The position numbers and the translations under genes are program-made. Source: Pseudanabaena yagii GIHE-NHR1 (lineage in GTDB: Bacteria > Cyanobacteriota > Cyanobacteriia > Pseudanabaenales > Pseudanabaenaceae). Taken from it: a DNA stretch of 64,000 bases. The DNA is taken from positions 64,501-128,500 of the forward strand of contig NZ_JAAVJL010000002.1 of the NCBI RefSeq assembly GCF_012863495.1, written 5' to 3'. The notes below the pieces were generated by a model. That model was not told where the DNA came from. It made no database searches and saw nothing but the letters and a program-made list of their open reading frames with translations. Shown piece after piece: positions 1 to 64,000 of the stretch. Positions within the stretch are counted from its first letter, which is position 1, and every line of letters begins with the position of its first letter.

Positions 1-1
1 G

Positions 2-1654
2 GTTTTTGATGAAGAGCAACCGATTGATGGAAATGTAATTGCGCTCAAGTTTAAAGGGGAATCAGCAACCACTACAGGCATCAATCCCAATAATCCCCCA
101 AGGTATTGGGAGGCATGGGATGGCTATGTATGGCAACCAGTATTGCTCAAAGATAGTGACGATCGCACTAAGGGGTTTAGCTTTAGTGAGCTAGCCAATG
201 AGGGGACAAATCCTTTACAAGGAGCCGAAATAATCTTTCATCTACCGCTAACTTGGAATGTGTCACAGTTTTCGACCTATCGCGGACGCTGGTTGCGCTG
301 TAGCTATGTGGAGCCGACAGGTAATCAATCGGGATACAGCCGATCGCCACATATTATCGGCATGAGTGCCCGTGCGATCGGGGGAACAGTGAAAGTCACA
401 CAATGCTATGCGATCGCTAATGAAGTGGTCGGCGAAAGTAATGGCAAATCAGGTCAAGTGTTTTATTTACTCAATAAGCCTGTGTTACCCCGTCAAGAAG
501 ATGAATATCTCTTAGTTAGTCCACCTGTAGGCTTGCCGCAAATATGGCGAGAAGTGAGCAACTTTTCGGAGTCAGGAGCCAATGATTTGCATTATGTGAT
601 TGATTCTACTTCTGGCATGATTCAATTTGGACCTTTTGTACAAACTCCCAATTATCAGAGTCAGCATACATTGCAACGCATGAGGCTACAGGGGGAACCA
701 ATGCAAAGGGTAATACCTGATGGGACTAATGCGATCGCTCTCAATCCCGAAGCCGCAGCGATCGCTTCCCGTTCTAGTGGCATCCAATATGGCGCGGTTC
801 CGCCCAAAGGCTCGATCATCCAAATGGTGAAATATCGCACGGGCGGCGGCTTTCGAGGCAATGTCCAGCGCGGTAGTATTCAAATTGCGAAAAATGCAAT
901 CCCCTATGTGGCAAGCCTCACCAATCATCTCTCAGCCTGCAATGGCGCAGATGCCGAATCCCTTGATGATGTTGCTATCCGTGTCCCCAAAATGTTAAAG
1001 ACTCGCGATCGCGCCGTTAACCAAGAGGACTTTGAATATCTCACTATGCTTGCGGGGGAAGGGACGGTAGCAAGGGTTCTCTGTACACCTGCGAAGAGAA
1101 AGGAAGATGCAGGGATTGTCAAACTGTTAATTGTGCCGCGAGTACGTACTTTAGGTATCGATCAGGGAGAGGGAATTGCACCTGAGCAGTTTGTATTAAC
1201 TCCGCAATTAAGCGATCGCATCTTGAACTATCTTGATGAACGCAAAATGTTAGGGGTACAGATTCAGCTCGAATCACCGAAATATGTAGGTGTATGCGTT
1301 CAAACAGAAATTTCCCTAGAAACTGCCTATAGTAATCCTCAAGTACAGCAGGATATCATTCGACAATTAAAGGTGATGTTATATCGCTTTCTCAATCCAA
1401 TTACGGGAGGTGTGCAGGGACAAGGTTGGGAATTTGGTCGCCCCGTCTATCCCTCTGATATTGTCAAACTATTACAAAATGTTCAAGGAGTAAGATTTTT
1501 GGGGACAGTTCAGCTTTTTGAATTGCGCTATGAAAATGGAGAATGGGTAAGGCGACTCTCACCACAACCAATTATTGATCCAAGTCCCACGGGGTTAATT
1601 TGTTCTTGGCGCAGTCCAAGGTTTCGCTCTAGTCACGTCATTAACATCGTATAA
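2..1654 (+). CDS. Baseplate J-like protein of a contractile injection system (5' partial)
   Basis: The reading frame is open from base 2, so the gene begins before the window; the TTG at 143 is internal. About 550 residues are present. The C-terminal half has the layout of putative phage baseplate assembly proteins (gpJ/TIGR02243-like): a segment opening with DDVAIRVPKMLKTRDRAV, then a region on opening the next cycle of units (LNYLDERKMLGVQIQ) and a tail with the YPSDIVKLLQNVQGV pattern. Such proteins form the baseplate wedge of phage tails and of extracellular or thylakoid-anchored contractile injection systems known from cyanobacteria. The next genes, a tail protein I-like and a DUF4159-like protein, fit such a cluster rather than a complete prophage. 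Whether the rest of the cluster lies upstream cannot be seen. Confidence 0.8.
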   Translation, partial: VFDEEQPIDGNVIALKFKGESATTTGINPNNPPRYWEAWDGYVWQPVLLKDSDDRTKGFSFSELANEGTNPLQGAEIIFHLPLTWNVSQFSTYRGRWLRCSYVEPTGNQSGYSRSPHIIGMSARAIGGTVKVTQCYAIANEVVGESNGKSGQVFYLLNKPVLPRQEDEYLLVSPPVGLPQIWREVSNFSESGANDLHYVIDSTSGMIQFGPFVQTPNYQSQHTLQRMRLQGEPMQRVIPDGTNAIALNPEAAAIASRSSGIQYGAVPPKGSIIQMVKYRTGGGFRGNVQRGSIQIAKNAIPYVASLTNHLSACNGADAESLDDVAIRVPKMLKTRDRAVNQEDFEYLTMLAGEGTVARVLCTPAKRKEDAGIVKLLIVPRVRTLGIDQGEGIAPEQFVLTPQLSDRILNYLDERKMLGVQIQLESPKYVGVCVQTEISLETAYSNPQVQQDIIRQLKVMLYRFLNPITGGVQGQGWEFGRPVYPSDIVKLLQNVQGVRFLGTVQLFELRYENGEWVRRLSPQPIIDPSPTGLICSWRSPRFRSSHVINIV

Positions 1655-1692
1655 GGCTCTTGAGGATAAACAATGTCCCACCAAAGTTATCT

Positions 1693-1738
1693 AGCTTCGA
1701 CTTCGCTCAGCTAACGTTGGCTGAGCGGAGTCGAAGCC
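1693..1738. repeat. GC-rich hairpin between baseplate genes
   Basis: An 18-base arm at 1694-1711 pairs with 1720-1737, with a single G-T mismatch and an 8-base loop (TAACGTTG). It fills the gap between the baseplate J-like and tail protein I-like genes. No T-run follows, so it looks more like a dispersed palindromic repeat than a classical terminator, though it could weaken read-through or stabilise mRNA ends. The rest of this 171-bp gap shows nothing clear. Confidence 0.7.
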
Positions 1739-1825
1739 ACAGATAAATTACCCTAACCATGCTGCCTACAGAAACATGATGATGCCAACTCTTAAACTTT
1801 ACCGATAAATACCAATCAATTCTCT

Positions 1826-2911
1826 ATGCCTCCCAAAAGTAAGCTGCAAGCGCTCAGTGTCCGCCTCATTTCTATGAAAACTCCCGATGCTACGGAGGAA
1901 TCTCTGGCTAGCGCCGATCTCAACATTCAGCAACAAGGTGAGTCAAAGTTAAATGAAGTGCGATCGCCCAATCCTTGCAAGCTACTGATCCATCCTAATG
2001 AGCCTAGTGAAATCGTCGTTAAGCTCAAAAATTCTAGTAATCGATCGCTCCTAACTGATTTACGAGTCGAGGGAAATTTCCCTGAGGAATGGTGTCAAAT
2101 TGGCATGGAAGGGAACGAACTCCCCCCCCATGCGGAAATGGAAGCAGTGCTATATTTCCAAATACCTGCGGATTTCTTTGAGAGACAAGATGCGATCGCA
2201 CCAACTCAATCATTAACCATTAACTATCATGGAATTCTACAGGTTTATGGTGGCTATGCCCAAAGTGCAGATACTAATGAGGAGGCAGAAACAACATCAA
2301 CGCTAGTTTCCCGCCTAGAACTATTTGATATTGAATCCTTCCGCCTCTATGTGCGACCGACTAGCCTTTATCTAGATTTCCTGCCTGATACCTATCGCGA
2401 AGTCGATTTTGTGGGGCGAATGCTCAAAATTTTTGAAGAATGCCTTGAGCCTGATGTCCAGATTTCCGATGCTCTGTGGGCGTACCTTGACCCCATGCTT
2501 TCTCCAGAGACGATGTTGCCATTTTTAGCACATTGGGTGGGGTGGGAATTAACACCCGCGATCGATATGCAGCGTCAACGCTATCTGATCAAGCAGGCAA
2601 TGCAAATTTACCGTTGGCGAGGAACCCGTCGCGGATTACGTTTTTATATCCATTTATTCACAGGACTACCTCTTGACGAGCATTTACCAGAACAGGAAAA
2701 ACATATTAGCGTTTTTGAAGTGACAGGACGAGGCTTTGTGCTAGGAGCAGCACAATTAGGACTCAATACATCGGCGGGGGGACGTAGACCTTTTCATTTC
2801 ATTGTGAGGATTCGTAACGATTTACAAAATAGGCTCGATTTAGCCCTAATTCATCAGATCATCGAACGAGAGAAACCCGCATTCTGTACCTACGACTTAG
2901 AAATTATATGA
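1826..2911 (+). CDS. Phage tail protein I-like component of the injection system
   Basis: 361 aa. Residues 185-290 (FLPDTYREVDFVGRMLKIFE, then LAHWVGWEL and RWRGTRRGLRFYIHLFTGL) match the pattern of the TIGR02242/P2 gpI-type tail proteins that link the baseplate to its periphery. Residues 45-115 look like an Ig-like beta domain (IHPNEPSEIVVKLKNSS), similar in style to the N-terminal part of the protein at 5803. The ATG at 1826 has no clear Shine-Dalgarno; a second ATG 16 codons in is a possible start. The stop overlaps the next gene by 4 nt (ATGA), so the two are probably translationally coupled. Confidence 0.72.
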   Translation: MPPKSKLQALSVRLISMKTPDATEESLASADLNIQQQGESKLNEVRSPNPCKLLIHPNEPSEIVVKLKNSSNRSLLTDLRVEGNFPEEWCQIGMEGNELPPHAEMEAVLYFQIPADFFERQDAIAPTQSLTINYHGILQVYGGYAQSADTNEEAETTSTLVSRLELFDIESFRLYVRPTSLYLDFLPDTYREVDFVGRMLKIFEECLEPDVQISDALWAYLDPMLSPETMLPFLAHWVGWELTPAIDMQRQRYLIKQAMQIYRWRGTRRGLRFYIHLFTGLPLDEHLPEQEKHISVFEVTGRGFVLGAAQLGLNTSAGGRRPFHFIVRIRNDLQNRLDLALIHQIIEREKPAFCTYDLEII

Positions 2912-4344
2912 ATGACTTTCCCTATCCCAAAATTCAGTCCTTTGAACGCTTACAGGTATCCGATGGACTAATGATTAATAGTGAGCGCTGGCGATTAGCT
3001 CATGAATATCATCATCAACGTCAAAACGTCCAGTTTCAATCCCTATTTCTCCCCGGAATAATCTGTGGCTTAGGAGTTGTGCCGATTGAGCCTCCTGCGG
3101 ACTTACCTGCAAAATTTCGAGATGGACGTTGGGTACAGATTCAAGCTGGTATGGCGATCAATCTCCATGGCAACTTTATCGTTGTGCCCACACCATTAGA
3201 TTTTCGGATTTCCACATCAGCCTTTGAGCAAGAAATTGAAACGGTATATCTCGTACTGAGCTATGTTGATCCAAGCAAGCTCAAGAGATCAAACGGTAAT
3301 GAAGTGATTGTGGAAACTTTTCGAGTTAACGAAAAATCCACTTCCCTTGCAGATACTGATATCGAAATTTGTCGAATTGCGATCACGCAAGAAACATTAG
3401 AAATCAAAAAGCCTGCGGATTTATTTGCGCCTGCTGTATCTGAGTTAGATCTGCGCTACCGTCTACAGGCTAAATTACGCCCACAAGATACGATCCACTT
3501 TGCTTGTTTTAGTGCAGGTGCAAACTCAGTCGCAGAGACTAAACAAAACTTCAAATTTCTAGGACAAGCCCTAACTAGCTTAGCTCCTAGCCTTGGGATG
3601 GTAGAAATAATTCCCGAACTAAATATCCAATCAGAATTTACACCCGATCAGATACTTCCCTATCACTTAATTTATTTACATAGTTCTCACATCAATGCTT
3701 TAAACGAAAGCACTCAACTATCTTTACGAGAATATGTTGCTAATGGAGGATCAATTTTGCTCGAGATCCCCATTCGAGATACCAAGCTAGAGGATTTACT
3801 TGCAATTCAGTCAGAACTCCAAAACGCAAGAGCAAAACTGAAAAAGAATTTACCTCCACAAATTACTCCTAGATTTACTGATGGCTCAGATCCTTCTTTA
3901 CGGTCAGAGTTGCAGGAAGAGCTAGATGCGATCGCGATCGAAATCCGCTCTCAAACTGATGAGTTATTAAACTCTTTTAAAAGCAACTTACCCATAGAAG
4001 CACCGTTACTAAATTTTGCCGAACTAGAGCGCAGTCATCCCTTACGCAGTCAGCCATTCCTATTCTCAATCTTACCGATTATCCTTGAACATCCCATTCA
4101 AATCCTAGCAGGTGACGGCATCATCGCTGTATTTGGCTCTCTCCCTTCACTTTTCGGGGGGATGATTGATGGTCAGGCGATTTCTAGAGAAGACATTCGA
4201 GTTTTCCAAGAACTAGGTATTAATATCCTGAACTATGCAACTCAACGCTATGCTATGTCTAGAGCTATGCAACTCAACCCTCAATCCCGCAATGACATGG
4301 CTCCATCAAGCGATCAACGACGTACTACCAATATGTTGCTCTAG
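2908..4344 (+). CDS. DUF4159-like protein of the injection cluster
   Basis: 478 aa, starting in the ATGA overlap with the tail protein gene. The N-terminal ~160 residues are beta-rich and begin with a pattern (SDGLMINSERWRLAHEYHHQ) that I have met only next to cyanobacterial injection-system genes. Residues 190-290 resemble DUF4159, a glutamine-amidotransferase-like fold, including the LREYVANGGSILLEIP stretch; residues 310-360 are helical and charged. No signal peptide or membrane segment is seen. The role is unknown; tight coupling to the tail protein suggests an assembly or baseplate-associated part. Family assignment of the C-terminal half is moderate, that of the N-terminal half weak. 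Confidence 0.6.
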   Translation: MNDFPYPKIQSFERLQVSDGLMINSERWRLAHEYHHQRQNVQFQSLFLPGIICGLGVVPIEPPADLPAKFRDGRWVQIQAGMAINLHGNFIVVPTPLDFRISTSAFEQEIETVYLVLSYVDPSKLKRSNGNEVIVETFRVNEKSTSLADTDIEICRIAITQETLEIKKPADLFAPAVSELDLRYRLQAKLRPQDTIHFACFSAGANSVAETKQNFKFLGQALTSLAPSLGMVEIIPELNIQSEFTPDQILPYHLIYLHSSHINALNESTQLSLREYVANGGSILLEIPIRDTKLEDLLAIQSELQNARAKLKKNLPPQITPRFTDGSDPSLRSELQEELDAIAIEIRSQTDELLNSFKSNLPIEAPLLNFAELERSHPLRSQPFLFSILPIILEHPIQILAGDGIIAVFGSLPSLFGGMIDGQAISREDIRVFQELGINILNYATQRYAMSRAMQLNPQSRNDMAPSSDQRRTTNMLL

Positions 4345-4410
4345 CATCCCTAACATCAGTTTATGACTGACTTATGACTGATTTATTAAGCTTATTTAAG
4401 GTATCTAACT

Positions 4411-5790
4411 ATGTCATCTATTCGTCATGTTGTTCCAATTGTTATCAGCATCCAAATTGTAGTTGCAGTTGGGATTACGAATATAATTTCCTTCTATAGT
4501 AGTGAACATACAGTTCAAAAATTAACTAAAAATCTTTGTGACAATTTAAGCCATCGTGTCGAACAGAATATTAATTCCTATCTTAAGGATTCAGTACAGA
4601 TCAACCAAGCCTTAGCTACTGCCTTGACAAATGGGAGTGTCAATCCTAATGACATCAACCAAGTGCAAAGAGAGATATTCAATAAATCTAGGGAATTTAA
4701 CACACAAAATATTCTCTTTTTTGGTCATGAAAAAGGCTCAATGGTCGGGATTGAACGCCAAGCACCATCAAGTTCAAAATTCCTCTTGCGAATTCGAGAT
4801 GAGAGTACGATCCCCAATCGACCAACCTATGAACTTAGCAGCAATGGTGAACGTGGCAAATTAGTCACGAATGAAGTTTACGACCATCGAAATCGACCTT
4901 GGTATGTGGCGGCTAAGCAATCGGGGAAAGCCATCTGGAGTTCTATTTTTGTGAGTACCACTGATGGTGAACTCACTACGACCTATGCGACACCGATCTA
5001 TAATTCCGATGGAATTTTGCAGGGAGTAACAGGTATTAATATTTCCCTAAAGCAGATTAAGCAGCATATGCTAGCAATCCGTCCTACAGATAAGTGGCAA
5101 GTGTTTTTAGTAGAAGAGAATGGCAACTTAGTCGCATCAACATCTGAGGAACCAATCTTTAGCAACCAAGGTAATCGTGTCGAGCGCTTTGAGATCTCCC
5201 AAAGCAAGAATTCTAAACTTCAAAAAGCAGGTTTATCTATCAAGGAAAATTTAGGAGGATTTAAAAATATTCAAGAAGAAGCTAAAGTGATCGAATTTGA
5301 GGTTAATGGTGAGAAATATATTGTTAGCACCCATAAACTATCCAAAGATTCTCAGCTAGATTGGACTGTGGGCATAATTGTGCCCAAATCTATCTTTATG
5401 AAAGAAATTGATGATAACAATCGTGTCACATTAATTATTATCGTCATTATGCTAGGCATAAATATTCTGATTGGTTTAGCGATCGCCTCATGGCTACTGG
5501 GACCAATTAAAAACCTGATGATTGCCGCTAAAGAGATCGAAGAAGATTCCTTTAATCCTGAAGGTTTAGAAACAATTACTACACGTAAGGATGAACTGGG
5601 GCAAATGGCAAGGGTATTTCAAGAAATGGGCAGTACAATCGCTGAACGCAATCACGGGCTGAAAACTCAATTAAACAAATTACGCGAAGACAATGACGAA
5701 GCGAAAAAAGCAGCAATGAATTCATCAATGGGAAGCCAAAATTCATTAAAATCAATTTTGAGCCGTTCTAGAGCCGCTCGCAGCAAATAG
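4411..5790 (+). CDS. Cache-HAMP membrane sensor without output domain
   Basis: 459 aa. Membrane helix at residues 7-29, a periplasmic double-Cache region at about 35-325 (RPWYVAAKQSGKAIWSSIF is the typical Cache signature), a second membrane helix at 340-365, a HAMP domain to about 410 and a short charged coiled tail. There is no kinase, methyl-accepting, GGDEF or phosphatase domain, so the signal must pass to a partner. The gene lies 66 nt after the injection-system genes and 12 nt before a membrane WD40 protein, on the same strand. I infer it may give an environmental input to that set. The Cache type resembles that of the hybrid kinase at 43834. Confidence 0.75.
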   Translation: MSSIRHVVPIVISIQIVVAVGITNIISFYSSEHTVQKLTKNLCDNLSHRVEQNINSYLKDSVQINQALATALTNGSVNPNDINQVQREIFNKSREFNTQNILFFGHEKGSMVGIERQAPSSSKFLLRIRDESTIPNRPTYELSSNGERGKLVTNEVYDHRNRPWYVAAKQSGKAIWSSIFVSTTDGELTTTYATPIYNSDGILQGVTGINISLKQIKQHMLAIRPTDKWQVFLVEENGNLVASTSEEPIFSNQGNRVERFEISQSKNSKLQKAGLSIKENLGGFKNIQEEAKVIEFEVNGEKYIVSTHKLSKDSQLDWTVGIIVPKSIFMKEIDDNNRVTLIIIVIMLGINILIGLAIASWLLGPIKNLMIAAKEIEEDSFNPEGLETITTRKDELGQMARVFQEMGSTIAERNHGLKTQLNKLREDNDEAKKAAMNSSMGSQNSLKSILSRSRAARSK

Positions 5791-5802
5791 GAGAATATAT
5801 CA

Positions 5803-7968
5803 ATGTCAGCAAATCAAATTGGCTTAGAGATCCCGCAAAAAGAATTAAGTTTTAAAATTGGCTCTGAAAAGAATTCTTTTTCTGTAGTTGTCGTCAATAA
5901 CAGCGATCAATTTGCCAGTTTTCAACTTGAACTCATTGCGGCGGGAGCAGATGTCCAAACGGTTGGATATGAGTGGTATAAAATCTCTCCAGATGTAAGC
6001 GTAAAAATTCCTCCTGGGGATTTAGTAGAATTTGTCGTTTCGATCATAGAAACTCCAATCCCAGGATTTATGGGGATTATGAATGTGACCGTACAAGCAG
6101 TTTCGATGGAGTTGCGGGAAGAAAATCGTGAAATCATCCGCATTAATCTACAAGCAGGCGGTACGCGATCGCAATTAAAAGTCGAAATCCCCTCACAAAA
6201 GCTACAAGTTACACCTCTAGAAAGTGTAGAAATCCCAATCGTAATTGGAAACACAACCCAACAGAGTACAAATGTTACTTTAAATTGTCTAGGATTGCCT
6301 GAATCATGGTTTCCGAAGGGGCATATTCAACAATTTGCCATTAAGCCTGGGGGAATATTTAAAACATCATTTTTATGTACTTTACCCTTCGATCACGAGG
6401 CAGTCTCCAAAATTTATCCCTTCGCTATTGATGTCATCCATACAAATGGCTTGCCGTCTCACTCTGAATGTAGTTTAGAAGTACTGCCGAAAGGTTCGTT
6501 AGAATTTATCTGCTCTGAAAAAGTCCTCACTATTCCTCCTAAGTCATCATGGAAAGAATGGAAATCATGGTGGAAATTTTGGCAAGCACCACCCGCAATA
6601 TTTCCTCTAATCGCAAAAAATGCTAGCAACATTGCCCACAAAGTTAATTTCGATATCGAAAATATTGCTACAACTGAAGATTTTTCCTACGAAGTCTCTC
6701 CTAATGAAGCAGAAGTTGAACCATTTAGTGAGATCGATTTTAATCTACAAATTGATAAATCGCGACCTTGGTTTGGCAAAGCTAAGAAGTTAAATCTATT
6801 AGTTAAAGCGAACTGGCAAGATCCTAGAGTTAATACTAACGACGAAATTCAGTCAGTTGAATTATCAATCAAACCAATCATTCCCTTTATATTCATAATA
6901 ATCTTAACTGGATTAACTTTATTTGTTTCTTGGTATTTTTCCTTTCTCAATCCTTACAACCCATTTCCTCCCCATAAAGCCCCTGTTACCTCTGTCCAAT
7001 ATGACGGTAAGGGTACGTTTGCAGTTAGTAGCTCAAACGATCGCACTCTGCGGAAATGGTTTATAGAAGGATTTTATAACCCTTTACTCAATCAAGAGAT
7101 GGGCGTAATCGCCAATCCTAAAAAGGCAATTCGGATTGCACGTTTCCGTCCCGTACATAACGATCTTGTAGCGGCTGGATTAGAAAATGGCGAAATTCAG
7201 ATTTGGGATGCCAACAATGAGGTCAATCGACCTCTAGCAACTTTTAGCAATCAAGCTGACGATCGCGTATTTGGATTAGCCTATACCCTCGATTCCAGAA
7301 CTCTCTTTAGCGGGCATGGCAGTGGCACTTTACTCAGATGGGATCTCCAAGATCTATTTACAAATCCACCAACGCAACCTACCCAAGCTAAGAAGTTTGA
7401 TTTTGCGATCTCTTCAATCGCCTTAGTCGGTCAGGACGATAATGTTTTAGCGATCGCGGGACGTTATAACCAGCTATTGCTATGGAACTGGGTTAAAGAT
7501 TCTGCTAAAACCCTTACCTATCCTCAGTTAGGTGGTCAGGATGATTACATTCAAAGTATTGCCGTTCCAGATCGCAGACGCAATTTACTAGCAACTGCTG
7601 ACAATCAAGGTGCTATTTCCGTCTGGGATCTAAATGCTTGTTTGCAGAGTAATATCCCATGTCAAGTAATAGACAGTTGGACTGCTCATAGCGGGAAACC
7701 TGTACGCTCCGTTGCTTTTAGTCTAGAAGGTTGTTATTTAGTCAGTAGTGGTGACGATGGAATGGCAAAGCTATGGACTTTAACTCAAAATGGAAAAAGA
7801 ACTGGCGATGTTAATGGCAAGATTCTAGAAACTCGTCCTGTCCCCATCGGTGCTGTAGATATTCATCTAACTTCTAAGGAAGTTTTGACTCTGACTGGCA
7901 CAAATGCAGGAAGGGTATTGGGACAAAAAACAGATCGGATTTTTAATTTAGGCTGTGATAAACCCTAA
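5803..7968 (+). CDS. Membrane protein with Ig-like N-terminus and WD40 C-terminus
   Basis: 721 aa. The start is supported by AGGAG ten bases before the ATG. Residues 1-350 are beta-rich repeats of Ig-like/COG1470-like character (for example PPGDLVEFVVSI and LQVTPLESVEIPIVI). One membrane helix lies at about 360-382 (IPFIFIIILTGLTLFVSWYF), followed by some six to seven WD40 units (SSSNDRTLRKW, ENGEIQIWDA, NQGAISVWDL, GDDGMAKLW). The order Ig-TM-WD40 is unusual. By position it belongs with the Cache sensor and perhaps with the injection genes; a docking or anchoring scaffold is inference. WD40 content is certain; topology is not. Confidence 0.78.
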   Translation: MSANQIGLEIPQKELSFKIGSEKNSFSVVVVNNSDQFASFQLELIAAGADVQTVGYEWYKISPDVSVKIPPGDLVEFVVSIIETPIPGFMGIMNVTVQAVSMELREENREIIRINLQAGGTRSQLKVEIPSQKLQVTPLESVEIPIVIGNTTQQSTNVTLNCLGLPESWFPKGHIQQFAIKPGGIFKTSFLCTLPFDHEAVSKIYPFAIDVIHTNGLPSHSECSLEVLPKGSLEFICSEKVLTIPPKSSWKEWKSWWKFWQAPPAIFPLIAKNASNIAHKVNFDIENIATTEDFSYEVSPNEAEVEPFSEIDFNLQIDKSRPWFGKAKKLNLLVKANWQDPRVNTNDEIQSVELSIKPIIPFIFIIILTGLTLFVSWYFSFLNPYNPFPPHKAPVTSVQYDGKGTFAVSSSNDRTLRKWFIEGFYNPLLNQEMGVIANPKKAIRIARFRPVHNDLVAAGLENGEIQIWDANNEVNRPLATFSNQADDRVFGLAYTLDSRTLFSGHGSGTLLRWDLQDLFTNPPTQPTQAKKFDFAISSIALVGQDDNVLAIAGRYNQLLLWNWVKDSAKTLTYPQLGGQDDYIQSIAVPDRRRNLLATADNQGAISVWDLNACLQSNIPCQVIDSWTAHSGKPVRSVAFSLEGCYLVSSGDDGMAKLWTLTQNGKRTGDVNGKILETRPVPIGAVDIHLTSKEVLTLTGTNAGRVLGQKTDRIFNLGCDKP

Positions 7969-7980
7969 AATCATTTCCAA

Positions 7981-8017
7981 TAGATGAGTAACGACGCAAA
8001 GCGTCGCTACTCATCTA
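7981..8017. terminator. Inverted repeat after the WD40 gene, terminator-like
   Basis: A 17-base arm (7981-7997) pairs with 8001-8017, one mismatch, three-base loop AAA. It starts 13 nt after the stop at 7968 and could end the preceding transcription unit. There is no strong U-tract, so a dispersed palindrome is the alternative. Confidence 0.55.
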
Positions 8018-8179
8018 TTGCTTAGCAATCACGATCAAGATATTGACACATCTCAAACATCTCTCAAAAGTGAGTCGAAGAGTTCTAAATTTGCCATCCT
8101 AGCAGTGGCATGGTCAATCGGCTTGGCTTGGATCACTAGTTTTCTCTTTTACCAAGGAGCAAGACTTTTAGGGTTTTAA
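8018..8179 (+). CDS. Possible small single-helix membrane protein
   Basis: An open frame of 53 codons runs from a TTG at 8018 to the TAA at 8177. The C-terminal half is one convincing membrane helix (FAILAVAWSIGLAWITSFLF), and the N-terminal half is polar and rich in Ser/Lys. No ATG or strong Shine-Dalgarno is present, and the frame starts directly after the hairpin, so the true start is unsure. It ends 6 nt before the convergent transporter gene. It could be a real micro-protein or a chance frame. Confidence 0.35.
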   Translation: MLSNHDQDIDTSQTSLKSESKSSKFAILAVAWSIGLAWITSFLFYQGARLLGF

Positions 8180-8185
8180 AGTGCT

Positions 8186-9583
8186 CTATTTCTCTTGTCT
8201 TAATCTCAACAAAATCTCTTCGTGCTTAGCCTTAGTAATCGGATAAAGATAAGTAAGGATGAGACCACCGATGAGAATTACCGCAGGTAATAGAGACATC
8301 ATCAAACGAATAGTCCAGAGCGCAGAATCGGGTTGAATGGGTAAAGGTTGTTGTGCATTTGTGGCGATAAATCCTGACCAGTCGAGAGACTTGCCCACTA
8401 GAAATAGAGTGATTGCAACACCTATTTTCGTTAGCTGCACCACAAATCCATAAAAGATTCCCTCTCGTCTTTGACCAGTTTGTAATTCATCAAGATCAAT
8501 AACATCAGGGAGCATTGCCCAAGGAGCAAGATAGGCTACGGAAACACCTATGCCTGCTAGTACTGCCATCAAATACATCAAGCCGACTTGCTGTGGTTGT
8601 AGAGTCAATAAACCGATTTGAGCAATAATCCATAGCGGAATGCCCATGAAATATATTGCTCTTTTGCCAATGCTTTTGCTTAGCGAGTTCCAAACCAACA
8701 TCATCAACATGGCAGAACCCTGCACAGCGATCGCAGCCTGAGTAAAATCTTGATCTGGTAAACCCATCCAGTTAACCACGTAATAGGGTAAAACCGTTGC
8801 GGTCACATTAACTGCGAGCCAAGAACAGAGATAGATTCCCATTAGTAGTACAAAGGGTTGGTTGCTGAAGACGATACGGATTTGCGATCGCAATGGTATC
8901 GATGCTGGCGGCTCTATCTGACGAGATCGATCTGGAAATGCTACGCGATGACGAGTTCCCCAGACAGAGAGATAAATAGCCACAATTGAGAGTAAGGCGC
9001 AGACTCCACCTAAAACAGCATATTTGAGATTAGGGTCAGCAACTTTAGAAAAAACTATTTGAGCGAGGAGCAATCCAAAAATGCCACCACCTAAGGCAAA
9101 AGAGGATTTAAAACTAATCAAGCTGGTGCGATCGCTATAGTCTTGAGTTAGTTCGGGAGCAAGTGCTGCTAGAGGGAGCGTGACTGCGGTAAAAGCGGTG
9201 TCGAAAAGTAGGGCAATTATCACATAGTAACAGAACAGGAGATTAGGCTCTGTAGTGGGTACAATCCATTGCAGAAAGAAAAATAAACCGAAGGGAATCG
9301 CACCATAGATCATCCAAGAATGTCGTCTGCCCCATCGTGAAGTTGTGCGATCGCTAAGCCATCCAATTACGGGATCGATGAAAATATCCCAAACTCTCCC
9401 GATTAACAGCACAATTCCTGCCGTAGTGCCACTCATACCCGCAACGTTAGTGAGAAAGAACAATAGAAAAAATGTACGAATATTTCCAGCCATAGAGGGA
9501 GCTATTTCTCCTACTCCATAGGCAAGCTTGGTAAGCAAGCTAAGTCTTCCTTGTTGATCAATAGGCAAAGATGAAGATGGCAT
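8186..9583 (-). CDS. GPH-family sugar:cation symporter (MFS transporter)
   Basis: 465 aa with about 12 hydrophobic segments. The loop between helices 2 and 3 carries the signature DRTTSRWGRRHSWMIYGAIP of the glycoside-pentoside-hexuronide:cation symporters (MelB-like, COG2211), as does the LPLAALAPELTQDYSDRTSL region. These inner-membrane carriers move sugars or related solutes with H+ or Na+; the substrate cannot be read. Length is normal for the family. It lies downstream of the serine hydrolase on the same strand, though a 38-nt gap does not prove an operon. Confidence 0.85.
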   Translation of the reverse strand: MPSSSLPIDQQGRLSLLTKLAYGVGEIAPSMAGNIRTFFLLFFLTNVAGMSGTTAGIVLLIGRVWDIFIDPVIGWLSDRTTSRWGRRHSWMIYGAIPFGLFFFLQWIVPTTEPNLLFCYYVIIALLFDTAFTAVTLPLAALAPELTQDYSDRTSLISFKSSFALGGGIFGLLLAQIVFSKVADPNLKYAVLGGVCALLSIVAIYLSVWGTRHRVAFPDRSRQIEPPASIPLRSQIRIVFSNQPFVLLMGIYLCSWLAVNVTATVLPYYVVNWMGLPDQDFTQAAIAVQGSAMLMMLVWNSLSKSIGKRAIYFMGIPLWIIAQIGLLTLQPQQVGLMYLMAVLAGIGVSVAYLAPWAMLPDVIDLDELQTGQRREGIFYGFVVQLTKIGVAITLFLVGKSLDWSGFIATNAQQPLPIQPDSALWTIRLMMSLLPAVILIGGLILTYLYPITKAKHEEILLRLRQEK

Positions 9584-9621
9584 GAAGACCTCTAAAGTGA
9601 GTAGTGAGTTAATGTGGTTAA

Positions 9622-10818
9622 TTAGAAAGAATTCGCGATCGCCCTTAAAAGTGCTATTGTTTCTAACCTTATTTCACTATTTAAGGGCTTCTCTGCGGCG
9701 CTAGTTTTGACTATTACCACTTGATGCTTGGGATTGATGTAGAGAAACTGTCCGCGATGACCTAATGCGACAAAATCTCCATCGCTATTAGGTGGAATCC
9801 ACCATTGATATTGATAGCCAAATCCAGCATATTCCTTGAAATCTGTAGCCCCTGCTTGCATATCTGGGCGATCAGGGATGGTAGATTCTTTGACCCAACT
9901 TTGAGGAATGATCTGCTTGCCATTAAGTTTACCTTCATGGAGATAGAGTAGCCCAAATTTGGCATAGTCTCGTAGAGTCGCATTGAGACCGCAAAAAGTA
10001 ACTTCAGTACCATACAGATCGGTTAACCATGAAGCATCAGATTCGGCTCCGAGAGGTTGCCATAGCTTTTCTTGAAAGTAATCGGCGATATTTCTTCCTG
10101 TGACACGTCTGAGTAATAATCCCAATACGTGAGAATCTAAACTCATATAGTGAAAGTCTTTGCCAGAAGCCTTTTCTGATGGAAAATCAAATATAGTTTG
10201 ATCCATCGGACGGGCATAGAGAAATAACTTAGGTAGAAGTTCATTAATATCAGACTTCGGATTGGAATAACCTTCATCAAAGCGAACGCCTGAAGACATT
10301 TGGAGAATATGCTTGATGGGAACGTTGTTATAGCCAGAATTAACTAGTTCGGGGACATATTTCGTGATTGGATCGTTGATGCTGTTGATTTTGCCTTCAG
10401 CGATCGCAATGCCGACCAGTGCTGATATAAATGATTTTGCCATCGACCAAGATGTATTTCGAGCGATCGCCGAGTTGCCTCGAAAATATTGCTCATAGAC
10501 GATTACATCGTTCTTAACGACTAAAATACCAGTAGTAAAAGTGCGATCGAGTAGATCGGACATTGCGTGTTTTTTTCCATCAAATTTGTAGGAAACATTT
10601 AATTCGCGAATGTTTTCTTGAAGTTTGTAGGGTTGAGTAGATTTTGAGATCGGTCTGCTAGGAAAGATGCTTTCCATCGAGCGAAAGTTCTCAGCTATTT
10701 TCCCTGACTGAAATAAGGTCTGTTTAGGATAGAGATAAATTCTCCACCAACTAAAACCTGACACTGCTAGCAGAAAAATTACTAGAATAGAAACTATTTG
10801 CCATTTTTGTATTTGCAT
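9622..10818 (-). CDS. Serine hydrolase, beta-lactamase class C / amidohydrolase type
   Basis: About 398 aa from the ATG at 10818; an upstream in-frame TTG at 10845 would add nine residues. An N-terminal membrane anchor (residues 6-25, VSILVIFLLAVSGFSW) puts the enzyme at the periplasmic face. The catalytic motifs are present: SxxK as SMAK (Ser125, Lys128), the Tyr motif as YMS in the DFHYMSLDSHV stretch, and HRG near the C-terminus in place of KTG. This pattern fits 6-aminohexanoate-dimer hydrolase/esterase-like members rather than true beta-lactamases. The substrate is unknown. Confidence 0.82.
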   Translation of the reverse strand: MQIQKWQIVSILVIFLLAVSGFSWWRIYLYPKQTLFQSGKIAENFRSMESIFPSRPISKSTQPYKLQENIRELNVSYKFDGKKHAMSDLLDRTFTTGILVVKNDVIVYEQYFRGNSAIARNTSWSMAKSFISALVGIAIAEGKINSINDPITKYVPELVNSGYNNVPIKHILQMSSGVRFDEGYSNPKSDINELLPKLFLYARPMDQTIFDFPSEKASGKDFHYMSLDSHVLGLLLRRVTGRNIADYFQEKLWQPLGAESDASWLTDLYGTEVTFCGLNATLRDYAKFGLLYLHEGKLNGKQIIPQSWVKESTIPDRPDMQAGATDFKEYAGFGYQYQWWIPPNSDGDFVALGHRGQFLYINPKHQVVIVKTSAAEKPLNSEIRLETIALLRAIANSF

Positions 10819-10864
10819 TTCGTCAATACTTTTGGGGTTTCTCAATATCTCATCATTTAATCAA

Positions 10865-11050
10865 CTACCAATGCCAGCGCATTGCATTGGCTAAGTCGGC
10901 AATTGAGAAGGAATAAGCAGGTACGTTTGGAGTAGCATTGGCTTGGCGATCGCTAAAGTTTTGTGCCATGACGACGACTGGTAAGGCTAACGACAGCGAG
11001 ATGATGATTGCTTTAACTTGAAAACCTTTGAGCCAAAAATTCTTGTTCAT
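10865..11050 (-). CDS. Small secreted protein, unknown
   Basis: 61 aa. A GGAG sequence precedes the ATG. The first 29 residues form a signal peptide (KAIIISLSLALPVVVMAQN, cleavage likely after VMA), leaving a mature peptide of about 32 residues ending in RWHW. It lies 46 nt upstream of the hydrolase start and may be co-transcribed. No family recognised. Confidence 0.5.
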   Translation of the reverse strand: MNKNFWLKGFQVKAIIISLSLALPVVVMAQNFSDRQANATPNVPAYSFSIADLANAMRWHW

Positions 11051-11225
11051 GTCTAACTCCGATTAGCTATGTATAACGCTTATCTAATAGGATGCCTGAG
11101 TTAATTTGTTTTAAAGGATCGTAGTTTGGATCAGTTAGAGGCTCAGTTTTTAAGCGATCGCTATCGCCTTGATCTGTAAAATAATGAAATAAAGCTTACT
11201 GAAATCTAGCTGAGCGTAAAAATTT

Positions 11226-14200
11226 ATGGCAAGAGCAACTACGCAAGGTTTAAAAATACTTAACGAAGAGCTAAAAAATCGTAAGTGGACACAATTAGCA
11301 AGTGAAATAATAGGAATAGCTGGATCTGAAGGTGTTGCTAAGCGTTTTTGGGCTGGGAGAGCGGATATTCGCCTAGAGACTTTTAAGGCACTATGCGGTC
11401 TTTTAGATGTAGATTGGCAAGCCGTAATTGTTAGAGTTGCTCAAGTCGATTTAAAAGAGGCTCAGCAGGTAGGTAACTTCTATGGGCGTACTACCGAACT
11501 GCAACAGTTAGAGCAATGGGTAATCAGCGATCGCTACCAAATTGTGACCATTTTGGGCATGGGTGGCATGGGCAAAACTTCCCTAGCATCACAACTAGCT
11601 CATCAATTAAAAGAAGAATTTGAATTTACGATCTGGCGATCGCTCCGCAATGCCCCATCTTTTGAGAGCATCCTCACGGATATTTTGCAGTTTCTTTCCC
11701 ATCCGCAACCGCTGGAACTTCCCGATAATTTACCCGCACAGCTTGACCTTCTGATGCGCTATCTAGATGCGCGGCGATGTTTGCTGGTGATTGATAACTG
11801 GGAATCAATTTTGAGCGATCGCTCTGGCTATCTCTCTGGCTATCGGTCTGGTTATGAAAGCTATGGCGATTTGCTGAGATATATCGGCGAACGTAGCCAT
11901 CAAAGCTGTTTGGTGATGACTAGTCGCGAAGCACCACCTGAACTATCACGATTGATTGGAGACAAAGTGCGATCGCTGCATTTATCGGGCTTATCGCAGC
12001 AGGAGGGATTACAGATGTTTGCGAAAGAAGCTATTGCGGCAAACGATGTGGAATGGCAGGAAATCATCACTCACTATGCAGGCAATCCCCTCGCTCTCAA
12101 AATTGTCGCCGCAGGGATTCGCGATTTACTGGGGGGTGATGTTGCCCAAATGCTAGCCTTAATGCGAGAAGGAGGACTGACCTTTGGCGATATTCAGGAT
12201 TTGCTGCATCGGCAATTTTTGAGGCTATCGGAAGCGGAGCAGGAGGTAATGTATTGGCTAGCGATTGCCCGCGAACCAATTTCGGCTCTTAGTCTTAAGG
12301 AGAGCTTACTATCGCGAGAATCCAAGCAAAGACTAATCGCAACTCTGGAATTATTGAAAAAGCGATCGCTGATGGAGGTTACTGCTAGCGGGTTTACCCT
12401 TCAGCCTGTGGTGATGGAATATGTCAATTATCAATTCATTGAAAAGATTTGTCAGGAGATTAACTGCGCTGAACAGAAGCTGAATTTGCTCCACAGTCAT
12501 GCTCTCATTGAAGCTACAGCTAAGGATTACATTCGTGATGCTCAGACTCGCTTTATTCTTCAGTCTGTAGCAGATAAGGTGAGTTATCAAGCGATCGCGG
12601 TGGCGTTAACGAGACTAAAGGCAGAAATTCCACCAAAGCAAGGCTATTCAGGTGGCAATTTGTTGAATCTTCTCTGCTATCTGCATATCGATCTGACGGG
12701 TTACGATTTCTCTAATTTATCGATTTGGCAAGCCGACCTTAGAGCAGTGGAACTGCATCGAGTAAATTTCTCTAACTGCGATCTGGCTAAATCCGCTTTT
12801 CGAGTCACTTTTAGCAGTGTGATGGCGACTGCTTTTAGTCCCGATGGCAAGATTTTAGCCACTAGCGATGTCAGGGGCTGGATTTATTTTTGGCAGATAG
12901 CAGATGGCAGTCAACTCTTCACAACTCAAGCCCACAGCGAATTTATATTTGCGCTTGCCTTCAGTCACGATGGTCAGATGATGGCAAGTGGCAGCCTCGA
13001 TCGCAAAATTAAGCTATGGAATGTGCAGACAGGAGAATGTCTGCTTGCGATGGAAGCCCATGCGATTGGGGTGGCAAGTCTTGCCTTTAGTCCTGACGAT
13101 CGCCTGATTGCTAGTTGTGGAGGCGATCGCACTGTCAAGTTAACTGAAGTCAAGACGGGCAAATGCTTGATGATCTTAGAGGGACATGAGCAGATTGTGC
13201 GATCGGTTGCCTTTAGCCCTGATGGTCAAACGGTTGCTAGTTGCAGTTTAGATCGCACCATTAAGCTATGGAGCGTGTCAACGGGAGCCTGTCTGCGGAC
13301 TATTGTCGATGCCAGTGCGGTCTATGCACTCGCCTTTGCGCCCCAAATCGAAGCGCAGAGTTCAGAAGTACAGCTTGCCAGTGCTGGCGAAGATTGCCTG
13401 ATCAAGATTTGGGATGTTCATACGGGGCAAATCGTGAGTGCGATCGCAGGGCATCAGAAACAGATTTGGGCGATCGCTTTCAGTGCTGATGGTCAGATGC
13501 TAGCTAGTGCAGGGGATGATGAAACCGTAAAGCTGTGGTCAGTGAGTACGGGTGAAGTAATTAGAACTCTGTATGGTCACAAAAATCGGATTTGGTCGGT
13601 TGCCTTTAGCCCCGATGCGAAGGCGTTGGTGAGTGGCAGCGACGATCGGATTGTGAAGCTATGGGATGTGGAGACGGGGCAATGTATTAGAACAATTCAG
13701 GGCTATCACCGAGCGACGAAGCCTGTTGCCTTGAGTCACGATCGCGATCTTCTCTTCTCCTTTAGTTATGAAGAACAGAGCGTCAGAGTTTGGGATGTTG
13801 AGAGGGCAAAATGTTTGAGGAATTTCGATCTCGGTACATCGGGAGTGATGCAAGTTGCCTTTAGTCCTGACCAGCAAACCTTTGCCTGTGGGAACTATGA
13901 CCATACGATCAAGATTTTTGACGCTAAAAATGGAATCTGTTCCCAAATCCTCCAAGGACATTCGACTTGGGTGAGATTTGTGATTTTTGCTCCTAATGGC
14001 GAGATGCTGATTTCAGGAAGTGGCGATCGCACGATTAAGCTTTGGCATCTGCCAACGGGAGAATGCTTACATACTTTATGCGGTCATACCAGTCCTGTTC
14101 AATCTCTCGCGATCGATCCCAATGGTGAAATCCTTGCTAGTGGCAGTTGGGACGGCACGATTAAAATTTGGGATCTGCGATCGCCTGAATGTTTGATCAC

Positions 14201-14684
14201 CTTAGCGGGACATATCGATCGCATCGAAAGTTTAGCCTTTAGTGAAGATGGGATGTTGATTAGCGGCAGTATGGATTACACGGTTAAGTGCTGGGATCTG
14301 ACAACTTTTGATTGTGTGAGAACGCTGCCAAGTCAATTTCCTGTTTGGACAATTGCCCTAAGTCCAACTTCGCCAATTCTGGCGATCAGTGGCAATACTT
14401 CAGAGATCAAGCTATGGAATTGGAACACTAATAGTTATTTGGAACATTTAGATGGAGAGTTCGGGATTGGCTACATGGGCGATCTGATTTTTAGTGCTGA
14501 TGGACAGCTTTTAGCCAGTGGCGGCGAGGATGGAACTAATCGGCTTTGGGATATGCAAACTGGCAAGAGTTGCAAGTTATTGAAAATTCCTAAGCCCTAT
14601 GAGGAGATGAATATTAATGGTGTCAAGGGTTTGACTGAGGCTCAAAAGTCTACGCTGATGGCATTAGGAGCAGTTGTTGAATAA
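11226..14684 (+). CDS. STAND NTPase with N-terminal HTH-like region and 14 WD40 repeats
   Basis: 1152 aa. Residues 1-80 form a helical, HTH-like N-terminal region (LASEIIGIAGSEGVAKRFW) shared with the protein at 24490. An NB-ARC-type NTPase follows: P-loop GMGGMGKTS at 111-119, Walker B LLVID at 186-190, sensor SCLVMTSRE near 230, and GNPLALK. After a winged-helix segment and a short pentapeptide-like linker (DLTGYDFSNL) I count 14 WD40 blades, i.e. two seven-bladed propellers, from about residue 535 to the end. Such STAND proteins usually oligomerise when the propeller senses a ligand. No effector domain is visible except the HTH-like N-terminus, so the output may be transcriptional or by recruitment. 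Confidence 0.88.
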   Translation: MARATTQGLKILNEELKNRKWTQLASEIIGIAGSEGVAKRFWAGRADIRLETFKALCGLLDVDWQAVIVRVAQVDLKEAQQVGNFYGRTTELQQLEQWVISDRYQIVTILGMGGMGKTSLASQLAHQLKEEFEFTIWRSLRNAPSFESILTDILQFLSHPQPLELPDNLPAQLDLLMRYLDARRCLLVIDNWESILSDRSGYLSGYRSGYESYGDLLRYIGERSHQSCLVMTSREAPPELSRLIGDKVRSLHLSGLSQQEGLQMFAKEAIAANDVEWQEIITHYAGNPLALKIVAAGIRDLLGGDVAQMLALMREGGLTFGDIQDLLHRQFLRLSEAEQEVMYWLAIAREPISALSLKESLLSRESKQRLIATLELLKKRSLMEVTASGFTLQPVVMEYVNYQFIEKICQEINCAEQKLNLLHSHALIEATAKDYIRDAQTRFILQSVADKVSYQAIAVALTRLKAEIPPKQGYSGGNLLNLLCYLHIDLTGYDFSNLSIWQADLRAVELHRVNFSNCDLAKSAFRVTFSSVMATAFSPDGKILATSDVRGWIYFWQIADGSQLFTTQAHSEFIFALAFSHDGQMMASGSLDRKIKLWNVQTGECLLAMEAHAIGVASLAFSPDDRLIASCGGDRTVKLTEVKTGKCLMILEGHEQIVRSVAFSPDGQTVASCSLDRTIKLWSVSTGACLRTIVDASAVYALAFAPQIEAQSSEVQLASAGEDCLIKIWDVHTGQIVSAIAGHQKQIWAIAFSADGQMLASAGDDETVKLWSVSTGEVIRTLYGHKNRIWSVAFSPDAKALVSGSDDRIVKLWDVETGQCIRTIQGYHRATKPVALSHDRDLLFSFSYEEQSVRVWDVERAKCLRNFDLGTSGVMQVAFSPDQQTFACGNYDHTIKIFDAKNGICSQILQGHSTWVRFVIFAPNGEMLISGSGDRTIKLWHLPTGECLHTLCGHTSPVQSLAIDPNGEILASGSWDGTIKIWDLRSPECLITLAGHIDRIESLAFSEDGMLISGSMDYTVKCWDLTTFDCVRTLPSQFPVWTIALSPTSPILAISGNTSEIKLWNWNTNSYLEHLDGEFGIGYMGDLIFSADGQLLASGGEDGTNRLWDMQTGKSCKLLKIPKPYEEMNINGVKGLTEAQKSTLMALGAVVE

Positions 14685-14710
14685 TTTCGAGATTTTGATC
14701 TTTAGGTCAT

Positions 14711-14854
14711 ATGGTGATCGCGTTGGGTGATGAAGGCGATCGCCAATGGGTGAAAGATTTTAGTGCAAGTAATAAAAGTCAAGCGGTGTATGAGTTGGCG
14801 ACGTGGTTGGATAGTTTGGGGCTAAGGCTGACGGTGATGGTTAAACCGAGTTAG
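14711..14854 (+). CDS. Possible small ORF or gene remnant
   Basis: A 47-codon frame starting at an ATG and carrying two HIP1-type sites. Composition looks protein-like (SQAVYELATWLDSLGLRL), but no ribosome site is evident and no family is recognised. It sits between the STAND gene and the helicase and may be the remnant of a longer gene. Confidence 0.3.
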   Translation: MVIALGDEGDRQWVKDFSASNKSQAVYELATWLDSLGLRLTVMVKPS

Positions 14855-14910
14855 CTAAATTTCTTGTAAGATGTTTGTAGTAATTTTTTCGGATAATCCA
14901 CAGGGCATCT

Positions 14911-17199
14911 ATGGCTGAATACAGCTACAATTTACCGAAAATTGAAATTAGAGATTATCAACAGGAGGCGATTGATAAGATTTCTGATGCTTGGAATAGT
15001 GGTGTTACAAGGGTCATGTTCCAAATGCCAACGGGGACGGGGAAGACTGTTGTATTCAATCAAATTGTTAAACAGGAATTAGAGAAGAACTCTACTGTCT
15101 TGATCGTTGCTCACCGAGAGGAATTAATTAGACAGAATGTAGAAAGGTTGCGGGAACATTTTCGGATTGAAGCAGGAATTATTATGGGCAATCATCGTAC
15201 AAATCCATCTCGACGTGTGCAAGTTGCTACTATTCAAACGCTTGATAATCGAGATTATTCATGGCTCAATCCTTCTTTGATTATTATTGATGAGGCGCAC
15301 CATGTACCAGCACAAAGCTATGTCAGGTTATTGGATAAATATCAAAAAGCTAAAATACTTGGAGTAACGGCTACTCCTATTCGACTGAATGGTGAAGGTT
15401 TTACTGGTTTATTTGATAAATTAATTACTTCTAAATCCATTAAAGAGTTTATTAAGAATGAACATTTAGCAGATATTCGATATTTGGGTAGGAAGCAAAT
15501 TTGGTCTAAGTTGGATCTAGGCAACATTAGCATAAATAATACTGGTGACTATGATTCTACTCAACTAAGTCGCATGATGCGGCAAGATTTTGTGATGGCT
15601 GATTTGGTTAAGAGCTATGTTGAATATGCTAAAGGGAAAAAAATGATCGTGTTTGCTGTGGATATAGAACACAGTAAGGATATTGTAAAACGCTATGAAG
15701 AAGCAGGATTTAGGGCTGCTCATTTAGATGGAAAAACAAAGAAATTTGAAAGAATGGAAATTATCAACAAATTTAAAGATGGCAAAATTGAGATTTTAAG
15801 TAACTTTGATATTGTTTCTGAAGGTTTTGATGTTCCTGATTGTGAGGTGGTACAACTTGCTCGACCTACCAAGTCTCTATCGGTGTATTTGCAGCAGGTT
15901 GGTAGGTGTATGCGTCCATCTAAAACTAAACCTCACTGCATTGTGCTTGATAATGTTGGATTGCATCAAGAGTTTGGCTCTCCTAAAGATGATAGACATT
16001 GGAAATTAGAATCAACTAAGGACAGTTCAAAAATTAAAAATTCTAGTTCAAGGAATTTTGAAGAGTTTACTAAAACTAATCCTGAAGAAATTGATGAAGA
16101 ACTTATTGTATTAGAGGATGTTGATATGTCTGCTGAAAGTAAAACTATTTCTAAATCATTTCCTGAGATTGATGATGAATTAAAGCTAAGAATAGAAATT
16201 AACAATTCTCGATCAGAAGAAGAAAAGCAAAGTAAAGAACAAGAATTACAGAATTTAATACTTAGTCAAGAAGAACGATTACAAAAAATATTACCAACAT
16301 TCCAAAGCCTTGTTGAAGATTTCTGTAATAATGACACTCACTGGAAGAATGAAGATGACAAGAAAATCTTTGCGTTGAGATTAAAGATATCCTATGATTT
16401 TTCAAAAAGCAGGGTCAAAGTTGATTTAGATGATAGAGAGAAAAAAGTAGATCAATATCTCGAAGTTACGGATGTTGATAATGAGCTAGATCTGAGATCA
16501 GATATTTTACAATTGACACAAAGCATTAAAAAGAAAAAACGAGATATAAAAGCACTTGAACAAAGCAACAATATTGATGATTGTGCTACACAAATCAATG
16601 AGTTACGTTCTGAGATATCAGAATTAGAACTAAACAAAGAGAACAAATCCAAAGAATTGCGAAATACAATATTCGATCAAGAATACCAATTGCAAAACTT
16701 TATCACAAATTTCCGAGCGCTTGTTTATGATTTCTTTGATAAAAATACTCAATGGGCAAGTGAAGATGACAAGAAGAATTTTGTATGGAGATTACAAGTA
16801 TTTTATGACTTCGCAGACAGTAGAATCAAATTCAATTTAGATCGAAGATTCAAGAAAATAATTTCATATCTTGAAGTAATAGCCAATGAAATTTCTTGCT
16901 TCTCCTCTAGCAAAGGAATTGAAAACAATGCAGATTATCGTAGTTATTATGGTGATAATAATTTATATGATTATCAGTGTTTGAGGAAAGGTATTTCCAT
17001 GATTAAACATCTTATTTTTGAGTATGTTTTTGAGTGTAAAAACATAAAAATATTATCAAGAGATAATATTTTTAACGAAGTTACAGACATATTTGAAAAA
17101 TGTTGGCGAATAATATTTGGTGAATATTTTGAATTCAAAGAATTATGTTATTACAAGCTTGAGAAATTATTACATATTTCAACTACTGAAATCATCTGA
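14911..17199 (+). CDS. SF2 DEAH helicase with duplicated C-terminal module
   Basis: 762 aa. Residues 12-400 are a complete superfamily 2 helicase core: motif I MPTGTGKT, Ia VAHREEL, II DEAH, III TATP, V/VI with SEGFDVPDCE and QQVGRCMR. This is the type-III-restriction/UvrB-like branch. The C-terminal half is unusual. Two related modules at about residues 441-521 and 579-660 share the pattern W..EDDKK.F..RL...YDF..SR.K..LD...KK...YLEV, separated by a coiled coil. No nuclease domain is obvious. There is no GCGATCGC site in the gene and codon use is AT-rich, unlike its neighbours, which suggests acquisition. It may be a defence or DNA-processing helicase. Confidence 0.85.
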   Translation: MAEYSYNLPKIEIRDYQQEAIDKISDAWNSGVTRVMFQMPTGTGKTVVFNQIVKQELEKNSTVLIVAHREELIRQNVERLREHFRIEAGIIMGNHRTNPSRRVQVATIQTLDNRDYSWLNPSLIIIDEAHHVPAQSYVRLLDKYQKAKILGVTATPIRLNGEGFTGLFDKLITSKSIKEFIKNEHLADIRYLGRKQIWSKLDLGNISINNTGDYDSTQLSRMMRQDFVMADLVKSYVEYAKGKKMIVFAVDIEHSKDIVKRYEEAGFRAAHLDGKTKKFERMEIINKFKDGKIEILSNFDIVSEGFDVPDCEVVQLARPTKSLSVYLQQVGRCMRPSKTKPHCIVLDNVGLHQEFGSPKDDRHWKLESTKDSSKIKNSSSRNFEEFTKTNPEEIDEELIVLEDVDMSAESKTISKSFPEIDDELKLRIEINNSRSEEEKQSKEQELQNLILSQEERLQKILPTFQSLVEDFCNNDTHWKNEDDKKIFALRLKISYDFSKSRVKVDLDDREKKVDQYLEVTDVDNELDLRSDILQLTQSIKKKKRDIKALEQSNNIDDCATQINELRSEISELELNKENKSKELRNTIFDQEYQLQNFITNFRALVYDFFDKNTQWASEDDKKNFVWRLQVFYDFADSRIKFNLDRRFKKIISYLEVIANEISCFSSSKGIENNADYRSYYGDNNLYDYQCLRKGISMIKHLIFEYVFECKNIKILSRDNIFNEVTDIFEKCWRIIFGEYFEFKELCYYKLEKLLHISTTEII

Positions 17200-17333
17200 A
17201 TTAATTACCAAAATACAGAATTAAATATAATTATTTGATTTCAAAATTACTGATTTTGATCAAAGACTTAAAACACATTGATTTAGTTTACTTTTTAGAA
17301 ACTTAATTAGAAGACAACTAGAAGGAGAAACCC

Positions 17334-17543
17334 ATGAACACCGACAAACTCAGAATGCAAGGCAACGAACAACAAGCCATATTACCAGACGGCTTTCAAC
17401 TGGTCGGCGAAGAAGTCTATATCAAAAAAGTCGGAAATGCGATCATGCTAATTCCAAAAAACAATCCTTGGCAAACCCTTGGGAACAGCCTCGATCTCTT
17501 CTCAGATGACTTTATGGAAATTAGAGAACAACCTCCATTATAA
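17334..17543 (+). CDS. VapB/AbrB-type antitoxin, apparently orphan
   Basis: 69 aa with a good ribosome site (GAAGGAG). The sequence LPDGFQLVGEEVYIKKVGNA followed by IMLIPK matches the swapped-hairpin AbrB/MazE-like fold of VapB antitoxins, and the C-terminal part (FSDDFMEIREQPP) is the usual toxin-binding tail. A PIN-domain VapC would normally follow but none is present; a different small gene starts 42 nt later. It may act with a distant toxin or be the relic of a lost pair. Confidence 0.75.
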   Translation: MNTDKLRMQGNEQQAILPDGFQLVGEEVYIKKVGNAIMLIPKNNPWQTLGNSLDLFSDDFMEIREQPPL

Positions 17544-17585
17544 GAAAGAGGAGAAATATATAAATTTCTAAATGGATAAATCAAA

Positions 17586-17900
17586 ATGGAGGAATTACTA
17601 TTTGAAGTCCTTACACCGCTTAACTTCACAGTACGAGTCACCCAAGCCTATTGGGAAATCATCACCACCATCAAACATCCGATCATGCTCAACTGTGAAG
17701 CCGAAGTCCGCGAAACCCTCGCCCAACCCGATGAAATCCGTCGCAGTAAAAGCGATCGCGATGTTTACCTGTTCTATCGTGCCAGAAACCAAAAACGCTG
17801 GGTCTGTGCAGTCACAAGGCGACTCAACGGCGATGGCTTTCTGATTACCACCTATCCCACCGATGCAATTAAAGAAGGAGAAAAACTATGGCAGAAGTAA
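17586..17900 (+). CDS. Small protein resembling BECR-fold (Barnase/ColE5/RelE-like) toxins
   Basis: 104 aa. The order of motifs is that of phage PBECR/BECR-type proteins often paired with DUF2283: an early YWEIITTIKHP helix, ETLAQPDEIRRSKSDRDVYL, an aromatic FYRARNQKRW strand, and a closing GFLITTYPTDAIKEGEKLW segment. Its 3' end overlaps the DUF2283 gene by 13 nt, so the two are co-translated. If the fold call is right it could be an RNase-type toxin. A reading frame at 17572-17844 on the same strand is a shadow. Confidence 0.6.
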   Translation: MEELLFEVLTPLNFTVRVTQAYWEIITTIKHPIMLNCEAEVRETLAQPDEIRRSKSDRDVYLFYRARNQKRWVCAVTRRLNGDGFLITTYPTDAIKEGEKLWQK

Positions 17901-18100
17901 AAGTCTACTACGACAAACTAGGAAACACCCTCACCGTCTGGTTTGGCGATCCTAACCAAGAGTATATCTGTGAAGAAACAGGCGATGAAGTAATCCTGAT
18001 GAAAAATAAATCTGGTGTAGTTATTGGCTTTGAAAAACTCAATTACAGCCTTCAAGAATCATCTAATCTCAGATTTTCCTTTGAAACACTTGCAGCCTAA
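17888..18100 (+). CDS. DUF2283 family protein, candidate antitoxin
   Basis: 70 aa. The start YYDKLGNTLTVWFGDP and the GVVIGFEKLNY strand are characteristic of DUF2283. A GAAGGAG site lies just before the ATG, inside the preceding gene. DUF2283 proteins are commonly coded next to small toxin-like partners; the 13-nt overlap supports a two-gene toxin-antitoxin-like module. Confidence 0.75.
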   Translation: MAEVKVYYDKLGNTLTVWFGDPNQEYICEETGDEVILMKNKSGVVIGFEKLNYSLQESSNLRFSFETLAA

Positions 18101-18108
18101 AACACACA

Positions 18109-18396
18109 ATGACCACATCATCAATCACGCCAATCATCACATTACCTAAAAATCTCCCCCTTGATGGCGCGATCGCTATAACACTGCAAGACGGAGTAAT
18201 GATGTTTCGTGCATCGCAAAACATCCAACAACGCATCGAGAAACTACTCGATAAACGCGAAGAAACCCCACTTACTGAAACAGAAGAACAAGAACTAGAT
18301 GATTTTGCAGCGATCGATGACTATCTCAGTTTCGTCAATCGGATGATTCGCAATATGCCTGTCGGCACAATCTCCATCGCAACAAACCAAGAATGA
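18109..18396 (+). CDS. Small unknown protein with acidic helical C-terminus
   Basis: 95 aa, 8 nt after the DUF2283 gene. The N-terminal 30 residues are a beta-like segment (PLDGAIAITLQDGVMMF); the rest is helical with an acidic stretch (TEEQELDDFAAIDDYLSFVN). This resembles small cyanobacterial proteins often found upstream of PIN or HNH genes, so it may be an antitoxin. No firm family assignment. Confidence 0.55.
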   Translation: MTTSSITPIITLPKNLPLDGAIAITLQDGVMMFRASQNIQQRIEKLLDKREETPLTETEEQELDDFAAIDDYLSFVNRMIRNMPVGTISIATNQE

Positions 18397-18414
18397 ATAC
18401 ATCTAAACATGAGG

Positions 18415-19026
18415 CTATGGAAAACTCTGAAAACTAGAAAAAAGAGCAAGCAAATTTATGAGGTCTAGCTGATTTTCAGGTCGTCTTGATAGCTGAAACT
18501 TTTCTTGAATAATCTGCGAACTCATAGAAGGTTTGCAAACAGCCATGCCTACAATTTTATTACCATCGTCACTAATATTTCCAGTTAAAGTGATTGTGGC
18601 TACTAAGAAGGTTTGAATAGTTGAAAATTGACTAAAGACAATTCTATCTTTGGTTACAGATCCTGAGCTGAAAACATTAAGATAGATATTAGGGCTAGAT
18701 TGGGATGTCAGTTTTACTTGAGGTGATATCAAAGAATTCCCTTTTTGAATTATGAATAATGAATTACCATCAACAATTTTTCCATTTGGATAGGTCGCTT
18801 CTATCTGATTAGCCTTAAGTCGGTTGCTGACTGTACAGGAATAAGGAGTAATTTCAAAAACAAGTGAGTAGTCATCCGTCCAAACGCCTGTTAAACCTTG
18901 ATTATTCTTGACATAATTTTCCCCACCAACTTCTTTACCAAAAAGAAATATAAGCAGACTAAATACTATAGTAAAGATTGATAGGGAATTGAACTTTGAT
19001 AAAGAATAAGAACATAATGATTTCAT
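18415..19026 (-). CDS. Secreted or membrane-anchored hypothetical protein
   Basis: 203 aa. One hydrophobic N-terminal segment (SIFTIVFSLLIFLFG, about residues 16-30) acts as signal peptide or anchor; the remainder is beta-rich and probably periplasmic. The ATG follows an AGGAG-type site. It runs in the same direction as the CHAT-CHASE2 gene and lies 93 nt downstream of it. No known family recognised. Confidence 0.55.
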   Translation of the reverse strand: MKSLCSYSLSKFNSLSIFTIVFSLLIFLFGKEVGGENYVKNNQGLTGVWTDDYSLVFEITPYSCTVSNRLKANQIEATYPNGKIVDGNSLFIIQKGNSLISPQVKLTSQSSPNIYLNVFSSGSVTKDRIVFSQFSTIQTFLVATITLTGNISDDGNKIVGMAVCKPSMSSQIIQEKFQLSRRPENQLDLINLLALFSSFQSFP

Positions 19027-19119
19027 AGGGCTACTCCTAATAGTGCTGACATTTCTGCTATTTGCAATGAAAAAAGGTAATTGCTTGACAACCTAATTTC
19101 TTGTATTGCTAGTCAGCAC

Positions 19120-21618
19120 TTAGCTATGCAAAAATCTTGCTATTTCCCCCGCATTTCCAGATGAGCGCAAGAGTTTAGGTAAACAGTAAACGATCGCCAC
19201 AATTGCAGGAGAGACAATCGGCAAAAGCAACCCACCTGAAATATAAATCTCGATACTCGCTAAGGTATATAGGCTAAGGGTTATAGTCATTACCAGATAA
19301 ACCTGCCGATGCGATCGCGGCTGCCAAAAGCTGACGAGAATCGTCCCAGACGCTAGAAATAAAATCATCATCCACACATCGGGAATGGGAACTACATAGC
19401 GATCGCGTAGAAAATGATGGATTGCATAGGTTTGTACTTCTCCACCTGTGTAGCTTTCCCTCTGCTTAGTTGATGGTGATTGCTGGAGCCAATAACGAAT
19501 TGCTGATGGCTGAGCGAAGGAGTCCTCCCCCTGCTTAAATACTCCCGCTTCGGAATAGTTAGCGGAAATGAGAATGATTTGTGAGTCGGAGATTTTGGGA
19601 GGCTCCTGTAATAATTGCCATGCAGGGATCGTTTGGTAAATGCGATCGGGGGGAATCGAGAAATCGACAATTGGATGGAACCATGCTTGACCAAATTTAT
19701 CTTGAGCAAAATCTGTGATCGGCCGTATTTGCGCTTTAGGATCAAGCAAACTGCGGAAAGTCTTATTCTGCAATCGTAAGGTATCGGATATTTGCGTAAA
19801 GAGGCTGTCGTTTTGATTTAATGGCGATCGCCAATTTTGCGATGATCTCAGTCGCTGAAGACCTGCCAATAGATAGGAAAAGGGCAATTTAGGCACATCA
19901 GCTTGCACTAGGGGCAAATACTGCACCGACATATGAATATGACCATCGATGCTGCCATTTTTACTAGCAATTTCGGGCAAAGTCTCTAGCCAATTCCCTT
20001 CGCTATAGACAGAAGCCAACACAAACCAAGTTCCATTTTTGCTGTTTGTTTGTCCATTTACAGCATTTTGAATCGCCTGTCCTAAAATGCGATCGCTAGT
20101 GTGATCGCTTTGTCCACCATCTTTGCCATCCTTGCGATTACGATGGGAGCGATCGAGTAAATAGTCCATACCGATAATCTGAGCATTTTGGCTAGCTAGG
20201 CGATCGACTAATTGAGCGAGATAATTTCTATCCATGGGATGCGGATCAGCGATCGCCGCTTTTTGTAAGGACGCTTCATCAATTTGTACTAAAAGGACGG
20301 GAGGCGATTCCTGAGGAATGCGTTGTGTCTGTTGGCGATAGATCGCCTGTAGCCAAACGCGCCGATCAAGCATCCATTCTTGAAAGGAGGGAATAAGGCT
20401 CATTGCCAGCAAAGTACTAAGGGCGATCGCTTGTAATGGCGTTGGTAAAACTCTCTTTATAAAGGCACTGAGGCTCTTAGGAGGGATTTTAAATAAAGGT
20501 GCGTCAGGATGGCGAAATAGTGAGGGAATCAGATAAACCGAAGGAAAGGTTAAACGTTCTTCTTGTAAATAGCGACAGGCGGCAAACATGGATGTATGAG
20601 CATCTTTATGTTGGGCGAGATTTTGGAGAAACTGGACTAAAAAGCTCTGGGCAGCCTGATTATGGATGGGTTCACGCATGGCGATCGCTTGTGGTATGCC
20701 GACTTTAGAGACTAGCCATGTAGCGATCGCAGTGCCATTGCAGGAGTTGAAAATCGCAATTTGTAATCCTCGTTCTTTGGCTTGCAATAGATAGGGATCT
20801 AAATCGCTCATGGTCAGCGAACTATTGGGTGCAACCAGTAACTTCCCTCCTGTTAAATTAGTTTGGTCGCTATGTCCTGCAAAAAAGAGAATATCCCAGC
20901 CCTGCGGATCAGCGATCGCATTACAGATCTTCTGCTTTTGATTGAGGCGATCTGATGGTGCAGCATCCCAACAAATCGTCTGGATTTCCGCTAATGCCGA
21001 GAGAATCTGCATTGCTTCACGATCATTTTGCAAATCTAAACCTGTCTCATCACCAAAAATTGCTAGCACCCGAGGACGGCGACGCGATTGCGGCGGCGAA
21101 ATTTCGGTGCTTGAGTAAATTGCTCTAGCAATGCGTACAGTATCTAAAGGGACAAATTCATCCTGTAGTTTCCATGCTTCCCAAGGTAGGCACAGCAAAT
21201 CTTCGGAACAAGTAATCAGTAAATCAATATGGATGCTCTCTAAATCCGATGCTTTAGATTGAGTAGATACGAGACGGGATGAACGCTTCACCTCTTCCCA
21301 TAGTTCATAAAGCTCTGGACTTCGCAACCAAAAGTTCAACTCCCGAATTAACTTCTCCTCGGCTTCACGCAGCTTCTCATACCAATCAACATTCGAGAGC
21401 GAAAAACTACCACTTCCCTGCACTCTTCCCCGTAAAGAGTTCTCCATGGTTACATGACGATAGTAGTTGAGATAGGCATTCTGCCATTCACTATAGCTAT
21501 TAGCCAGTTTTTCAGGATAGGCGATCACTACTACAGGTAAGCGCTGATTTTTTCCCCATTTCAGCAGAAATCGGCATTGGCTTTCGATCTTCTCAACTTC
21601 TAGATAGTAAGTCGGCAT
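19120..21618 (-). CDS. CHAT-CHASE2 membrane protease-like protein
   Basis: 832 aa. Residues 1-120 are a helical N-terminal region. A CHAT (caspase-like) domain spans about 125-375, with the expected dyad in place: His249 in FFAGHS and Cys293 in FNSCNGT. After a membrane helix near 393-410, a CHASE2 sensor domain (VLLVQIDEASL, IIGMDYLLDR) occupies about 415-720. Three or so membrane helices end the protein. The protease is predicted on the cytoplasmic side, the sensor outside. Its ATG directly follows the TAA of the DUF1822 gene (TAAATG), so the two are translated together. The substrate is unknown. Confidence 0.85.
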   Translation of the reverse strand: MPTYYLEVEKIESQCRFLLKWGKNQRLPVVVIAYPEKLANSYSEWQNAYLNYYRHVTMENSLRGRVQGSGSFSLSNVDWYEKLREAEEKLIRELNFWLRSPELYELWEEVKRSSRLVSTQSKASDLESIHIDLLITCSEDLLCLPWEAWKLQDEFVPLDTVRIARAIYSSTEISPPQSRRRPRVLAIFGDETGLDLQNDREAMQILSALAEIQTICWDAAPSDRLNQKQKICNAIADPQGWDILFFAGHSDQTNLTGGKLLVAPNSSLTMSDLDPYLLQAKERGLQIAIFNSCNGTAIATWLVSKVGIPQAIAMREPIHNQAAQSFLVQFLQNLAQHKDAHTSMFAACRYLQEERLTFPSVYLIPSLFRHPDAPLFKIPPKSLSAFIKRVLPTPLQAIALSTLLAMSLIPSFQEWMLDRRVWLQAIYRQQTQRIPQESPPVLLVQIDEASLQKAAIADPHPMDRNYLAQLVDRLASQNAQIIGMDYLLDRSHRNRKDGKDGGQSDHTSDRILGQAIQNAVNGQTNSKNGTWFVLASVYSEGNWLETLPEIASKNGSIDGHIHMSVQYLPLVQADVPKLPFSYLLAGLQRLRSSQNWRSPLNQNDSLFTQISDTLRLQNKTFRSLLDPKAQIRPITDFAQDKFGQAWFHPIVDFSIPPDRIYQTIPAWQLLQEPPKISDSQIILISANYSEAGVFKQGEDSFAQPSAIRYWLQQSPSTKQRESYTGGEVQTYAIHHFLRDRYVVPIPDVWMMILFLASGTILVSFWQPRSHRQVYLVMTITLSLYTLASIEIYISGGLLLPIVSPAIVAIVYCLPKLLRSSGNAGEIARFLHS

Positions 21619-22779
21619 TTAAAGCGCATTTGGATGAAATGCAAAGGCTGGTAAGGTTAACATAACACCACTGGGCAAAGAAATCGATACCGAAAATGTT
21701 TCAGTGCGATCGCCAGTGACGCAGGCATAGAGATAGAGATCTTGACTTGTCTTGTCTAACTGCCGATCAATCAACACATTCTGTTGATCGCGAACCCGCA
21801 TTCTCACCCCATAGGGAATCTCGCCGATCACTTGGCAACCAAGGACGAGTAGTAATGACCATTCAGGATTTGCTTCAAGATTTGTGAAGTAATTACCATC
21901 AGCCCACACGGTTGCATAGAGGCGTAAGTGGCGATCGCCTAATTGAAAATCTTGATAGGCAGCCTTAGCGGAAGGGGGAACCTGCACATTCAAATGGGTC
22001 AATTCACTAATTATGGTTTCTAACTCCATTTCCGAAGAACGTAACCCTAAAGAACGCATTCCTAATCCATAACTAGGTTGCCAAGTCGGTAACAGATGCC
22101 AAGCTAAGTTTTGGGCGATGTCATCCAATTGCTCTTGCAACCATAGTCCTGTATTCAGGATTAGCTCCGTGATATTAACGGATGATTCCGTAACCGTCTC
22201 TAGTGGCAATGCTTTGATCGGTTCTAAATTTTGGAGATACAACAGCAATCGCTCAGGTTCATCATCGAATAGAGATAGCGGCACTTGGTAAGTATTCTCA
22301 AGGCGATCGCCTTTTAGTTCAGCAACTAGATCCGCAAGATGTTTGACTAAGTGCAAATGGCGACTAAAGCCTAAAATTAGAGCCTGTGCAATCTCTTCAT
22401 AAATTTCGACAATAACGATAAAAGTATTGCTCGAATTATGATTATTCTCACCCTTTGAACTTTGTGGTTGCAAAATATTGGCAGGTATTTCCACCATGTC
22501 CCCCGATGATGGTGTTATTCCTAAAATATAAAGCGTAAAGCCATTCACCTCTAGATAATGAAGATTTCCTTGTCGATTAGTGATTTCTTCAGAATCGCGA
22601 ACAGAATCAAGATTTGGTGAGCGCTCATGTAACCATTCACATATCGTCAAATAGGCGATCGCATCTAGATAAGTCTGCCATTGGTTATCAGCCTTTTGGG
22701 ATAAACTGATCGCTTGCTGCATAATTTCATCGGATAAAGCGATCGCATCAATAGGTATCGTTTCAAATTCACTAAGCAT
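21619..22779 (-). CDS. DUF1822 family protein
   Basis: About 386 aa from the ATG at 22779, which has a strong site (GGGGGAAAG); in-frame ATGs upstream at 22818 and 22815 lack one. The pattern matches cyanobacterial DUF1822 proteins: NLAWHLLPTWQPSYGLGMRS, a mid-length beta-rich domain ending in SLPSGVMLTLPAFAF. Soluble, no signal peptide. DUF1822 genes are commonly found directly upstream of CHAT-CHASE2 genes in cyanobacteria, as here. Function unknown; it may control or be a target of the protease. Confidence 0.75.
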   Translation of the reverse strand: MLSEFETIPIDAIALSDEIMQQAISLSQKADNQWQTYLDAIAYLTICEWLHERSPNLDSVRDSEEITNRQGNLHYLEVNGFTLYILGITPSSGDMVEIPANILQPQSSKGENNHNSSNTFIVIVEIYEEIAQALILGFSRHLHLVKHLADLVAELKGDRLENTYQVPLSLFDDEPERLLLYLQNLEPIKALPLETVTESSVNITELILNTGLWLQEQLDDIAQNLAWHLLPTWQPSYGLGMRSLGLRSSEMELETIISELTHLNVQVPPSAKAAYQDFQLGDRHLRLYATVWADGNYFTNLEANPEWSLLLVLGCQVIGEIPYGVRMRVRDQQNVLIDRQLDKTSQDLYLYACVTGDRTETFSVSISLPSGVMLTLPAFAFHPNAL

Positions 22780-22889
22780 TGTCTTTCCCCCAGTATTGAG
22801 TAAATTGAGTGTCATCATTATTTTGATTATCTCTGTTAATTCGTTGTCTATTCATAGCGCTAGTTCTCTGTAAGTTATGCAAAGGGTAG

Positions 22890-24308
22890 TTAACATTGAT
22901 GGACTTTCTGTAAATACTGACAAAGCTTCATGGCAAAACGACTGCGGAGAGGAATCCCCTTGCTCTTAATACTTTCAGCCTCGGCACGTTCCATTTCTTC
23001 AGCTACTAGTTCTTCCAGAATAACTTCTAACTTTTGATCTAACTGATCTAATTTGGTAGGGTCGGTATAGAACTTAACTAATTCCATCACCTGCTCGCGT
23101 AAATTTCCTAAAATCTCTCGCCGAATATCCGCCCGCAACTCCTTTAATTTTAGCAAGCGTGTCACCTGATATTGAGCCTCTAAACCAACCGCAGTCGCAA
23201 TTTCTGACATGGTTTGTCCATGACAATGGAATAAACTTAATCCCGTTAGAAAATTTTGATTATTTTCAGGCGATCGCTGCTGGATTTTGCTAGAGCGGAT
23301 GTCAATAACTTTAGCGATCGCTTGCTCTAGACTTTGCTCAAACTGTTGACGATAAGCATTTAAGAAAGTAAACGCATCATTTTCTTCTTCAGATTGGGCA
23401 AATAAACGTTCAGGTTTAATCGTTAAATTCGGCTGATCTAAGGAAACTTGTGTTGGTTTACCACCCCTAGCCTGAATCCGATATTGACGGAGCTTGCTTG
23501 CCATTTCCTGCAACCTATACAAAGTATTAGCTGGGGCTAAATATTCACGATGGTTCTCTAGATATTCGCTTATCCTCTGTAATTGTTCAGTAGTTGGTGG
23601 AGGGCATTGCCCCTTACTTCCATTTGATCGCGTATTTAATCGCGTATCTAATCGAGACTGTAACCGATCTAATCGATAGACTGCATGGTAGGCTTCCAAT
23701 AAAATTTTTGATTGTTGAATCGAATATTGAGCAGTTTGATAGAACTCTGTGTAAATGCGCTCTAATTGCTTTGGACTTGTATCATTGAGAATCGCCCAAT
23801 CACTGACTAGATAAACGCCATGCTCTAGTAAGAAAGCATTTAATTCTCGATTTTGCTTAACTTTGCGATGCGTCCAAGTTGCGAGATTACTAAGTTCAGG
23901 ATCAAAACCATCGAGAATTTCACGAGCAACAGAGATGAATGTACTTTGGTTTGCTTGGCGATCGCGTTGACCGACAATCACATCGTTCAACACAAAAACT
24001 AATAAATCGTTATGCTTAAATCCATGCTCAGTACCAAACTGATTGGCGATTTGATAGCAGGTTTGCTCAACTTGATTAGAAATAAAGCACCGCAAGCATA
24101 GTTCGGCATTTTCGCGCTCATGGCGATCGCTACTTTGCCGCGATCGCCACAACTGTTTCTGCACTTGCGAGTCCGTTAAATCAGCATCACCATCATCTAT
24201 GGCTGGAAATTGTGCCAACAAAAATTCTCTAGCCTCAATGCTAGTTTCACGGATACATAGCCCTGTCGCCTTTAACTTTACAAATTGCCAATAATGGCTT
24301 GCTCTCAT
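22890..24308 (-). CDS. HTH protein, sigma-factor-like, of the DUF1822/CHAT-CHASE2 unit
   Basis: 472 aa. The central part is helical with Q- and N-rich linkers. Near residues 355-395, HCHGQTMSEIATAVGLEAQY then QVTRLLKLKELRADIR form a clear helix-turn-helix, the pattern of cyanobacterial proteins annotated as sigma-70-like. It precedes DUF1822 by 110 nt on the same strand and probably heads the three-gene unit. It may be a transcription factor for the unit; sigma activity is inference. Confidence 0.65.
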   Translation of the reverse strand: MRASHYWQFVKLKATGLCIRETSIEAREFLLAQFPAIDDGDADLTDSQVQKQLWRSRQSSDRHERENAELCLRCFISNQVEQTCYQIANQFGTEHGFKHNDLLVFVLNDVIVGQRDRQANQSTFISVAREILDGFDPELSNLATWTHRKVKQNRELNAFLLEHGVYLVSDWAILNDTSPKQLERIYTEFYQTAQYSIQQSKILLEAYHAVYRLDRLQSRLDTRLNTRSNGSKGQCPPPTTEQLQRISEYLENHREYLAPANTLYRLQEMASKLRQYRIQARGGKPTQVSLDQPNLTIKPERLFAQSEEENDAFTFLNAYRQQFEQSLEQAIAKVIDIRSSKIQQRSPENNQNFLTGLSLFHCHGQTMSEIATAVGLEAQYQVTRLLKLKELRADIRREILGNLREQVMELVKFYTDPTKLDQLDQKLEVILEELVAEEMERAEAESIKSKGIPLRSRFAMKLCQYLQKVHQC

Positions 24309-24364
24309 AACGATTTATGTCCCTATTTCAGTCTATTCCTATTACTTCTCAAGGACTTTGACCT

Positions 24365-24418
24365 ATGCAAAAGTTAAGGATGAGTGACGCTTCACTTCGC
24401 CCATCCTTACTTTTGCAT
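24365..24418. repeat. Palindromic repeat between divergent genes
   Basis: The 18-base arm ATGCAAAAGTTAAGGATG pairs with 24402-24418, one base bulged, around a 19-base loop. It lies in the 181-bp gap between the divergent HTH gene and the STAND gene and may contain regulatory sites or be a dispersed repeat. No clear promoter boxes were picked out. Confidence 0.6.
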
Positions 24419-24489
24419 TTGCAAGTATTTTACTCAATCTTTTGTTACACTGCTCTCATCTTTGTTCATGCCCTGTCTCCCCATTATTG

Positions 24490-26097
24490 ATGTCCAGCAC
24501 ACTGAAAGCTTCAAAACAAGGACTTGAAATAGTCGATCGCGCGAGGCGGCGACGGGGTTGGACTAAGACTCGGACATTAGCATGGTGGCAAGGCGCACAT
24601 ACTTCACAGGCGACCCTCAGACGATTCTGGCGCAGTATTGCCATTGATCGCGATGCCTTTGCTGCCATTTGTTTGACTGTGGGAATAAGCGATTGGCAGG
24701 CGATCGCCGAAAATACTTTCTTAGCAAATGAGAATATCCTCTCGGCAAAACAAACGCATTCTCTCAGTCAGCAAGATTGGAGTCAATCTCCTGATCTGAT
24801 TGATTTTTACGGACGTGAAACGGAATTAGCATTACTGGAAACTTGGTTGATAGGCGATCGCTGTAAAGTCATATCAATTTTGGGAATTGGTGGTATTGGG
24901 AAAACCTCCTTAGCTGTCGCTTGTGCCGATCGCTTGCAAGATAAATTTGACTATTTAATCTGGCGATCGCTACAATCCATGCCTACGCCCATTGAATTTT
25001 TGCAGGATTTACTGCAATTCTTTGATAGCGAGCATCAATCAGTAAAAATTGATAGCTTACAACAGGGAATTAATCTCCTTCTCAATTATTGCCAGAAATA
25101 TCATTGCTTGTTGATCATTGATGGCTTAGAGGCAATATTCCTGAGTAGTGAGGGGAAAGTAAAGCCACAAATAGGCTTCTATCAGCAAGGCTATGAGGGC
25201 TATGGAGAAATAATACATAGGTTAATAAGCGATCGCCATCAGAGTTGTTTGTTAGTAACTAGTCGTGAAAAAGCCGCCGAAGTTGCTATGTTTGAGAACG
25301 AATCTGGCTCTTTACAAAATCTAGTACTGCGCGGTTTAGAACTTCCAGAAGTCACTGAGTTATTTGAGGCAAAGGGTTGTCAAGGTAGTGAGAGAGAATT
25401 GCAAGAAATCACATCTCTCTACGGAGGCAATCCCCTTGCTCTAAAAATCATTGCGACTATGATTAGCGAGGTATTTAGAAACAATGTGAGAGCCTTTTTA
25501 CAGGAAAATACGATCGTCATTGGCGATCGCTTAAAGTCTTTGCTAAAACAGCAAACAGATCGCCTATCTGAATTAGAAAAAGAAATTCTCTACTGGTTAA
25601 TGCTTGAATCTAGCCCAATGAGCCTATCAAGGTTACGCAGCAATTTACTAATACCTCCAACTTTTTCGCAGATTTTGGACATTCTGTCTGCGCTGGAAAG
25701 GCGATCGCTAATTGAGAAAATTGTTGACGAGGTTGAGGTCTGTTTTACGCTTCAGCCCTTTTTGATGAAATATCTACAAGAGGAACTTGCGGAGCAAATT
25801 CTAGATGAGTTTTGTGAAGCGATCGCAGATCAGGATATTGACTGTTTAAGGCTATTTCGCACTTGTAGATTAGTAAGTGATCATCAAACTCGCCTACTGC
25901 TACGCCTCAAAAATGAGATCTTCCGAACCTATCGCAGTGAGAAGAAAATTCAATTGATTTTCGATTTCTTCGTTCCTCAGTTAGAGCATAAGCCAGATCT
26001 GGATATTGGCTATTTGGGTAGCAATTTTCTTGCCTTGATTGAGGCTTTTGGGTTGGAGCGCGATCGCTACAATTGGCAGAATATTTGCCTAAGGTGA
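24490..26097 (+). CDS. STAND NTPase lacking a sensor domain
   Basis: 535 aa from the ATG at 24490; an upstream TTG (24442) would add 16 residues and is less likely. Residues 1-75 match the HTH-like N-terminus of the protein at 11226 (TLRRFWRSI). The NTPase has P-loop LGIGGIGKTS (131-140), Walker B CLLIIDG, a sensor SCLLVTSRE and GNPLALK. A winged-helix segment follows. The protein stops (NWQNICLR) exactly where the homologue enters its linker to WD40 repeats. The sensor is therefore missing: either it was lost, or a separate partner supplies it. It is divergent from the HTH/DUF1822/CHAT-CHASE2 unit and may be linked to it. Confidence 0.82.
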   Translation: MSSTLKASKQGLEIVDRARRRRGWTKTRTLAWWQGAHTSQATLRRFWRSIAIDRDAFAAICLTVGISDWQAIAENTFLANENILSAKQTHSLSQQDWSQSPDLIDFYGRETELALLETWLIGDRCKVISILGIGGIGKTSLAVACADRLQDKFDYLIWRSLQSMPTPIEFLQDLLQFFDSEHQSVKIDSLQQGINLLLNYCQKYHCLLIIDGLEAIFLSSEGKVKPQIGFYQQGYEGYGEIIHRLISDRHQSCLLVTSREKAAEVAMFENESGSLQNLVLRGLELPEVTELFEAKGCQGSERELQEITSLYGGNPLALKIIATMISEVFRNNVRAFLQENTIVIGDRLKSLLKQQTDRLSELEKEILYWLMLESSPMSLSRLRSNLLIPPTFSQILDILSALERRSLIEKIVDEVEVCFTLQPFLMKYLQEELAEQILDEFCEAIADQDIDCLRLFRTCRLVSDHQTRLLLRLKNEIFRTYRSEKKIQLIFDFFVPQLEHKPDLDIGYLGSNFLALIEAFGLERDRYNWQNICLR

Positions 26098-26098
26098 T

Positions 26099-26839
26099 TT
26101 AGCACCAACTAATTTCACCTCCTTTTATGGGAGCTTCTGCAAAATAACCATTCATCGTCGCATAGCCAATCAGTTTGTAATTGTTGACTGTTAAATACTC
26201 ATAGATCTTACTTGAGCTAGGGTTAGTCAAGTCAAAGCCATGCATTTCGATCACAATTAGTTTAGGTCGATAGATATTAAGGTCTAGAGATGTCAAGACC
26301 TCATAATCATGTCCTTCTACATCAATATTGAGTAAATCAAAATTTGATGGCACTTTGCAATCATCTAAAATACTGTTCAAAGATGTTGTTTTAACAACCC
26401 TCTGCTCTTTGATCTTTCTACTTTTCATCCATTCACTGACATGTTCTACATCAAGTGATGAGACTAAGGAATCTTCAAAATCTGTGAAGATAACTTCCTG
26501 TTCTTTGTCTGAGATGACTGCACAAATGCTGCGATCGCGCTTTCTTAGTTTTTGATGTTGCTTGATTAGTTCAGGACAAGCATCGATAGTGATTCCTGTC
26601 CATCCCTTTTTATAAAGTGAAAAGGTATTAGAATAATATTGAGGATGGTTGCAGCCAACATCAACATAAAACCCAGATTCACCTAACAAATGTTCAATTA
26701 TGCGATCTTCTCCTGTTTGAGAGTAACTAGTTATTTTGAAAGGATCATAGATTTTACGATTGACTTCGGCATAGAGATAGCGAATAGCATTTAATGTTCC
26801 AAATTGACGAAATAGAGTTTTGATTTTGGCAAATTTCAT
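26099..26839 (-). CDS. FkbM-family methyltransferase
   Basis: 246 aa. The Rossmann-like core shows YVDVGCNHPQYYSNT (SAM-binding loop), GWTGITIDACPELIKQH, and the FkbM signature DLLNIDVEGHDYEVL. FkbM enzymes methylate hydroxyls on sugars or polyketides; in cyanobacteria they often serve polysaccharide synthesis. No sugar gene is nearby, so the substrate stays open. It ends 1 nt after the convergent STAND gene. Confidence 0.85.
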   Translation of the reverse strand: MKFAKIKTLFRQFGTLNAIRYLYAEVNRKIYDPFKITSYSQTGEDRIIEHLLGESGFYVDVGCNHPQYYSNTFSLYKKGWTGITIDACPELIKQHQKLRKRDRSICAVISDKEQEVIFTDFEDSLVSSLDVEHVSEWMKSRKIKEQRVVKTTSLNSILDDCKVPSNFDLLNIDVEGHDYEVLTSLDLNIYRPKLIVIEMHGFDLTNPSSSKIYEYLTVNNYKLIGYATMNGYFAEAPIKGGEISWC

Positions 26840-26977
26840 TAGAGTTATTTCAACTATGAGTTAGCCAGTTAATTTAGATAAAAGCTAAAAATTAGAACAA
26901 CTTTTGCTTTTAGGATGCTTAACTTGCTATTGGGTAACTCTACTTAGTTCTATCAACTAATTAGCTATGCAAAAAAT

Positions 26978-28411
26978 CTATTCTTCCTCTAGTTTCAGTT
27001 TTTGTCTTTCTACAAAGTCTTGAATTTCTTCAATTAACCATTGTTTTTCTTCTTCTGAAAGAAATGAGGCAAAGCGAATATTACGACGTTTAATAGTCAG
27101 ATTGCAAACCATAATTGGGGAACCTCGTCTTATAGATAGCAATGTATTTTTGAGATTTACTTGTAATATTTTCCCAATTTTTCCTATAACTCTTGTATTT
27201 TGAACCATCCAACCGAATATCTCGCGCCTAAATAAAATAGAGGTTGCATCAATTTCTATATATATCTTGGATACACAGGCTATTAAGAACAAAAAAATTA
27301 TCCATATGTTTATAAATACAAAAACTGCAAGAAAAGCTAGCCCACCAAGAGAGATCCCATTAATGATAGAGGCAAAATCAATAGTTTGGAAAACTATCCA
27401 TAAATAGAAAAATAGGAAAACATTCCAAATTATTGGGATAGACAGAAAAAAATAACTGTAATTACTGCGTAGAAAAATTTGTGGAATTGAAATAACTAGT
27501 TTGTTACTAATCTCTTTTATAACGATCTTGCTCGTTGCAGGACGAGCTTTTCTTTGGTTATTGTAACTCGTATAAGTTTTTTCTCCTCGTAAAATGGCTA
27601 ATGCTTCCTCTGCCGATCTAAACCTTTCCTCGATCGCAGGCTCAATCATTCTATCTAACCAAGTCTCGAAATGTTTGCCTAGTTTTCCTTCCTTAACTTG
27701 CGATCGCCAATCAATCTTTAGTTTCTTTTGTGGTAGTTCGGATGGATGCTGATGCGTTAACAGGAAAATTAATGTTGCTCCAAGTCCATATAGATCGGTA
27801 CTAAGTTTTGCTTGACCTCGAAACTGTTCAGGAGCCATGTAGCCATATGTACCAACAATCGTACTACCACCTGTAAGTGAGTTATGGTAGGTATCTTGCA
27901 CTGCACCAAAATCAACTAGAAAAATTTTTTCTTTATCTTGAAAATCAAGATCTCGATTGTAAATAACATTTTGAGGTTTAATATCTCTATGAATTACAGG
28001 AGGGATAATCTGCTGAAGATAGATTAGAATCTCCAAAAATCTCACAGCAATTTGCTTTACTTCTAGTTCGTTAGGATTCCATCCATTTTCAATAAGGTTA
28101 GCAAGATTCTCTCCTTTAGCTAACTGCTGGACTATATAAAAAATACGTTGTCTTGGTCTATCAATTTGAAAATAGCTAATATATTTAGGAATAGAAACAT
28201 GAGACAACTGAGCTAACACTTTAGCTTCTCTCTCAAAAAGTTCAATCATTTTAAAATTTTCAACTTTCTTTAAAGTAATAGCTTTAATAGCAACCGTTTG
28301 ATTTACTTGAATATTTTCAGCAAGATAGGTAGCAGCAATCCCACCTTGTCCAAGAAATTTTGTAATACGATATTCATTAACTATATCTCCAATATTATGA
28401 ATTAATTTCAT
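26978..28411 (-). CDS. Ser/Thr protein kinase with membrane-anchored PH-like C-terminus
   Basis: 477 aa. The kinase spans about 15-275 with GQGGIAATY, VAIKAI, HRDIKPQNV, LVDFGAVQDT and GYMAPEQFRG, so all catalytic residues are present. Residues 315-385 contain two membrane helices. The C-terminal ~100 residues form a beta-rich cytoplasmic domain (YIEIDATSILFRREIFGW) that recalls bacterial PH-like domains. It lies 22 nt after the ankyrin kinase in the same direction and its catalytic domain is closely similar, suggesting duplication. Confidence 0.85.
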   Translation of the reverse strand: MKLIHNIGDIVNEYRITKFLGQGGIAATYLAENIQVNQTVAIKAITLKKVENFKMIELFEREAKVLAQLSHVSIPKYISYFQIDRPRQRIFYIVQQLAKGENLANLIENGWNPNELEVKQIAVRFLEILIYLQQIIPPVIHRDIKPQNVIYNRDLDFQDKEKIFLVDFGAVQDTYHNSLTGGSTIVGTYGYMAPEQFRGQAKLSTDLYGLGATLIFLLTHQHPSELPQKKLKIDWRSQVKEGKLGKHFETWLDRMIEPAIEERFRSAEEALAILRGEKTYTSYNNQRKARPATSKIVIKEISNKLVISIPQIFLRSNYSYFFLSIPIIWNVFLFFYLWIVFQTIDFASIINGISLGGLAFLAVFVFINIWIIFLFLIACVSKIYIEIDATSILFRREIFGWMVQNTRVIGKIGKILQVNLKNTLLSIRRGSPIMVCNLTIKRRNIRFASFLSEEEKQWLIEEIQDFVERQKLKLEEE

Positions 28412-28433
28412 TCAGTGTCATCTAGTAAATTGA

Positions 28434-31019
28434 TTATTTTGCACCTTTTGCAATTAATAACTGTGCTATCTCGTTATTAGCTGATAATGACAAAGCAGTT
28501 TTACCATTATTATTTATAATATTAACATCTGCATTATTATCAATCAATAATCTAACTATTTGCATATCTCCAATACTAGATGCATAATGCAAATAGGTAT
28601 GACTATCACTACCCGTTATATTAACATTTGCACCTTTACTAATTAGGAGCTTTGCAAAATTAAAATCCTTGTTATAAATTGAATGTGAAAAATAAATTTG
28701 TATGTCTTGATGGCTAGTATTATTAATATTTGCACCTTTGCCAACAAGATAATATATTATAGACATCTGCCAAGAATCTTGGATATGTCTTTTATATTCT
28801 TCTTTATATCTTTTGCTGTATTTAATATATGATTCAAGTAGAGAAATATATTGAAAGCAATAGTCTAATGGAGTATTTCCATTATTATCTTTGGAATTGA
28901 CATCTGCCCCATTATTAATTAGCAATATAGTCTTATTTGTTTTGCCAAACATAGGATTGGTTTGAATAAACATTTGTTCATTGGTCTCTTTTGTTTGGAT
29001 ACATTTATAGCTTTTCCTGCTGAGCAAACATTGAAATTGTGACTTGCCAATTAAGTCTATAATTGAATAATGTAATGGAGTCGCTCCATTGATATCTTTT
29101 ATATTAATTTTTGAGCCCGATTGAATTAGAAAAATAACAAGATTGGAGCTTTTGGGGATTATAGGAGTATCTTCATTATTTATCATATAGCGCTTATCTC
29201 CTTTTACTAAAGTATATTCTTCACGACCATTTTTTCTTGTTACAAGATATTCTTCTTCATGACCATTTTGTTCTTGTATAATATGTTCTTCATAATTATC
29301 TTCTTTTGTTACAGCATAATGAAGTGGTGTCAGTCCAAGATTATCTTGATTATTAATATCTGCACCATTTTTTATAAGTTTTTTTATGATGTTTATATTC
29401 CCATCATGATATAAATAGTTTAACACTGCAATAGATAGTGCTGTTTTGTTGCTTTTATCTTTGCTATTAATATCGACTTTTTTTGACATCAGCCAATCAA
29501 TTACTTCTTCTGATTTTGTCGATAATAGAAGAGCCTGATAATCTAACCTATTCCCATGTTGACTGAGAAAATTAAGTGTTTCTATATTTAGATTTGCTGT
29601 TACACAACGATCACCCTCAGTGTCTTGATTTGGGAACTTATTAGACAATCTTTTGTTTTGTGTAACGTAGTCTATAAGCTCCTTGATATCTTCAGGGTTT
29701 TTATCTTTTTTATTGGTTTTACAAATTTCGGGATATATATCGTAAAAGCTTAGAATTAACCATTTGTTAGTAATTGTACAGACTGTCAAAATACTGCTTA
29801 TACTAGCGATCGCTAACCAAGCCTGCCAAGAAAGATTCCTTTGAGGAAGCCAGACAATTTGTTTCTTTTGTAATGCCACCAGAGACTCTCTCGCAGAAGC
29901 AAACCTAGTTTCTATCTCTGGCTCAACCATTTTCTGCAACCAATCAGCAAACTGTTCCGAAACTTGAATCTTAGAACGGAAGTTATAGCGCAAACGCTCT
30001 TGGGGCAACTCCGAAGGAGAACGATGGGTGAGAATAAATAGAATCGTTGCCCCCAAAGCATATAAATCTGTTGCTGGTACTGCCTGACCGCGAAACTGTT
30101 CAGGAGCCATATATCCAAACGTACCGATTACAGTACTTCCTCTCGCCATCGTACTGCGATAAGTATCCTGCACCGCTCCAAAATCAACTAATGACACCTT
30201 GCCGTCATTGCTGTAAATCAAGTTATGCGGCTTAATATCGCGATGCACTACAGGAGGTTTCAGACCATGCAAATAAATCAAAATATTTAAAACTTGCTCA
30301 ATGATTTTCCTTACCCCCTTCTCATTAGTGCGCCATCCTGCCTCAACGAGTTTTGCTAGATTTTGCCCCTGCGCCAACTCCTGCACGATATAAAAAGCTC
30401 GGTCTTCATCTGTATCAATCGTAAAATAATCAAAATACTTGGGAATTGCAGGATGATCGAGTTGAGATAGTACCTTTGCTTCCCTTTCAAAAAGCTCGAT
30501 CTGCTTCCAATCATCCATATGCCGTAGTGATAGAGCTTTAATCGCCACCTTTGTATGTTGTTGTAAATCCTCAGCAGCATAGGTAATGCCATTACCACCC
30601 TGACCTAAGACCTCTAAGATTCGATAGCGATCGCGAATTACATCACCAGTTTGATGTAAACCATCTTTTGGCTCTTCATCCTCATCTTCTAGAGCCAAAG
30701 ATAGATCTAGCTTGGGTAATGGCTGAGGATACTCCAAATCAAACTCCGCTTCCCACAAAAAAAACTTTTGATTCTCCTGTGTCGCCCTTATCTGCACTTT
30801 GGTAATACTACGGGCTTCCAGAGCAGTTAATTCTTGACACACTAGTTCTACTACAGTTTCGCGATCGCCAACAGTTTTGACTGCGATCTCTAGTACCAAA
30901 CATTCCTCATTACGCTTAGCTTGGGTTGTCAAGCAGCGATCGCTCAACTTGTCATTGAGGTATGTTGCGATCGCATCAGGCTCGCCCTGCTGGGCTAAAT
31001 AAAAGCTGTCATCATCCAT
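28434..31019 (-). CDS. Ser/Thr protein kinase with ankyrin repeats
   Basis: 861 aa. Residues 1-120 are a small alpha/beta domain seen at the N-terminus of various cyanobacterial proteins. The kinase (about 130-395) has GQGGNGITY, VAIKAL, HRDIKPHNL, LVDFGAVQDT and GYMAPEQFRG. A membrane helix at about 405-425 follows, then a Cys-containing stretch, then ankyrin repeats to the end, the clearest being IIKKLIKNGADINNQDNLGL, GATPLHYSI, NNGNTPLDYC and THTYLHYASSIGDMQIVRLL. The ankyrin part is predicted to lie across the membrane from the kinase, unless the helix is not spanning. It heads a two-gene kinase unit. Confidence 0.87.
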   Translation of the reverse strand: MDDDSFYLAQQGEPDAIATYLNDKLSDRCLTTQAKRNEECLVLEIAVKTVGDRETVVELVCQELTALEARSITKVQIRATQENQKFFLWEAEFDLEYPQPLPKLDLSLALEDEDEEPKDGLHQTGDVIRDRYRILEVLGQGGNGITYAAEDLQQHTKVAIKALSLRHMDDWKQIELFEREAKVLSQLDHPAIPKYFDYFTIDTDEDRAFYIVQELAQGQNLAKLVEAGWRTNEKGVRKIIEQVLNILIYLHGLKPPVVHRDIKPHNLIYSNDGKVSLVDFGAVQDTYRSTMARGSTVIGTFGYMAPEQFRGQAVPATDLYALGATILFILTHRSPSELPQERLRYNFRSKIQVSEQFADWLQKMVEPEIETRFASARESLVALQKKQIVWLPQRNLSWQAWLAIASISSILTVCTITNKWLILSFYDIYPEICKTNKKDKNPEDIKELIDYVTQNKRLSNKFPNQDTEGDRCVTANLNIETLNFLSQHGNRLDYQALLLSTKSEEVIDWLMSKKVDINSKDKSNKTALSIAVLNYLYHDGNINIIKKLIKNGADINNQDNLGLTPLHYAVTKEDNYEEHIIQEQNGHEEEYLVTRKNGREEYTLVKGDKRYMINNEDTPIIPKSSNLVIFLIQSGSKINIKDINGATPLHYSIIDLIGKSQFQCLLSRKSYKCIQTKETNEQMFIQTNPMFGKTNKTILLINNGADVNSKDNNGNTPLDYCFQYISLLESYIKYSKRYKEEYKRHIQDSWQMSIIYYLVGKGANINNTSHQDIQIYFSHSIYNKDFNFAKLLISKGANVNITGSDSHTYLHYASSIGDMQIVRLLIDNNADVNIINNNGKTALSLSANNEIAQLLIAKGAK

Positions 31020-31159
31020 AGCTTCAAGTATGATCCTGTTTTTAGTATGTATCTCTATCCATTAATTAGGTATGCATTAAAGCTCTCAGTTCCCTAATTT
31101 TTTTAGCCATGATGACGTTCCACTCTTAAAGAGGCGCATCATCACTTATCTGGACTACC

Positions 31160-32020
31160 CTAAAGCTTTGATATCGCGACAATCCATTGAATGCCATTAA
31201 TTAAATAAAATCCTCCCATTAGGATTAAGCCAGCGCTGCCAATGCGCGTAATTATTTCAGAATATTGCATTAGCGATCGCGCCTGCTTTGCTAAACCCGT
31301 AAATAAGCTTGCCAAGAAAATAATAATGGTGTAGCCCAATGCATAACTGACCATCGCTAAAACACTATAAAGCTGAGAACCCGACGTAGCGGCAGCAGCT
31401 AATATAGAAAATAAAATTGGACTCGTACAAGGAGAACTTAACAAAGCAAAAGTTAGTCCAATTCCATAACAACCTAAAGCAGGAAATCTAAAACTCTTTT
31501 GTGGTAGAGGCAAACGAAAAACTCCCCATAAACTCAAGCCCATTAAAAGGATTAAAGTTCCAACTATTGTATGAATATATCCTTGATATTTGAGCGTGAT
31601 TAAACTGGCAATGGAAGAGAAAAGTCCAAGGATACTAAGAACAGTTACCACTCCTAATACAAAAGTACCTGCCTTAATCAAAGCTTCTCTTTTGGATGTG
31701 ATTTCGCGAGTTCCAATATAGCTAAGATTGACTGGTAGTAACGCTAATACGCAGGGAGAAATACTAGCAACCAGTCCACCTATAAATGCAAGTGGGAGTA
31801 ATAAAAATGGATTAGTGATTGATTGTTGGCTGAACCAATTGTGATATTTATCATCTGTCTCAAAGACAAAGTTTTGAAATGGTTGAAACAGTGATGTCCA
31901 GTTAACTCGACTCAAGCTAAAGGCTGCAATTATAGTAGCAATACATAGTAGAAATGGAATAAGAAATCTACCAAAATAAGTCTTTGATGAAACCTGTATG
32001 AACTTCTTAATGCGTGACAT
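31160..32020 (-). CDS. CcdA/DsbD-like thiol:disulfide membrane protein
   Basis: 286 aa with about seven hydrophobic segments. The redox cysteines sit in SISPCVLALLPVNLSYIG and SSPCTSPILFSI, as in CcdA and the central domain of DsbD. Such proteins carry electrons from cytoplasmic thioredoxin across the membrane to reduce extracytoplasmic thiols. An N-terminal helix and periplasmic stretch precede the core. It follows the thioredoxin-like lipoprotein gene by 14 nt, so the pair likely work together. Confidence 0.8.
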   Translation of the reverse strand: MSRIKKFIQVSSKTYFGRFLIPFLLCIATIIAAFSLSRVNWTSLFQPFQNFVFETDDKYHNWFSQQSITNPFLLLPLAFIGGLVASISPCVLALLPVNLSYIGTREITSKREALIKAGTFVLGVVTVLSILGLFSSIASLITLKYQGYIHTIVGTLILLMGLSLWGVFRLPLPQKSFRFPALGCYGIGLTFALLSSPCTSPILFSILAAAATSGSQLYSVLAMVSYALGYTIIIFLASLFTGLAKQARSLMQYSEIITRIGSAGLILMGGFYLINGIQWIVAISKL

Positions 32021-32034
32021 AGTTCTGATTCTCT

Positions 32035-32766
32035 CTAGTTGCGAGAACTTTGGTAGCCTGATATCTCAGCTAGAGATCTGAGATCGTAACTACCTGTATA
32101 AGCCTTGCCTTTAATTTGCCAAGTAGGATAACTATGAACTCCAAAGCTATTACAGAGGTCTGGTCGGGGATTACTTCCTCTAGGATCACACTCAACATAT
32201 TGAATTTCACTAATCGCATCTCCAAAAGCCTGTTTTTGTCTATCACAGTATGGACACCAATAAGTACCGTATAAAACCGCTCCAATCTTTTTGAGATGTC
32301 GTGCAAGTAACATTTCTTCGCTTTCAGGAGTTATCTTTATAGCAGACTGATTTGGTAAGGGGTTGGGAGCTGTAGGCTTCGGTTCTGGTGCTGGCTGGCA
32401 TGATTGCATTGCCTTATCTATCACAGGAGGAATCTTGCCCCCTGTTTTAAAAGCTTCTCCAGCCTTATCAAATTCATCTGGGGTTAGTGCTACTTTAATT
32501 TTGCCAATAAAGCAATTACAGTATTCCTGTGTACCACCAGATGCTTGACAACCATTAATATATGCTTTGACAAGTTCAGGAGTGAAGGTTCGTTTAGGTT
32601 GATTTTGGCTAGTATTTGCTACAGGGGAAGCAGTTGGTGCGGGAGGTGGGATATTTGCTGTTGTCTTTGCTTGAGATACTGACTGACTGCATCCCGACAC
32701 ATTAGCTAATGTAAAGCATGTGAGGAAACAAGCGATCGCTAAATTATGCTTCTCTATAAATCTCAT
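32035..32766 (-). CDS. Thioredoxin-like lipoprotein with CPYC motif
   Basis: 243 aa from the ATG at 32766; an upstream TTG would add 11 residues. A lipobox (ANVSGC, Cys26) marks it as a lipoprotein. After a Pro-rich linker there is a small Cys-rich helical region (EYCNCFIGKIK), then a C-terminal glutaredoxin/thioredoxin fold with YGTYWCPYCDRQKQAF and HSYPTWQI (cis-Pro). This resembles the thioredoxin domain joined to VKOR-like proteins in cyanobacteria. It is probably the periplasmic partner of the CcdA-like protein. Confidence 0.8.
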   Translation of the reverse strand: MRFIEKHNLAIACFLTCFTLANVSGCSQSVSQAKTTANIPPPAPTASPVANTSQNQPKRTFTPELVKAYINGCQASGGTQEYCNCFIGKIKVALTPDEFDKAGEAFKTGGKIPPVIDKAMQSCQPAPEPKPTAPNPLPNQSAIKITPESEEMLLARHLKKIGAVLYGTYWCPYCDRQKQAFGDAISEIQYVECDPRGSNPRPDLCNSFGVHSYPTWQIKGKAYTGSYDLRSLAEISGYQSSRN

Positions 32767-32930
32767 AAATCTTTTGGATAAATATGAATCAACTATCAAG
32801 ACATATATCTGGAAATTAGGCAGATATGCAAGGATTGTTTTTATTTTTAACTTAGCTCTAGCTTAGAATAATTTCACGGTTATAGTGAATCAAGATTGAA
32901 TCTACAGCAATTACCGATCAAAAGAATCCC

Positions 32931-32979
32931 AAGAAGAATTTTGAAAGCGTTGCTTTGCAACGCTTTCAAAATTCTTCTT
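32931..32979. repeat. Perfect 23-bp inverted repeat, 3-nt loop
   Basis: Positions 32931-32953 are the exact reverse complement of 32957-32979, loop TTT. The stem is long and perfect. It stands well away from both flanking genes. It is a strong hairpin or cruciform candidate; a palindromic dispersed repeat is the simplest reading. Confidence 0.85.
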
Positions 32980-33061
32980 GTTTGGGTTTGAGCGCAAAGC
33001 ACTTGTCAATAAGCAAGTTTCAATACCAAGAAACTTCTCTTTACATCAACAGACTGTAATC

Positions 33062-33086
33062 AGAAAACCTTACAAAGTAAGGTTTT
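33062..33086. terminator. Perfect 11-bp inverted repeat, terminator-like
   Basis: GAAAACCTTAC at 33062-33072 pairs with 33076-33086, loop AAA. It lies 84 nt downstream of the stop of the YiaA/B-like gene (minus strand) and could end that transcript. The A/T-rich lower stem gives U residues at the RNA 3' side. Confidence 0.5.
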
Positions 33087-33169
33087 CACTTATTTCCAAT
33101 TAAGCCTAGAGATAGCTGTCATGTAATTACCTAGAGGCTACTTACTTTGAGAAATCGATTGAATCACAA

Positions 33170-33493
33170 TCACTTTGAGATTTTGGGGTTTTCAAGTAAA
33201 TCGATGAGAGGATGATTTTCAGTAATAACTTTATCGGTGATGATTGCATCAATGAGTGCTTGGCGTTTCCTCGCTTCATGATTATCGCGAATGGTCTTAG
33301 TCAGAGAAACACTTGCGCTAATGGAAAATACATAGCTAATCCCCAGTTGACTTCTGACTACATTATCCATAGGCAGTAAATAGAGGCTAGCTGCAAAAGA
33401 TCCAGTAGAGATGACAAAAGCCGCATAAACCTGAAAAATCCAAGCAGTTGTATCTTTTTGGTTCAACATAGGATCGATTGAATTCAAACGCAT
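33170..33493 (-). CDS. YiaA/YiaB-like two-helix inner membrane protein
   Basis: 107 aa starting at the ATG at 33493, chosen because TTGGAGGC stands six bases before it; an upstream ATG would add 12 residues without such a site. Residues 20-70 (WIFQVYAAFVISTGSFAASL and LGISYVFSISASVSLTKTIR) match the YiaA/B two-helix module. The C-terminal 35 residues are polar and cytoplasmic. Function unknown. Confidence 0.7.
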   Translation of the reverse strand: MRLNSIDPMLNQKDTTAWIFQVYAAFVISTGSFAASLYLLPMDNVVRSQLGISYVFSISASVSLTKTIRDNHEARKRQALIDAIITDKVITENHPLIDLLENPKISK

Positions 33494-33841
33494 AGTAGCC
33501 TCCAATTTATTATGTAGATTTACTGACAAAGAGTTCGCTCAATAGGTGTGTATTTTGAAATCAAACACACCAAGTTTAGTCTATGTATTTCTAGTCAGCA
33601 AAAAACTATGCGATAAAGTTTAAGTTTTGTTAATTACTGCGTAAGTTAGCTGCTGAAGCCTGATGAGTAGATAAATGGTTGAATTTGTACTGCATAGTTC
33701 AGCGATCGCTAGCGCTATTTGTATGTAGTCAAGCAACAATTTTTAATTTGCTTTTTATCTTTACATAGGTGACTTAATGACAAATCTAAATAAAATGTGC
33801 ATGATGGGTCTGTAGATATTTTTGATGGAGCGATCGCCATT
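33494..33841. other. Divergent intergenic region, 348 bp
   Basis: A short imperfect hairpin at 33545-33571 (GGTGTGT/ACACACC) and one HIP1 site near 33702 are visible. It must hold promoters for the divergent YiaA/B-like and CHAT genes; no boxes were identified with confidence. Confidence 0.4.
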
Positions 33842-35656
33842 ATGGGGAAGCTAGTAACCCTTAAATTTAATGACGGTAATTTCGAGCAGGGCTTTGCAGT
33901 AACAATTCAGATTGGTGAAGAAGGAGCACTTCCATCATCAGAAATTGCTGCAAATTTGCCTCCATCAAAAGAGTTGCCTTTGCTATATGACGCATGGCAA
34001 TCTTTCTATCTAAAAATAGGCGCAACCACGCGACTCTCAGCAGATGCCAATGCTGTTACTAACGTTTCCTTTCTTGAAGATTGCTATGATGCTGCCGAAA
34101 AACTTGCAGAACATCTCAATCAATGGTTGCGATCGCAGTCTTTTCTCCCTGCGAGGGAATTAGTCTCCGATAATATCTACAGAAGCGATGAAGTGCGGGT
34201 ACTACTGCAATCGGGAAATCCCTATTTACAGAAGATGCCTTGGCACTTGTGGGATTTATTTGATCGCCGCTTTACCAAATCAGAAATTGCGATCGCTGCT
34301 CCTGCCTACTCCAGTATCGCTCCTACTAAAAAGCATTCTGATAAGATTCGGATTCTCGTAATTCTTGGCAATAGTGAAGGTATTGATATTGATGCTGATC
34401 GCGCCATGCTAGAACAATTACCCAATGCCGAGGTAACTCTGTTAGTAGAACCGAAGCGCCAACAACTTAATGATGAGCTATGGCAACAGCAATGGGACAT
34501 TCTCTTTTTTGCAGGGCATAGCTCCACTCAACAAGATATCGGTCGGATCTATATCAACGAAACGGAAAGTCTAAGGATGGAACAGTTGCGCTATGCGCTG
34601 AGAACGGCTGTATCTAATGGGCTGAGATTAGCGATTTTTAACTCCTGTGATGGTTTGGGCTTGGCGCGATCGCTATTTGATTTGCATATTCCCCAAGTAA
34701 TCGTGATGCGTGAACCGATCCCCGATGAAGTAGCGCAGAAGTTTCTCCGCTACTTTCTCGAAGATTTCTCAAGTGGAACCTCTTGCTATTTATCAGTACG
34801 TCGCGCAAGAGAGCGCTTGCAAGGTATTGAAGACCGCTTCCCCTGTGCGACTTGGCTACCGATTATCTGTCAAAACCCCGCCGAAACACCTCTAACATGG
34901 TCAATTCCTAAGGATGAGAAAGTGACAATACCTCTACCAGCACCACCAAAACAATCAGTACCAATAGTATCGCCAATGATAGAAGCGTCATCTCCCCCTC
35001 CATCTAATCGAAGAAATCAAAGGACAAAGTTATTCCAATTGCCACAAACCTATATGCTTTTGGCAGGAACAGCTTTGGGTTTGGCTTGTTTTGTGGCGGT
35101 ACTGCGTCCGCGTCCAATTGTGATCGCGAGTGGTGGGGCGATCGCCGCGATCGTCATTGGTGCGTGGTCATGGCAAGTTAAGAAGGAATTTGCGTGGTTG
35201 AACGAGAATAATTTGCTCGATCGCTATGTATTTGCCTCAAAACTGGACGGCTTAGAACGCAAGTCTCTGGCTACTGGGATGCAGTGGCGGAGGGCGAAGG
35301 CATGGGCGAGGGAGATTCATGCTTATGCTGAAAAAATAGTTGAGAAGGAACCAGATATGACGGTGGATATCTTAGAGACTTTGATCACTGTTTTGGATTT
35401 AGCGGGACAGGTCTCTGATGCGATCGCTACTATTGGTCAGGTGAAGTCTGAGAATTATCGTGTGGTTGCCCAGCGACGTTTACAAGCAAGTTACGATCGC
35501 CTGCAAGCTACTCACGAACTTTTGCAAAACCTACAAGATCAAGTTCTATTACTTTCGCTAGACCGCAGTAGTTCTAATCTCAAAATGGAGCTTCCTGCTC
35601 AGTTAAGATTAGCGATCGATACAAACAAAATTACTTTACAAGCAAATGAAAATTAA
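33842..35656 (+). CDS. CHAT-domain protein with two membrane helices
   Basis: 604 aa from the ATG at 33842, which gives the familiar MGKLVTLKF...GFAVTIQIG start of cyanobacterial CHAT proteins; a GTG at 33797 would add 15 residues. The CHAT domain (about 110-360) keeps its dyad: His226 in FFAGHS and Cys269 in FNSCDGL. A Pro-rich linker (360-395), two membrane helices (about 402-440) and a helical C-terminal region of 165 residues follow. It is a second membrane-tethered caspase-like protein besides that at 19120. It heads a plus-strand run of membrane and secreted protein genes, the next only 17 nt away. Confidence 0.85.
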   Translation: MGKLVTLKFNDGNFEQGFAVTIQIGEEGALPSSEIAANLPPSKELPLLYDAWQSFYLKIGATTRLSADANAVTNVSFLEDCYDAAEKLAEHLNQWLRSQSFLPARELVSDNIYRSDEVRVLLQSGNPYLQKMPWHLWDLFDRRFTKSEIAIAAPAYSSIAPTKKHSDKIRILVILGNSEGIDIDADRAMLEQLPNAEVTLLVEPKRQQLNDELWQQQWDILFFAGHSSTQQDIGRIYINETESLRMEQLRYALRTAVSNGLRLAIFNSCDGLGLARSLFDLHIPQVIVMREPIPDEVAQKFLRYFLEDFSSGTSCYLSVRRARERLQGIEDRFPCATWLPIICQNPAETPLTWSIPKDEKVTIPLPAPPKQSVPIVSPMIEASSPPPSNRRNQRTKLFQLPQTYMLLAGTALGLACFVAVLRPRPIVIASGGAIAAIVIGAWSWQVKKEFAWLNENNLLDRYVFASKLDGLERKSLATGMQWRRAKAWAREIHAYAEKIVEKEPDMTVDILETLITVLDLAGQVSDAIATIGQVKSENYRVVAQRRLQASYDRLQATHELLQNLQDQVLLLSLDRSSSNLKMELPAQLRLAIDTNKITLQANEN

Positions 35657-35673
35657 AAGTAAGTAAGAAAATC

Positions 35674-36519
35674 ATGAATAGTCAACCTGCAAACAAGCTT
35701 ATCTTTCTAAATACGTCAATAGTTCGTATTTTAGCCATAATACTTAGCTTGCCTCTTATGTTTTTTGTGCTATGCATTCTGCTATATGCTACATTTGGAA
35801 ACTTAATTTTCTCTCTTGGTCAATTGCATAAAGCAAGCTTAAATTGTATTCGATATAAAAGTGAAATATTATGCTCACTTACTGGTACAAATTGGTATGG
35901 CAATATTGAGCAAGCCCTATCTCCCAGACACGAGCAATTAATTGGAATAAGGACAGAGATTTCTAATCAAGATTATCTAACGAATGCTTTGATAATTTTG
36001 GTAACAAATAAAAAAGAAATCTTTTTGTTAACACCCAAAACTATGATTAAAGATCAAACAGATCTATTAAATAGTTTCTTAGATAACCCTGCACAGAATT
36101 CAGTAAAGATAGAGACAAGGAAATCAGATGAACTGAATATTTTATCAGCGTCATTTTTTGGCTTGGTTTATTTCAACTTAGTTTTTGGATCGGTTACCAT
36201 ATCATTTCTAGTGTCAATTTTCAAAAATATAGTCGATTTTAAAAAATATATTTTTGATAAGGAAAGCAATAAGATTTTAATTAAGAAAATTTTTAGAAAG
36301 GATTTATTAATTGAGTTTGACTTTGAAAAAATTAACCAAGTACATTTGATTCGTTTAATCAAAAATGATGAATTCAAAGGTGAAAAAATATTTCTTATTG
36401 ATAGCTATGGTTCTATTTTACTATCAATAAATCTATATGGAATATCTGGTTCTGAAGTTGCTGATTTAATATGTTCTTTCTTACAACTTAAACCTTATCA
36501 AATGATAGTTCCACCTTAA
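35674..36519 (+). CDS. Membrane protein, paralogue of next gene
   Basis: 281 aa. One membrane helix near residues 14-40, an extracytoplasmic region of about 120 residues with LNCIRYKSEILCSLTGTNWY then GNIEQ, a second helix at 158-180, and a cytoplasmic beta-rich tail (FDKESNKILIKKIFRKDLLI). The following gene has the same layout and matching motifs, so this is a tandem duplication. No known family recognised. The sequence is AT-rich without HIP1 sites. Confidence 0.7.
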   Translation: MNSQPANKLIFLNTSIVRILAIILSLPLMFFVLCILLYATFGNLIFSLGQLHKASLNCIRYKSEILCSLTGTNWYGNIEQALSPRHEQLIGIRTEISNQDYLTNALIILVTNKKEIFLLTPKTMIKDQTDLLNSFLDNPAQNSVKIETRKSDELNILSASFFGLVYFNLVFGSVTISFLVSIFKNIVDFKKYIFDKESNKILIKKIFRKDLLIEFDFEKINQVHLIRLIKNDEFKGEKIFLIDSYGSILLSINLYGISGSEVADLICSFLQLKPYQMIVPP

Positions 36520-36592
36520 TATTTCTCAAGCAGTTTATAGGATGTTATATTTTTCAAGAAAAATCAATTTAAAAACTAATGAGAATAATATT

Positions 36593-37495
36593 ATGTCTAC
36601 AAACGTACCTTCTTCTTCTAAATTTATTAAAAATGAAGAAAGCAAACTTACTATTAAAGTTTATTTTCCTCGTCTATTTGTCATAGCTATAATTATTTTA
36701 TTGACTATTTTTGATATATTTTACGGAGCAAATTTGCCAATCTCTTTAACTTTTTTCATTGCAGAAGAGATCTCGATATTACCACAAGCTTTAAATTCTT
36801 CAAAATTAAACTGTAATAGAATAGAAAATGAAATTATATGTTCTTTGTCTGGGAATACTCTATTTGGTAATATAGAAAAAGTGTTCAATTCAAAAAATCA
36901 TAGCAAATTGATTAAAGTGTCGAGAAAAGATAACATCTTTCGTGTGACACCATATAGAAATGATTTATTAATACTTATAACTGAAACAGAAAAAATTCCT
37001 ATTTATACTTCAGAAAGTTTAATAGAAGACCAATTTTCTAGATTAAACAAATTTCTAGAAGATAAAGCAGAATCTAAAGTGTTTATTCAAACACAAAGAT
37101 CTTCTCAATCGCAAAGAAAATCAGATTTTTTAATAGAGGAATTAAGTTATACTCGTCTTATTTTTCTCTCAATAAGTTTTTATTTGTCAATATTTGTCGT
37201 TTTAGTAGCTTCTAAAAAATATACTTTTGACAAAGAGATTAATAGAATTACGATTAAAGGAATTTTAGAAGAAGACTTATCCATTGAGATTGAATTTATT
37301 AAAATTAAAAGAGTCCACTTGGTGCTTTGGAGAATAGGTAATTTAATTCAGCTTGAGGAAATACGTCTCATTGACAATGACGATTCTATTTTGCTGACTA
37401 TATACCTTAACGAGGTAACTGGCTCTGAAATTGCTGATTCAATTTGCTCATTTTTACAGTTAGAACCTTATCAAACGATAGAAATCCCACCTTAA
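36593..37495 (+). CDS. Membrane protein, tandem paralogue
   Basis: About 300 aa from the ATG at 36593, favoured because it lines up with the start of the preceding paralogue; an ATG at 36542 would add 17 residues. Shared features are LNCNRIENEIICSLSGNTLF then GNIEKVF outside the membrane, a second helix, and the tail FDKEINRITIKGILEEDLSI ending in ADSICSFLQLEPYQT. Two Cys in the external region are conserved in both copies and may form a disulfide. Confidence 0.7.
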   Translation: MSTNVPSSSKFIKNEESKLTIKVYFPRLFVIAIIILLTIFDIFYGANLPISLTFFIAEEISILPQALNSSKLNCNRIENEIICSLSGNTLFGNIEKVFNSKNHSKLIKVSRKDNIFRVTPYRNDLLILITETEKIPIYTSESLIEDQFSRLNKFLEDKAESKVFIQTQRSSQSQRKSDFLIEELSYTRLIFLSISFYLSIFVVLVASKKYTFDKEINRITIKGILEEDLSIEIEFIKIKRVHLVLWRIGNLIQLEEIRLIDNDDSILLTIYLNEVTGSEIADSICSFLQLEPYQTIEIPP

Positions 37496-37551
37496 ATATT
37501 TTTTAAAAAATCTTACGGAATTTTTTGTAAAAAAGATTTGTTTATAGACTG

Positions 37552-39342
37552 ATGAGAGTAACAGCAAACATGTTAAACAAAAGATTAAGAGAATTAAATT
37601 TTCACCTATTCAAAAATCTCAAAACGCTGAGATCGCTTTGGTTTGTGATCGGGCTTAGCCTGACACTACTTGTCGCTTGTGGAACGATCAAAATTGACTC
37701 TTTTGAAACAGCCACTAAAGCAATTCAAAACGATTTTTTACCTAAGATTAAGATCGAACAAGTCTTAGTGTCTGATGCGGCGGCGGCGCGATATTCTACG
37801 GATAGCATTAAAGAACCACTGCCAAAGATTGAAGACTTCCCTTTGTATGCTGCTCAGCCGACCAATGATCCCAAACAAGTCTATGTTGAGATTTATAGCT
37901 CTGCGGAAAAAGCTAATGCCCAAAGACAAGATGAGCGCTGGCTAGTTGATGTTGCTGAATCTTTTAACGCGAAAAATGTCACTTTAAAGTCAGGGCAGGT
38001 AGTCCGAGTAGGAGTTCGGAATATTGCATCTGGTCTAGCCGAACGGCTGATCTCTTCTAAGACGATGAAACCTGCTGCCTTCAGTCCATCCAATGATTTG
38101 TGGATTGAAATCCTCAAAAGTGATGGTGTCCCAGTCAAAGTAATTTCTCCAGCATTACAAATCAATGGTACTGGCTTTGCAGTAAGAGGTGACATTTACC
38201 AAGAATTAGCTAAAGGTGGAGAAGTAACTTTCGTTCGTTTGCTTGATGCTATCACCACAGGGAAAATGTCTATTGGCTATCCCAATCCCTATTCAAGTTC
38301 AACAGCACTCAATCTTCTCTATACAATTCTTTGGCAAGCCGCAGGACACGATCGCGATAAGCAACCCCTCACAGTCCAAGATTTAAAGGTTCCTCAAGTT
38401 AGTTCTGTATTTGATGCTTTCCAGAAGCAAGTGATCGTCACATCAGTTACAACCTTAGAACTGAAAGATATCTTTGTACGCGATCAACAAAAGATGCAAG
38501 CTTTCCCTCTTGATGGAGTAGCTTTTACAGCTTTGAAAAAGCTCCCAGGGTTTGAGCAAGTTGCCTATATTCCCTTTGGAATACCTCATAATGCCCCTTT
38601 AGTAGGTTTTGATTGGAATACACCTGAACAACAAGAAGGATTACAACAATTTGCCGAATTTGCAACTTCTGAATCCATGCAGAAACTTGCTTTTGCGGCT
38701 CCTGAAGTATTGGAATATGTTAAGCAAAAGAACTTTCCTGCTATCCCTTCAGGTGAAGTTCTCAAAACTGCACTCACTTTCTGGAAACAGCGTAAAGATG
38801 GTGGTCGTACTGTTTATATGATGATGGTGATTGATACCAGTGGCTCAATGGCAGGTGATCGCATCAAAGCTGTTAAAGAAGGCTTACGCATTGCTACAAA
38901 AGAAATCAATGCTGGTAATCAAGTTGGTTTGATCACTTTTAGCGATCGCGTCAAGAATGTGGTTAATCTATCTCCCTTTGATGCATTGCAACATAAGCGT
39001 TTACTCGCAGCGATCGATGCCCTTGAAGCGGATGGTAATACTGCTCTCTATGACGGTGCGATCGCAGGTTTAGCCCCTCTCATGGAACGCCGCAAAGCCG
39101 ATCCTATGGGTGTATTTCGCTTGCTGTTATTAACCGATGGCGAAGTGACTACAGGATTGAAATTTGAAGAGGTCAAGGATTTGATGAAGTTTAGCGATGT
39201 GCGGATTTATCCGATCGCCTATGGCGAAGTCAATCAACAAGAATTAAAAGCGATCGCTACTCTCCGCGAGTCTACAGTGCAAGTCGGCACACCTCAAAAC
39301 GTGCAGAACCTACTCAAGGAAATCTTTCAAACTAATCTGTAA
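37552..39342 (+). CDS. Lipoprotein with solute-binding and vWA domains
   Basis: 596 aa. A long basic leader ends in the lipobox LLVACG (Cys43). Residues 45-390 have the fold pattern of bacterial extracellular solute-binding proteins (SBP_bac_11-like). A von Willebrand factor A domain follows at about 420-590, with the metal site DTSGS (Asp428) and LLLTDGEV, so a working MIDAS is likely. The protein would sit on the outer face of the plasma membrane. It may bind an unknown ligand or protein partner; it is not next to an ABC transporter. A hairpin lies after its stop. Confidence 0.82.
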   Translation: MRVTANMLNKRLRELNFHLFKNLKTLRSLWFVIGLSLTLLVACGTIKIDSFETATKAIQNDFLPKIKIEQVLVSDAAAARYSTDSIKEPLPKIEDFPLYAAQPTNDPKQVYVEIYSSAEKANAQRQDERWLVDVAESFNAKNVTLKSGQVVRVGVRNIASGLAERLISSKTMKPAAFSPSNDLWIEILKSDGVPVKVISPALQINGTGFAVRGDIYQELAKGGEVTFVRLLDAITTGKMSIGYPNPYSSSTALNLLYTILWQAAGHDRDKQPLTVQDLKVPQVSSVFDAFQKQVIVTSVTTLELKDIFVRDQQKMQAFPLDGVAFTALKKLPGFEQVAYIPFGIPHNAPLVGFDWNTPEQQEGLQQFAEFATSESMQKLAFAAPEVLEYVKQKNFPAIPSGEVLKTALTFWKQRKDGGRTVYMMMVIDTSGSMAGDRIKAVKEGLRIATKEINAGNQVGLITFSDRVKNVVNLSPFDALQHKRLLAAIDALEADGNTALYDGAIAGLAPLMERRKADPMGVFRLLLLTDGEVTTGLKFEEVKDLMKFSDVRIYPIAYGEVNQQELKAIATLRESTVQVGTPQNVQNLLKEIFQTNL

Positions 39343-39349
39343 ACATGAG

Positions 39350-39376
39350 GATAGGTGGCGCTTCGCGCCGCCTATC
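39350..39376. terminator. GC-rich hairpin after the vWA gene
   Basis: GATAGGTGGCGC pairs with GCGCCGCCTATC at 39365-39376, one G-T pair, loop TTC, followed by TTTAACT. It starts 8 nt after the stop, so a terminator is likely, but dispersed repeats of this type also occur. Confidence 0.6.
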
Positions 39377-39395
39377 TTTAACTATATAAAAATCT

Positions 39396-39773
39396 ATGAA
39401 TAAACTTGATCGTAAACTTATAACTACTCTTGGTTTGGGATGGTTAGGATTTGGCATTGTGGGCGGGGCGATCGCCTTTGCCTTACCACCTACGCAAATT
39501 ACCATTCTCATTGATCGCAGTTTTTGTCCTCAAGATAAATGGCAAGCGATCGCCTCTGCCTATAACGATCTGTATCAACAACACCAAAATCGCGATCTCC
39601 AAATTAAGGAAGTGATCACCTTTAGCGATATTGGACAAGAGATTGTATCGACAATTCCTGCCCCCGATGCTGTGCGATCGCTCAATACCTATGGGCGATC
39701 GAATCAAGAGCGTCTGAAACAACTGCAATCTACTTACCCACAAGTAAAACTTCTCTCTTGTCAATTGCAATAG
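39396..39773 (+). CDS. Small membrane-anchored or secreted protein, unknown
   Basis: 125 aa. A hydrophobic N-terminal segment (residues 10-30, TTLGLGWLGFGIVGGAIAFA) is a signal anchor. The rest starts with a strand ending in Asp (ITILIDRSFCPQDKW), a pattern that recalls the beginning of a vWA-like domain, though the protein is too short to hold one. Two Cys may form a disulfide. A decayed copy of its middle part is found at 41518. Confidence 0.6.
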   Translation: MNKLDRKLITTLGLGWLGFGIVGGAIAFALPPTQITILIDRSFCPQDKWQAIASAYNDLYQQHQNRDLQIKEVITFSDIGQEIVSTIPAPDAVRSLNTYGRSNQERLKQLQSTYPQVKLLSCQLQ

Positions 39774-39896
39774 TGTGCAATCTCGCAAACCATCTAATCT
39801 CCCAAATGATGATCTGGTGCATAACACGATGATTCCGAGAAATATAAGGATTCAGTCAGTTGAAATGATTTGAGTCAGGTTTGGAGGAAGTTCAAT

Positions 39897-40316
39897 ATGT
39901 ATAGACAACTATTTCGCTCTCTTTTTGCCCCGATCCTAGCAACAGTTTTAATATCATCTTGTGGCTTGATGGATCAACTTATGAAAGGTAAAGCAATTGC
40001 TGAAAATGCAGTTGTAGAATTCCACAATCGTCTGAATGCTCAGCAATGTAATGAAATCTACGAGCAATCAGATAATCGCTTCAAACAAAAACATGGAAAA
40101 AATGATGCAATCAATGCTTGCAAAACTATTCACAAACAATTTGGGCAAGTAAAAAGCTCTAGCTTATTAGAATACAAAATCAATTCTACCCCTACCGAAA
40201 CTTTAGCAACTCTAAAATATACCACTGAGTTTTCTCAAGTCAGTATCTCGGAAGAATTTGTGTTTGTTATAGAAGGCGATCGGGCAAGAATCCTAGAATA
40301 CAGCCTCATTCAATAA
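39897..40316 (+). CDS. Small lipoprotein, DUF4019-like
   Basis: 139 aa from the ATG at 39897, which follows a strong site (TTGGAGGAAG); the in-frame TTG at 39870 is not needed. The lipobox is ISSC at about residue 20. The rest (AENAVVEFHNRLNAQQCNEI, DNRFKQKHG) is typical of small NTF2-like/DUF4019 lipoproteins. Likely at the membrane surface; function unknown. Confidence 0.65.
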   Translation: MYRQLFRSLFAPILATVLISSCGLMDQLMKGKAIAENAVVEFHNRLNAQQCNEIYEQSDNRFKQKHGKNDAINACKTIHKQFGQVKSSSLLEYKINSTPTETLATLKYTTEFSQVSISEEFVFVIEGDRARILEYSLIQ

Positions 40317-40338
40317 TCTACAGCAAAGAATAAATATT

Positions 40339-41511
40339 ATGAAAATACTAGAACATAGCTCTAAAAGACTAGTCATCTATAGCAGACCGATAAGATTATG
40401 GTTAACTTCTGTAGTCTTGCCTATAATTGGTTTTTGGGTAGGAAGTTTTTTCCTAGAAGTCAACTCATTTAACTGTAAACGCAGTGCAACAGATCCTAAT
40501 TTTTGTCAAAAAGTTGTTATCCAAACAAGACGCACCCAGCTAATAGGTGTTGAGATTAGGCAAAATGAGGCAATGTATAAACTTAAATTCACTACAACCG
40601 ATCAATATTTAGAATGGTTAAGTTTAGTTTGGTTTTTATTTTGGATGACTATTAGTTTGTATGTGTTGTTAAGAGTACTTCATACTAGAACTTGTATCTT
40701 TGATAAGAATATTAATCAATTAATAATTGAAACCAAGGGATTATTGGGTAAAAAAATTGTCGAATACTCACTTAGTGAAATTATAGACATTGTTATCAGT
40801 GGAGGTGGATTCTCAGTTAATGAAGTTCCTATAGAACCAGTTGATTTAATGCTGAAATCAGATAAAAATGTTTCAGTTTATATAGATTTAGATGTAAATT
40901 CCCCTAGTAAATGGTATCAAAAAGCTTATGATACTGTTGATTTAATTCAATCTTTTCTAGGTTTAGTTACTGAGACTACTAGTATTCAAGATGCACTAAC
41001 CCATAGCTCTACTAAAAAGTTTCAATCTTGCCGAGTTATCTACTGTATGGGCTATATCATTGCTATTGGCAATATACCTGTCAAGTACAGTGATAAGACC
41101 AATATGTGGGGGATTCGTAATATCTCTTCTATTGGAGATATTCCTGTCGAGTATGGAAAAATTGGGCAATTAGGCTCCTCTAAACAAATTATTTCGATAG
41201 GTGATGTCTGCATTACCTATCGCCCAAAGTTTTGGCAATTGAGACCTTGCATTGATAGCATTGGTGATATGGCTGTCCAATATAATTCTGACAGACAGAT
41301 CATTTCCATCGGTGATATGGATATCCAATATGATCGCGCTGGTCATATAACTGCCATTAGTGATATGAATGTTCAGTCAGATTCATATGGACGGATCATT
41401 GAAATTCATAGTAATGGTGGCTTTAATCTAAAACAGTTTGTAGCTTTATTTTTATTAGTATTATCTAAAAATACCAACAGAGATAGAGAGGGTGGTGGTG
41501 GTGGAGAGTGA
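40339..41511 (+). CDS. Membrane protein with C-terminal IGD-x-Y tandem repeats
   Basis: 390 aa. Two membrane helices (about residues 18-38 and 96-115) flank a short external loop with two Cys. A cytoplasmic beta-rich segment (FDKNINQLIIETKGLLGKKI) resembles the tails of the paralogues at 35674 and 36593. Residues 230-360 hold about six units of roughly 20 residues with the core I..IGD..V.Y (for example ISSIGDIPVEYG, IISIGDVCITYR, IISIGDMDIQYD). This suggests a beta-solenoid. The repeat type is not one I can name. Confidence 0.7.
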   Translation: MKILEHSSKRLVIYSRPIRLWLTSVVLPIIGFWVGSFFLEVNSFNCKRSATDPNFCQKVVIQTRRTQLIGVEIRQNEAMYKLKFTTTDQYLEWLSLVWFLFWMTISLYVLLRVLHTRTCIFDKNINQLIIETKGLLGKKIVEYSLSEIIDIVISGGGFSVNEVPIEPVDLMLKSDKNVSVYIDLDVNSPSKWYQKAYDTVDLIQSFLGLVTETTSIQDALTHSSTKKFQSCRVIYCMGYIIAIGNIPVKYSDKTNMWGIRNISSIGDIPVEYGKIGQLGSSKQIISIGDVCITYRPKFWQLRPCIDSIGDMAVQYNSDRQIISIGDMDIQYDRAGHITAISDMNVQSDSYGRIIEIHSNGGFNLKQFVALFLLVLSKNTNRDREGGGGGE

Positions 41512-41517
41512 TGAAGC

Positions 41518-41637
41518 GATCGCAGTTTTAGTCCTCAAGATAAATGGCAAGCGATCGCCTCTGCTTGCAACAATATTTATCAACGGATAAAGCAAAGAAT
41601 TGCGATTAAGCATTGTGATAAATGCTCATTTCTGTAA
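41518..41637 (+). pseudogene. Decayed partial copy of the gene at 39396
   Basis: Translated, this stretch gives DRSFSPQDKWQAIASACNN, nearly the same as DRSFCPQDKWQAIASAYND of the 39396 product, and the DNA matches over about 60 bases. It has no start codon, and similarity fades after NIYQ. It is the remnant of a duplication or of recombination. Confidence 0.7.
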
Positions 41638-41640
41638 TTT

Positions 41641-41976
41641 ATGCCTAAACTTATGCCTAATATTTACAATCTACCTTCAGATTTACAGCCAGTAGAAATA
41701 TTTGAAGCGATCGCCTCTAGTTCAGATGTGTTAATCGAACGCATTATTTCTACAGGACAAACCACACCCATCGGACAATGGTATGACCAAGATAGTAATG
41801 AATGGGTGATTTTACTGCAAGGTGAAGCAGAGATTACCTATATCGATGGCTCAAGGATTAAACTAAAATCTGGCGATTATTTAATGATTCCTGCACATCA
41901 ACAGCACCGTGTTGACTACACCAGTAGTGAACCTCCATGCATCTGGCTAGCAGTACATGGCAATCTATTGACCTAG
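41641..41976 (+). CDS. Cupin-domain protein
   Basis: 111 aa. A single small beta barrel: GQTTPIGQWYDQDSNEWVIL and GEAEITYIDGSR are cupin motif 1, SGDYLMIPAHQQHRVDYTS is motif 2 with the His pair. Often called cupin 2 or phosphoribosylaminoimidazole-like in databases, with unknown substrate. Its stop overlaps that of the convergent gene at 41973. Confidence 0.75.
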   Translation: MPKLMPNIYNLPSDLQPVEIFEAIASSSDVLIERIISTGQTTPIGQWYDQDSNEWVILLQGEAEITYIDGSRIKLKSGDYLMIPAHQQHRVDYTSSEPPCIWLAVHGNLLT

Positions 41977-42659
41977 CTAATCCAGATCTCCCTAGAGTCG
42001 TAAAATCCGCCGCGCTGCTCTAAACAAAATCCTCCTAATAGCAAACCTAACCAGACTTCGACCATTGGTAACTTGAGAGCCTGCTGTAATCTGGTTAAGC
42101 GTATTGGTGTTTCATTATCTGATAGATAAGCTGCGATCGCCTCAACCCATTCAGACACACTTTCTCCATGAGCAGTGCTAATTACCTGCTCCAACTCTTC
42201 CTCTAAACTCAGTAACTTGAATGGTTCAACATTATCTTTTAAATCTTGTTCTAACGCCTGAAGTAAAACTTCCTTATCCACATCTCCTACTAGCGAATTA
42301 CTCTCTTTATCTCGCTCCGATACTTTGCGTGGCAAAGGTTGCAATGGTTCTAGAAATTGTTCAAGATCTATTACCATTGATTGACGGACATAACGATCAA
42401 AAGCGTCATTTGGCATAATCGGTCCCTCATCTGTGGATTTAGCCTGTAACTCCGCAAACAGAATATTCGTGCGATCGCAAAATAAATCAGCAATTTGACA
42501 AACAGCATCTCCTGAAATGCGTAACTGTGAGTAAGTATCCAGATCTACTAAAGTCTGATCTAATACATTAAACATCATCACTAAATTTGCTTCCTCAGGA
42601 GTCTGTCGCGCCGAAGAAATCACATTCCACAAATCTAACTCAAGCTGCTGAACTGTCAA
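41973..42659 (-). CDS. Unknown protein, third gene of a three-gene unit
   Basis: 228 aa. The start is a TTG at 42659, supported by AGAGGAA seven bases upstream; the next in-frame Met would cut off 27 residues. Acidic and helical; no signal peptide or membrane part. The C-terminal part (PIRLTRLQQALKLPMVEVWL) looks like a small winged-helix. It starts 11 nt after the Cys-rich gene. No family recognised. Confidence 0.55.
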   Translation of the reverse strand: MTVQQLELDLWNVISSARQTPEEANLVMMFNVLDQTLVDLDTYSQLRISGDAVCQIADLFCDRTNILFAELQAKSTDEGPIMPNDAFDRYVRQSMVIDLEQFLEPLQPLPRKVSERDKESNSLVGDVDKEVLLQALEQDLKDNVEPFKLLSLEEELEQVISTAHGESVSEWVEAIAAYLSDNETPIRLTRLQQALKLPMVEVWLGLLLGGFCLEQRGGFYDSREIWIS

Positions 42660-42670
42660 GGATAATTCCT

Positions 42671-43168
42671 CTATGGGAAACTAGGACGACAAGAGCATGG
42701 GCTGAGAGGACAGAGCCAAGGATCAAGTCTTTCTTGACTAGCAAATTTGTTAATCGCATAATTTGATTCTAGCAATACCAGCATTTTCTGGACATAGGCA
42801 TGTACCTGTGATGCAGTCATACCTGCACAATGAATTGGAGGAATTGCCGCGAATTTTTCCTGTCCTTTCCAAATCTCTGAGGCGATCGCATGAATGGGTG
42901 TATCAGTTCCTGAACGTCGATAAACTACCAACACTGCCCAAAAAATATCCGTAAATTCAGTAAAATCGACCTTTAATTCAGGGTTAGCTTCACTGCGATG
43001 ACGCGAACGAATGAGCTTGCGGCGATCGTGATGGCGAGCATAGGAACGGCGACTATAACAAACTTGAGGATTCCAGCAACCATCACCATGCGTCCCATGT
43101 AATTCCTGAGCCTGTGCTGCCGAAAGCATTGCACATTTCTTACATTTTTCGGGAATTGCCTTAACCAT
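42671..43168 (-). CDS. Cys-rich protein, possible metal-binding, unknown
   Basis: 165 aa. N-terminal CKKCAML, GDGCWNPQVC, and a basic Arg/His-rich stretch (YARHHDRRKLIRSRHRSE) suggest a zinc site with nucleic-acid binding. The middle is a compact alpha/beta domain (IFWAVLVVYRRSG); the C-terminus adds LCPLSPCSC. Second gene of the unit, 3 nt after the first. Function unknown. Confidence 0.6.
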   Translation of the reverse strand: MVKAIPEKCKKCAMLSAAQAQELHGTHGDGCWNPQVCYSRRSYARHHDRRKLIRSRHRSEANPELKVDFTEFTDIFWAVLVVYRRSGTDTPIHAIASEIWKGQEKFAAIPPIHCAGMTASQVHAYVQKMLVLLESNYAINKFASQERLDPWLCPLSPCSCRPSFP

Positions 43169-43171
43169 AAA

Positions 43172-43510
43172 TCAACTGATATTTGTAATTTCGTTATATA
43201 CGCGATCAAAAATCTTTCTCAGAAGAATTTTCTCCGCCTCGAATACATTAGGTTCTATATCAATCTCATCTAAAGAATTGCTATCTAACAATAGGCAACT
43301 CTCGCCATCATTCATTAGCCACTCCATTTGTAGCAATTCGTCGCGATCGCCTAATTCACTATGAATCGCCTCGCGAAATTCGAGAACTACGTCGGATGCA
43401 TAGCCTTCAACAGGAATATATCCAATCAGTTTCGTCCGATAGCGGGGATTAGAGTCAACATAGTAACCAAGATTGATTAACGCCTTTTCTACCTGCAAAT
43501 AAGTAGCCAT
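43172..43510 (-). CDS. Unknown small protein, first gene of a three-gene unit
   Basis: 112 aa, ATG at 43510. Alpha/beta, acidic, no signal peptide; starts MATYLQVEKALINLGYYVDS. Followed by the Cys-rich gene after 3 nt and the 41973 gene after 11 nt, so the three are very likely one transcript. No family recognised. Confidence 0.55.
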   Translation of the reverse strand: MATYLQVEKALINLGYYVDSNPRYRTKLIGYIPVEGYASDVVLEFREAIHSELGDRDELLQMEWLMNDGESCLLLDSNSLDEIDIEPNVFEAEKILLRKIFDRVYNEITNIS

Positions 43511-43662
43511 ACTTCAATATATCTACATAACTATCCCTAAAATCATACCTTGTCACATATATCCCTTACAGCAGATAAGGCTGTCGTTAGTTGTTTCAGG
43601 GTGCCTTCTTCTCCGAATAGTTCGGGGGGCGTTTAGTCCTAAATTATTTGTAGATTTTTGAG

Positions 43663-43701
43663 TTTGTGGAAGCGCAACCCTTCAGGTTGCGCTTCCACAA
43701 A
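43663..43701. repeat. Perfect 17-bp inverted repeat nested in a longer palindrome
   Basis: TTTGTGGAAGCGCAACC pairs exactly with 43685-43701 around loop CTTCA. Outer arms of 8 bp (43637-43644 and 43704-43711) extend the symmetry. The form suggests a MITE-like or dispersed repeat. Confidence 0.8.
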
Positions 43702-43732
43702 TCATTTAGGATTGCTATATTATGCCTAGCTG

Positions 43733-43765
43733 TTTGGTACTTTAAATCTGTAATCGATTTGGTAC
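43733..43765. promoter_or_regulatory. Two direct repeats TTTGGTAC, possible operator
   Basis: TTTGGTACTTTAA (43733) and TTTGGTACGTTTTAA (43758) start 25 bp apart, 70-100 bp before the hybrid kinase start. A small palindrome TTGGAG-A-CTCCAA follows at 43790. They could be sites for a regulator; no known regulon is recognised. Confidence 0.35.
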
Positions 43766-43833
43766 GTTTTAATTTGTTAGTACTGTTGTTGGAGACTCCA
43801 AAGAATTTAGGTACAATGATTTAAGTTGTTTTT

Positions 43834-46800
43834 ATGATTACGCGCTTGCTACTATCAGACATCTTTACTAAAAAGCGCAATTTGTCACTGCAATGCCTTC
43901 TGATTTGCCAGTTTGTGATTTTGATTGTGGGAATATCAGGAGTACTGGCATGGCTATCTTGGCGGAGTGAACAGGAGACGATCGCGAATTTAGTGGGACA
44001 ACTACAAAATGAAATTAGCGATCGCATTGAGCAAAAACTTACTTCTTATTTGGAAACACCACATTTAATTAATAAAATCAATGCTGATGCTGTGCGACAA
44101 GGCATCTTAAAGACTCAAGGTCGATCTAGTGAAATCTATCTATGGCAACAAATCCAAAATTTCCCTACGGTTTCTTGGATTTATTATGGAGGGGAAAAAG
44201 ACGGTGAATTTGTAGGTGTTAACCGCTTAGAGATAGAGAATAGCGACAAGAAAGAGTCATCAACTAATGGGAAGGAAAATCCAAGTTCATCTCTGCAACT
44301 AGCAATTAATCTTAACGGGTTGCAGCGCTATTATTACAGCCTTGATCAACAGGGGAATCGCGTTGAAAAGCGAGGTAAGCCAGAGTTTTATGATGCTCGT
44401 CAACGCCCTTGGTATCAGGCTGCATTAAAAACTAATCAGCCAATTTGGAGTTCCATTTATCAAGACTCTACCTTGCCTGAGCAGGTGATTACCGCAAGCT
44501 TGGCAGTCTATAACGCTCAAGGCGATCGAATTGGTGTGTTAGGGGCTGATCTTTCTTTAGAGAATCTATGCCAATTTTTAAGGGGATTACGGATTGGTAA
44601 GTCGGGGCAAGCTTTTATTATTGAGTCTTCAGGCTTGCTAGTTGCTAGTTCAACCATGGAAAATCCCTATGAGATTGGGAAGAATCCCCAAAAGCCAGAG
44701 AGATTATCAGTTAAAAATATCGATCAACCGATGATTCGGGCGACAGTTGGACAGTTAGAGCAACAGGTGGGGAGTCTATCACAAATTAAAAGTGAGCAAA
44801 GGTTACAGTTTTGGGCTGATGGGAAACATCTATTTCTGAAGGTAATACCCTACCAAGATCCACGTGGGATTAACTGGTTAATTGCTGTAGTCATGCCTGA
44901 AGCTGACTTTATGGAGCAGCTCGATGCGAAGCGACAAACAACAATTTTACTTACTTGTATAGCCTTAGGAAGTGCGATCACCTTAGGAGTTTTAACTACT
45001 CAATATATTAATAAATCACTGCTGAGACTAACTCTAGCAAGTCAAGCTTTAGCAAATGGGGAGCTAGAAAGGGAAGTCCCTCCTGTGCAGATCAAGGAAC
45101 TCAATCTTCTTTCTCAAGCTTTCAATCAGATGGCAGTTCGTCTCAAACAAGCATTTACAGACATAGAGAAAGTTAATGAGGATTTGGAAACTCAGATCGC
45201 AGAGCGGACATCAGCATTGCGTGCATCGGAAGAACTCTTCTCTAAGGTCTTTTGGGCTTCGCCTTATCCCATTACAATTTCTAGTCGCCTTGATAAAAGA
45301 GTTATCGCCTTTAACGAGAGCTACTTATCGATTACGGAATATCTTAGAGAAGATTTGGATGGTAAGAAAGTTACAGAATTACCAACTTGGGTCAATTCTA
45401 AAGATCTTGCTCACATTGTCCAGACGTTAGATGCAAATGGCTCATTGCGTAACTATGAGATGAGTTATCGCAAGAAGTCACAGCAAATTTGCACTGCTCT
45501 GATCTCTTGTGAAACGATTACATTGAATGGGGAAAGCTGTGTTATTACTGTATTTAACGATATTAGCGATCGCAAACAAATAGAAAATGCTTTAAGTACA
45601 AGTGAAGAGAAATTTAGAAGTCTAGTTGCGAATCTCTCAGGAATTGTCTATCGCTGTGCCTGTAATCCTGAATGGAAGATGGAATTTCTAGGGGGAGCAG
45701 TTACGGAAATGACAGGCTATACATCAGAAGATTTTATCAATAATCAAACTCGAAGTTGGATGAGTATTATCCATCCTGAAGATCGTGAGATGGTTGAGAG
45801 AATTGTTCATGAAGGTTTAATTTGTCGAGAACCCTTTATTTTAGAATATCGGATTATTGATGCTCATGTGAATATCCGTTGGTTTTATGAAAAAGGGCAG
45901 GCAGTCTTCAATCGTGAATCTGAATTACTGTGGCTTGATGGCGCAATTTTTGATATTAGCGATCGCAAACAAGTTGAATCAGAACTATTAGAGAGAGTGC
46001 ATTTTTCAATTTTAATGGCAGAAATTGGGGCTGCATCCAATCAACTAGATTCCTTAGAAGAAGTGCTGCAATCCTATGTGGAATCTCTATGGCGACATAT
46101 GAATGTTGATTTTGCCCAGATTTGGACAGTCAATACCCTTGGTACTAATTTAGATTTACAGGCTAATGCGGGTCACTATAATCAAGAAGATAGCGATCGC
46201 TTAAGTAATTTAGTAGCTAGGGAAAAGATTTGGTCGATTACTCAAGGTAATTTTCAGCCACTTTTAACAGAGCAAATTTTAGCGGATTTGACGGATACTG
46301 AGCGAGAATGGCTAGATCAGCAAGGCATCATTTCCATTGCGGGATATCCTTTGCTATGGAGAGATAGAGTGATTGGGGTGATGCTCTTGGTTTCTCAGTC
46401 CCATTTAGATACTGATATCCATGCGATCGATTCCATTGCCAATGCGATCGCTCTAGGGATTGATCATAAACAGGCTGAAGAAAGACTCAAAGTAACCAAT
46501 GCGGAAATGCGCGCCTTGTTTGCCGCTATGGATGAAGTGATATTAGTACGCGATCGCCAAGGTCGCATTCTCAAGATTCCTGAGACGCGCAAAAAACTGG
46601 GCTGGTTAACACCTAGCCAAGTAGTTGGTAAGCTTCCTTCAGAAATACTCAGTCCTGAACTATCGGATTTATTTATAAGTACAATCCAAAATGTTTTAGC
46701 AACCCAACAGACATTAAGTATCGAGTATAACCTCACAGATACGGAGCAGCCGATTTGGTGGAATGCCAGTATTTCGCCAATCGATCAGGAAACAGTGGTT

Positions 46801-48360
46801 TGGGTAGCCCGTGACATTAGCGATCGCAAACTCTTTGAACAACAACTTAAACAGGCAAAACAAGCTGCTGAAGCGGCGAGTCAAGCTAAAGGACAGTTTT
46901 TAGCAAGCATGAGCCATGAATTGCGGACACCCCTAAACGCTATTTTGGGATTTGCTCAACTCATGGCTCGTGATTCCTCCCTCAAAGATACCCATCACTC
47001 CTATCTCAAAATTATTCACAACAGTGGAGAGCATTTACTGGAATTAATTAACGATGTGCTCGATATGTCCAAGATTGAATCTGGAAGGATCACTCTAAAT
47101 TTAACCAGCTTTGATCTACATCACCTCCTCGATACACTAGAAAAGATGTTTCGCCTTAGAGCCAGTGATAAAGGACTGCAATTAATCTTTAAGCGATCGC
47201 CACAGGTTCCTCAATGGATTAATGCAGATGAAGGTAAACTCCGACAGATTTTGATTAATCTCTTGAGCAATGCCATCAAATTTACTAACTATGGTTCTGT
47301 ATTACTATCTACTGAAGTTAGCGAAATTGCTCAAGTAGAGCGAACAAGCCTAAGTGAAACCATCAGTAGCACCATAGAAACTAGTAGCGATGCCATCGAT
47401 TCTCAGTCACAAAGTTTATTGAAATTTACCGTCGAAGATACTGGCGAAGGTATCCCCGCAACCCATCTAGAAAAAATATTTGAAGCTTTTGAACAAACGG
47501 AGCTAGGACGGCAAGCTAGCGAAGGTACTGGCTTAGGACTACCGATTAGTCTTAAATTTGCCCAATTTATGGGTGGCAAGATCTTAGTCAGTAGTAAATT
47601 AGGGCAGGGCAGTATTTTTCAAGTTGAACTGCCAGTCCAAATTCCTAAAACTTCGGGGATATCCAAGAAATTGCCCGATTTTTATATTATTGGCTTAGCC
47701 CCAAATCAGCCCGAATATCGTATCCTCGTTGTCGAAGACCGTTGGGAAAGTCGGCATTTTCTTGTGAAATTATTAGAGGCTGTGGGCTTTCAAGTCAAAG
47801 AGGCTGAGAATGGAGCAGAAGCGATCGCCATCTGGGAGGAATGGGAGCCGCACCTAATTTGGATGGATATGCGGATGCCAGTGATGGATGGTTATGAAGC
47901 TACGCGCCAGATTAAATCGCATTTAAAGGGGCAAGCAACAGTAATCATTGCCTTAACTGCTAGTGCCTTAGAAGAAGAAAAAGCGATTATCCTATCGGCA
48001 GGTTGTGACGATTTTGTGCGTAAGCCTTTTCGAGAAGCAGTCATTTTAGACAAACTCGCGGAATATTTGGGCGTAACCTATCTATACGAAACGGAAGACG
48101 ATCACGATAATAGAAATAGCAAAAAAAATGATCTAGATACTTTAGAAGCCAATCTTAAAAATAATTTATCCCAAATGCCCGATGACTGGATTAGGCAACT
48201 GCAACAAGCAGCAACTCTTGCTGATAATGATTTGATTGCAGATTTAATTAAAGCTATTCCTATAAATAACACCGTTTTAATTCAGTCTTTAATCAGCCTT
48301 GTTGATAATTTTTGTTACAATCAAATTATGAATCTAGCGCAACAAGGTCTAGAAAAATAA
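43834..48360 (+). CDS. Hybrid sensor histidine kinase (Cache-HAMP-PAS-PAS-GAF-PAS-HK-REC)
   Basis: 1508 aa. Membrane helix (22-42), Cache sensor (about 50-350; RPWYQAALKTNQPIWSSIY), second helix (366-386), HAMP, two PAS domains (about 465-715), GAF (about 720-880), a third PAS (about 890-1000), HisKA with SHELRTPLNAILGF, HATPase with GTGLGLPIS, and REC with IWMDMRMPVMDG. A C-terminal 90-residue helical stretch may be a phosphotransfer-like tail but lacks an obvious His motif. It senses something outside the cell and autophosphorylates. The REC-GGDEF-EAL gene 64 nt downstream is the likely partner. Confidence 0.93.
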   Translation: MITRLLLSDIFTKKRNLSLQCLLICQFVILIVGISGVLAWLSWRSEQETIANLVGQLQNEISDRIEQKLTSYLETPHLINKINADAVRQGILKTQGRSSEIYLWQQIQNFPTVSWIYYGGEKDGEFVGVNRLEIENSDKKESSTNGKENPSSSLQLAINLNGLQRYYYSLDQQGNRVEKRGKPEFYDARQRPWYQAALKTNQPIWSSIYQDSTLPEQVITASLAVYNAQGDRIGVLGADLSLENLCQFLRGLRIGKSGQAFIIESSGLLVASSTMENPYEIGKNPQKPERLSVKNIDQPMIRATVGQLEQQVGSLSQIKSEQRLQFWADGKHLFLKVIPYQDPRGINWLIAVVMPEADFMEQLDAKRQTTILLTCIALGSAITLGVLTTQYINKSLLRLTLASQALANGELEREVPPVQIKELNLLSQAFNQMAVRLKQAFTDIEKVNEDLETQIAERTSALRASEELFSKVFWASPYPITISSRLDKRVIAFNESYLSITEYLREDLDGKKVTELPTWVNSKDLAHIVQTLDANGSLRNYEMSYRKKSQQICTALISCETITLNGESCVITVFNDISDRKQIENALSTSEEKFRSLVANLSGIVYRCACNPEWKMEFLGGAVTEMTGYTSEDFINNQTRSWMSIIHPEDREMVERIVHEGLICREPFILEYRIIDAHVNIRWFYEKGQAVFNRESELLWLDGAIFDISDRKQVESELLERVHFSILMAEIGAASNQLDSLEEVLQSYVESLWRHMNVDFAQIWTVNTLGTNLDLQANAGHYNQEDSDRLSNLVAREKIWSITQGNFQPLLTEQILADLTDTEREWLDQQGIISIAGYPLLWRDRVIGVMLLVSQSHLDTDIHAIDSIANAIALGIDHKQAEERLKVTNAEMRALFAAMDEVILVRDRQGRILKIPETRKKLGWLTPSQVVGKLPSEILSPELSDLFISTIQNVLATQQTLSIEYNLTDTEQPIWWNASISPIDQETVVWVARDISDRKLFEQQLKQAKQAAEAASQAKGQFLASMSHELRTPLNAILGFAQLMARDSSLKDTHHSYLKIIHNSGEHLLELINDVLDMSKIESGRITLNLTSFDLHHLLDTLEKMFRLRASDKGLQLIFKRSPQVPQWINADEGKLRQILINLLSNAIKFTNYGSVLLSTEVSEIAQVERTSLSETISSTIETSSDAIDSQSQSLLKFTVEDTGEGIPATHLEKIFEAFEQTELGRQASEGTGLGLPISLKFAQFMGGKILVSSKLGQGSIFQVELPVQIPKTSGISKKLPDFYIIGLAPNQPEYRILVVEDRWESRHFLVKLLEAVGFQVKEAENGAEAIAIWEEWEPHLIWMDMRMPVMDGYEATRQIKSHLKGQATVIIALTASALEEEKAIILSAGCDDFVRKPFREAVILDKLAEYLGVTYLYETEDDHDNRNSKKNDLDTLEANLKNNLSQMPDDWIRQLQQAATLADNDLIADLIKAIPINNTVLIQSLISLVDNFCYNQIMNLAQQGLEK

Positions 48361-48424
48361 ATGCAAATCAAATTCTAGTCATTTGCATCAGCTTTCAAAA
48401 AATTTTATGGATATAGCTAACTAA

Positions 48425-50221
48425 ATGACTAGGGAATACAGCGGTGACATCTTAATAGTTGACGATACGCCCAATAATCTACGTTTTTTATCAACAACCT
48501 TGACAGATCAAGGATATAAGGTGCGTAGTGTTACCGATGGTTTGATGGCGTTGACCGTGGCTCGGGCAGCAAAGCCCGATCTAATTTTGCTAGACATCAT
48601 GATGCCAAATATTGATGGCTATGAAGTTTGTCAGCGACTTAAGGCAAATGAGCAAACCTGTGATATTCCTGTAATTTTCCTGAGTGCTTTGGATGAGGTA
48701 CTAGATAAAGTCAAGGCTTTTACTGTGGGTGGGGTGGACTATATCACTAAACCCTTTCAGTTAGAAGAAGTCTTAGCACGTATTCAAACCCATTTAAGTT
48801 TAAGAGCTGCTCAAAAAGAAATTAGTCAGTTAAATGCAGAACTCGAACAGAGGGTCAGACAGAGAACTGCCCAACTAGAAAAAGAAATTGCTGAGCGATT
48901 ACAGGCTCAAGAGCGGCTATTGCATTTAGCCCTGCATGATGTCCTGACGGGCTTGCCAAATCGCACTTGGTTTATGAAACGACTAGAGCAGCTACTGCAA
49001 CAGGTCAATCAAAAAACAGGCTCACATTTTGCGGTTTTATTTTTAGATTGCGATCGCTTTCAGTCGGTGAATGACTCTTTAGGGCATTTAGTGGGCGATC
49101 AGTTACTAGTATCAATTGCTCGCCGCATTGAACTATGTTTACGTTCAGGCACGATGCTTTGTCGTTTAGGAGGAGATGAATTTACCGTCTTACTTCAAGA
49201 TGTCAATGGCTTTGCTGAACCGATTAAAGTTGCTCAAGATATCCTGCGTGAACTAACGCCACCATTTCAAATTGGCGATTATCAAGTATTTACCAATGTC
49301 AGTATTGGGATTGTCATGGGCAATGACCTATACAAACAACCCGAACATATTCTGCGTGATGCCGATACGGCGATGTATCGGGCTAAGGCAAATGGGAAAG
49401 CTTGCTATCAAGTATTTGAGCCAACGATGCATTGCCATGCCCTCGACAGTTTTCAATTGGAATCTGATCTGCGGCAAGCCTTAGATCGCAATGAATTTGT
49501 GGCTTACTATCAGCCGATCGTTAACTTATCAACTGGCAAAATTGCTTCCTTTGAAGCTTTAGCACGTTGGCTCCATCCCGAAAAAGGTATCGTTTATCCC
49601 GATAAGTTTATTCCGCTCGCCGAAGATATGGGGCTAGTCATGGCGATCGATTTGTTTATATTGCGACAAGCTTGCCAGCAGTTGCATAATTGGCAAAGTT
49701 TAGGGCTAGCGGATCAATCGTTAACTGTAAGTGTGAATCTTTCGGTTAAGCATTTCATGAGTTTTAATTTGCTAGAACAGATTGAGCTAATTCTGCAAGA
49801 AACTGGCATAGATGGGCATTTCCTAAGATTAGAAATTACGGAAAGTGACATTATGCAAAATGCTGAATTTGCGGGCAAAATTATTGAGCAATTACAAAGG
49901 CGACATATTCAGCTAAGTATTGATGATTTTGGTACTGGCTATTCTTCATTAAGCTATCTGCATCGTCTACCGATTGATCACCTCAAAATTGATCGTTCTT
50001 TTGTGATGAGAATTGGTAAAAATGGCAAGAACACGGAGATTATTCGCGCAATCATTGCCCTAGCTAAAAGTTTAGGAATGTGCACGATCGCGGAGGGTGT
50101 AGAAACGCAAGAGCAGCTCGATCAAATTCGAGATTTAAACTGTGAATTTGGTCAAGGCTATTTGTTTTCTGCGCCTGTAGAAGCGGAAGTTGCTAAAGAT
50201 TTGTTGAAAAGTTTAGGATAA
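48425..50221 (+). CDS. REC-GGDEF-EAL cyclic-di-GMP response regulator
   Basis: 598 aa. REC (8-125) with the acceptor Asp in LILLDIMMPNIDG; coiled coil (130-165); GGDEF with the intact motif LGGDEFTV, so diguanylate cyclase activity is possible; EAL with FEALARW, EITESDIM, DDFGTGYSSL, KIDRSFV and AEGVE, all intact for phosphodiesterase activity. Both activities may be present. Phosphorylation by the upstream hybrid kinase is the likely control. Confidence 0.95.
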   Translation: MTREYSGDILIVDDTPNNLRFLSTTLTDQGYKVRSVTDGLMALTVARAAKPDLILLDIMMPNIDGYEVCQRLKANEQTCDIPVIFLSALDEVLDKVKAFTVGGVDYITKPFQLEEVLARIQTHLSLRAAQKEISQLNAELEQRVRQRTAQLEKEIAERLQAQERLLHLALHDVLTGLPNRTWFMKRLEQLLQQVNQKTGSHFAVLFLDCDRFQSVNDSLGHLVGDQLLVSIARRIELCLRSGTMLCRLGGDEFTVLLQDVNGFAEPIKVAQDILRELTPPFQIGDYQVFTNVSIGIVMGNDLYKQPEHILRDADTAMYRAKANGKACYQVFEPTMHCHALDSFQLESDLRQALDRNEFVAYYQPIVNLSTGKIASFEALARWLHPEKGIVYPDKFIPLAEDMGLVMAIDLFILRQACQQLHNWQSLGLADQSLTVSVNLSVKHFMSFNLLEQIELILQETGIDGHFLRLEITESDIMQNAEFAGKIIEQLQRRHIQLSIDDFGTGYSSLSYLHRLPIDHLKIDRSFVMRIGKNGKNTEIIRAIIALAKSLGMCTIAEGVETQEQLDQIRDLNCEFGQGYLFSAPVEAEVAKDLLKSLG

Positions 50222-50253
50222 GAAGTAATTGCAACCAACCTGACCTTAGATTA

Positions 50254-50715
50254 TTACTTAGAAGCTTGCAAAGCATTAAGCTGATCATTTTGTTTATTTA
50301 GTTGATCATTTTGGCTACGGATGCGCCGTGATAATAGGCGAATAATATTAACAGCAATGTCAGGCGTTTCATCGATCGCCTCATACAACTGCTGCTGTGT
50401 GAGCACCAGACAATCACAATTAGAGATCGCCGTTACCGAAGCCGATCGCGGCTCGGCATCGAATAGTGACATTTCCCCAAAGCAACTACCCTTATCTAAA
50501 ATTGCCAAATCCTTATCGCCAATATGCACGCGCACCTTACCCGCAACCACAATATATAGCGATCGCCCCTCTTGCCCCTGAGCAAAAATCATTTTGCCAG
50601 ATGGGTATGACACCTCATTCATGATTGAAGCTAAACGCACCAAAAAATCGTCCCGTAATTCCTTGAAAATCGGAACGCCCCTTACCAATAACAACCGCTC
50701 AATACTGGTTAGCAT
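50254..50715 (-). CDS. Cyclic-nucleotide-binding domain protein
   Basis: 153 aa, a single cNMP-binding domain (about 15-130) with the phosphate-binding signature GSCFGEMSLFDAEPRSASV, without HTH. The C-terminal tail has a short repeat (NDQLNKQNDQLNALQ). It begins 3 nt after the end of the MFS-HEAT gene, so it is probably a regulatory subunit of it. Confidence 0.88.
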   Translation of the reverse strand: MLTSIERLLLVRGVPIFKELRDDFLVRLASIMNEVSYPSGKMIFAQGQEGRSLYIVVAGKVRVHIGDKDLAILDKGSCFGEMSLFDAEPRSASVTAISNCDCLVLTQQQLYEAIDETPDIAVNIIRLLSRRIRSQNDQLNKQNDQLNALQASK

Positions 50716-50718
50716 TGC

Positions 50719-53700
50719 CTAAGACTCCCCATAACCACGTGGTTTGCCGCCGCTCATTCTGGCTCTAATCTCTGTATCTATGTCATGACCCTCTTGGGAA
50801 TTATCACTTAGATTTAGGATGTTTTTACCATTATTTTGAAAATAATAGGAAATAGCCCTTGCTTGAGCCAAAACCAAGGGATCGCGATCTTTTAATAGCC
50901 GAGGCAAAATTTTGATTAGCGATCGTGGTGAAGCCACTTGCAAATAAGAAATCACTGCTTCCCTGACAAATCCCGTGGGATGTCCTAAACCCTTTAACAT
51001 TGACTCCGCAGGTAAACTCCAGAATTGAGTTCGAGCCAAATGAAAGCAGCAAGCTAATGTCCAATCAGACAAACAATAGCTTAAATCTACAAGCTGCTGG
51101 AGTCGCTTAATCGGTGTTAATGGCCTGTAGGGATGAATCGTCCCCAATATGCTCAACTTATCGGATATGGAGCGATTGTCCACTACAGACAACAAAATTT
51201 GCTTAACACTCAAGTCAACCGTATTGTCCAAGATTTCCATACCGCGAGCGAGACTACTTTTCGTGCCAGAGATGATATTAAAGGAAGCAGCTTGAATTGC
51301 CGACGGGGGATATAGCAATTTCATGAGTAGGAAAATACGCTCTAAGCTGTCGATCGCCTCATTTTGCAAAGACTCTAACAATAGCTCGGTTTCTGGGGTC
51401 TCCAATTGTCTGAGTGAAATGTCCTCAATTCCTGACCAAGCCTCAGTCATGACTCCCAATTCTTGAATCACGATTTTTTCAATCCCACTGCGCCCGATCA
51501 GTTCCAGAATTGATTCAATACCTTGATCTTGGGGTATACGAATCAAGGCACGCAAAATTTGTCGCCGATGTTTGCCCCAAGACTTAGATAAATTACTAGC
51601 AAGGACAGAAATAGAAGATTGCGTCCCAATTTCTCCGAGAATGTCCCATGCTTGAATCCGCACATTGACAGGACTGCGATCGCTATGGGCAAGCTCTAGT
51701 AATGAACTAATCCCATCATCACCAAGATTGACTAAGGCTTTATAGGCGGCTTTCCGAGTAGCCTTGTAATGTAAGCCACGAACAATCGATGGAAAATATT
51801 CACTAGTACGGGTCGCAGCGATCGCCCTTAGCAAAGCACAACGCACCTCAATAGAAGGATCTTGTAATAGCTGCGGTACATAAAAGCGCAGAGACTGCAT
51901 AAAAGCAGCTTCGGCAAGCGCCCGACAACCTAGTACCCGCTCAGGTTGTGACGAGCTAGTGATCATGTGCCGCAAAGTATTCGTAGCTTCAGCCACCTGT
52001 GACGAAGCTCCTAGCCGCATCATCAATGCTACGGCTGTACTACGGATAATCGGATTTTGTTCAGGACCCAAATAGGTGCGAAGACTATCAATATCGCGAT
52101 TCTTTTCATCAGCTAGTAGGACATAACGTAAACACAAAGCTTGCACCTGTGGTGAAGCATTGGGAGATTGCATCACTTCATTGATATAGGGCAAATACTT
52201 AGGCTCAGGATTTTCCAGCATTGCCTCAATACTCTGAGCCTGCAAATCAGGAGTCATCTGCGACAGCATGGGGGCAAGGGATTCACCTACAGCTTGTGGC
52301 ACAATTTGAGTTAAGAGATCAATACAAACTGACTGCTCTGTCTGAGTCTCGGCTCGAGTCATAGATTCAGACAATGCGCGTCGCAGTTCACGAGTATCAA
52401 CCGTCAATAAACTAAACTGTCCTCTCTCCACACTTTGGATTAATAGTTCTAGGTATCCCCTTCTTAGCAACCAAATCACAGTTACCCAAATCAAGGCAAC
52501 TATCACAATTACTGCCGCAAACCAATGGGAGGAAATTTCCGTTTCAATTCCTCCTTTTTTAAAAATTTCACCAACAATCCAGATCAAGATCCCCGCGCCG
52601 CCAGTGGCTAAGGGGTCGGCGATACCACGCACAAAGGATTGAATCCGACTCCGAAATTGATCAGGGATCGCCTGAAATAAAGTGGGTGCGGTTGCCGCCA
52701 CAATCGTAAAACGAAACAATTCATCAAAGAACTTGAGGACTACAAATCCGATCAGTAATCCGAAAGGGGCAAATCCTGCTAAAGTCCCTGTGACAATAAT
52801 CCCAATGGGGGGCATTAAAACCGCAAAAAACACGCCAATCCGCTCGATAATGCGGCTAGAGCCAAAAAGCTGGAGTGCTAACTTAAAAACCCCCATGATG
52901 CCGCCAAAAATGCCCAAAAAGCTGCCGATCGCTTCTTCAGTTTTTAGATGAATTTCTAGTTGAGTCTGATACTGAAACTCAATCATGAAAAACAAGACTT
53001 GGGCAGCAATAAAGAAGCCAAAGAGCAGCCAGACGTACTTGAGTAAATTGCCCTGTAGAGAACGCGCAGAAATATCACTATCTTCGTCAATGTTATAAAC
53101 AGAGTTAGGAAAGGCTTGGCGATAGCGAGTACTCAAATAAAATAGCAATGCGGAGCCAATCAAGAGCATCACGCAAGTGGCAAGGGTCATATTGGGGACT
53201 CCCCCCAAACTCACCAAAAATGGATAGGAAAATCCGCCAACAATTTCGGCGACGATAATGCCTGTGGTAATCAGTGGGAATGCCCGTTTAATTTCACGAA
53301 TATTAAATAGCTGATTTGCCGCGATGTCATTATTGATATTGCTAAGTACATAGATGCCCTCCACCCATAGGCGAATCCCAAATACAGATGCCATATATAA
53401 AAATGAGCCTTTTTGCATCAGTCCCATCCACACCAGTGGTAAGGGCAAGGCTAATAGGCAAGAGATCCCCAGCATTACCCAACGCAAGGGAAACAGTTTT
53501 TGCAGCCATGAGTAAAAAACGCCAAAGGTTGTTACCACAAATGCAGTGGCTATATATACCCAAGTCAGGTTTTCGGCTTTATAGGCTTCGAGAAATAGAG
53601 TAGAGCTAGAATACTCAAGCCATACTGCTCCGATCGATGTTGCACAATAAAATAAAAACATCAATAATGTGCGTTCAGCTTCATCTGGACGCAGATTGAC

Positions 53701-53757
53701 GATTTTTAAAAAGCGGCGCATCGGTGAATTGGAGTCGGGAATGGCAGGTGCACTCAT
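50719..53757 (-). CDS. MFS/nucleotide-translocase-like protein fused to HEAT repeats
   Basis: 1012 aa. Residues 25-440 contain about 12 hydrophobic segments in MFS or ADP/ATP-translocase (Npt1)-like arrangement; then a soluble part of about 550 residues made of HEAT-like helical pairs (for example EVRCALLRAIAA, AAYKALVNLGDDGISSLLEL, VNVRIQAWDILGEIG). The transport substrate is unknown. Paired with a cNMP-binding protein this suggests a transporter controlled by a cyclic nucleotide. Start ATG at 53757 is 51 bp from the divergent nuclease gene. Confidence 0.82.
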   Translation of the reverse strand: MSAPAIPDSNSPMRRFLKIVNLRPDEAERTLLMFLFYCATSIGAVWLEYSSSTLFLEAYKAENLTWVYIATAFVVTTFGVFYSWLQKLFPLRWVMLGISCLLALPLPLVWMGLMQKGSFLYMASVFGIRLWVEGIYVLSNINNDIAANQLFNIREIKRAFPLITTGIIVAEIVGGFSYPFLVSLGGVPNMTLATCVMLLIGSALLFYLSTRYRQAFPNSVYNIDEDSDISARSLQGNLLKYVWLLFGFFIAAQVLFFMIEFQYQTQLEIHLKTEEAIGSFLGIFGGIMGVFKLALQLFGSSRIIERIGVFFAVLMPPIGIIVTGTLAGFAPFGLLIGFVVLKFFDELFRFTIVAATAPTLFQAIPDQFRSRIQSFVRGIADPLATGGAGILIWIVGEIFKKGGIETEISSHWFAAVIVIVALIWVTVIWLLRRGYLELLIQSVERGQFSLLTVDTRELRRALSESMTRAETQTEQSVCIDLLTQIVPQAVGESLAPMLSQMTPDLQAQSIEAMLENPEPKYLPYINEVMQSPNASPQVQALCLRYVLLADEKNRDIDSLRTYLGPEQNPIIRSTAVALMMRLGASSQVAEATNTLRHMITSSSQPERVLGCRALAEAAFMQSLRFYVPQLLQDPSIEVRCALLRAIAATRTSEYFPSIVRGLHYKATRKAAYKALVNLGDDGISSLLELAHSDRSPVNVRIQAWDILGEIGTQSSISVLASNLSKSWGKHRRQILRALIRIPQDQGIESILELIGRSGIEKIVIQELGVMTEAWSGIEDISLRQLETPETELLLESLQNEAIDSLERIFLLMKLLYPPSAIQAASFNIISGTKSSLARGMEILDNTVDLSVKQILLSVVDNRSISDKLSILGTIHPYRPLTPIKRLQQLVDLSYCLSDWTLACCFHLARTQFWSLPAESMLKGLGHPTGFVREAVISYLQVASPRSLIKILPRLLKDRDPLVLAQARAISYYFQNNGKNILNLSDNSQEGHDIDTEIRARMSGGKPRGYGES

Positions 53758-53808
53758 AGGTGATGGCGATCGTTTGACGATATGGTACTACAAGAACGCA
53801 AATCTGCA

Positions 53809-54603
53809 ATGACAGCTATTTCTCCAATTACTTCAATTTCTCAAGGTCATCTCAATATCTGGGAAACTTGTCGGCGTAAGTATCAATATAGTTTTTTAGA
53901 GGTGCTGAGTTTACCAGAAGCCGATCTAGATCGCAAAGAAAAGTTGCAATTAGGTGCAAAGTTTCACTTGCTGATGCAGCAAAAAGAACTTGGGCTTGAT
54001 GTATCGGCTTTGGCAGGCAGTGATGCTCAGTTACAAACATGGCTAAGTGCGTTTGAAAAATTGCCTCCTATGATGATTGCTGGTGATCGCCTTTGTGAGC
54101 ATCGGCGGACTCTAGAGATATCTAGTGCAATATCGATGCATGATGATAGTGAGAATCGCGATCGCGATCAAGGTTATTTTGTCTTAACTGCAATTTACGA
54201 CATGTTGATTCTGGGCGATCAACAAGCTCAAATCCTCGACTGGAAGACCCATCAAATAGCAATCCCTCCCCATACATTAAAAGCTAATTGGCAAACTCGC
54301 CTCTATTTATACCTATTAGCCCAAACGACAAAATACGACCCCGAGCAAATATCGATGACCTATTGGTTTGCTAATAGTGCTCAATCGGTAATTATTGAAT
54401 ATTCTCGATCTGAGCATGAGCGAACGGCAACCAAACTTCAACAAATTTTGCTTGAGATGTCCCAAGCACAGACATATCCCAAACTAGATTTGCATAGCCC
54501 TTCTTGTAAAAACTGTGAGTTTCGCGATCGTTGCGATCGCGGAGATTTCTTAACTGGCAATGTCCTCAATAATATTGAAGACATACCTGAGATTGCCATT
54601 TAG
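53809..54603 (+). CDS. RecB/Cas4-like PD-(D/E)XK nuclease with Fe-S cysteines
   Basis: 264 aa from the ATG at 53809; an ATG at 53782 would add nine residues. RecB-type motifs: His in LGAKFHLLMQQ, Asp in AIYDMLIL, Asp-x-Lys in ILDWKTH and QxxxY in NWQTRLYLYLL. One Cys near the start (ETCRRKYQY) plus three at the end (SPSCKNCEFRDRC) give the four-Cys cluster of Cas4/AddB nucleases. No cas gene or CRISPR repeat is near, so it is probably a stand-alone repair nuclease of COG2887 type. Confidence 0.85.
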   Translation: MTAISPITSISQGHLNIWETCRRKYQYSFLEVLSLPEADLDRKEKLQLGAKFHLLMQQKELGLDVSALAGSDAQLQTWLSAFEKLPPMMIAGDRLCEHRRTLEISSAISMHDDSENRDRDQGYFVLTAIYDMLILGDQQAQILDWKTHQIAIPPHTLKANWQTRLYLYLLAQTTKYDPEQISMTYWFANSAQSVIIEYSRSEHERTATKLQQILLEMSQAQTYPKLDLHSPSCKNCEFRDRCDRGDFLTGNVLNNIEDIPEIAI

Positions 54604-54825
54604 AATCGCTACTGTAATCACAAATTCGAAGGCAGAGAAGTCATTTTATGATTGCTTGATCTAAATACGCTTTTAGAGATAACAAGACCTAACAGGCAAT
54701 CATTATTATTTGGCTTATTGGAAGTAATGGTAAAGATTCGAGATCGCCATATCAGACGATCGCTTGACTACATCTGCTTTTAAAGCTTTATGCCCTGAAG
54801 CTTGAGCGCCAATAAAAATATTGAT
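54604..54825. other. Intergenic region with possible coding remnant
   Basis: No intact gene. On the minus strand a short frame reads IFIGAQASGHKALKADVVKR and ends in TAA; it could be a fragment of a lost gene downstream of operon gene C. Otherwise nothing clear. Confidence 0.3.
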
Positions 54826-55332
54826 TTAAGAACCTTGTAAATGGCTAATTATAGGTTCTAAATGACTTGGCAAATCGGGTGTAAAAATATCACTACACGG
54901 TTCTGTTACGAGTCCACTAAGATGTTCTACATCTCGAATTTTTCTTGTAAGTATCTGAATCAAAGATGCAGGCTTATCTAGTTCAAATATATCTTGTGCA
55001 TCTAAGACAACTACTGTTTTACCAGTTCTGGCATGAAAAAGAGCTTGTCTTAGCCTTGCGTCACTAAGTTTTTGTTGCCTTTCTGTTTGACCTCTTTTAG
55101 GAAAACCTGTTGCACCATTCAAAGTAAAGAATATGCCTAGTCCAGTAGTGGTGAAAAGGTTAACCTCCATAAGACTACATAATCTTGCAAACTGCTGATC
55201 ATTTACTTTTGCCTTAGTACACTTGGCTTCAACAACAATATCTCTTTGATTATCTTTCATATAAAGAAGTCTATAAAGCGGCTCCCATTCTTCTGTATCA
55301 CCACTTACTAGAAGATCATACTGACAACTAGC

Positions 55333-56826
55333 CTGGAATTTAGACTAAGTTGATTAAGAGAATCAGAAAAAGAGCAGGAAAAAGTGACCCAGAAAACGGA
55401 GAACTGAGTAAAAGCAAGAGAGAGAAAAAGAGAATATTGAAAGTTAGGAATTAAGGTAGTCTTGATTGACCTTTTTCGAGCGAGAAGCTCGTTTTTTGAC
55501 GACAGGAAAGCGAGAAAAAGGAGAACGCTTGCGTCCAGATTTCCAACCGAGAGACTTACCACGAGGTTGGGGAGAACAAGCAGGAGAGCCAATCCTGACC
55601 AAAAGTGCGGCAAAGCCCTGAGCGACTCGACCAAAATTAAGATTGGTTTGAGGTTTCTGCCAAGGCAAAGGAGTATCAATAACCAGTTGACGAGCCAACC
55701 ACAATTGCCAAGAGAGTAAAGGCATAAGGTCACTCCAACGCAAAGCTTGCTGAGGAGTCAACAAATGGGGAAGAGTCCAATGTAATCTTTGTTTGGCAAA
55801 ACGATACCAATGGTCGATGGCAAAACGACGTAAGTACAAGCGCCAAAGGGAGTCTAAAGTCGGCATCTGTTCACCCACCCAAGCTAACCACAAACCAGAG
55901 CAATGAGAATGTGTAACTCGAATAACTTGAATATGTCGTTGGGCTGCTTGCCGAAAGTGTAAGTTAGACCATTGCTGGATTTGCACCTGTCCAACCGTCT
56001 CATCTTCTAAGCTAAAAGTTGCCGATGGCTCTCCCCAACTATCAGCATTGGCAAGTTGGAATTTATCCCCATGCTTACGAGGACGACCATAACCACTGTA
56101 GGGCGCAGGGGCTTTGTATAAGCATCGGTTAGGACGTAGACGTATTAGTAAATCGGCAGGGATATCCTCAGTCAAATTCATAAAGACGGCACTGCCATAT
56201 TCACTGTCGTAAGTAGCGATTGGTCTTACCGTTAAATCTCGACATACTTGACTCAGTTGGAATGCGGCTCTTTGCCCTGCTGTCTCAAAACTACTGATCC
56301 GCTCGTGACATAACGGGATTGCCCAACTCCCTGTCATCTCTGGTATCCATGCCAAGGTGCTGTAGTCATGCCCTAACACGATCGGTTTGTTCCCTTCTAC
56401 CAAATTCGGTTGATGCACAAAACTCCTGTCTTTTAGCGTTTTGGCATGGGGTCTTCCCCATCCTGTATGGTCTCCTGCTAGCAAAGGGCGGATGTCTTTG
56501 GGTATTTGTTCCACACATAACCGTCTTATCTGCCTCGGTTGGGGCGACTGTCTTTTAATGATTCATACAGACTTGACCATTTTCTTCGATACACTGCGGA
56601 TAACGATAATTCTACAAATGATTTCACTCTCGGACTGGTCAATACTGCATCCATCAAGTCAAATATTGCATCCCGTCCGTTCCCTAAAAATCTATATACC
56701 TGTTGACGAAAGTCTTGTAGTTTATCAATAATCATGGCTGTAGATGTCTCTTTACTTTTCATCTACTTTAGGCAGTTTGTATCTCTTTTACTCTGCCTTT
56801 TTTACCTTTTTTAGTCTAAACTCCAG
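55333..56826 (-). mobile_element. Insertion sequence 1 in gene C, 1494 bp
   Basis: Left end CTGGAATTTAGACTAA and right end (reverse complement) CTGGAGTTTAGACTAA form 16-bp inverted repeats with one mismatch. The 7-bp AACTAGC at 55326-55332 is repeated at 56827-56833 as target duplication. It carries one transposase, frame-shifted, on the minus strand. Removing the element and one target copy restores the reading frame of gene C. Confidence 0.92.
55444..56762 (-). pseudogene. Transposase of IS 1 (NF041680-like), frame-shifted
   Basis: Two frames: 56762-56526 (N-terminal 78 aa, MIIDKLQDFRQQVYRFLGNG) and 56514-55444 (356 aa). A -1 shift near 56535 joins SRPNR to RRLCVEQIPKDIRP and yields about 440 aa. 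Candidate catalytic Asp residues are in LAGDHTGWG and ATYDSEYG; the third acidic position falls in RRFAIDHWYRF. The shift may be programmed, a mutation or an assembly error; no classical A-rich slippery run is at the joint. Confidence 0.75.
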
Positions 56827-56940
56827 AACTAGCAGAACAAAAACTTTTGATACTGGTTAAGCCTCTCAATCCACAGAATGTAAGAGCTACTATCTTCTCT
56901 AATAAATTGCCAGCATTTTTTCGTTGGGTATCTGTTGGAG

Positions 56941-58252
56941 CTGATTGACTGACAAAAGTGGTAAGAGAAGTTGCGAGAAAGTATACAGAGATTGAATTTG
57001 AGTAAAAAAGAGGCGTATGCTGTTTTTTGAAGAAAAAGGAGCATAGGACAAATGACCCAAAACGCCTCACGTATCTATAATGAACTAATAAAATTCGGGA
57101 GTCAATACAGCCAGTGGTCAGATGTGCGCCATTTGGGAGTAATGGCGTGGATGATGGTGGGAATGATCGCCACAGGGAGTGTGAATTTAACGAAGTGGTT
57201 AAGCCATATCAACACAAAAGCATTGATCGCCCAAAGCACGCAAAGACAACTATCAAGATGGCTGAACAATCCGCGCATAAATCCAGCTAAGCTATACAGT
57301 CCAGTAATCAAAGAGTTAATCGCTAAATGGAAAGAGCCAGAAATATATCTGAGTTTTGATACCAGTCAACTGTGGGAAGAATACAGCATGATCCGATTGT
57401 GTGTAGTTCATCAGGGAAGAGCTTTACCGTTATGTTGGCGTGTAATCAAACATCGCAGTAGTAGTGTGGAGATGAGTAGCTATCAAGACATGCTCAAACG
57501 CGCATCGAAACTGTTGCCCGTGAATGTCAAAGTAGTTTTATTAGCAGACCGAGCATTTGCTAATCCAGAACTGGTGCGCTATGTGTGGGAATTAAAATGG
57601 CAATGTCGGATTCGGATCAAGGGTAATTTCTGGATATATGCCCCAAGCATGGCTGGCAAACAGTCAAACAATTACATCTTCGTCTTGGTGAAGCTAAGTT
57701 GATCCACAATGTTAAAGTTCACAAAACTGAGTCCAAGCGTCTTACCGATGTGCATATTGCGGCGGCTTGGGAATCTGGGAGCCGAGAGTATTGGTATATT
57801 CTCAGTACTGAACCTACCACACTCCAAACTTTTTGGGAGTATGGTCTGAGATTCGATATTGAGGAGAATTTCTTGGATGATAAATCTAATGGCTTTGATT
57901 TAGAATCTTCGCGTTTACGTTCGGCTCCTGCCATTTCTCGCCTTTGTTTTGTGATAGCACTGACCACCTTGTTTTTTAACGGCTCAAGGACTGGCGGTTG
58001 CTGATTCTGGCTATCGTCGTTTGGTTGATCCTCATTGGTTTCGTGGGCTTAGTTATCTCAAGATTGGCTGGAACTGGATTCACACCGCTATCACTAAAAA
58101 CTGGGCTTTCTTGCCTTTCTACTCTTTTACTTCTTATCTTGACTCTCACCCTGCTATTGCTTCTCGTCGAAAACATCTTCAGAAATTATTCCGCATTGAG
58201 TTCTATGCTTCTACTCTCGACTATGCTTCATAGACTTTTGTCAGTCAATCAG
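56941..58252 (+). mobile_element. Insertion sequence 2 in gene C, 1312 bp (IS4-like)
   Basis: CTGATTGACTGACAAAAGT (19 bp) at 56941 is repeated perfectly, inverted, at the right end (to 58252). The 9-bp target CTGTTGGAG is found at 56932-56940 and 58253-58261. Removing one target copy and the element joins KSPT to DTQRKNAGN in frame. The 9-bp duplication fits IS4-type elements. Confidence 0.93.
57052..58233 (+). pseudogene. Transposase of IS 2, two frameshifts
   Basis: Read in three frames: 57052-57702, then a frame joined near 57645 (KHGWQTVKQLHLRLGEAKL bridges), then another after a T-run near 57970 (AQGLAVADSGYRRLVDPHWF). DDE residues appear in FDTSQLW, LLADRAFAN and FDIEENFLDDK. With two shifts it is most likely inactive, although both inverted repeats are intact. 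Confidence 0.82.
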
Positions 58253-58548
58253 CTGTTGGAGATTTAATTAATATATAATCTTTAAGTTCTTGTAAATGTC
58301 CTGAGATCCTAGTGTCTGGTACATATAAATAAGATGCTATAGAATTTCTTGAAATTTCATCTTTTGGATTTAAAATCTTTATAGCCTTAAGTAAATTTAC
58401 AATCAAGGCTCCTTGGTCTAAAGAATCTGACATATATTAAATAAATTCAATAGGTTCTTTGGCTATAGCAATTACATCAAAAGACATCTCGTCATAGTCT
58501 TCAATAGTTTCTCTACATTCAGGACAAGTCCAAGGTAAGGTAGGGAAA

Positions 58549-59805
58549 CTGAGATCTTGCACCAATCTAAAAAAAGGTTGCAAAAAAAGTAGAGATGTGA
58601 AAAAAAGGGCGTAGTAGAAAATTCAATAACGATTATGGAAAGCATCGTTAAGTACGCCCAAGGGCTAGTGTATAGCCTAATTTGTCTGATGCCAAGTGTG
58701 TATCAAAAAGCAAGTCTGAATGCAATATTGGGACTATTCCTCGAAGCACAAGGGCATCCATATCCAGAACATACACAGATAAAATCAGCCAGTTCGTTAA
58801 GTCGATTTCTCAATCACTATAACTGGTCAACGAAAGGGTTGATTCGAGAAACAAGGCAGGCAGTTTTGGGACAAATCGCCAAGTATCGTCCATCGAAACA
58901 AGTGCCATTAAAGATACTGATAGACTTGACCACCCTAGAAAAAAGCGGCAAGTTTTTACATTTGAGTAATCCCCCTAAAGACGAACCTGACCCATGGGTG
59001 AGAATACTCAACGGCAAGCGAGGACTACATTTGGTTGTACTGTATCTGGTCTATGGAGAGTGGCGCGTACCGTGGAGTTTTAGAGTATGGCGAGGTAAAG
59101 GATACCCCAGTCCCTCTGACTTAGCCTGTAAATTATTGGGGACAGTCCCGAAGCAACTAACCCAAAACAGAACTGTGATTGTCCTTGCTGATACTGAGTT
59201 TAGTACCATCAAGTTTTTCAACTCTGTCCGAGTCAAGTCTTGGCGCATTGTTGTCGGTGTACGCAACAATCGTAAACTTCAAGATGGACGTACTGTCAAA
59301 CAACTTTATCGCCATGGCAAACGTGGACAACAAGAGATGCTCGAAGGGCTAACTACGCCTTTGAGCATCTCTTGGTTCTGGCTCAAAAGAGCCGATAATA
59401 AACGTGAGTTACGCTTTGTTGTCTCTTCTCATCCTTATTCTGGTGCTTATCTGGTTATATTGGGGCGTAAGCGTTGGGCAATTGAGGGTTTCTTCAAAAC
59501 CATCAAACATCGTTTTGGTTTGCATTGTTTTGGACAATCGACAAAACTTGGTGTTTACCGTTGGCTTATCCTCTCTCTCCTTGCTTATCTTTTGGCTCAT
59601 TGGATTGATCAATGGTCGAGTCCTCCTATCTTGGATTGGAAAGCTACATCTGATTTAACTCTTTCAGTTTTATTCCCTTCTGTCCTTTGGTTGAAGCTTC
59701 TCCGATACATCCGAATTAATGCCGATATTGCTGCTCGTCATGGCTTTGAAATTGTTCTTAAACCTATTCCCATTTAGAATATTCAGGAATGGTGCAAGAT
59801 CTGAG
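58549..59805 (+). mobile_element. Insertion sequence 3 in gene B, 1257 bp
   Basis: Left end CTGAGATCTTGCACCA and right end (reverse complement) CTCAGATCTTGCACCA are 16-bp inverted repeats with one mismatch. Flanking GAAA at 58545-58548 and 59806-59809 is the target duplication (GAAAC is possible). An alternative reading, target CTGAG with a shorter repeat starting ATCTTG, would leave three extra residues in gene B; both keep the frame. Confidence 0.87.
58635..59777 (+). CDS. Transposase of IS 3 (DDE, IS4/IS701-like)
   Basis: 380 aa in a single intact frame. DDE pattern: ILIDLTTLEKS, IVLADTEFST and a C-terminal RWAIEGFFKTIKHRFGL with the Glu. Family by motif only; 4-bp target duplication would suit such groups. 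Probably active. Confidence 0.85.
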   Translation: MESIVKYAQGLVYSLICLMPSVYQKASLNAILGLFLEAQGHPYPEHTQIKSASSLSRFLNHYNWSTKGLIRETRQAVLGQIAKYRPSKQVPLKILIDLTTLEKSGKFLHLSNPPKDEPDPWVRILNGKRGLHLVVLYLVYGEWRVPWSFRVWRGKGYPSPSDLACKLLGTVPKQLTQNRTVIVLADTEFSTIKFFNSVRVKSWRIVVGVRNNRKLQDGRTVKQLYRHGKRGQQEMLEGLTTPLSISWFWLKRADNKRELRFVVSSHPYSGAYLVILGRKRWAIEGFFKTIKHRFGLHCFGQSTKLGVYRWLILSLLAYLLAHWIDQWSSPPILDWKATSDLTLSVLFPSVLWLKLLRYIRINADIAARHGFEIVLKPIPI

Positions 59806-60250
59806 GAAACCTATCCCAAAGGGTATTGAACCTACAGAAGCTTCGCTGCAACTGTGATAAATAAGAAGACGATTACTGCATAGTCCCGAAGAGCCAAGGG
59901 CAATAACAACTGCATAAGCTTGAGGTAGTTTTAATCGGAGACTTATAACAAGCTCATGAGGCATTACTTTAGAATTTGGATTTCTAAACTTCTTACTCAG
60001 CTTTGTTTTTTGACTAGCGTCTAAGAAATTCAGTTTAGTCTCACAAGTAAATTGGTTCATACAAGCTACTCTAAATTGAGTTCCGCTAATAAAAACTTTA
60101 GCACTCCAGTACTACTTCCACATTCTTGATAACACTTTAGGTGCTGTAAAGAGTCTTGGTTATTAGAAAGTAGATCTAGTCCCAAATAGCAATGTACACG
60201 AAAAAGAGTTTCAACTTTTACTTTGTTTTCAACATCCTTATCAATATCAG

Positions 60251-61312
60251 CTAAGTACAGGACAAAAATTTAATGGAGTTAAAGAAGGCTTGAGAATTGA
60301 GATGTAAGTCAAAGATGATGTGACGAAGGAAATCAAAACCAAGGCGAAAAATGCTTTTAGGAAGACGACCGTGTTTTTTAGGCTTGAGGGGATTTAGTTG
60401 AGCCAACCAAAGCCCAGAAGAAAAAGCCCAACATAAAGCCAGAGTAAGCAAAGCAATTAGTTTGGAAAGACGTTCAGGATCTTGAAGATGAGTGGACTCC
60501 AAACAAAAGCCACGGGTTTTAAAGCACCCGAATAAAGTCTCAATAGCCCAACGCTTAGCATAGTCAGCAATAGCCGTATCAGGGTCATGAGTCGTCGCGA
60601 CAATTAATAAATCGCCATCATCAAGACGCATAGCGGCTATACGAAGCCAATGGTTCCAAACCTTTCTGGGCTTGGACAATACTTTGGACTGACCAACTTG
60701 GAGGTCTTGAAAACAAATGTCGGCACGCAGTTTTTTCTGCCCGTCATTGAGCAAAGTATTTTTACGAATGCGGATACGAAAACGGTTACATGGTTCACAC
60801 AACAAGTAATCTAACCAATCCTCACCGACAAACTCTCGGTCTGCACTCAAAAAGTCGATTTTGCGGTCTCCAAATATTTCCAGAAATCGATTACACAATT
60901 CACAGCGCTCACGGGTGTTTGAGTTACCTTTTTTGTCCAGCATCATCCATACCAACGGGAATGCAATACCGTAATGCACTATTCCCAATGTCAGCACATT
61001 AAACACGGTTTTACCGAATTCCCAATCGGTGCGGTCGATAGAAATTACCCAAGGTTCGGGGATTTGCATGACTTTGACGACCATGAGTGCGATCTTTTCA
61101 TAGTCCACTTCAAAGTCTCGAAAAAATCTCTGTAACCTCTTATAGTGTGATTCGACTTTGGCATAACCACTAAATCCTGTGGCAATTTCAGCTAGGTTTA
61201 CTGTCTTTACTCGCATTAGCGCGATCAAGAACATGGACACAAAGGCTAGTCTTGCTCTATTCCATTGCAGATGTTGCTGCAACTTTTCTCGGAATAGGTT
61301 AATCTCTTTCAT
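60251..61312 (-). CDS. IS4-family transposase of IS 4
   Basis: 353 aa, single intact frame. DDE residues in ISIDRTDW and LSADREFVG, and the YREK signature of IS4 transposases in YAKRWAIETLFGCFKTRGF. The stop TAG uses the last bases of the element. Probably active. Confidence 0.9.
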   Translation of the reverse strand: MKEINLFREKLQQHLQWNRARLAFVSMFLIALMRVKTVNLAEIATGFSGYAKVESHYKRLQRFFRDFEVDYEKIALMVVKVMQIPEPWVISIDRTDWEFGKTVFNVLTLGIVHYGIAFPLVWMMLDKKGNSNTRERCELCNRFLEIFGDRKIDFLSADREFVGEDWLDYLLCEPCNRFRIRIRKNTLLNDGQKKLRADICFQDLQVGQSKVLSKPRKVWNHWLRIAAMRLDDGDLLIVATTHDPDTAIADYAKRWAIETLFGCFKTRGFCLESTHLQDPERLSKLIALLTLALCWAFSSGLWLAQLNPLKPKKHGRLPKSIFRLGFDFLRHIIFDLHLNSQAFFNSIKFLSCT

Positions 61313-61393
61313 AGGGGTTTTATTTACGATGTGGTTATCTTTTATAAAACCCCTCCCTGCCTACTTTTGCAACTTTTTGTCCTGTACTAAGCA
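60251..61393 (-). mobile_element. Insertion sequence 4 in gene A, 1143 bp (IS4 family)
   Basis: Left end CTAAGTACAGGACAAAAA and right end (reverse complement) CTTAGTACAGGACAAAAA are 18-bp inverted repeats, one mismatch. CAATATCAG at 60242-60250 and 61394-61402 is a perfect 9-bp target duplication. Removing the element and one copy restores the frame of gene A. The transposase stop codon lies at the very end of the element. Confidence 0.94.
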
Positions 61394-62382
61394 ATATCAG
61401 ATGTATCTGCGATAGAGGTTTGTACATCTGATATCTTTTTAAGTCTAAACTCATAGGATTTAGTTCCCCATTCTCTAATAAGAGTATGTAAAATAGCTCT
61501 CTCAACTTGAAAAAGTTTTTGCGAATCATATGGAAAAGAATATTCCAATGAATCTAGAGCGGCTTCAGCCAAAGTCCGTGAAAGAGTCTTTAATCCTGAA
61601 TCATCGATATCAACTTCATCATCATCCCCACTATGAGCATTTAAAGCTATACCTGATGATTTAGCTCTAACTCTTTTATGACTCCATTTGTATTGAGGTT
61701 TATCATACTTGTCCCAGAGTTTATAAAGAAGAAGATCTTCAAGTGCTGGATGCTCCCATTTAGCTCCAAGAATTGTTGCAAGATCTTTAAATAATCCTTG
61801 GATATATAGCCAAAAAGGAAATTGGCTTCTAGAATCCTTTTTCTCTTCACTTGTATTAGAGAATCCATCCCAGCTAAGTGCAACATATTTTTCGCCAACT
61901 TCAGCTATTACTGGCCAGCGTATATAAGCAATATCAAAGGTTTTAGTATTATCTTCTTCACCGCATTCTCTGGGAATGAAATGTTCTACACGACAGGTGT
62001 AGATGTACCAAACTTTAGAGCTTGCAGGCTCTCTAATTGGTCCATACCATCCTGACTCACCAAAAGAGAAAAGTAAATCTCTAGGATTTTTGAGTTGAGG
62101 TATCTCTGAATGCTTACCCTGCATAAGAGATAGCCAAACTCTTGGTTTCTGTACATATTTAATCAGCAAGTCGTTATAGTCTAGTTCTTTATGTTCGATT
62201 GCTCCAGCTATATTAATTGCATAACCTTCTTTCGTTTTTAAGTCACTTCTTCTAAAAACATTAAAGCTTTTTAGGAAGTCAACTGTAAATTCTGGACTAG
62301 ATAAAAATTTTTGACAAAAAGGATAACCTTCTAAATAGCCCACATCAAGAAATGCATCTGGATTTTTTAGCTTTACAGTCAT

Positions 62383-62838
62383 TTATTAACCACATATCTA
62401 AATTATTAGCTATATACTAGCTTCTAAGCAAATATTTGACTATAATGCAAGAGATTAATTCTTTAAAAATTTAGTTTTAATTTGCAAAATATTATTTTGG
62501 GGATTTAAACAAAATTAATCTCTCTGAGATTAAATATAATTTACTTAACCCAAATAGTTAGGAGTTACCAATAAAAGCAATTAGCAAACAATACCTTACG
62601 GAATTTGACTATTATCAAAAGATCCTTGTACGTCTAGAAGAACTAGAATAAATTTATGCCTTTGTCCTAGCCGAAGAATCACAAGATGAAGCTATCTCAT
62701 TTGCTCAAGCGATCATCGCTTAGAACTTGAGGAGAGGAAGCAAAGCTCAGAAGGCGATCGCTTACGTTCTCTAATCTCTAGCAAAAAAAGAATTTGAAAG
62801 CACTTTAAGGAAATAAACAACCATTCTCAAAAGTTGTT
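62383..62838. other. Intergenic region upstream of the broken operon, 456 bp
   Basis: AT-rich DNA just upstream of gene A probably holds its promoter. The rest holds an antitoxin-like remnant (listed separately) and a HIP1 site at about 62754, the first after some 8 kb. Confidence 0.5.
62571..62721 (+). pseudogene. Decayed antitoxin-like gene
   Basis: AGGAG at 62560 is followed by ATA where an ATG is expected. The frame reads KAISKQYLTEFDYYQKILVR, LEELE-stop-IYAFVLAEESQDEAISF, ending in TAG. This resembles small cyanobacterial antitoxins, with the start and one codon mutated (TAA near 62649). No toxin is recognisable downstream. Confidence 0.5.
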
Positions 62839-64000
62839 TTACAAATCAGAAACTATACCCTGTGCTGCAATCCAAGCCGTAGTCCAAGCATTCTGAAAAT
62901 TAAAACCACCCGTTACCCCATCAATATCTAAAATTTCTCCTGCAAAAAATAAACCAGAACAAATCTTACTTTCCATAGTCTGAAAATTCACATCCTGCAA
63001 GCGAATTCCGCCACAGGTGACAAACTCTTCCTTAAATACACCTTTACCCGCGATCGCATATTCACTCGCATTCAACACATTCACAATTTGCTGAAGCGCT
63101 TTATTAGAAATATCTGCCCAACGTTTTTCTAGTTCCACTTCCGCTTTATCAAGAAGATATTCCCAGAGTCGTAGGGAAATTTCAAAGGGACAGTAATTAG
63201 AAATAAATTTCTTGGGTTGATCGGCTTTCGCCGTGAGGAGGATTTGTTTAATCGCTTCTACTTTTAAAGATGGAATCCAATTGACGGCTAATTTTGCTTG
63301 ATAGTTACATTCATGGAGTTCTCGCGCCGCCCATGCTGACAGCTTCAGGACTGCGGGACCACTAAGTCCCCAATGGGTGATTAATAAAGCCCCTGACTGC
63401 TCTAAGGGATTACGGCTTGATTTTTTCTTCTCAGAACTAGCAGCACTAATTAATTTAACGGTAGCAGGATTGACGCTGACTCCTGCAAGTTCATGCAGTT
63501 TAGAATCTTTGATATTAAAGGTAAATAGGGAAGGAACAGGCGGCTCAAGGTCATGACCTAGCGATCGCGCGATCGCATAGCCCGATGGACTACTACCTGT
63601 GGCAAGCAATAGGCGATCGCAGATTATATTTTCCCCATTTTTGAGGATCACATCAAACTTGCGATCGCCTAGATGTTCAATTTTTTGGACTACAACATTA
63701 GTACGAAGATTAACACCAGCCTTTTTGGCAGCAAACATCAAGGCTTCCACAATCGTTTCCGAATCATCGGTAATGGGAAACATCCTGCCATCGGCTTCTG
63801 TTTTAAGCTTCACTCCTTCATGATTAAACCAGCGCACGACATCTAAGGGTTGAAATTTGGAGAAGGCTCCTCGTAAGGCTTTACCACCTCTAGGATAGTT
63901 TTGGACTAATTGCGAAGGTTCAAAACAATGGTGGGTTACATTACAACGACCTCCTCCCGAAATCCTGACTTTTGCTAGAGGTTGCCGCCCTGCCTCCAAG
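62839..64000 (-). CDS. NAD(P)/FAD-dependent oxidoreductase, HI0933/BaiN type (5' partial)
   Basis: About 387 residues; the gene starts beyond the window and the N-terminal dinucleotide fold is missing. The visible part begins EAGRQPLAKVRISGGGRCNV, the hallmark of the HI0933/YhiN flavoprotein family, and ends with the second FAD-binding motif GLFFAGEILDIDGVTGGFN. Likely a soluble FAD enzyme; the reaction is not established for most members. The codon at 63999 is internal. Confidence 0.88.
   Translation of the reverse strand, partial: LEAGRQPLAKVRISGGGRCNVTHHCFEPSQLVQNYPRGGKALRGAFSKFQPLDVVRWFNHEGVKLKTEADGRMFPITDDSETIVEALMFAAKKAGVNLRTNVVVQKIEHLGDRKFDVILKNGENIICDRLLLATGSSPSGYAIARSLGHDLEPPVPSLFTFNIKDSKLHELAGVSVNPATVKLISAASSEKKKSSRNPLEQSGALLITHWGLSGPAVLKLSAWAARELHECNYQAKLAVNWIPSLKVEAIKQILLTAKADQPKKFISNYCPFEISLRLWEYLLDKAEVELEKRWADISNKALQQIVNVLNASEYAIAGKGVFKEEFVTCGGIRLQDVNFQTMESKICSGLFFAGEILDIDGVTGGFNFQNAWTTAWIAAQGIVSDL

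Follow-up and report, generated by a model that had tools for sequence, protein, structure and literature searches.

What does a predicted membrane protease act on when its gene lies in one co-oriented unit with genes for a helix-turn-helix (HTH) protein and a DUF1822 protein? This question is raised by a locus of Pseudanabaena yagii GIHE-NHR1 within the 64,000-nucleotide stretch of DNA analysed here (the window). A related gene set appears in an eLife 2021 paper on EACC2 systems by Kaur, Iyer, Burroughs, and Aravind. In that paper, EACC2 systems are predicted in silico to combine a sigma factor, a DUF1822 protein, and an N-domain–caspase protein with variable sensors, including CHASE2 (PMC8195603).

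Four open reading frames (ORFs) were confirmed in the window, three on the minus strand and one divergent on the plus strand. Gene 1 (22890..24308, −; 472 aa), earlier named 'HTH protein', encodes a predicted diverged sigma-70-family (ECF-like) factor; Gene 2 (21619..22818, −; 399 aa) encodes a DUF1822 protein (PF08852, E = 1.9e-18), the proposed anti-sigma factor and protease substrate; and Gene 3 (19120..21618, −; 832 aa) encodes a predicted N-domain–CHAT–CHASE2 membrane protease, recognised from Pfam matches and alignment. The co-orientation of these genes and the TAAATG junction between the DUF1822 and CHAT genes (TTTAAATGCCG) were seen as the first-pass annotation had described them. The genome contains one copy each of the Gene 1 family and of DUF1822. 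A gene at 18415-19026 was considered as a fourth, DUF928-type member and rejected, as it gave no match to a DUF928-type profile.

Conservation of the unit and architecture of the protease

Of 106 confirmed loci, the best 80, some of which share a genome, were compared for gene order. In 72 of the 78 testable loci, no more than 600 bp separate the DUF1822 gene from the sigma gene, and a CHAT gene follows downstream in 44 of 61, 43 of these with CHASE2. The order is kept over many cyanobacterial genera at approximately 35-45% protein identity, with spacing often short or nil; because it recurs so broadly, the arrangement is not a product of chance, and the proposed linkage of the three genes holds.

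The divergent STAND (NB-ARC) gene (24442..26097, +; 551 aa; NB-ARC, E = 8.7e-10), which had been suggested to be driven by the unit, is not counted in the system. Upstream sequence of 4.7-7.9 kb was compared for eight congeneric loci, and only one of them has a homologue (74% identical, approximately 1.2 kb upstream). The nearest relative, with a sigma protein 91-92% identical, has none. Among the best 80 of the 106 confirmed loci, one close homologue (the same genome) and two remote homologues (31-32%) occur, and the gene was therefore rejected as a partner, being unlinked. Its TTG start at 24442 is probably too early, with an ATG near 24490 likelier, since the 74%-identical relative aligns from residue 19 onward.

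Gene 3 begins with an N-terminal domain (residues 1-125; 21244..21618, −) that is conserved in alignment A3 and placed as described for EACC2. When compared by hhalign with the N-domains of 24 CHAT proteins from other DUF1822 loci, its own subfamily left out, it matched at 96.8% (E = 2.2e-10, 84 columns). The caspase-like CHAT domain follows (residues 127-349; 20572..21240, −; PF12770, E = 3.5e-11), with His249 in FFAGHS (codon 20872..20874, −) and Cys293 in FNSCNG (20740..20742, −), the presumed catalytic residues, as in CHAT proteases generally. The dyad is intact, as earlier reported, and is invariant in 15/15 sequences of alignment A3 and in 47/47 and 29/29 homologues containing the region; one further split-gene fragment lacks the region. 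With the order conserved and the dyad intact, neither of the two findings that the first-pass annotation had named as speaking against it, absent linkage in other genomes and a CHAT domain inactive in all homologues, was obtained.

The remainder of the protein comprises a CHASE2 domain (residues 403-759; 19342..20412, −; PF05226, E = 1.6e-20) and, by hydropathy scan, three C-terminal hydrophobic helices (approximately residues 745-813, namely 745-763, 773-791, and 795-813; 19180..19386, −), while a helix N-terminal to CHASE2, near residue 395, exceeds the hydropathy threshold solely in relatives such as L027. The suggestion that a membrane signal drives the protease fits this predicted CHAT–TM–CHASE2–3TM layout. 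Furthermore, the C-termini of 28 DUF1822-linked CHAT proteins vary (CHASE2 in 18, Peripla_BP_6 in 4, nSTAND1 in 2), as expected of a sensor-protease.

The sigma-type protein and its DUF1822 neighbour

The 472-aa Gene 1 protein matched no Pfam family at E ≤ 0.05 (at E ≤ 1, chance-level matches alone) and gave no direct NCBIfam match, and Sigma70_r4 was matched weakly in one of 18 members of its family. Assignment to a diverged ECF-like branch of sigma-70-type factors, with a predicted sigma role, is nevertheless strongly supported by profile comparison. By hhalign, the family (alignment A4) matched a sigma family confirmed by TIGR02937 and Pfam at 98.8% (E = 5.6e-17, 316 columns) over both the sigma-2 and sigma-4 regions, versus 0.2-0.3% in two controls. 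The matched family includes the distant DUF1822-linked relatives L127 and L128, which match TIGR02937 at 4e-23 and 1e-17, respectively, and also L130, which matches Pfam Sigma70_r4 at 8.5e-8. In a VIA structural search with the Gene 1 model, 50/50 of the matches listed look like sigma chains, at Z 6.0-7.8, although on their own such values below 8 do not settle the matter when the protein is helical.

Alignment to confirmed sigma factors places an approximate sigma-2 region at residues 62-162 (23823..24125, −; motif DLLVFVLND...FDPELSNLATWT) and an approximate sigma-4 HTH at residues 345-396 (23121..23276, −; MSEIATAVGLEAQYQVTRLLKLKELR), the boundaries of both being inferred; the VIA match to 6omf_F covers 102 residues at rmsd 3.7 over model range 13-164. 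A long stretch separates the two regions and contains a disordered part (residues 290-305, pLDDT < 50). Foldseek returned nothing at E ≤ 0.001 for the Gene 1 or DUF1822 model, and the Gene 1 profile did not directly match the ECF sigma profile linked to the related small-genome DUF1822 family f43 (0.9%). A cluster of short sigma-like proteins gave weak profile matches (54% to the Gene 1 family, 2-4% to others), and a PDB search with the one member tried found no sigma match. The label 'HTH protein' fits the C-terminal HTH, which corresponds to sigma-4, but under-describes a protein that profile and structure matches identify as sigma-70-type. With this reassignment, the unit becomes one of a protease, a putative anti-sigma factor, and a sigma factor.

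A conserved two-box element (TGCATAGGTCAA-N7-GAGAAGTA; 24343..24369, −) was found upstream of the sigma gene by sequence comparison. The first box is present in five of six sequences (window counted; one with a changed base) and both boxes in four of six. In their exact form, the 13-mer and the two-box pattern each occur once in the genome. With at most one mismatch, the 13-mer has 14 genomic sites versus 2 for a reversed-pattern control, and the two-box pattern with at most three mismatches has 6 versus 4. Within the window, the 13-mer count of 6 against 2.5 expected is not clearly above chance, as 8 of 100 shuffles reach 6; no regulon is deduced from these counts.

The AF2 model of the DUF1822 protein (pLDDT 83.4) comprises an N-terminal alpha/beta domain (approximately residues 25-200; 22219..22746, −), proposed to bind the sigma factor and recurring in f43; a low-confidence linker (residues 204-215, pLDDT < 50; 22174..22209, −), a candidate cleavage region; and, from AF2 secondary structure and weak beta-sandwich matches, a C-terminal beta-sandwich (approximately residues 281-399; 21622..21978, −). 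Pfam found no anti-sigma domain in the protein, and no known anti-sigma domain was recognised among the structural matches listed for the N-domain, the best of which, all weak, are restriction-endonuclease-like folds. A nuclease assignment is not made: VIA matches to RecU, Hjc, PvuII, HincII, and DpnI (Z 5-7) are weak, and a D/E-x-K motif does not stand out among the invariant residues. The designation as a TPR protein made in PMC8195603 was rejected, given the modelled fold and the lack of any TPR match. Homology to Csx30 was set aside, as the matches listed offer neither sequence nor fold support and, among the profile and structure matches, include no PDB chain named Csx30; a functional analogy was kept. 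By that analogy, the DUF1822 protein is now the best candidate for the protease target, for which the first-pass annotation had considered either this or the HTH protein.

Of 146 genomes sampled from the phylum, 102 contain DUF1822. Its gene neighbourhoods were sampled by taking every second of 117 genes among the matches listed (n = 59), after f43, the copy in the window, and eleven further genes, mostly short, split, or with a stop, had been excluded. Fifty-one of the 59 sit directly after a sigma-like gene (two BLAST-linked clusters). Fifty-five have, within 400 bp upstream, an ORF on the same strand that is 120 aa or longer, and 29 of these 55 ORFs match TIGR02937 at E ≤ 0.01. A TIGR02937 match was also found in 12 of the 15 loci scanned out of a set of 30. 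A CHAT gene was found within 700 bp downstream in 28/59 and not detected within that distance in 31/59; together with the 11 of 43 long sigma loci (best 80 of 106) with no CHAT gene downstream, this indicates that CHAT is not obligatory. An apparent sigma–DUF1822 fusion in L120 (766 aa) was rejected, since the usual sigma C-terminus runs on in another frame, which suggests a frameshift in an assembly of low coverage; this locus is counted within the 6/78 without a separate DUF1822 ORF.

A hydrophobic helix is present in 2 of the 59 sampled proteins. In f43 (nine stretches; L171, which ends inside the gene, was left out), an acidic linker connects the DUF1822 N-domain to a strong TM helix, after which comes a TonB-C-like end. 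In 8/8 complete loci, the distance between the f43 gene and an ECF sigma gene is 12-106 bp; the eight sigma ORFs are 49-100% identical to the one matching TIGR02937, and no CHAT gene was detected beside them. As read from sequence, such a TM-anchored domain beside an ECF sigma gene is classic anti-sigma anatomy. Because the direct profile match between the window's subfamily and f43 is weak (25.9%, E = 7e-4), the link runs via the broader family: with the own subfamily removed, hhalign connects the window's subfamily to broad DUF1822 at 99.7% (E = 2e-26) and broad DUF1822 to f43 at 96.4% (E = 1.3e-9). Including the own subfamily gave higher values for the N-domain and broad-DUF1822 comparisons (99.4%, E = 1.2e-21; 100%, E = 6e-60; 97.5%, E = 5.8e-12), which were not used. 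DUF1822 is, on this pattern, probably a partner of the sigma factor. The gene set was predicted earlier; the holding-back (anti-sigma) role is the new idea.

A proposed switch and its alternatives

The operon is proposed to be a membrane-signal-to-transcription switch in which the CHAT protease acts on a DUF1822 protein restraining a sigma factor, a reading that we regard as about evenly poised between right and wrong. The diverged ECF-like sigma factor of Gene 1 would have DUF1822 as its dedicated partner, most probably its anti-sigma factor, gripping it via the N-terminal alpha/beta domain, as suggested by the gene pairing and by TM-anchored DUF1822 near ECF sigma genes. A signal would activate the cytoplasmic CHAT cysteine protease, which, by analogy with Csx29–Csx30–CASP-sigma, would cut DUF1822, either at once or after cutting itself, and so free the sigma factor. 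The freed factor might drive a regulon, which, speculatively, would perhaps take in this operon as well as genes like those of DUF928 type and for proteases that lie near related loci.

The unit could instead be a conflict device (anti-phage or programmed-death), with CHAT auto-activating on infection and the sigma factor switching on defence or suicide genes. EACC2–caspase systems were proposed as counter-invader systems in a published prediction naming CHASE2, ECF sigma factors, and DUF1822 (PMC8195603). The variable sensor ends are consistent with this, as is the presence, close to some of the loci, of genes for caspase and TPR-CHAT proteins. However, PADLOC returned no match for the sigma, DUF1822, or CHAT-CHASE2 proteins, the periplasmic-type CHASE2 is not an obvious invader sensor, and the DUF928, TPS, and S8 genes neighbouring related loci are more envelope- or surface-like. 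We consider this role rather unlikely; the immune function rests on that in-silico prediction and not on the present analysis, and it is compatible with the switch reading, not opposed to it.

It is distinctly unlikely, in our judgement, that DUF1822 is an adaptor or co-activator bringing the sigma factor to a membrane protease that cuts the sigma factor (for instance, between sigma-2 and sigma-4) or a third protein. The long, partly disordered stretch between the two sigma regions (residues 290-305) and the weak resemblance of the C-terminal beta-sandwich to binding domains would suit such a role, but the TM-anchored DUF1822 proteins near ECF sigma genes, where CHAT went undetected, point to an anti-sigma factor. 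Mere co-transcription of three genes accreted without joint function would fit the minority of loci that lack CHAT or have it at a distance of several kb, but is highly improbable given an order kept over many genera at approximately 35-45% identity, often with little or no spacing.

If the switch reading is correct, a sigma factor would be under the direct control of a caspase-like protease that forms one chain with a membrane receptor, a CRISPR-free counterpart of Craspase; a function would be assigned to the widespread DUF1822 domain; and new protease–substrate and sigma/anti-sigma pairs would be on offer. The general in-silico EACC2 proposal is thereby turned into a concrete, testable three-protein scheme. 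More tentatively, and with somewhat less than even confidence, DUF1822 may be a large unrecognised anti-sigma family whose N-domain grips ECF-like sigma factors. Release would often occur in cyanobacteria via a separate sensor-CHAT protease (with CHASE2, periplasmic-binding, STAND, or other sensors) and in a small-genome lineage via a fused TM/TonB-C-like part, and Csx29/Csx30/CASP-sigma would be one case of a wider CHAT/anti-sigma/sigma wiring.

Relation to known systems

The window unit is a predicted EACC2 system with a CHASE2 sensor, of a known predicted kind. The published description has a constant N-terminal alpha+beta domain and a caspase domain, a variable C-terminus for which CHASE2 is named, and ECF sigma and DUF1822 neighbours (PMC8195603); the unit has the caspase-superfamily His/Cys domain, the variable C-terminus with CHASE2, and both neighbours, and its N-domain matches those of other DUF1822-linked CHAT proteins. 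The paper differs in calling DUF1822 a TPR protein and in proposing autopeptidase activation, whereas here no TPR was found and DUF1822 is proposed as an anti-sigma factor. A Trichodesmium protein has a similar layout of a cytoplasmic caspase-like domain, one TM, CHASE2, and three TMs, but is a single sequence termed a metacaspase, not CHAT, and no sigma or DUF1822 neighbours are named in the available part of the source (PMC3501461).

In the type III-E CRISPR Craspase locus, Csx30, an inhibitory binding partner of an ECF sigma factor, CASP-sigma, is cleaved by the CHAT protease Csx29 (TPR-CHAT) (PMC10028731). Each locus encodes a CHAT cysteine protease together with a sigma factor of ECF type and one more protein; in the window unit, this protein is proposed to inhibit the sigma factor and, by analogy, to be cleaved by CHAT. 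However, the window CHAT is fused to a membrane sensor, whereas that of Craspase is joined to TPR and works with Cas7-11; homology between DUF1822 and Csx30 was not detected, and no Cas7-11 (gRAMP) or CRISPR parts were found among the window ORFs scanned.

FecR/FecI conveys an envelope signal through an anti-sigma protein to sigma release. RseA/DegS and RsiW are protease-controlled anti-sigma switches (PMC10028731). The proposed switch would share with these systems an envelope signal, proteolysis of or signalling via an anti-sigma protein, and sigma release, but differs in that the putative anti-sigma DUF1822 is mostly soluble in cyanobacteria and that protease and sensor form one CHAT–CHASE2 chain.

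Gene content and conservation of the locus

The three genes of the unit lie on the reverse strand: gene 1, an ORF encoding a sigma-like protein (24308-22890); gene 2, encoding the DUF1822 protein (22818-21619; Pfam DUF1822, 1.9e-18); and gene 3, encoding the CHAT-CHASE2 protein (21618-19120; Pfam CHAT, 3.5e-11, and CHASE2, 1.6e-20), with intergenic gaps of 71 bp and 0 bp, respectively. On rechecking of the sequence, the catalytic dyad, gene junction, and coordinates reported in the first-pass annotation were all correct. Its proposed tie between the unit and the divergent STAND gene (24442-26097, forward strand; Pfam NB-ARC) fails, with a homologue of this gene found near only one of eight congeneric loci. 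A 13-mer, TTGCATAGGTCAA, is located upstream of the sigma gene (24358-24370, reverse strand), and 13 near copies with one mismatch were found elsewhere in the genome, versus 2 for a reversed-pattern control. Other genes in the window encode a protein of 1152 aa in which a long WD40 array is accompanied by weak matches of NTPase/STAND type (11226-14684, forward strand), a HEAT-repeat protein (50719-53757, reverse strand), and, adjoining the latter, a GGDEF-EAL response regulator together with a large hybrid histidine kinase (43834-50221, forward strand).

The first protein is present in 17 of 58 genomes picked as relatives and in 9 of 26 genomes within the genus, its own genome counted; across the phylum, its profile was matched by 56 of 386 genomes, part of them weakly. 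Among 20 retrieved neighbourhoods, a number of which are contig ends or matched weakly, a DUF1822 homologue was found in 18 and a CHAT-CHASE2 homologue in 16. A conserved three-gene order is borne out in a larger set, the best 80 of 106 confirmed loci from a profile search of genome contigs, some sharing a genome: DUF1822 lies within 600 bp of the gene 1 homologue in 72 of the 78 loci with at least 1 kb downstream, and a gene with the same N-domain and CHAT domain as gene 3 follows in 44 of the 61 with at least 4 kb downstream (within 2.2 kb in 36). CHASE2 is carried by 43 of these 44 genes, and 37 of the 44 loci also contain a gene of a DUF928-type cluster, in which DUF928 was matched by one member and nothing by another. 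However, 43 loci extend 9.5 kb or more downstream, and in 11 of them no such CHAT gene was found, which speaks against a strict three-gene unit. A TPR or TPR-CHAT gene sits between the unit's genes in some loci, and subtilase, TPS, and caspase genes are further neighbours of related loci. Second pairs of a sigma-like gene (216 aa) and DUF1822 (~320-330 aa) were also observed, one (locus L026, 4111-5815, identical to L047) directly downstream of the first system and followed in L047 by an additional N-domain-CHAT gene, and another (L046, 17332-19046) ~2 kb further on.

Gene 1 as a predicted sigma factor

A Pfam scan of the first protein gave no match at E≤0.05, and lone members of its family yielded only weak hints of identity. 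Two distant hits of the family profile (L127 and L128) were recognized by TIGR02937 as sigma-70/ECF factors (4e-23 and 1e-17), and a third (L130) by Pfam as containing sigma-70 region 4 (8.5e-8); in each case, a DUF1822 gene comes next. Comparison by hhalign of the gene 1 profile with that of the 12-member family containing these three proteins gave 98.8% (E=5.6e-17) over 316 columns, spanning sigma-2 through sigma-4, versus 0.2-0.3% for two controls. When the latter family was compared with solved chains, 14 matches were obtained at E≤0.01, nine of them to sigma factors (best 1.9e-9) and five to HTH regulators. The AF2 model of gene 1 (pLDDT 91) found no significant match in Foldseek; the 50 VIA matches listed, sigma chains judging by their entries, have Z scores of 6.0-7.8, a range that, by VIA's own warning, can be common for helical proteins. 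Overall, the profile and model comparisons indicate that gene 1 encodes a sigma-70-type factor. The label of HTH protein given in the first-pass annotation gives way to that of a sigma factor.

Between sigma-2 and sigma-4, gene 1 carries a long, mostly helical stretch, as do other long DUF1822-linked sigma factors, including one (L174) in which the TIGR02937 match is stretched across residues 72-353. In the available part of a survey of cyanobacterial sigma factors, accessory Pfam domains are described at the ends only (PMC11119718); the insert would be invisible there because it is no Pfam domain.

DUF1822 as a putative anti-sigma factor

DUF1822 is probably a partner of sigma factors. A sample of 59 DUF1822 genes was drawn from 146 genomes; in 55 cases an ORF on the same strand precedes the gene, and two BLAST clusters, one long (24) and one short (27), account for 51 of these ORFs. 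TIGR02937 was matched by 29 of the 55 at E≤0.01, and therefore by at least five outside the long cluster. The short-cluster profile gave 54% against the gene 1 family and 2-4% against two other sigma profiles, and a PDB search with one member found no sigma match; its assignment as sigma, which draws on the TIGR02937-matching members and on stretches that resemble sigma-2 by eye, is less certain. CHAT follows within 700 bp in at least 28 of the 59. The N-domain model of the window's DUF1822 (22219-22746) showed weak restriction-endonuclease-like matches (RecU, Z 7.2; Hjc, Z 7.2; PvuII, Z 6.5), with no catalytic motif evident.

A further arrangement was found in f43, a genome family of the same phylum but another class (1.6-2.3 Mb), probably non-photosynthetic Vampirovibrionia, in which the DUF1822 N-domain occurs mostly inside ORFs of ~800-1300 aa. 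In all eight complete loci, an ORF of ~190 aa lies 12-106 bp behind a long one of 929-1294 aa. The eight short ORFs share 49-100% identity with that of genome G112, which matches TIGR02937 at 9.8e-20, and all three scanned (G112, G416, and G124) match sigma region 4. In the long protein, DUF1822-N is joined by an acidic linker (27-36% D+E) to a single strong hydrophobic helix (score >2.2; two extra weaker helices in L167), behind which lies the C-terminal end. Of five proteins scanned, four match TonB-C at this end and three match Pfam DUF1822 at E≤0.001. A protein that combines a cytoplasmic domain with a lone membrane helix and a domain in the periplasm, encoded beside an ECF sigma gene, has the textbook anatomy of an anti-sigma factor. 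A broad DUF1822 profile, with the window's subfamily left out, matched both the f43 N-domains (96.4%, E=1.3e-9) and that subfamily (99.7%, E=2e-26), the direct comparison of the two being weak (25.9%). On these grounds, DUF1822 is proposed to be a putative anti-sigma factor; in the window's unit, it is also a candidate protease substrate.

A family-specific CHAT profile had no match in nine f43 stretches of 3-10 kb, an absence that carries little weight because the window-type DUF1822 profile likewise found nothing there. Since DUF1822 is fused to a strong hydrophobic helix in f43 and mainly soluble in cyanobacteria (hydrophobic helix in 2 of 59), the sensor may sit on either DUF1822 or the CHAT protein. 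Behind the f43 ECF sigma gene, an ORF of ~850-1000 aa was observed in L164-L170 and L172, some cut by the stretch; one that was scanned contains zinc ribbons, an AAA domain, and TPR.

The CHAT protease and comparison with known systems

The CHAT dyad, already noted as intact in the window, is invariant in homologues as well (15/15 aligned proteins, and 47/47 and 29/29 domains in two larger sets, one extra fragment lacking the region). In the 28 CHAT proteins adjoining sampled DUF1822 genes, the C-terminus is CHASE2 in 18, a periplasmic-binding domain in 4, and nSTAND1 in 2, and the N-domains of 24 match that of the window (96.8%, E=2.2e-10). A constant protease with changing sensors fits the expected look of an input module. 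A second CHAT protein of like kind (33797-35656, forward strand; 619 aa; CHAT E=8.9e-16) has a different C-terminus and shares 32% identity with the N-domain-CHAT half of gene 3 (355 columns, E=2e-33). Its gene is followed by those for two proteins with hydrophobic stretches but no family name and then a vWA protein; no sigma or DUF1822 gene was present among nine ORFs scanned around it.

The composition of the window's unit corresponds to one described, in the part of the study available, as EACC2 plus caspase with a variable C-terminus, CHASE2 being named (PMC8195603; eLife 2021). According to that study, most neighbourhoods without TRADD-N contain ECF sigma and DUF1822, and the system is proposed to be activated as an autopeptidase and to respond through sigma. 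The unit is a probable member of this predicted class. In the passages covered, from literature open without subscription, DUF1822 is given no anti-sigma role, and a search of that literature found no paper combining CHASE2 with 'CHAT domain'. The proposed dual role of DUF1822 goes beyond the EACC2 prediction. In type III-E CRISPR, according to the available text of PMC10028731, the CHAT protease Csx29 cuts Csx30, which binds and inhibits CASP-sigma. The metacaspase-CHASE2 protein described in the accessible part of PMC3501461 has the same topology as the window's CHAT-CHASE2 protein.
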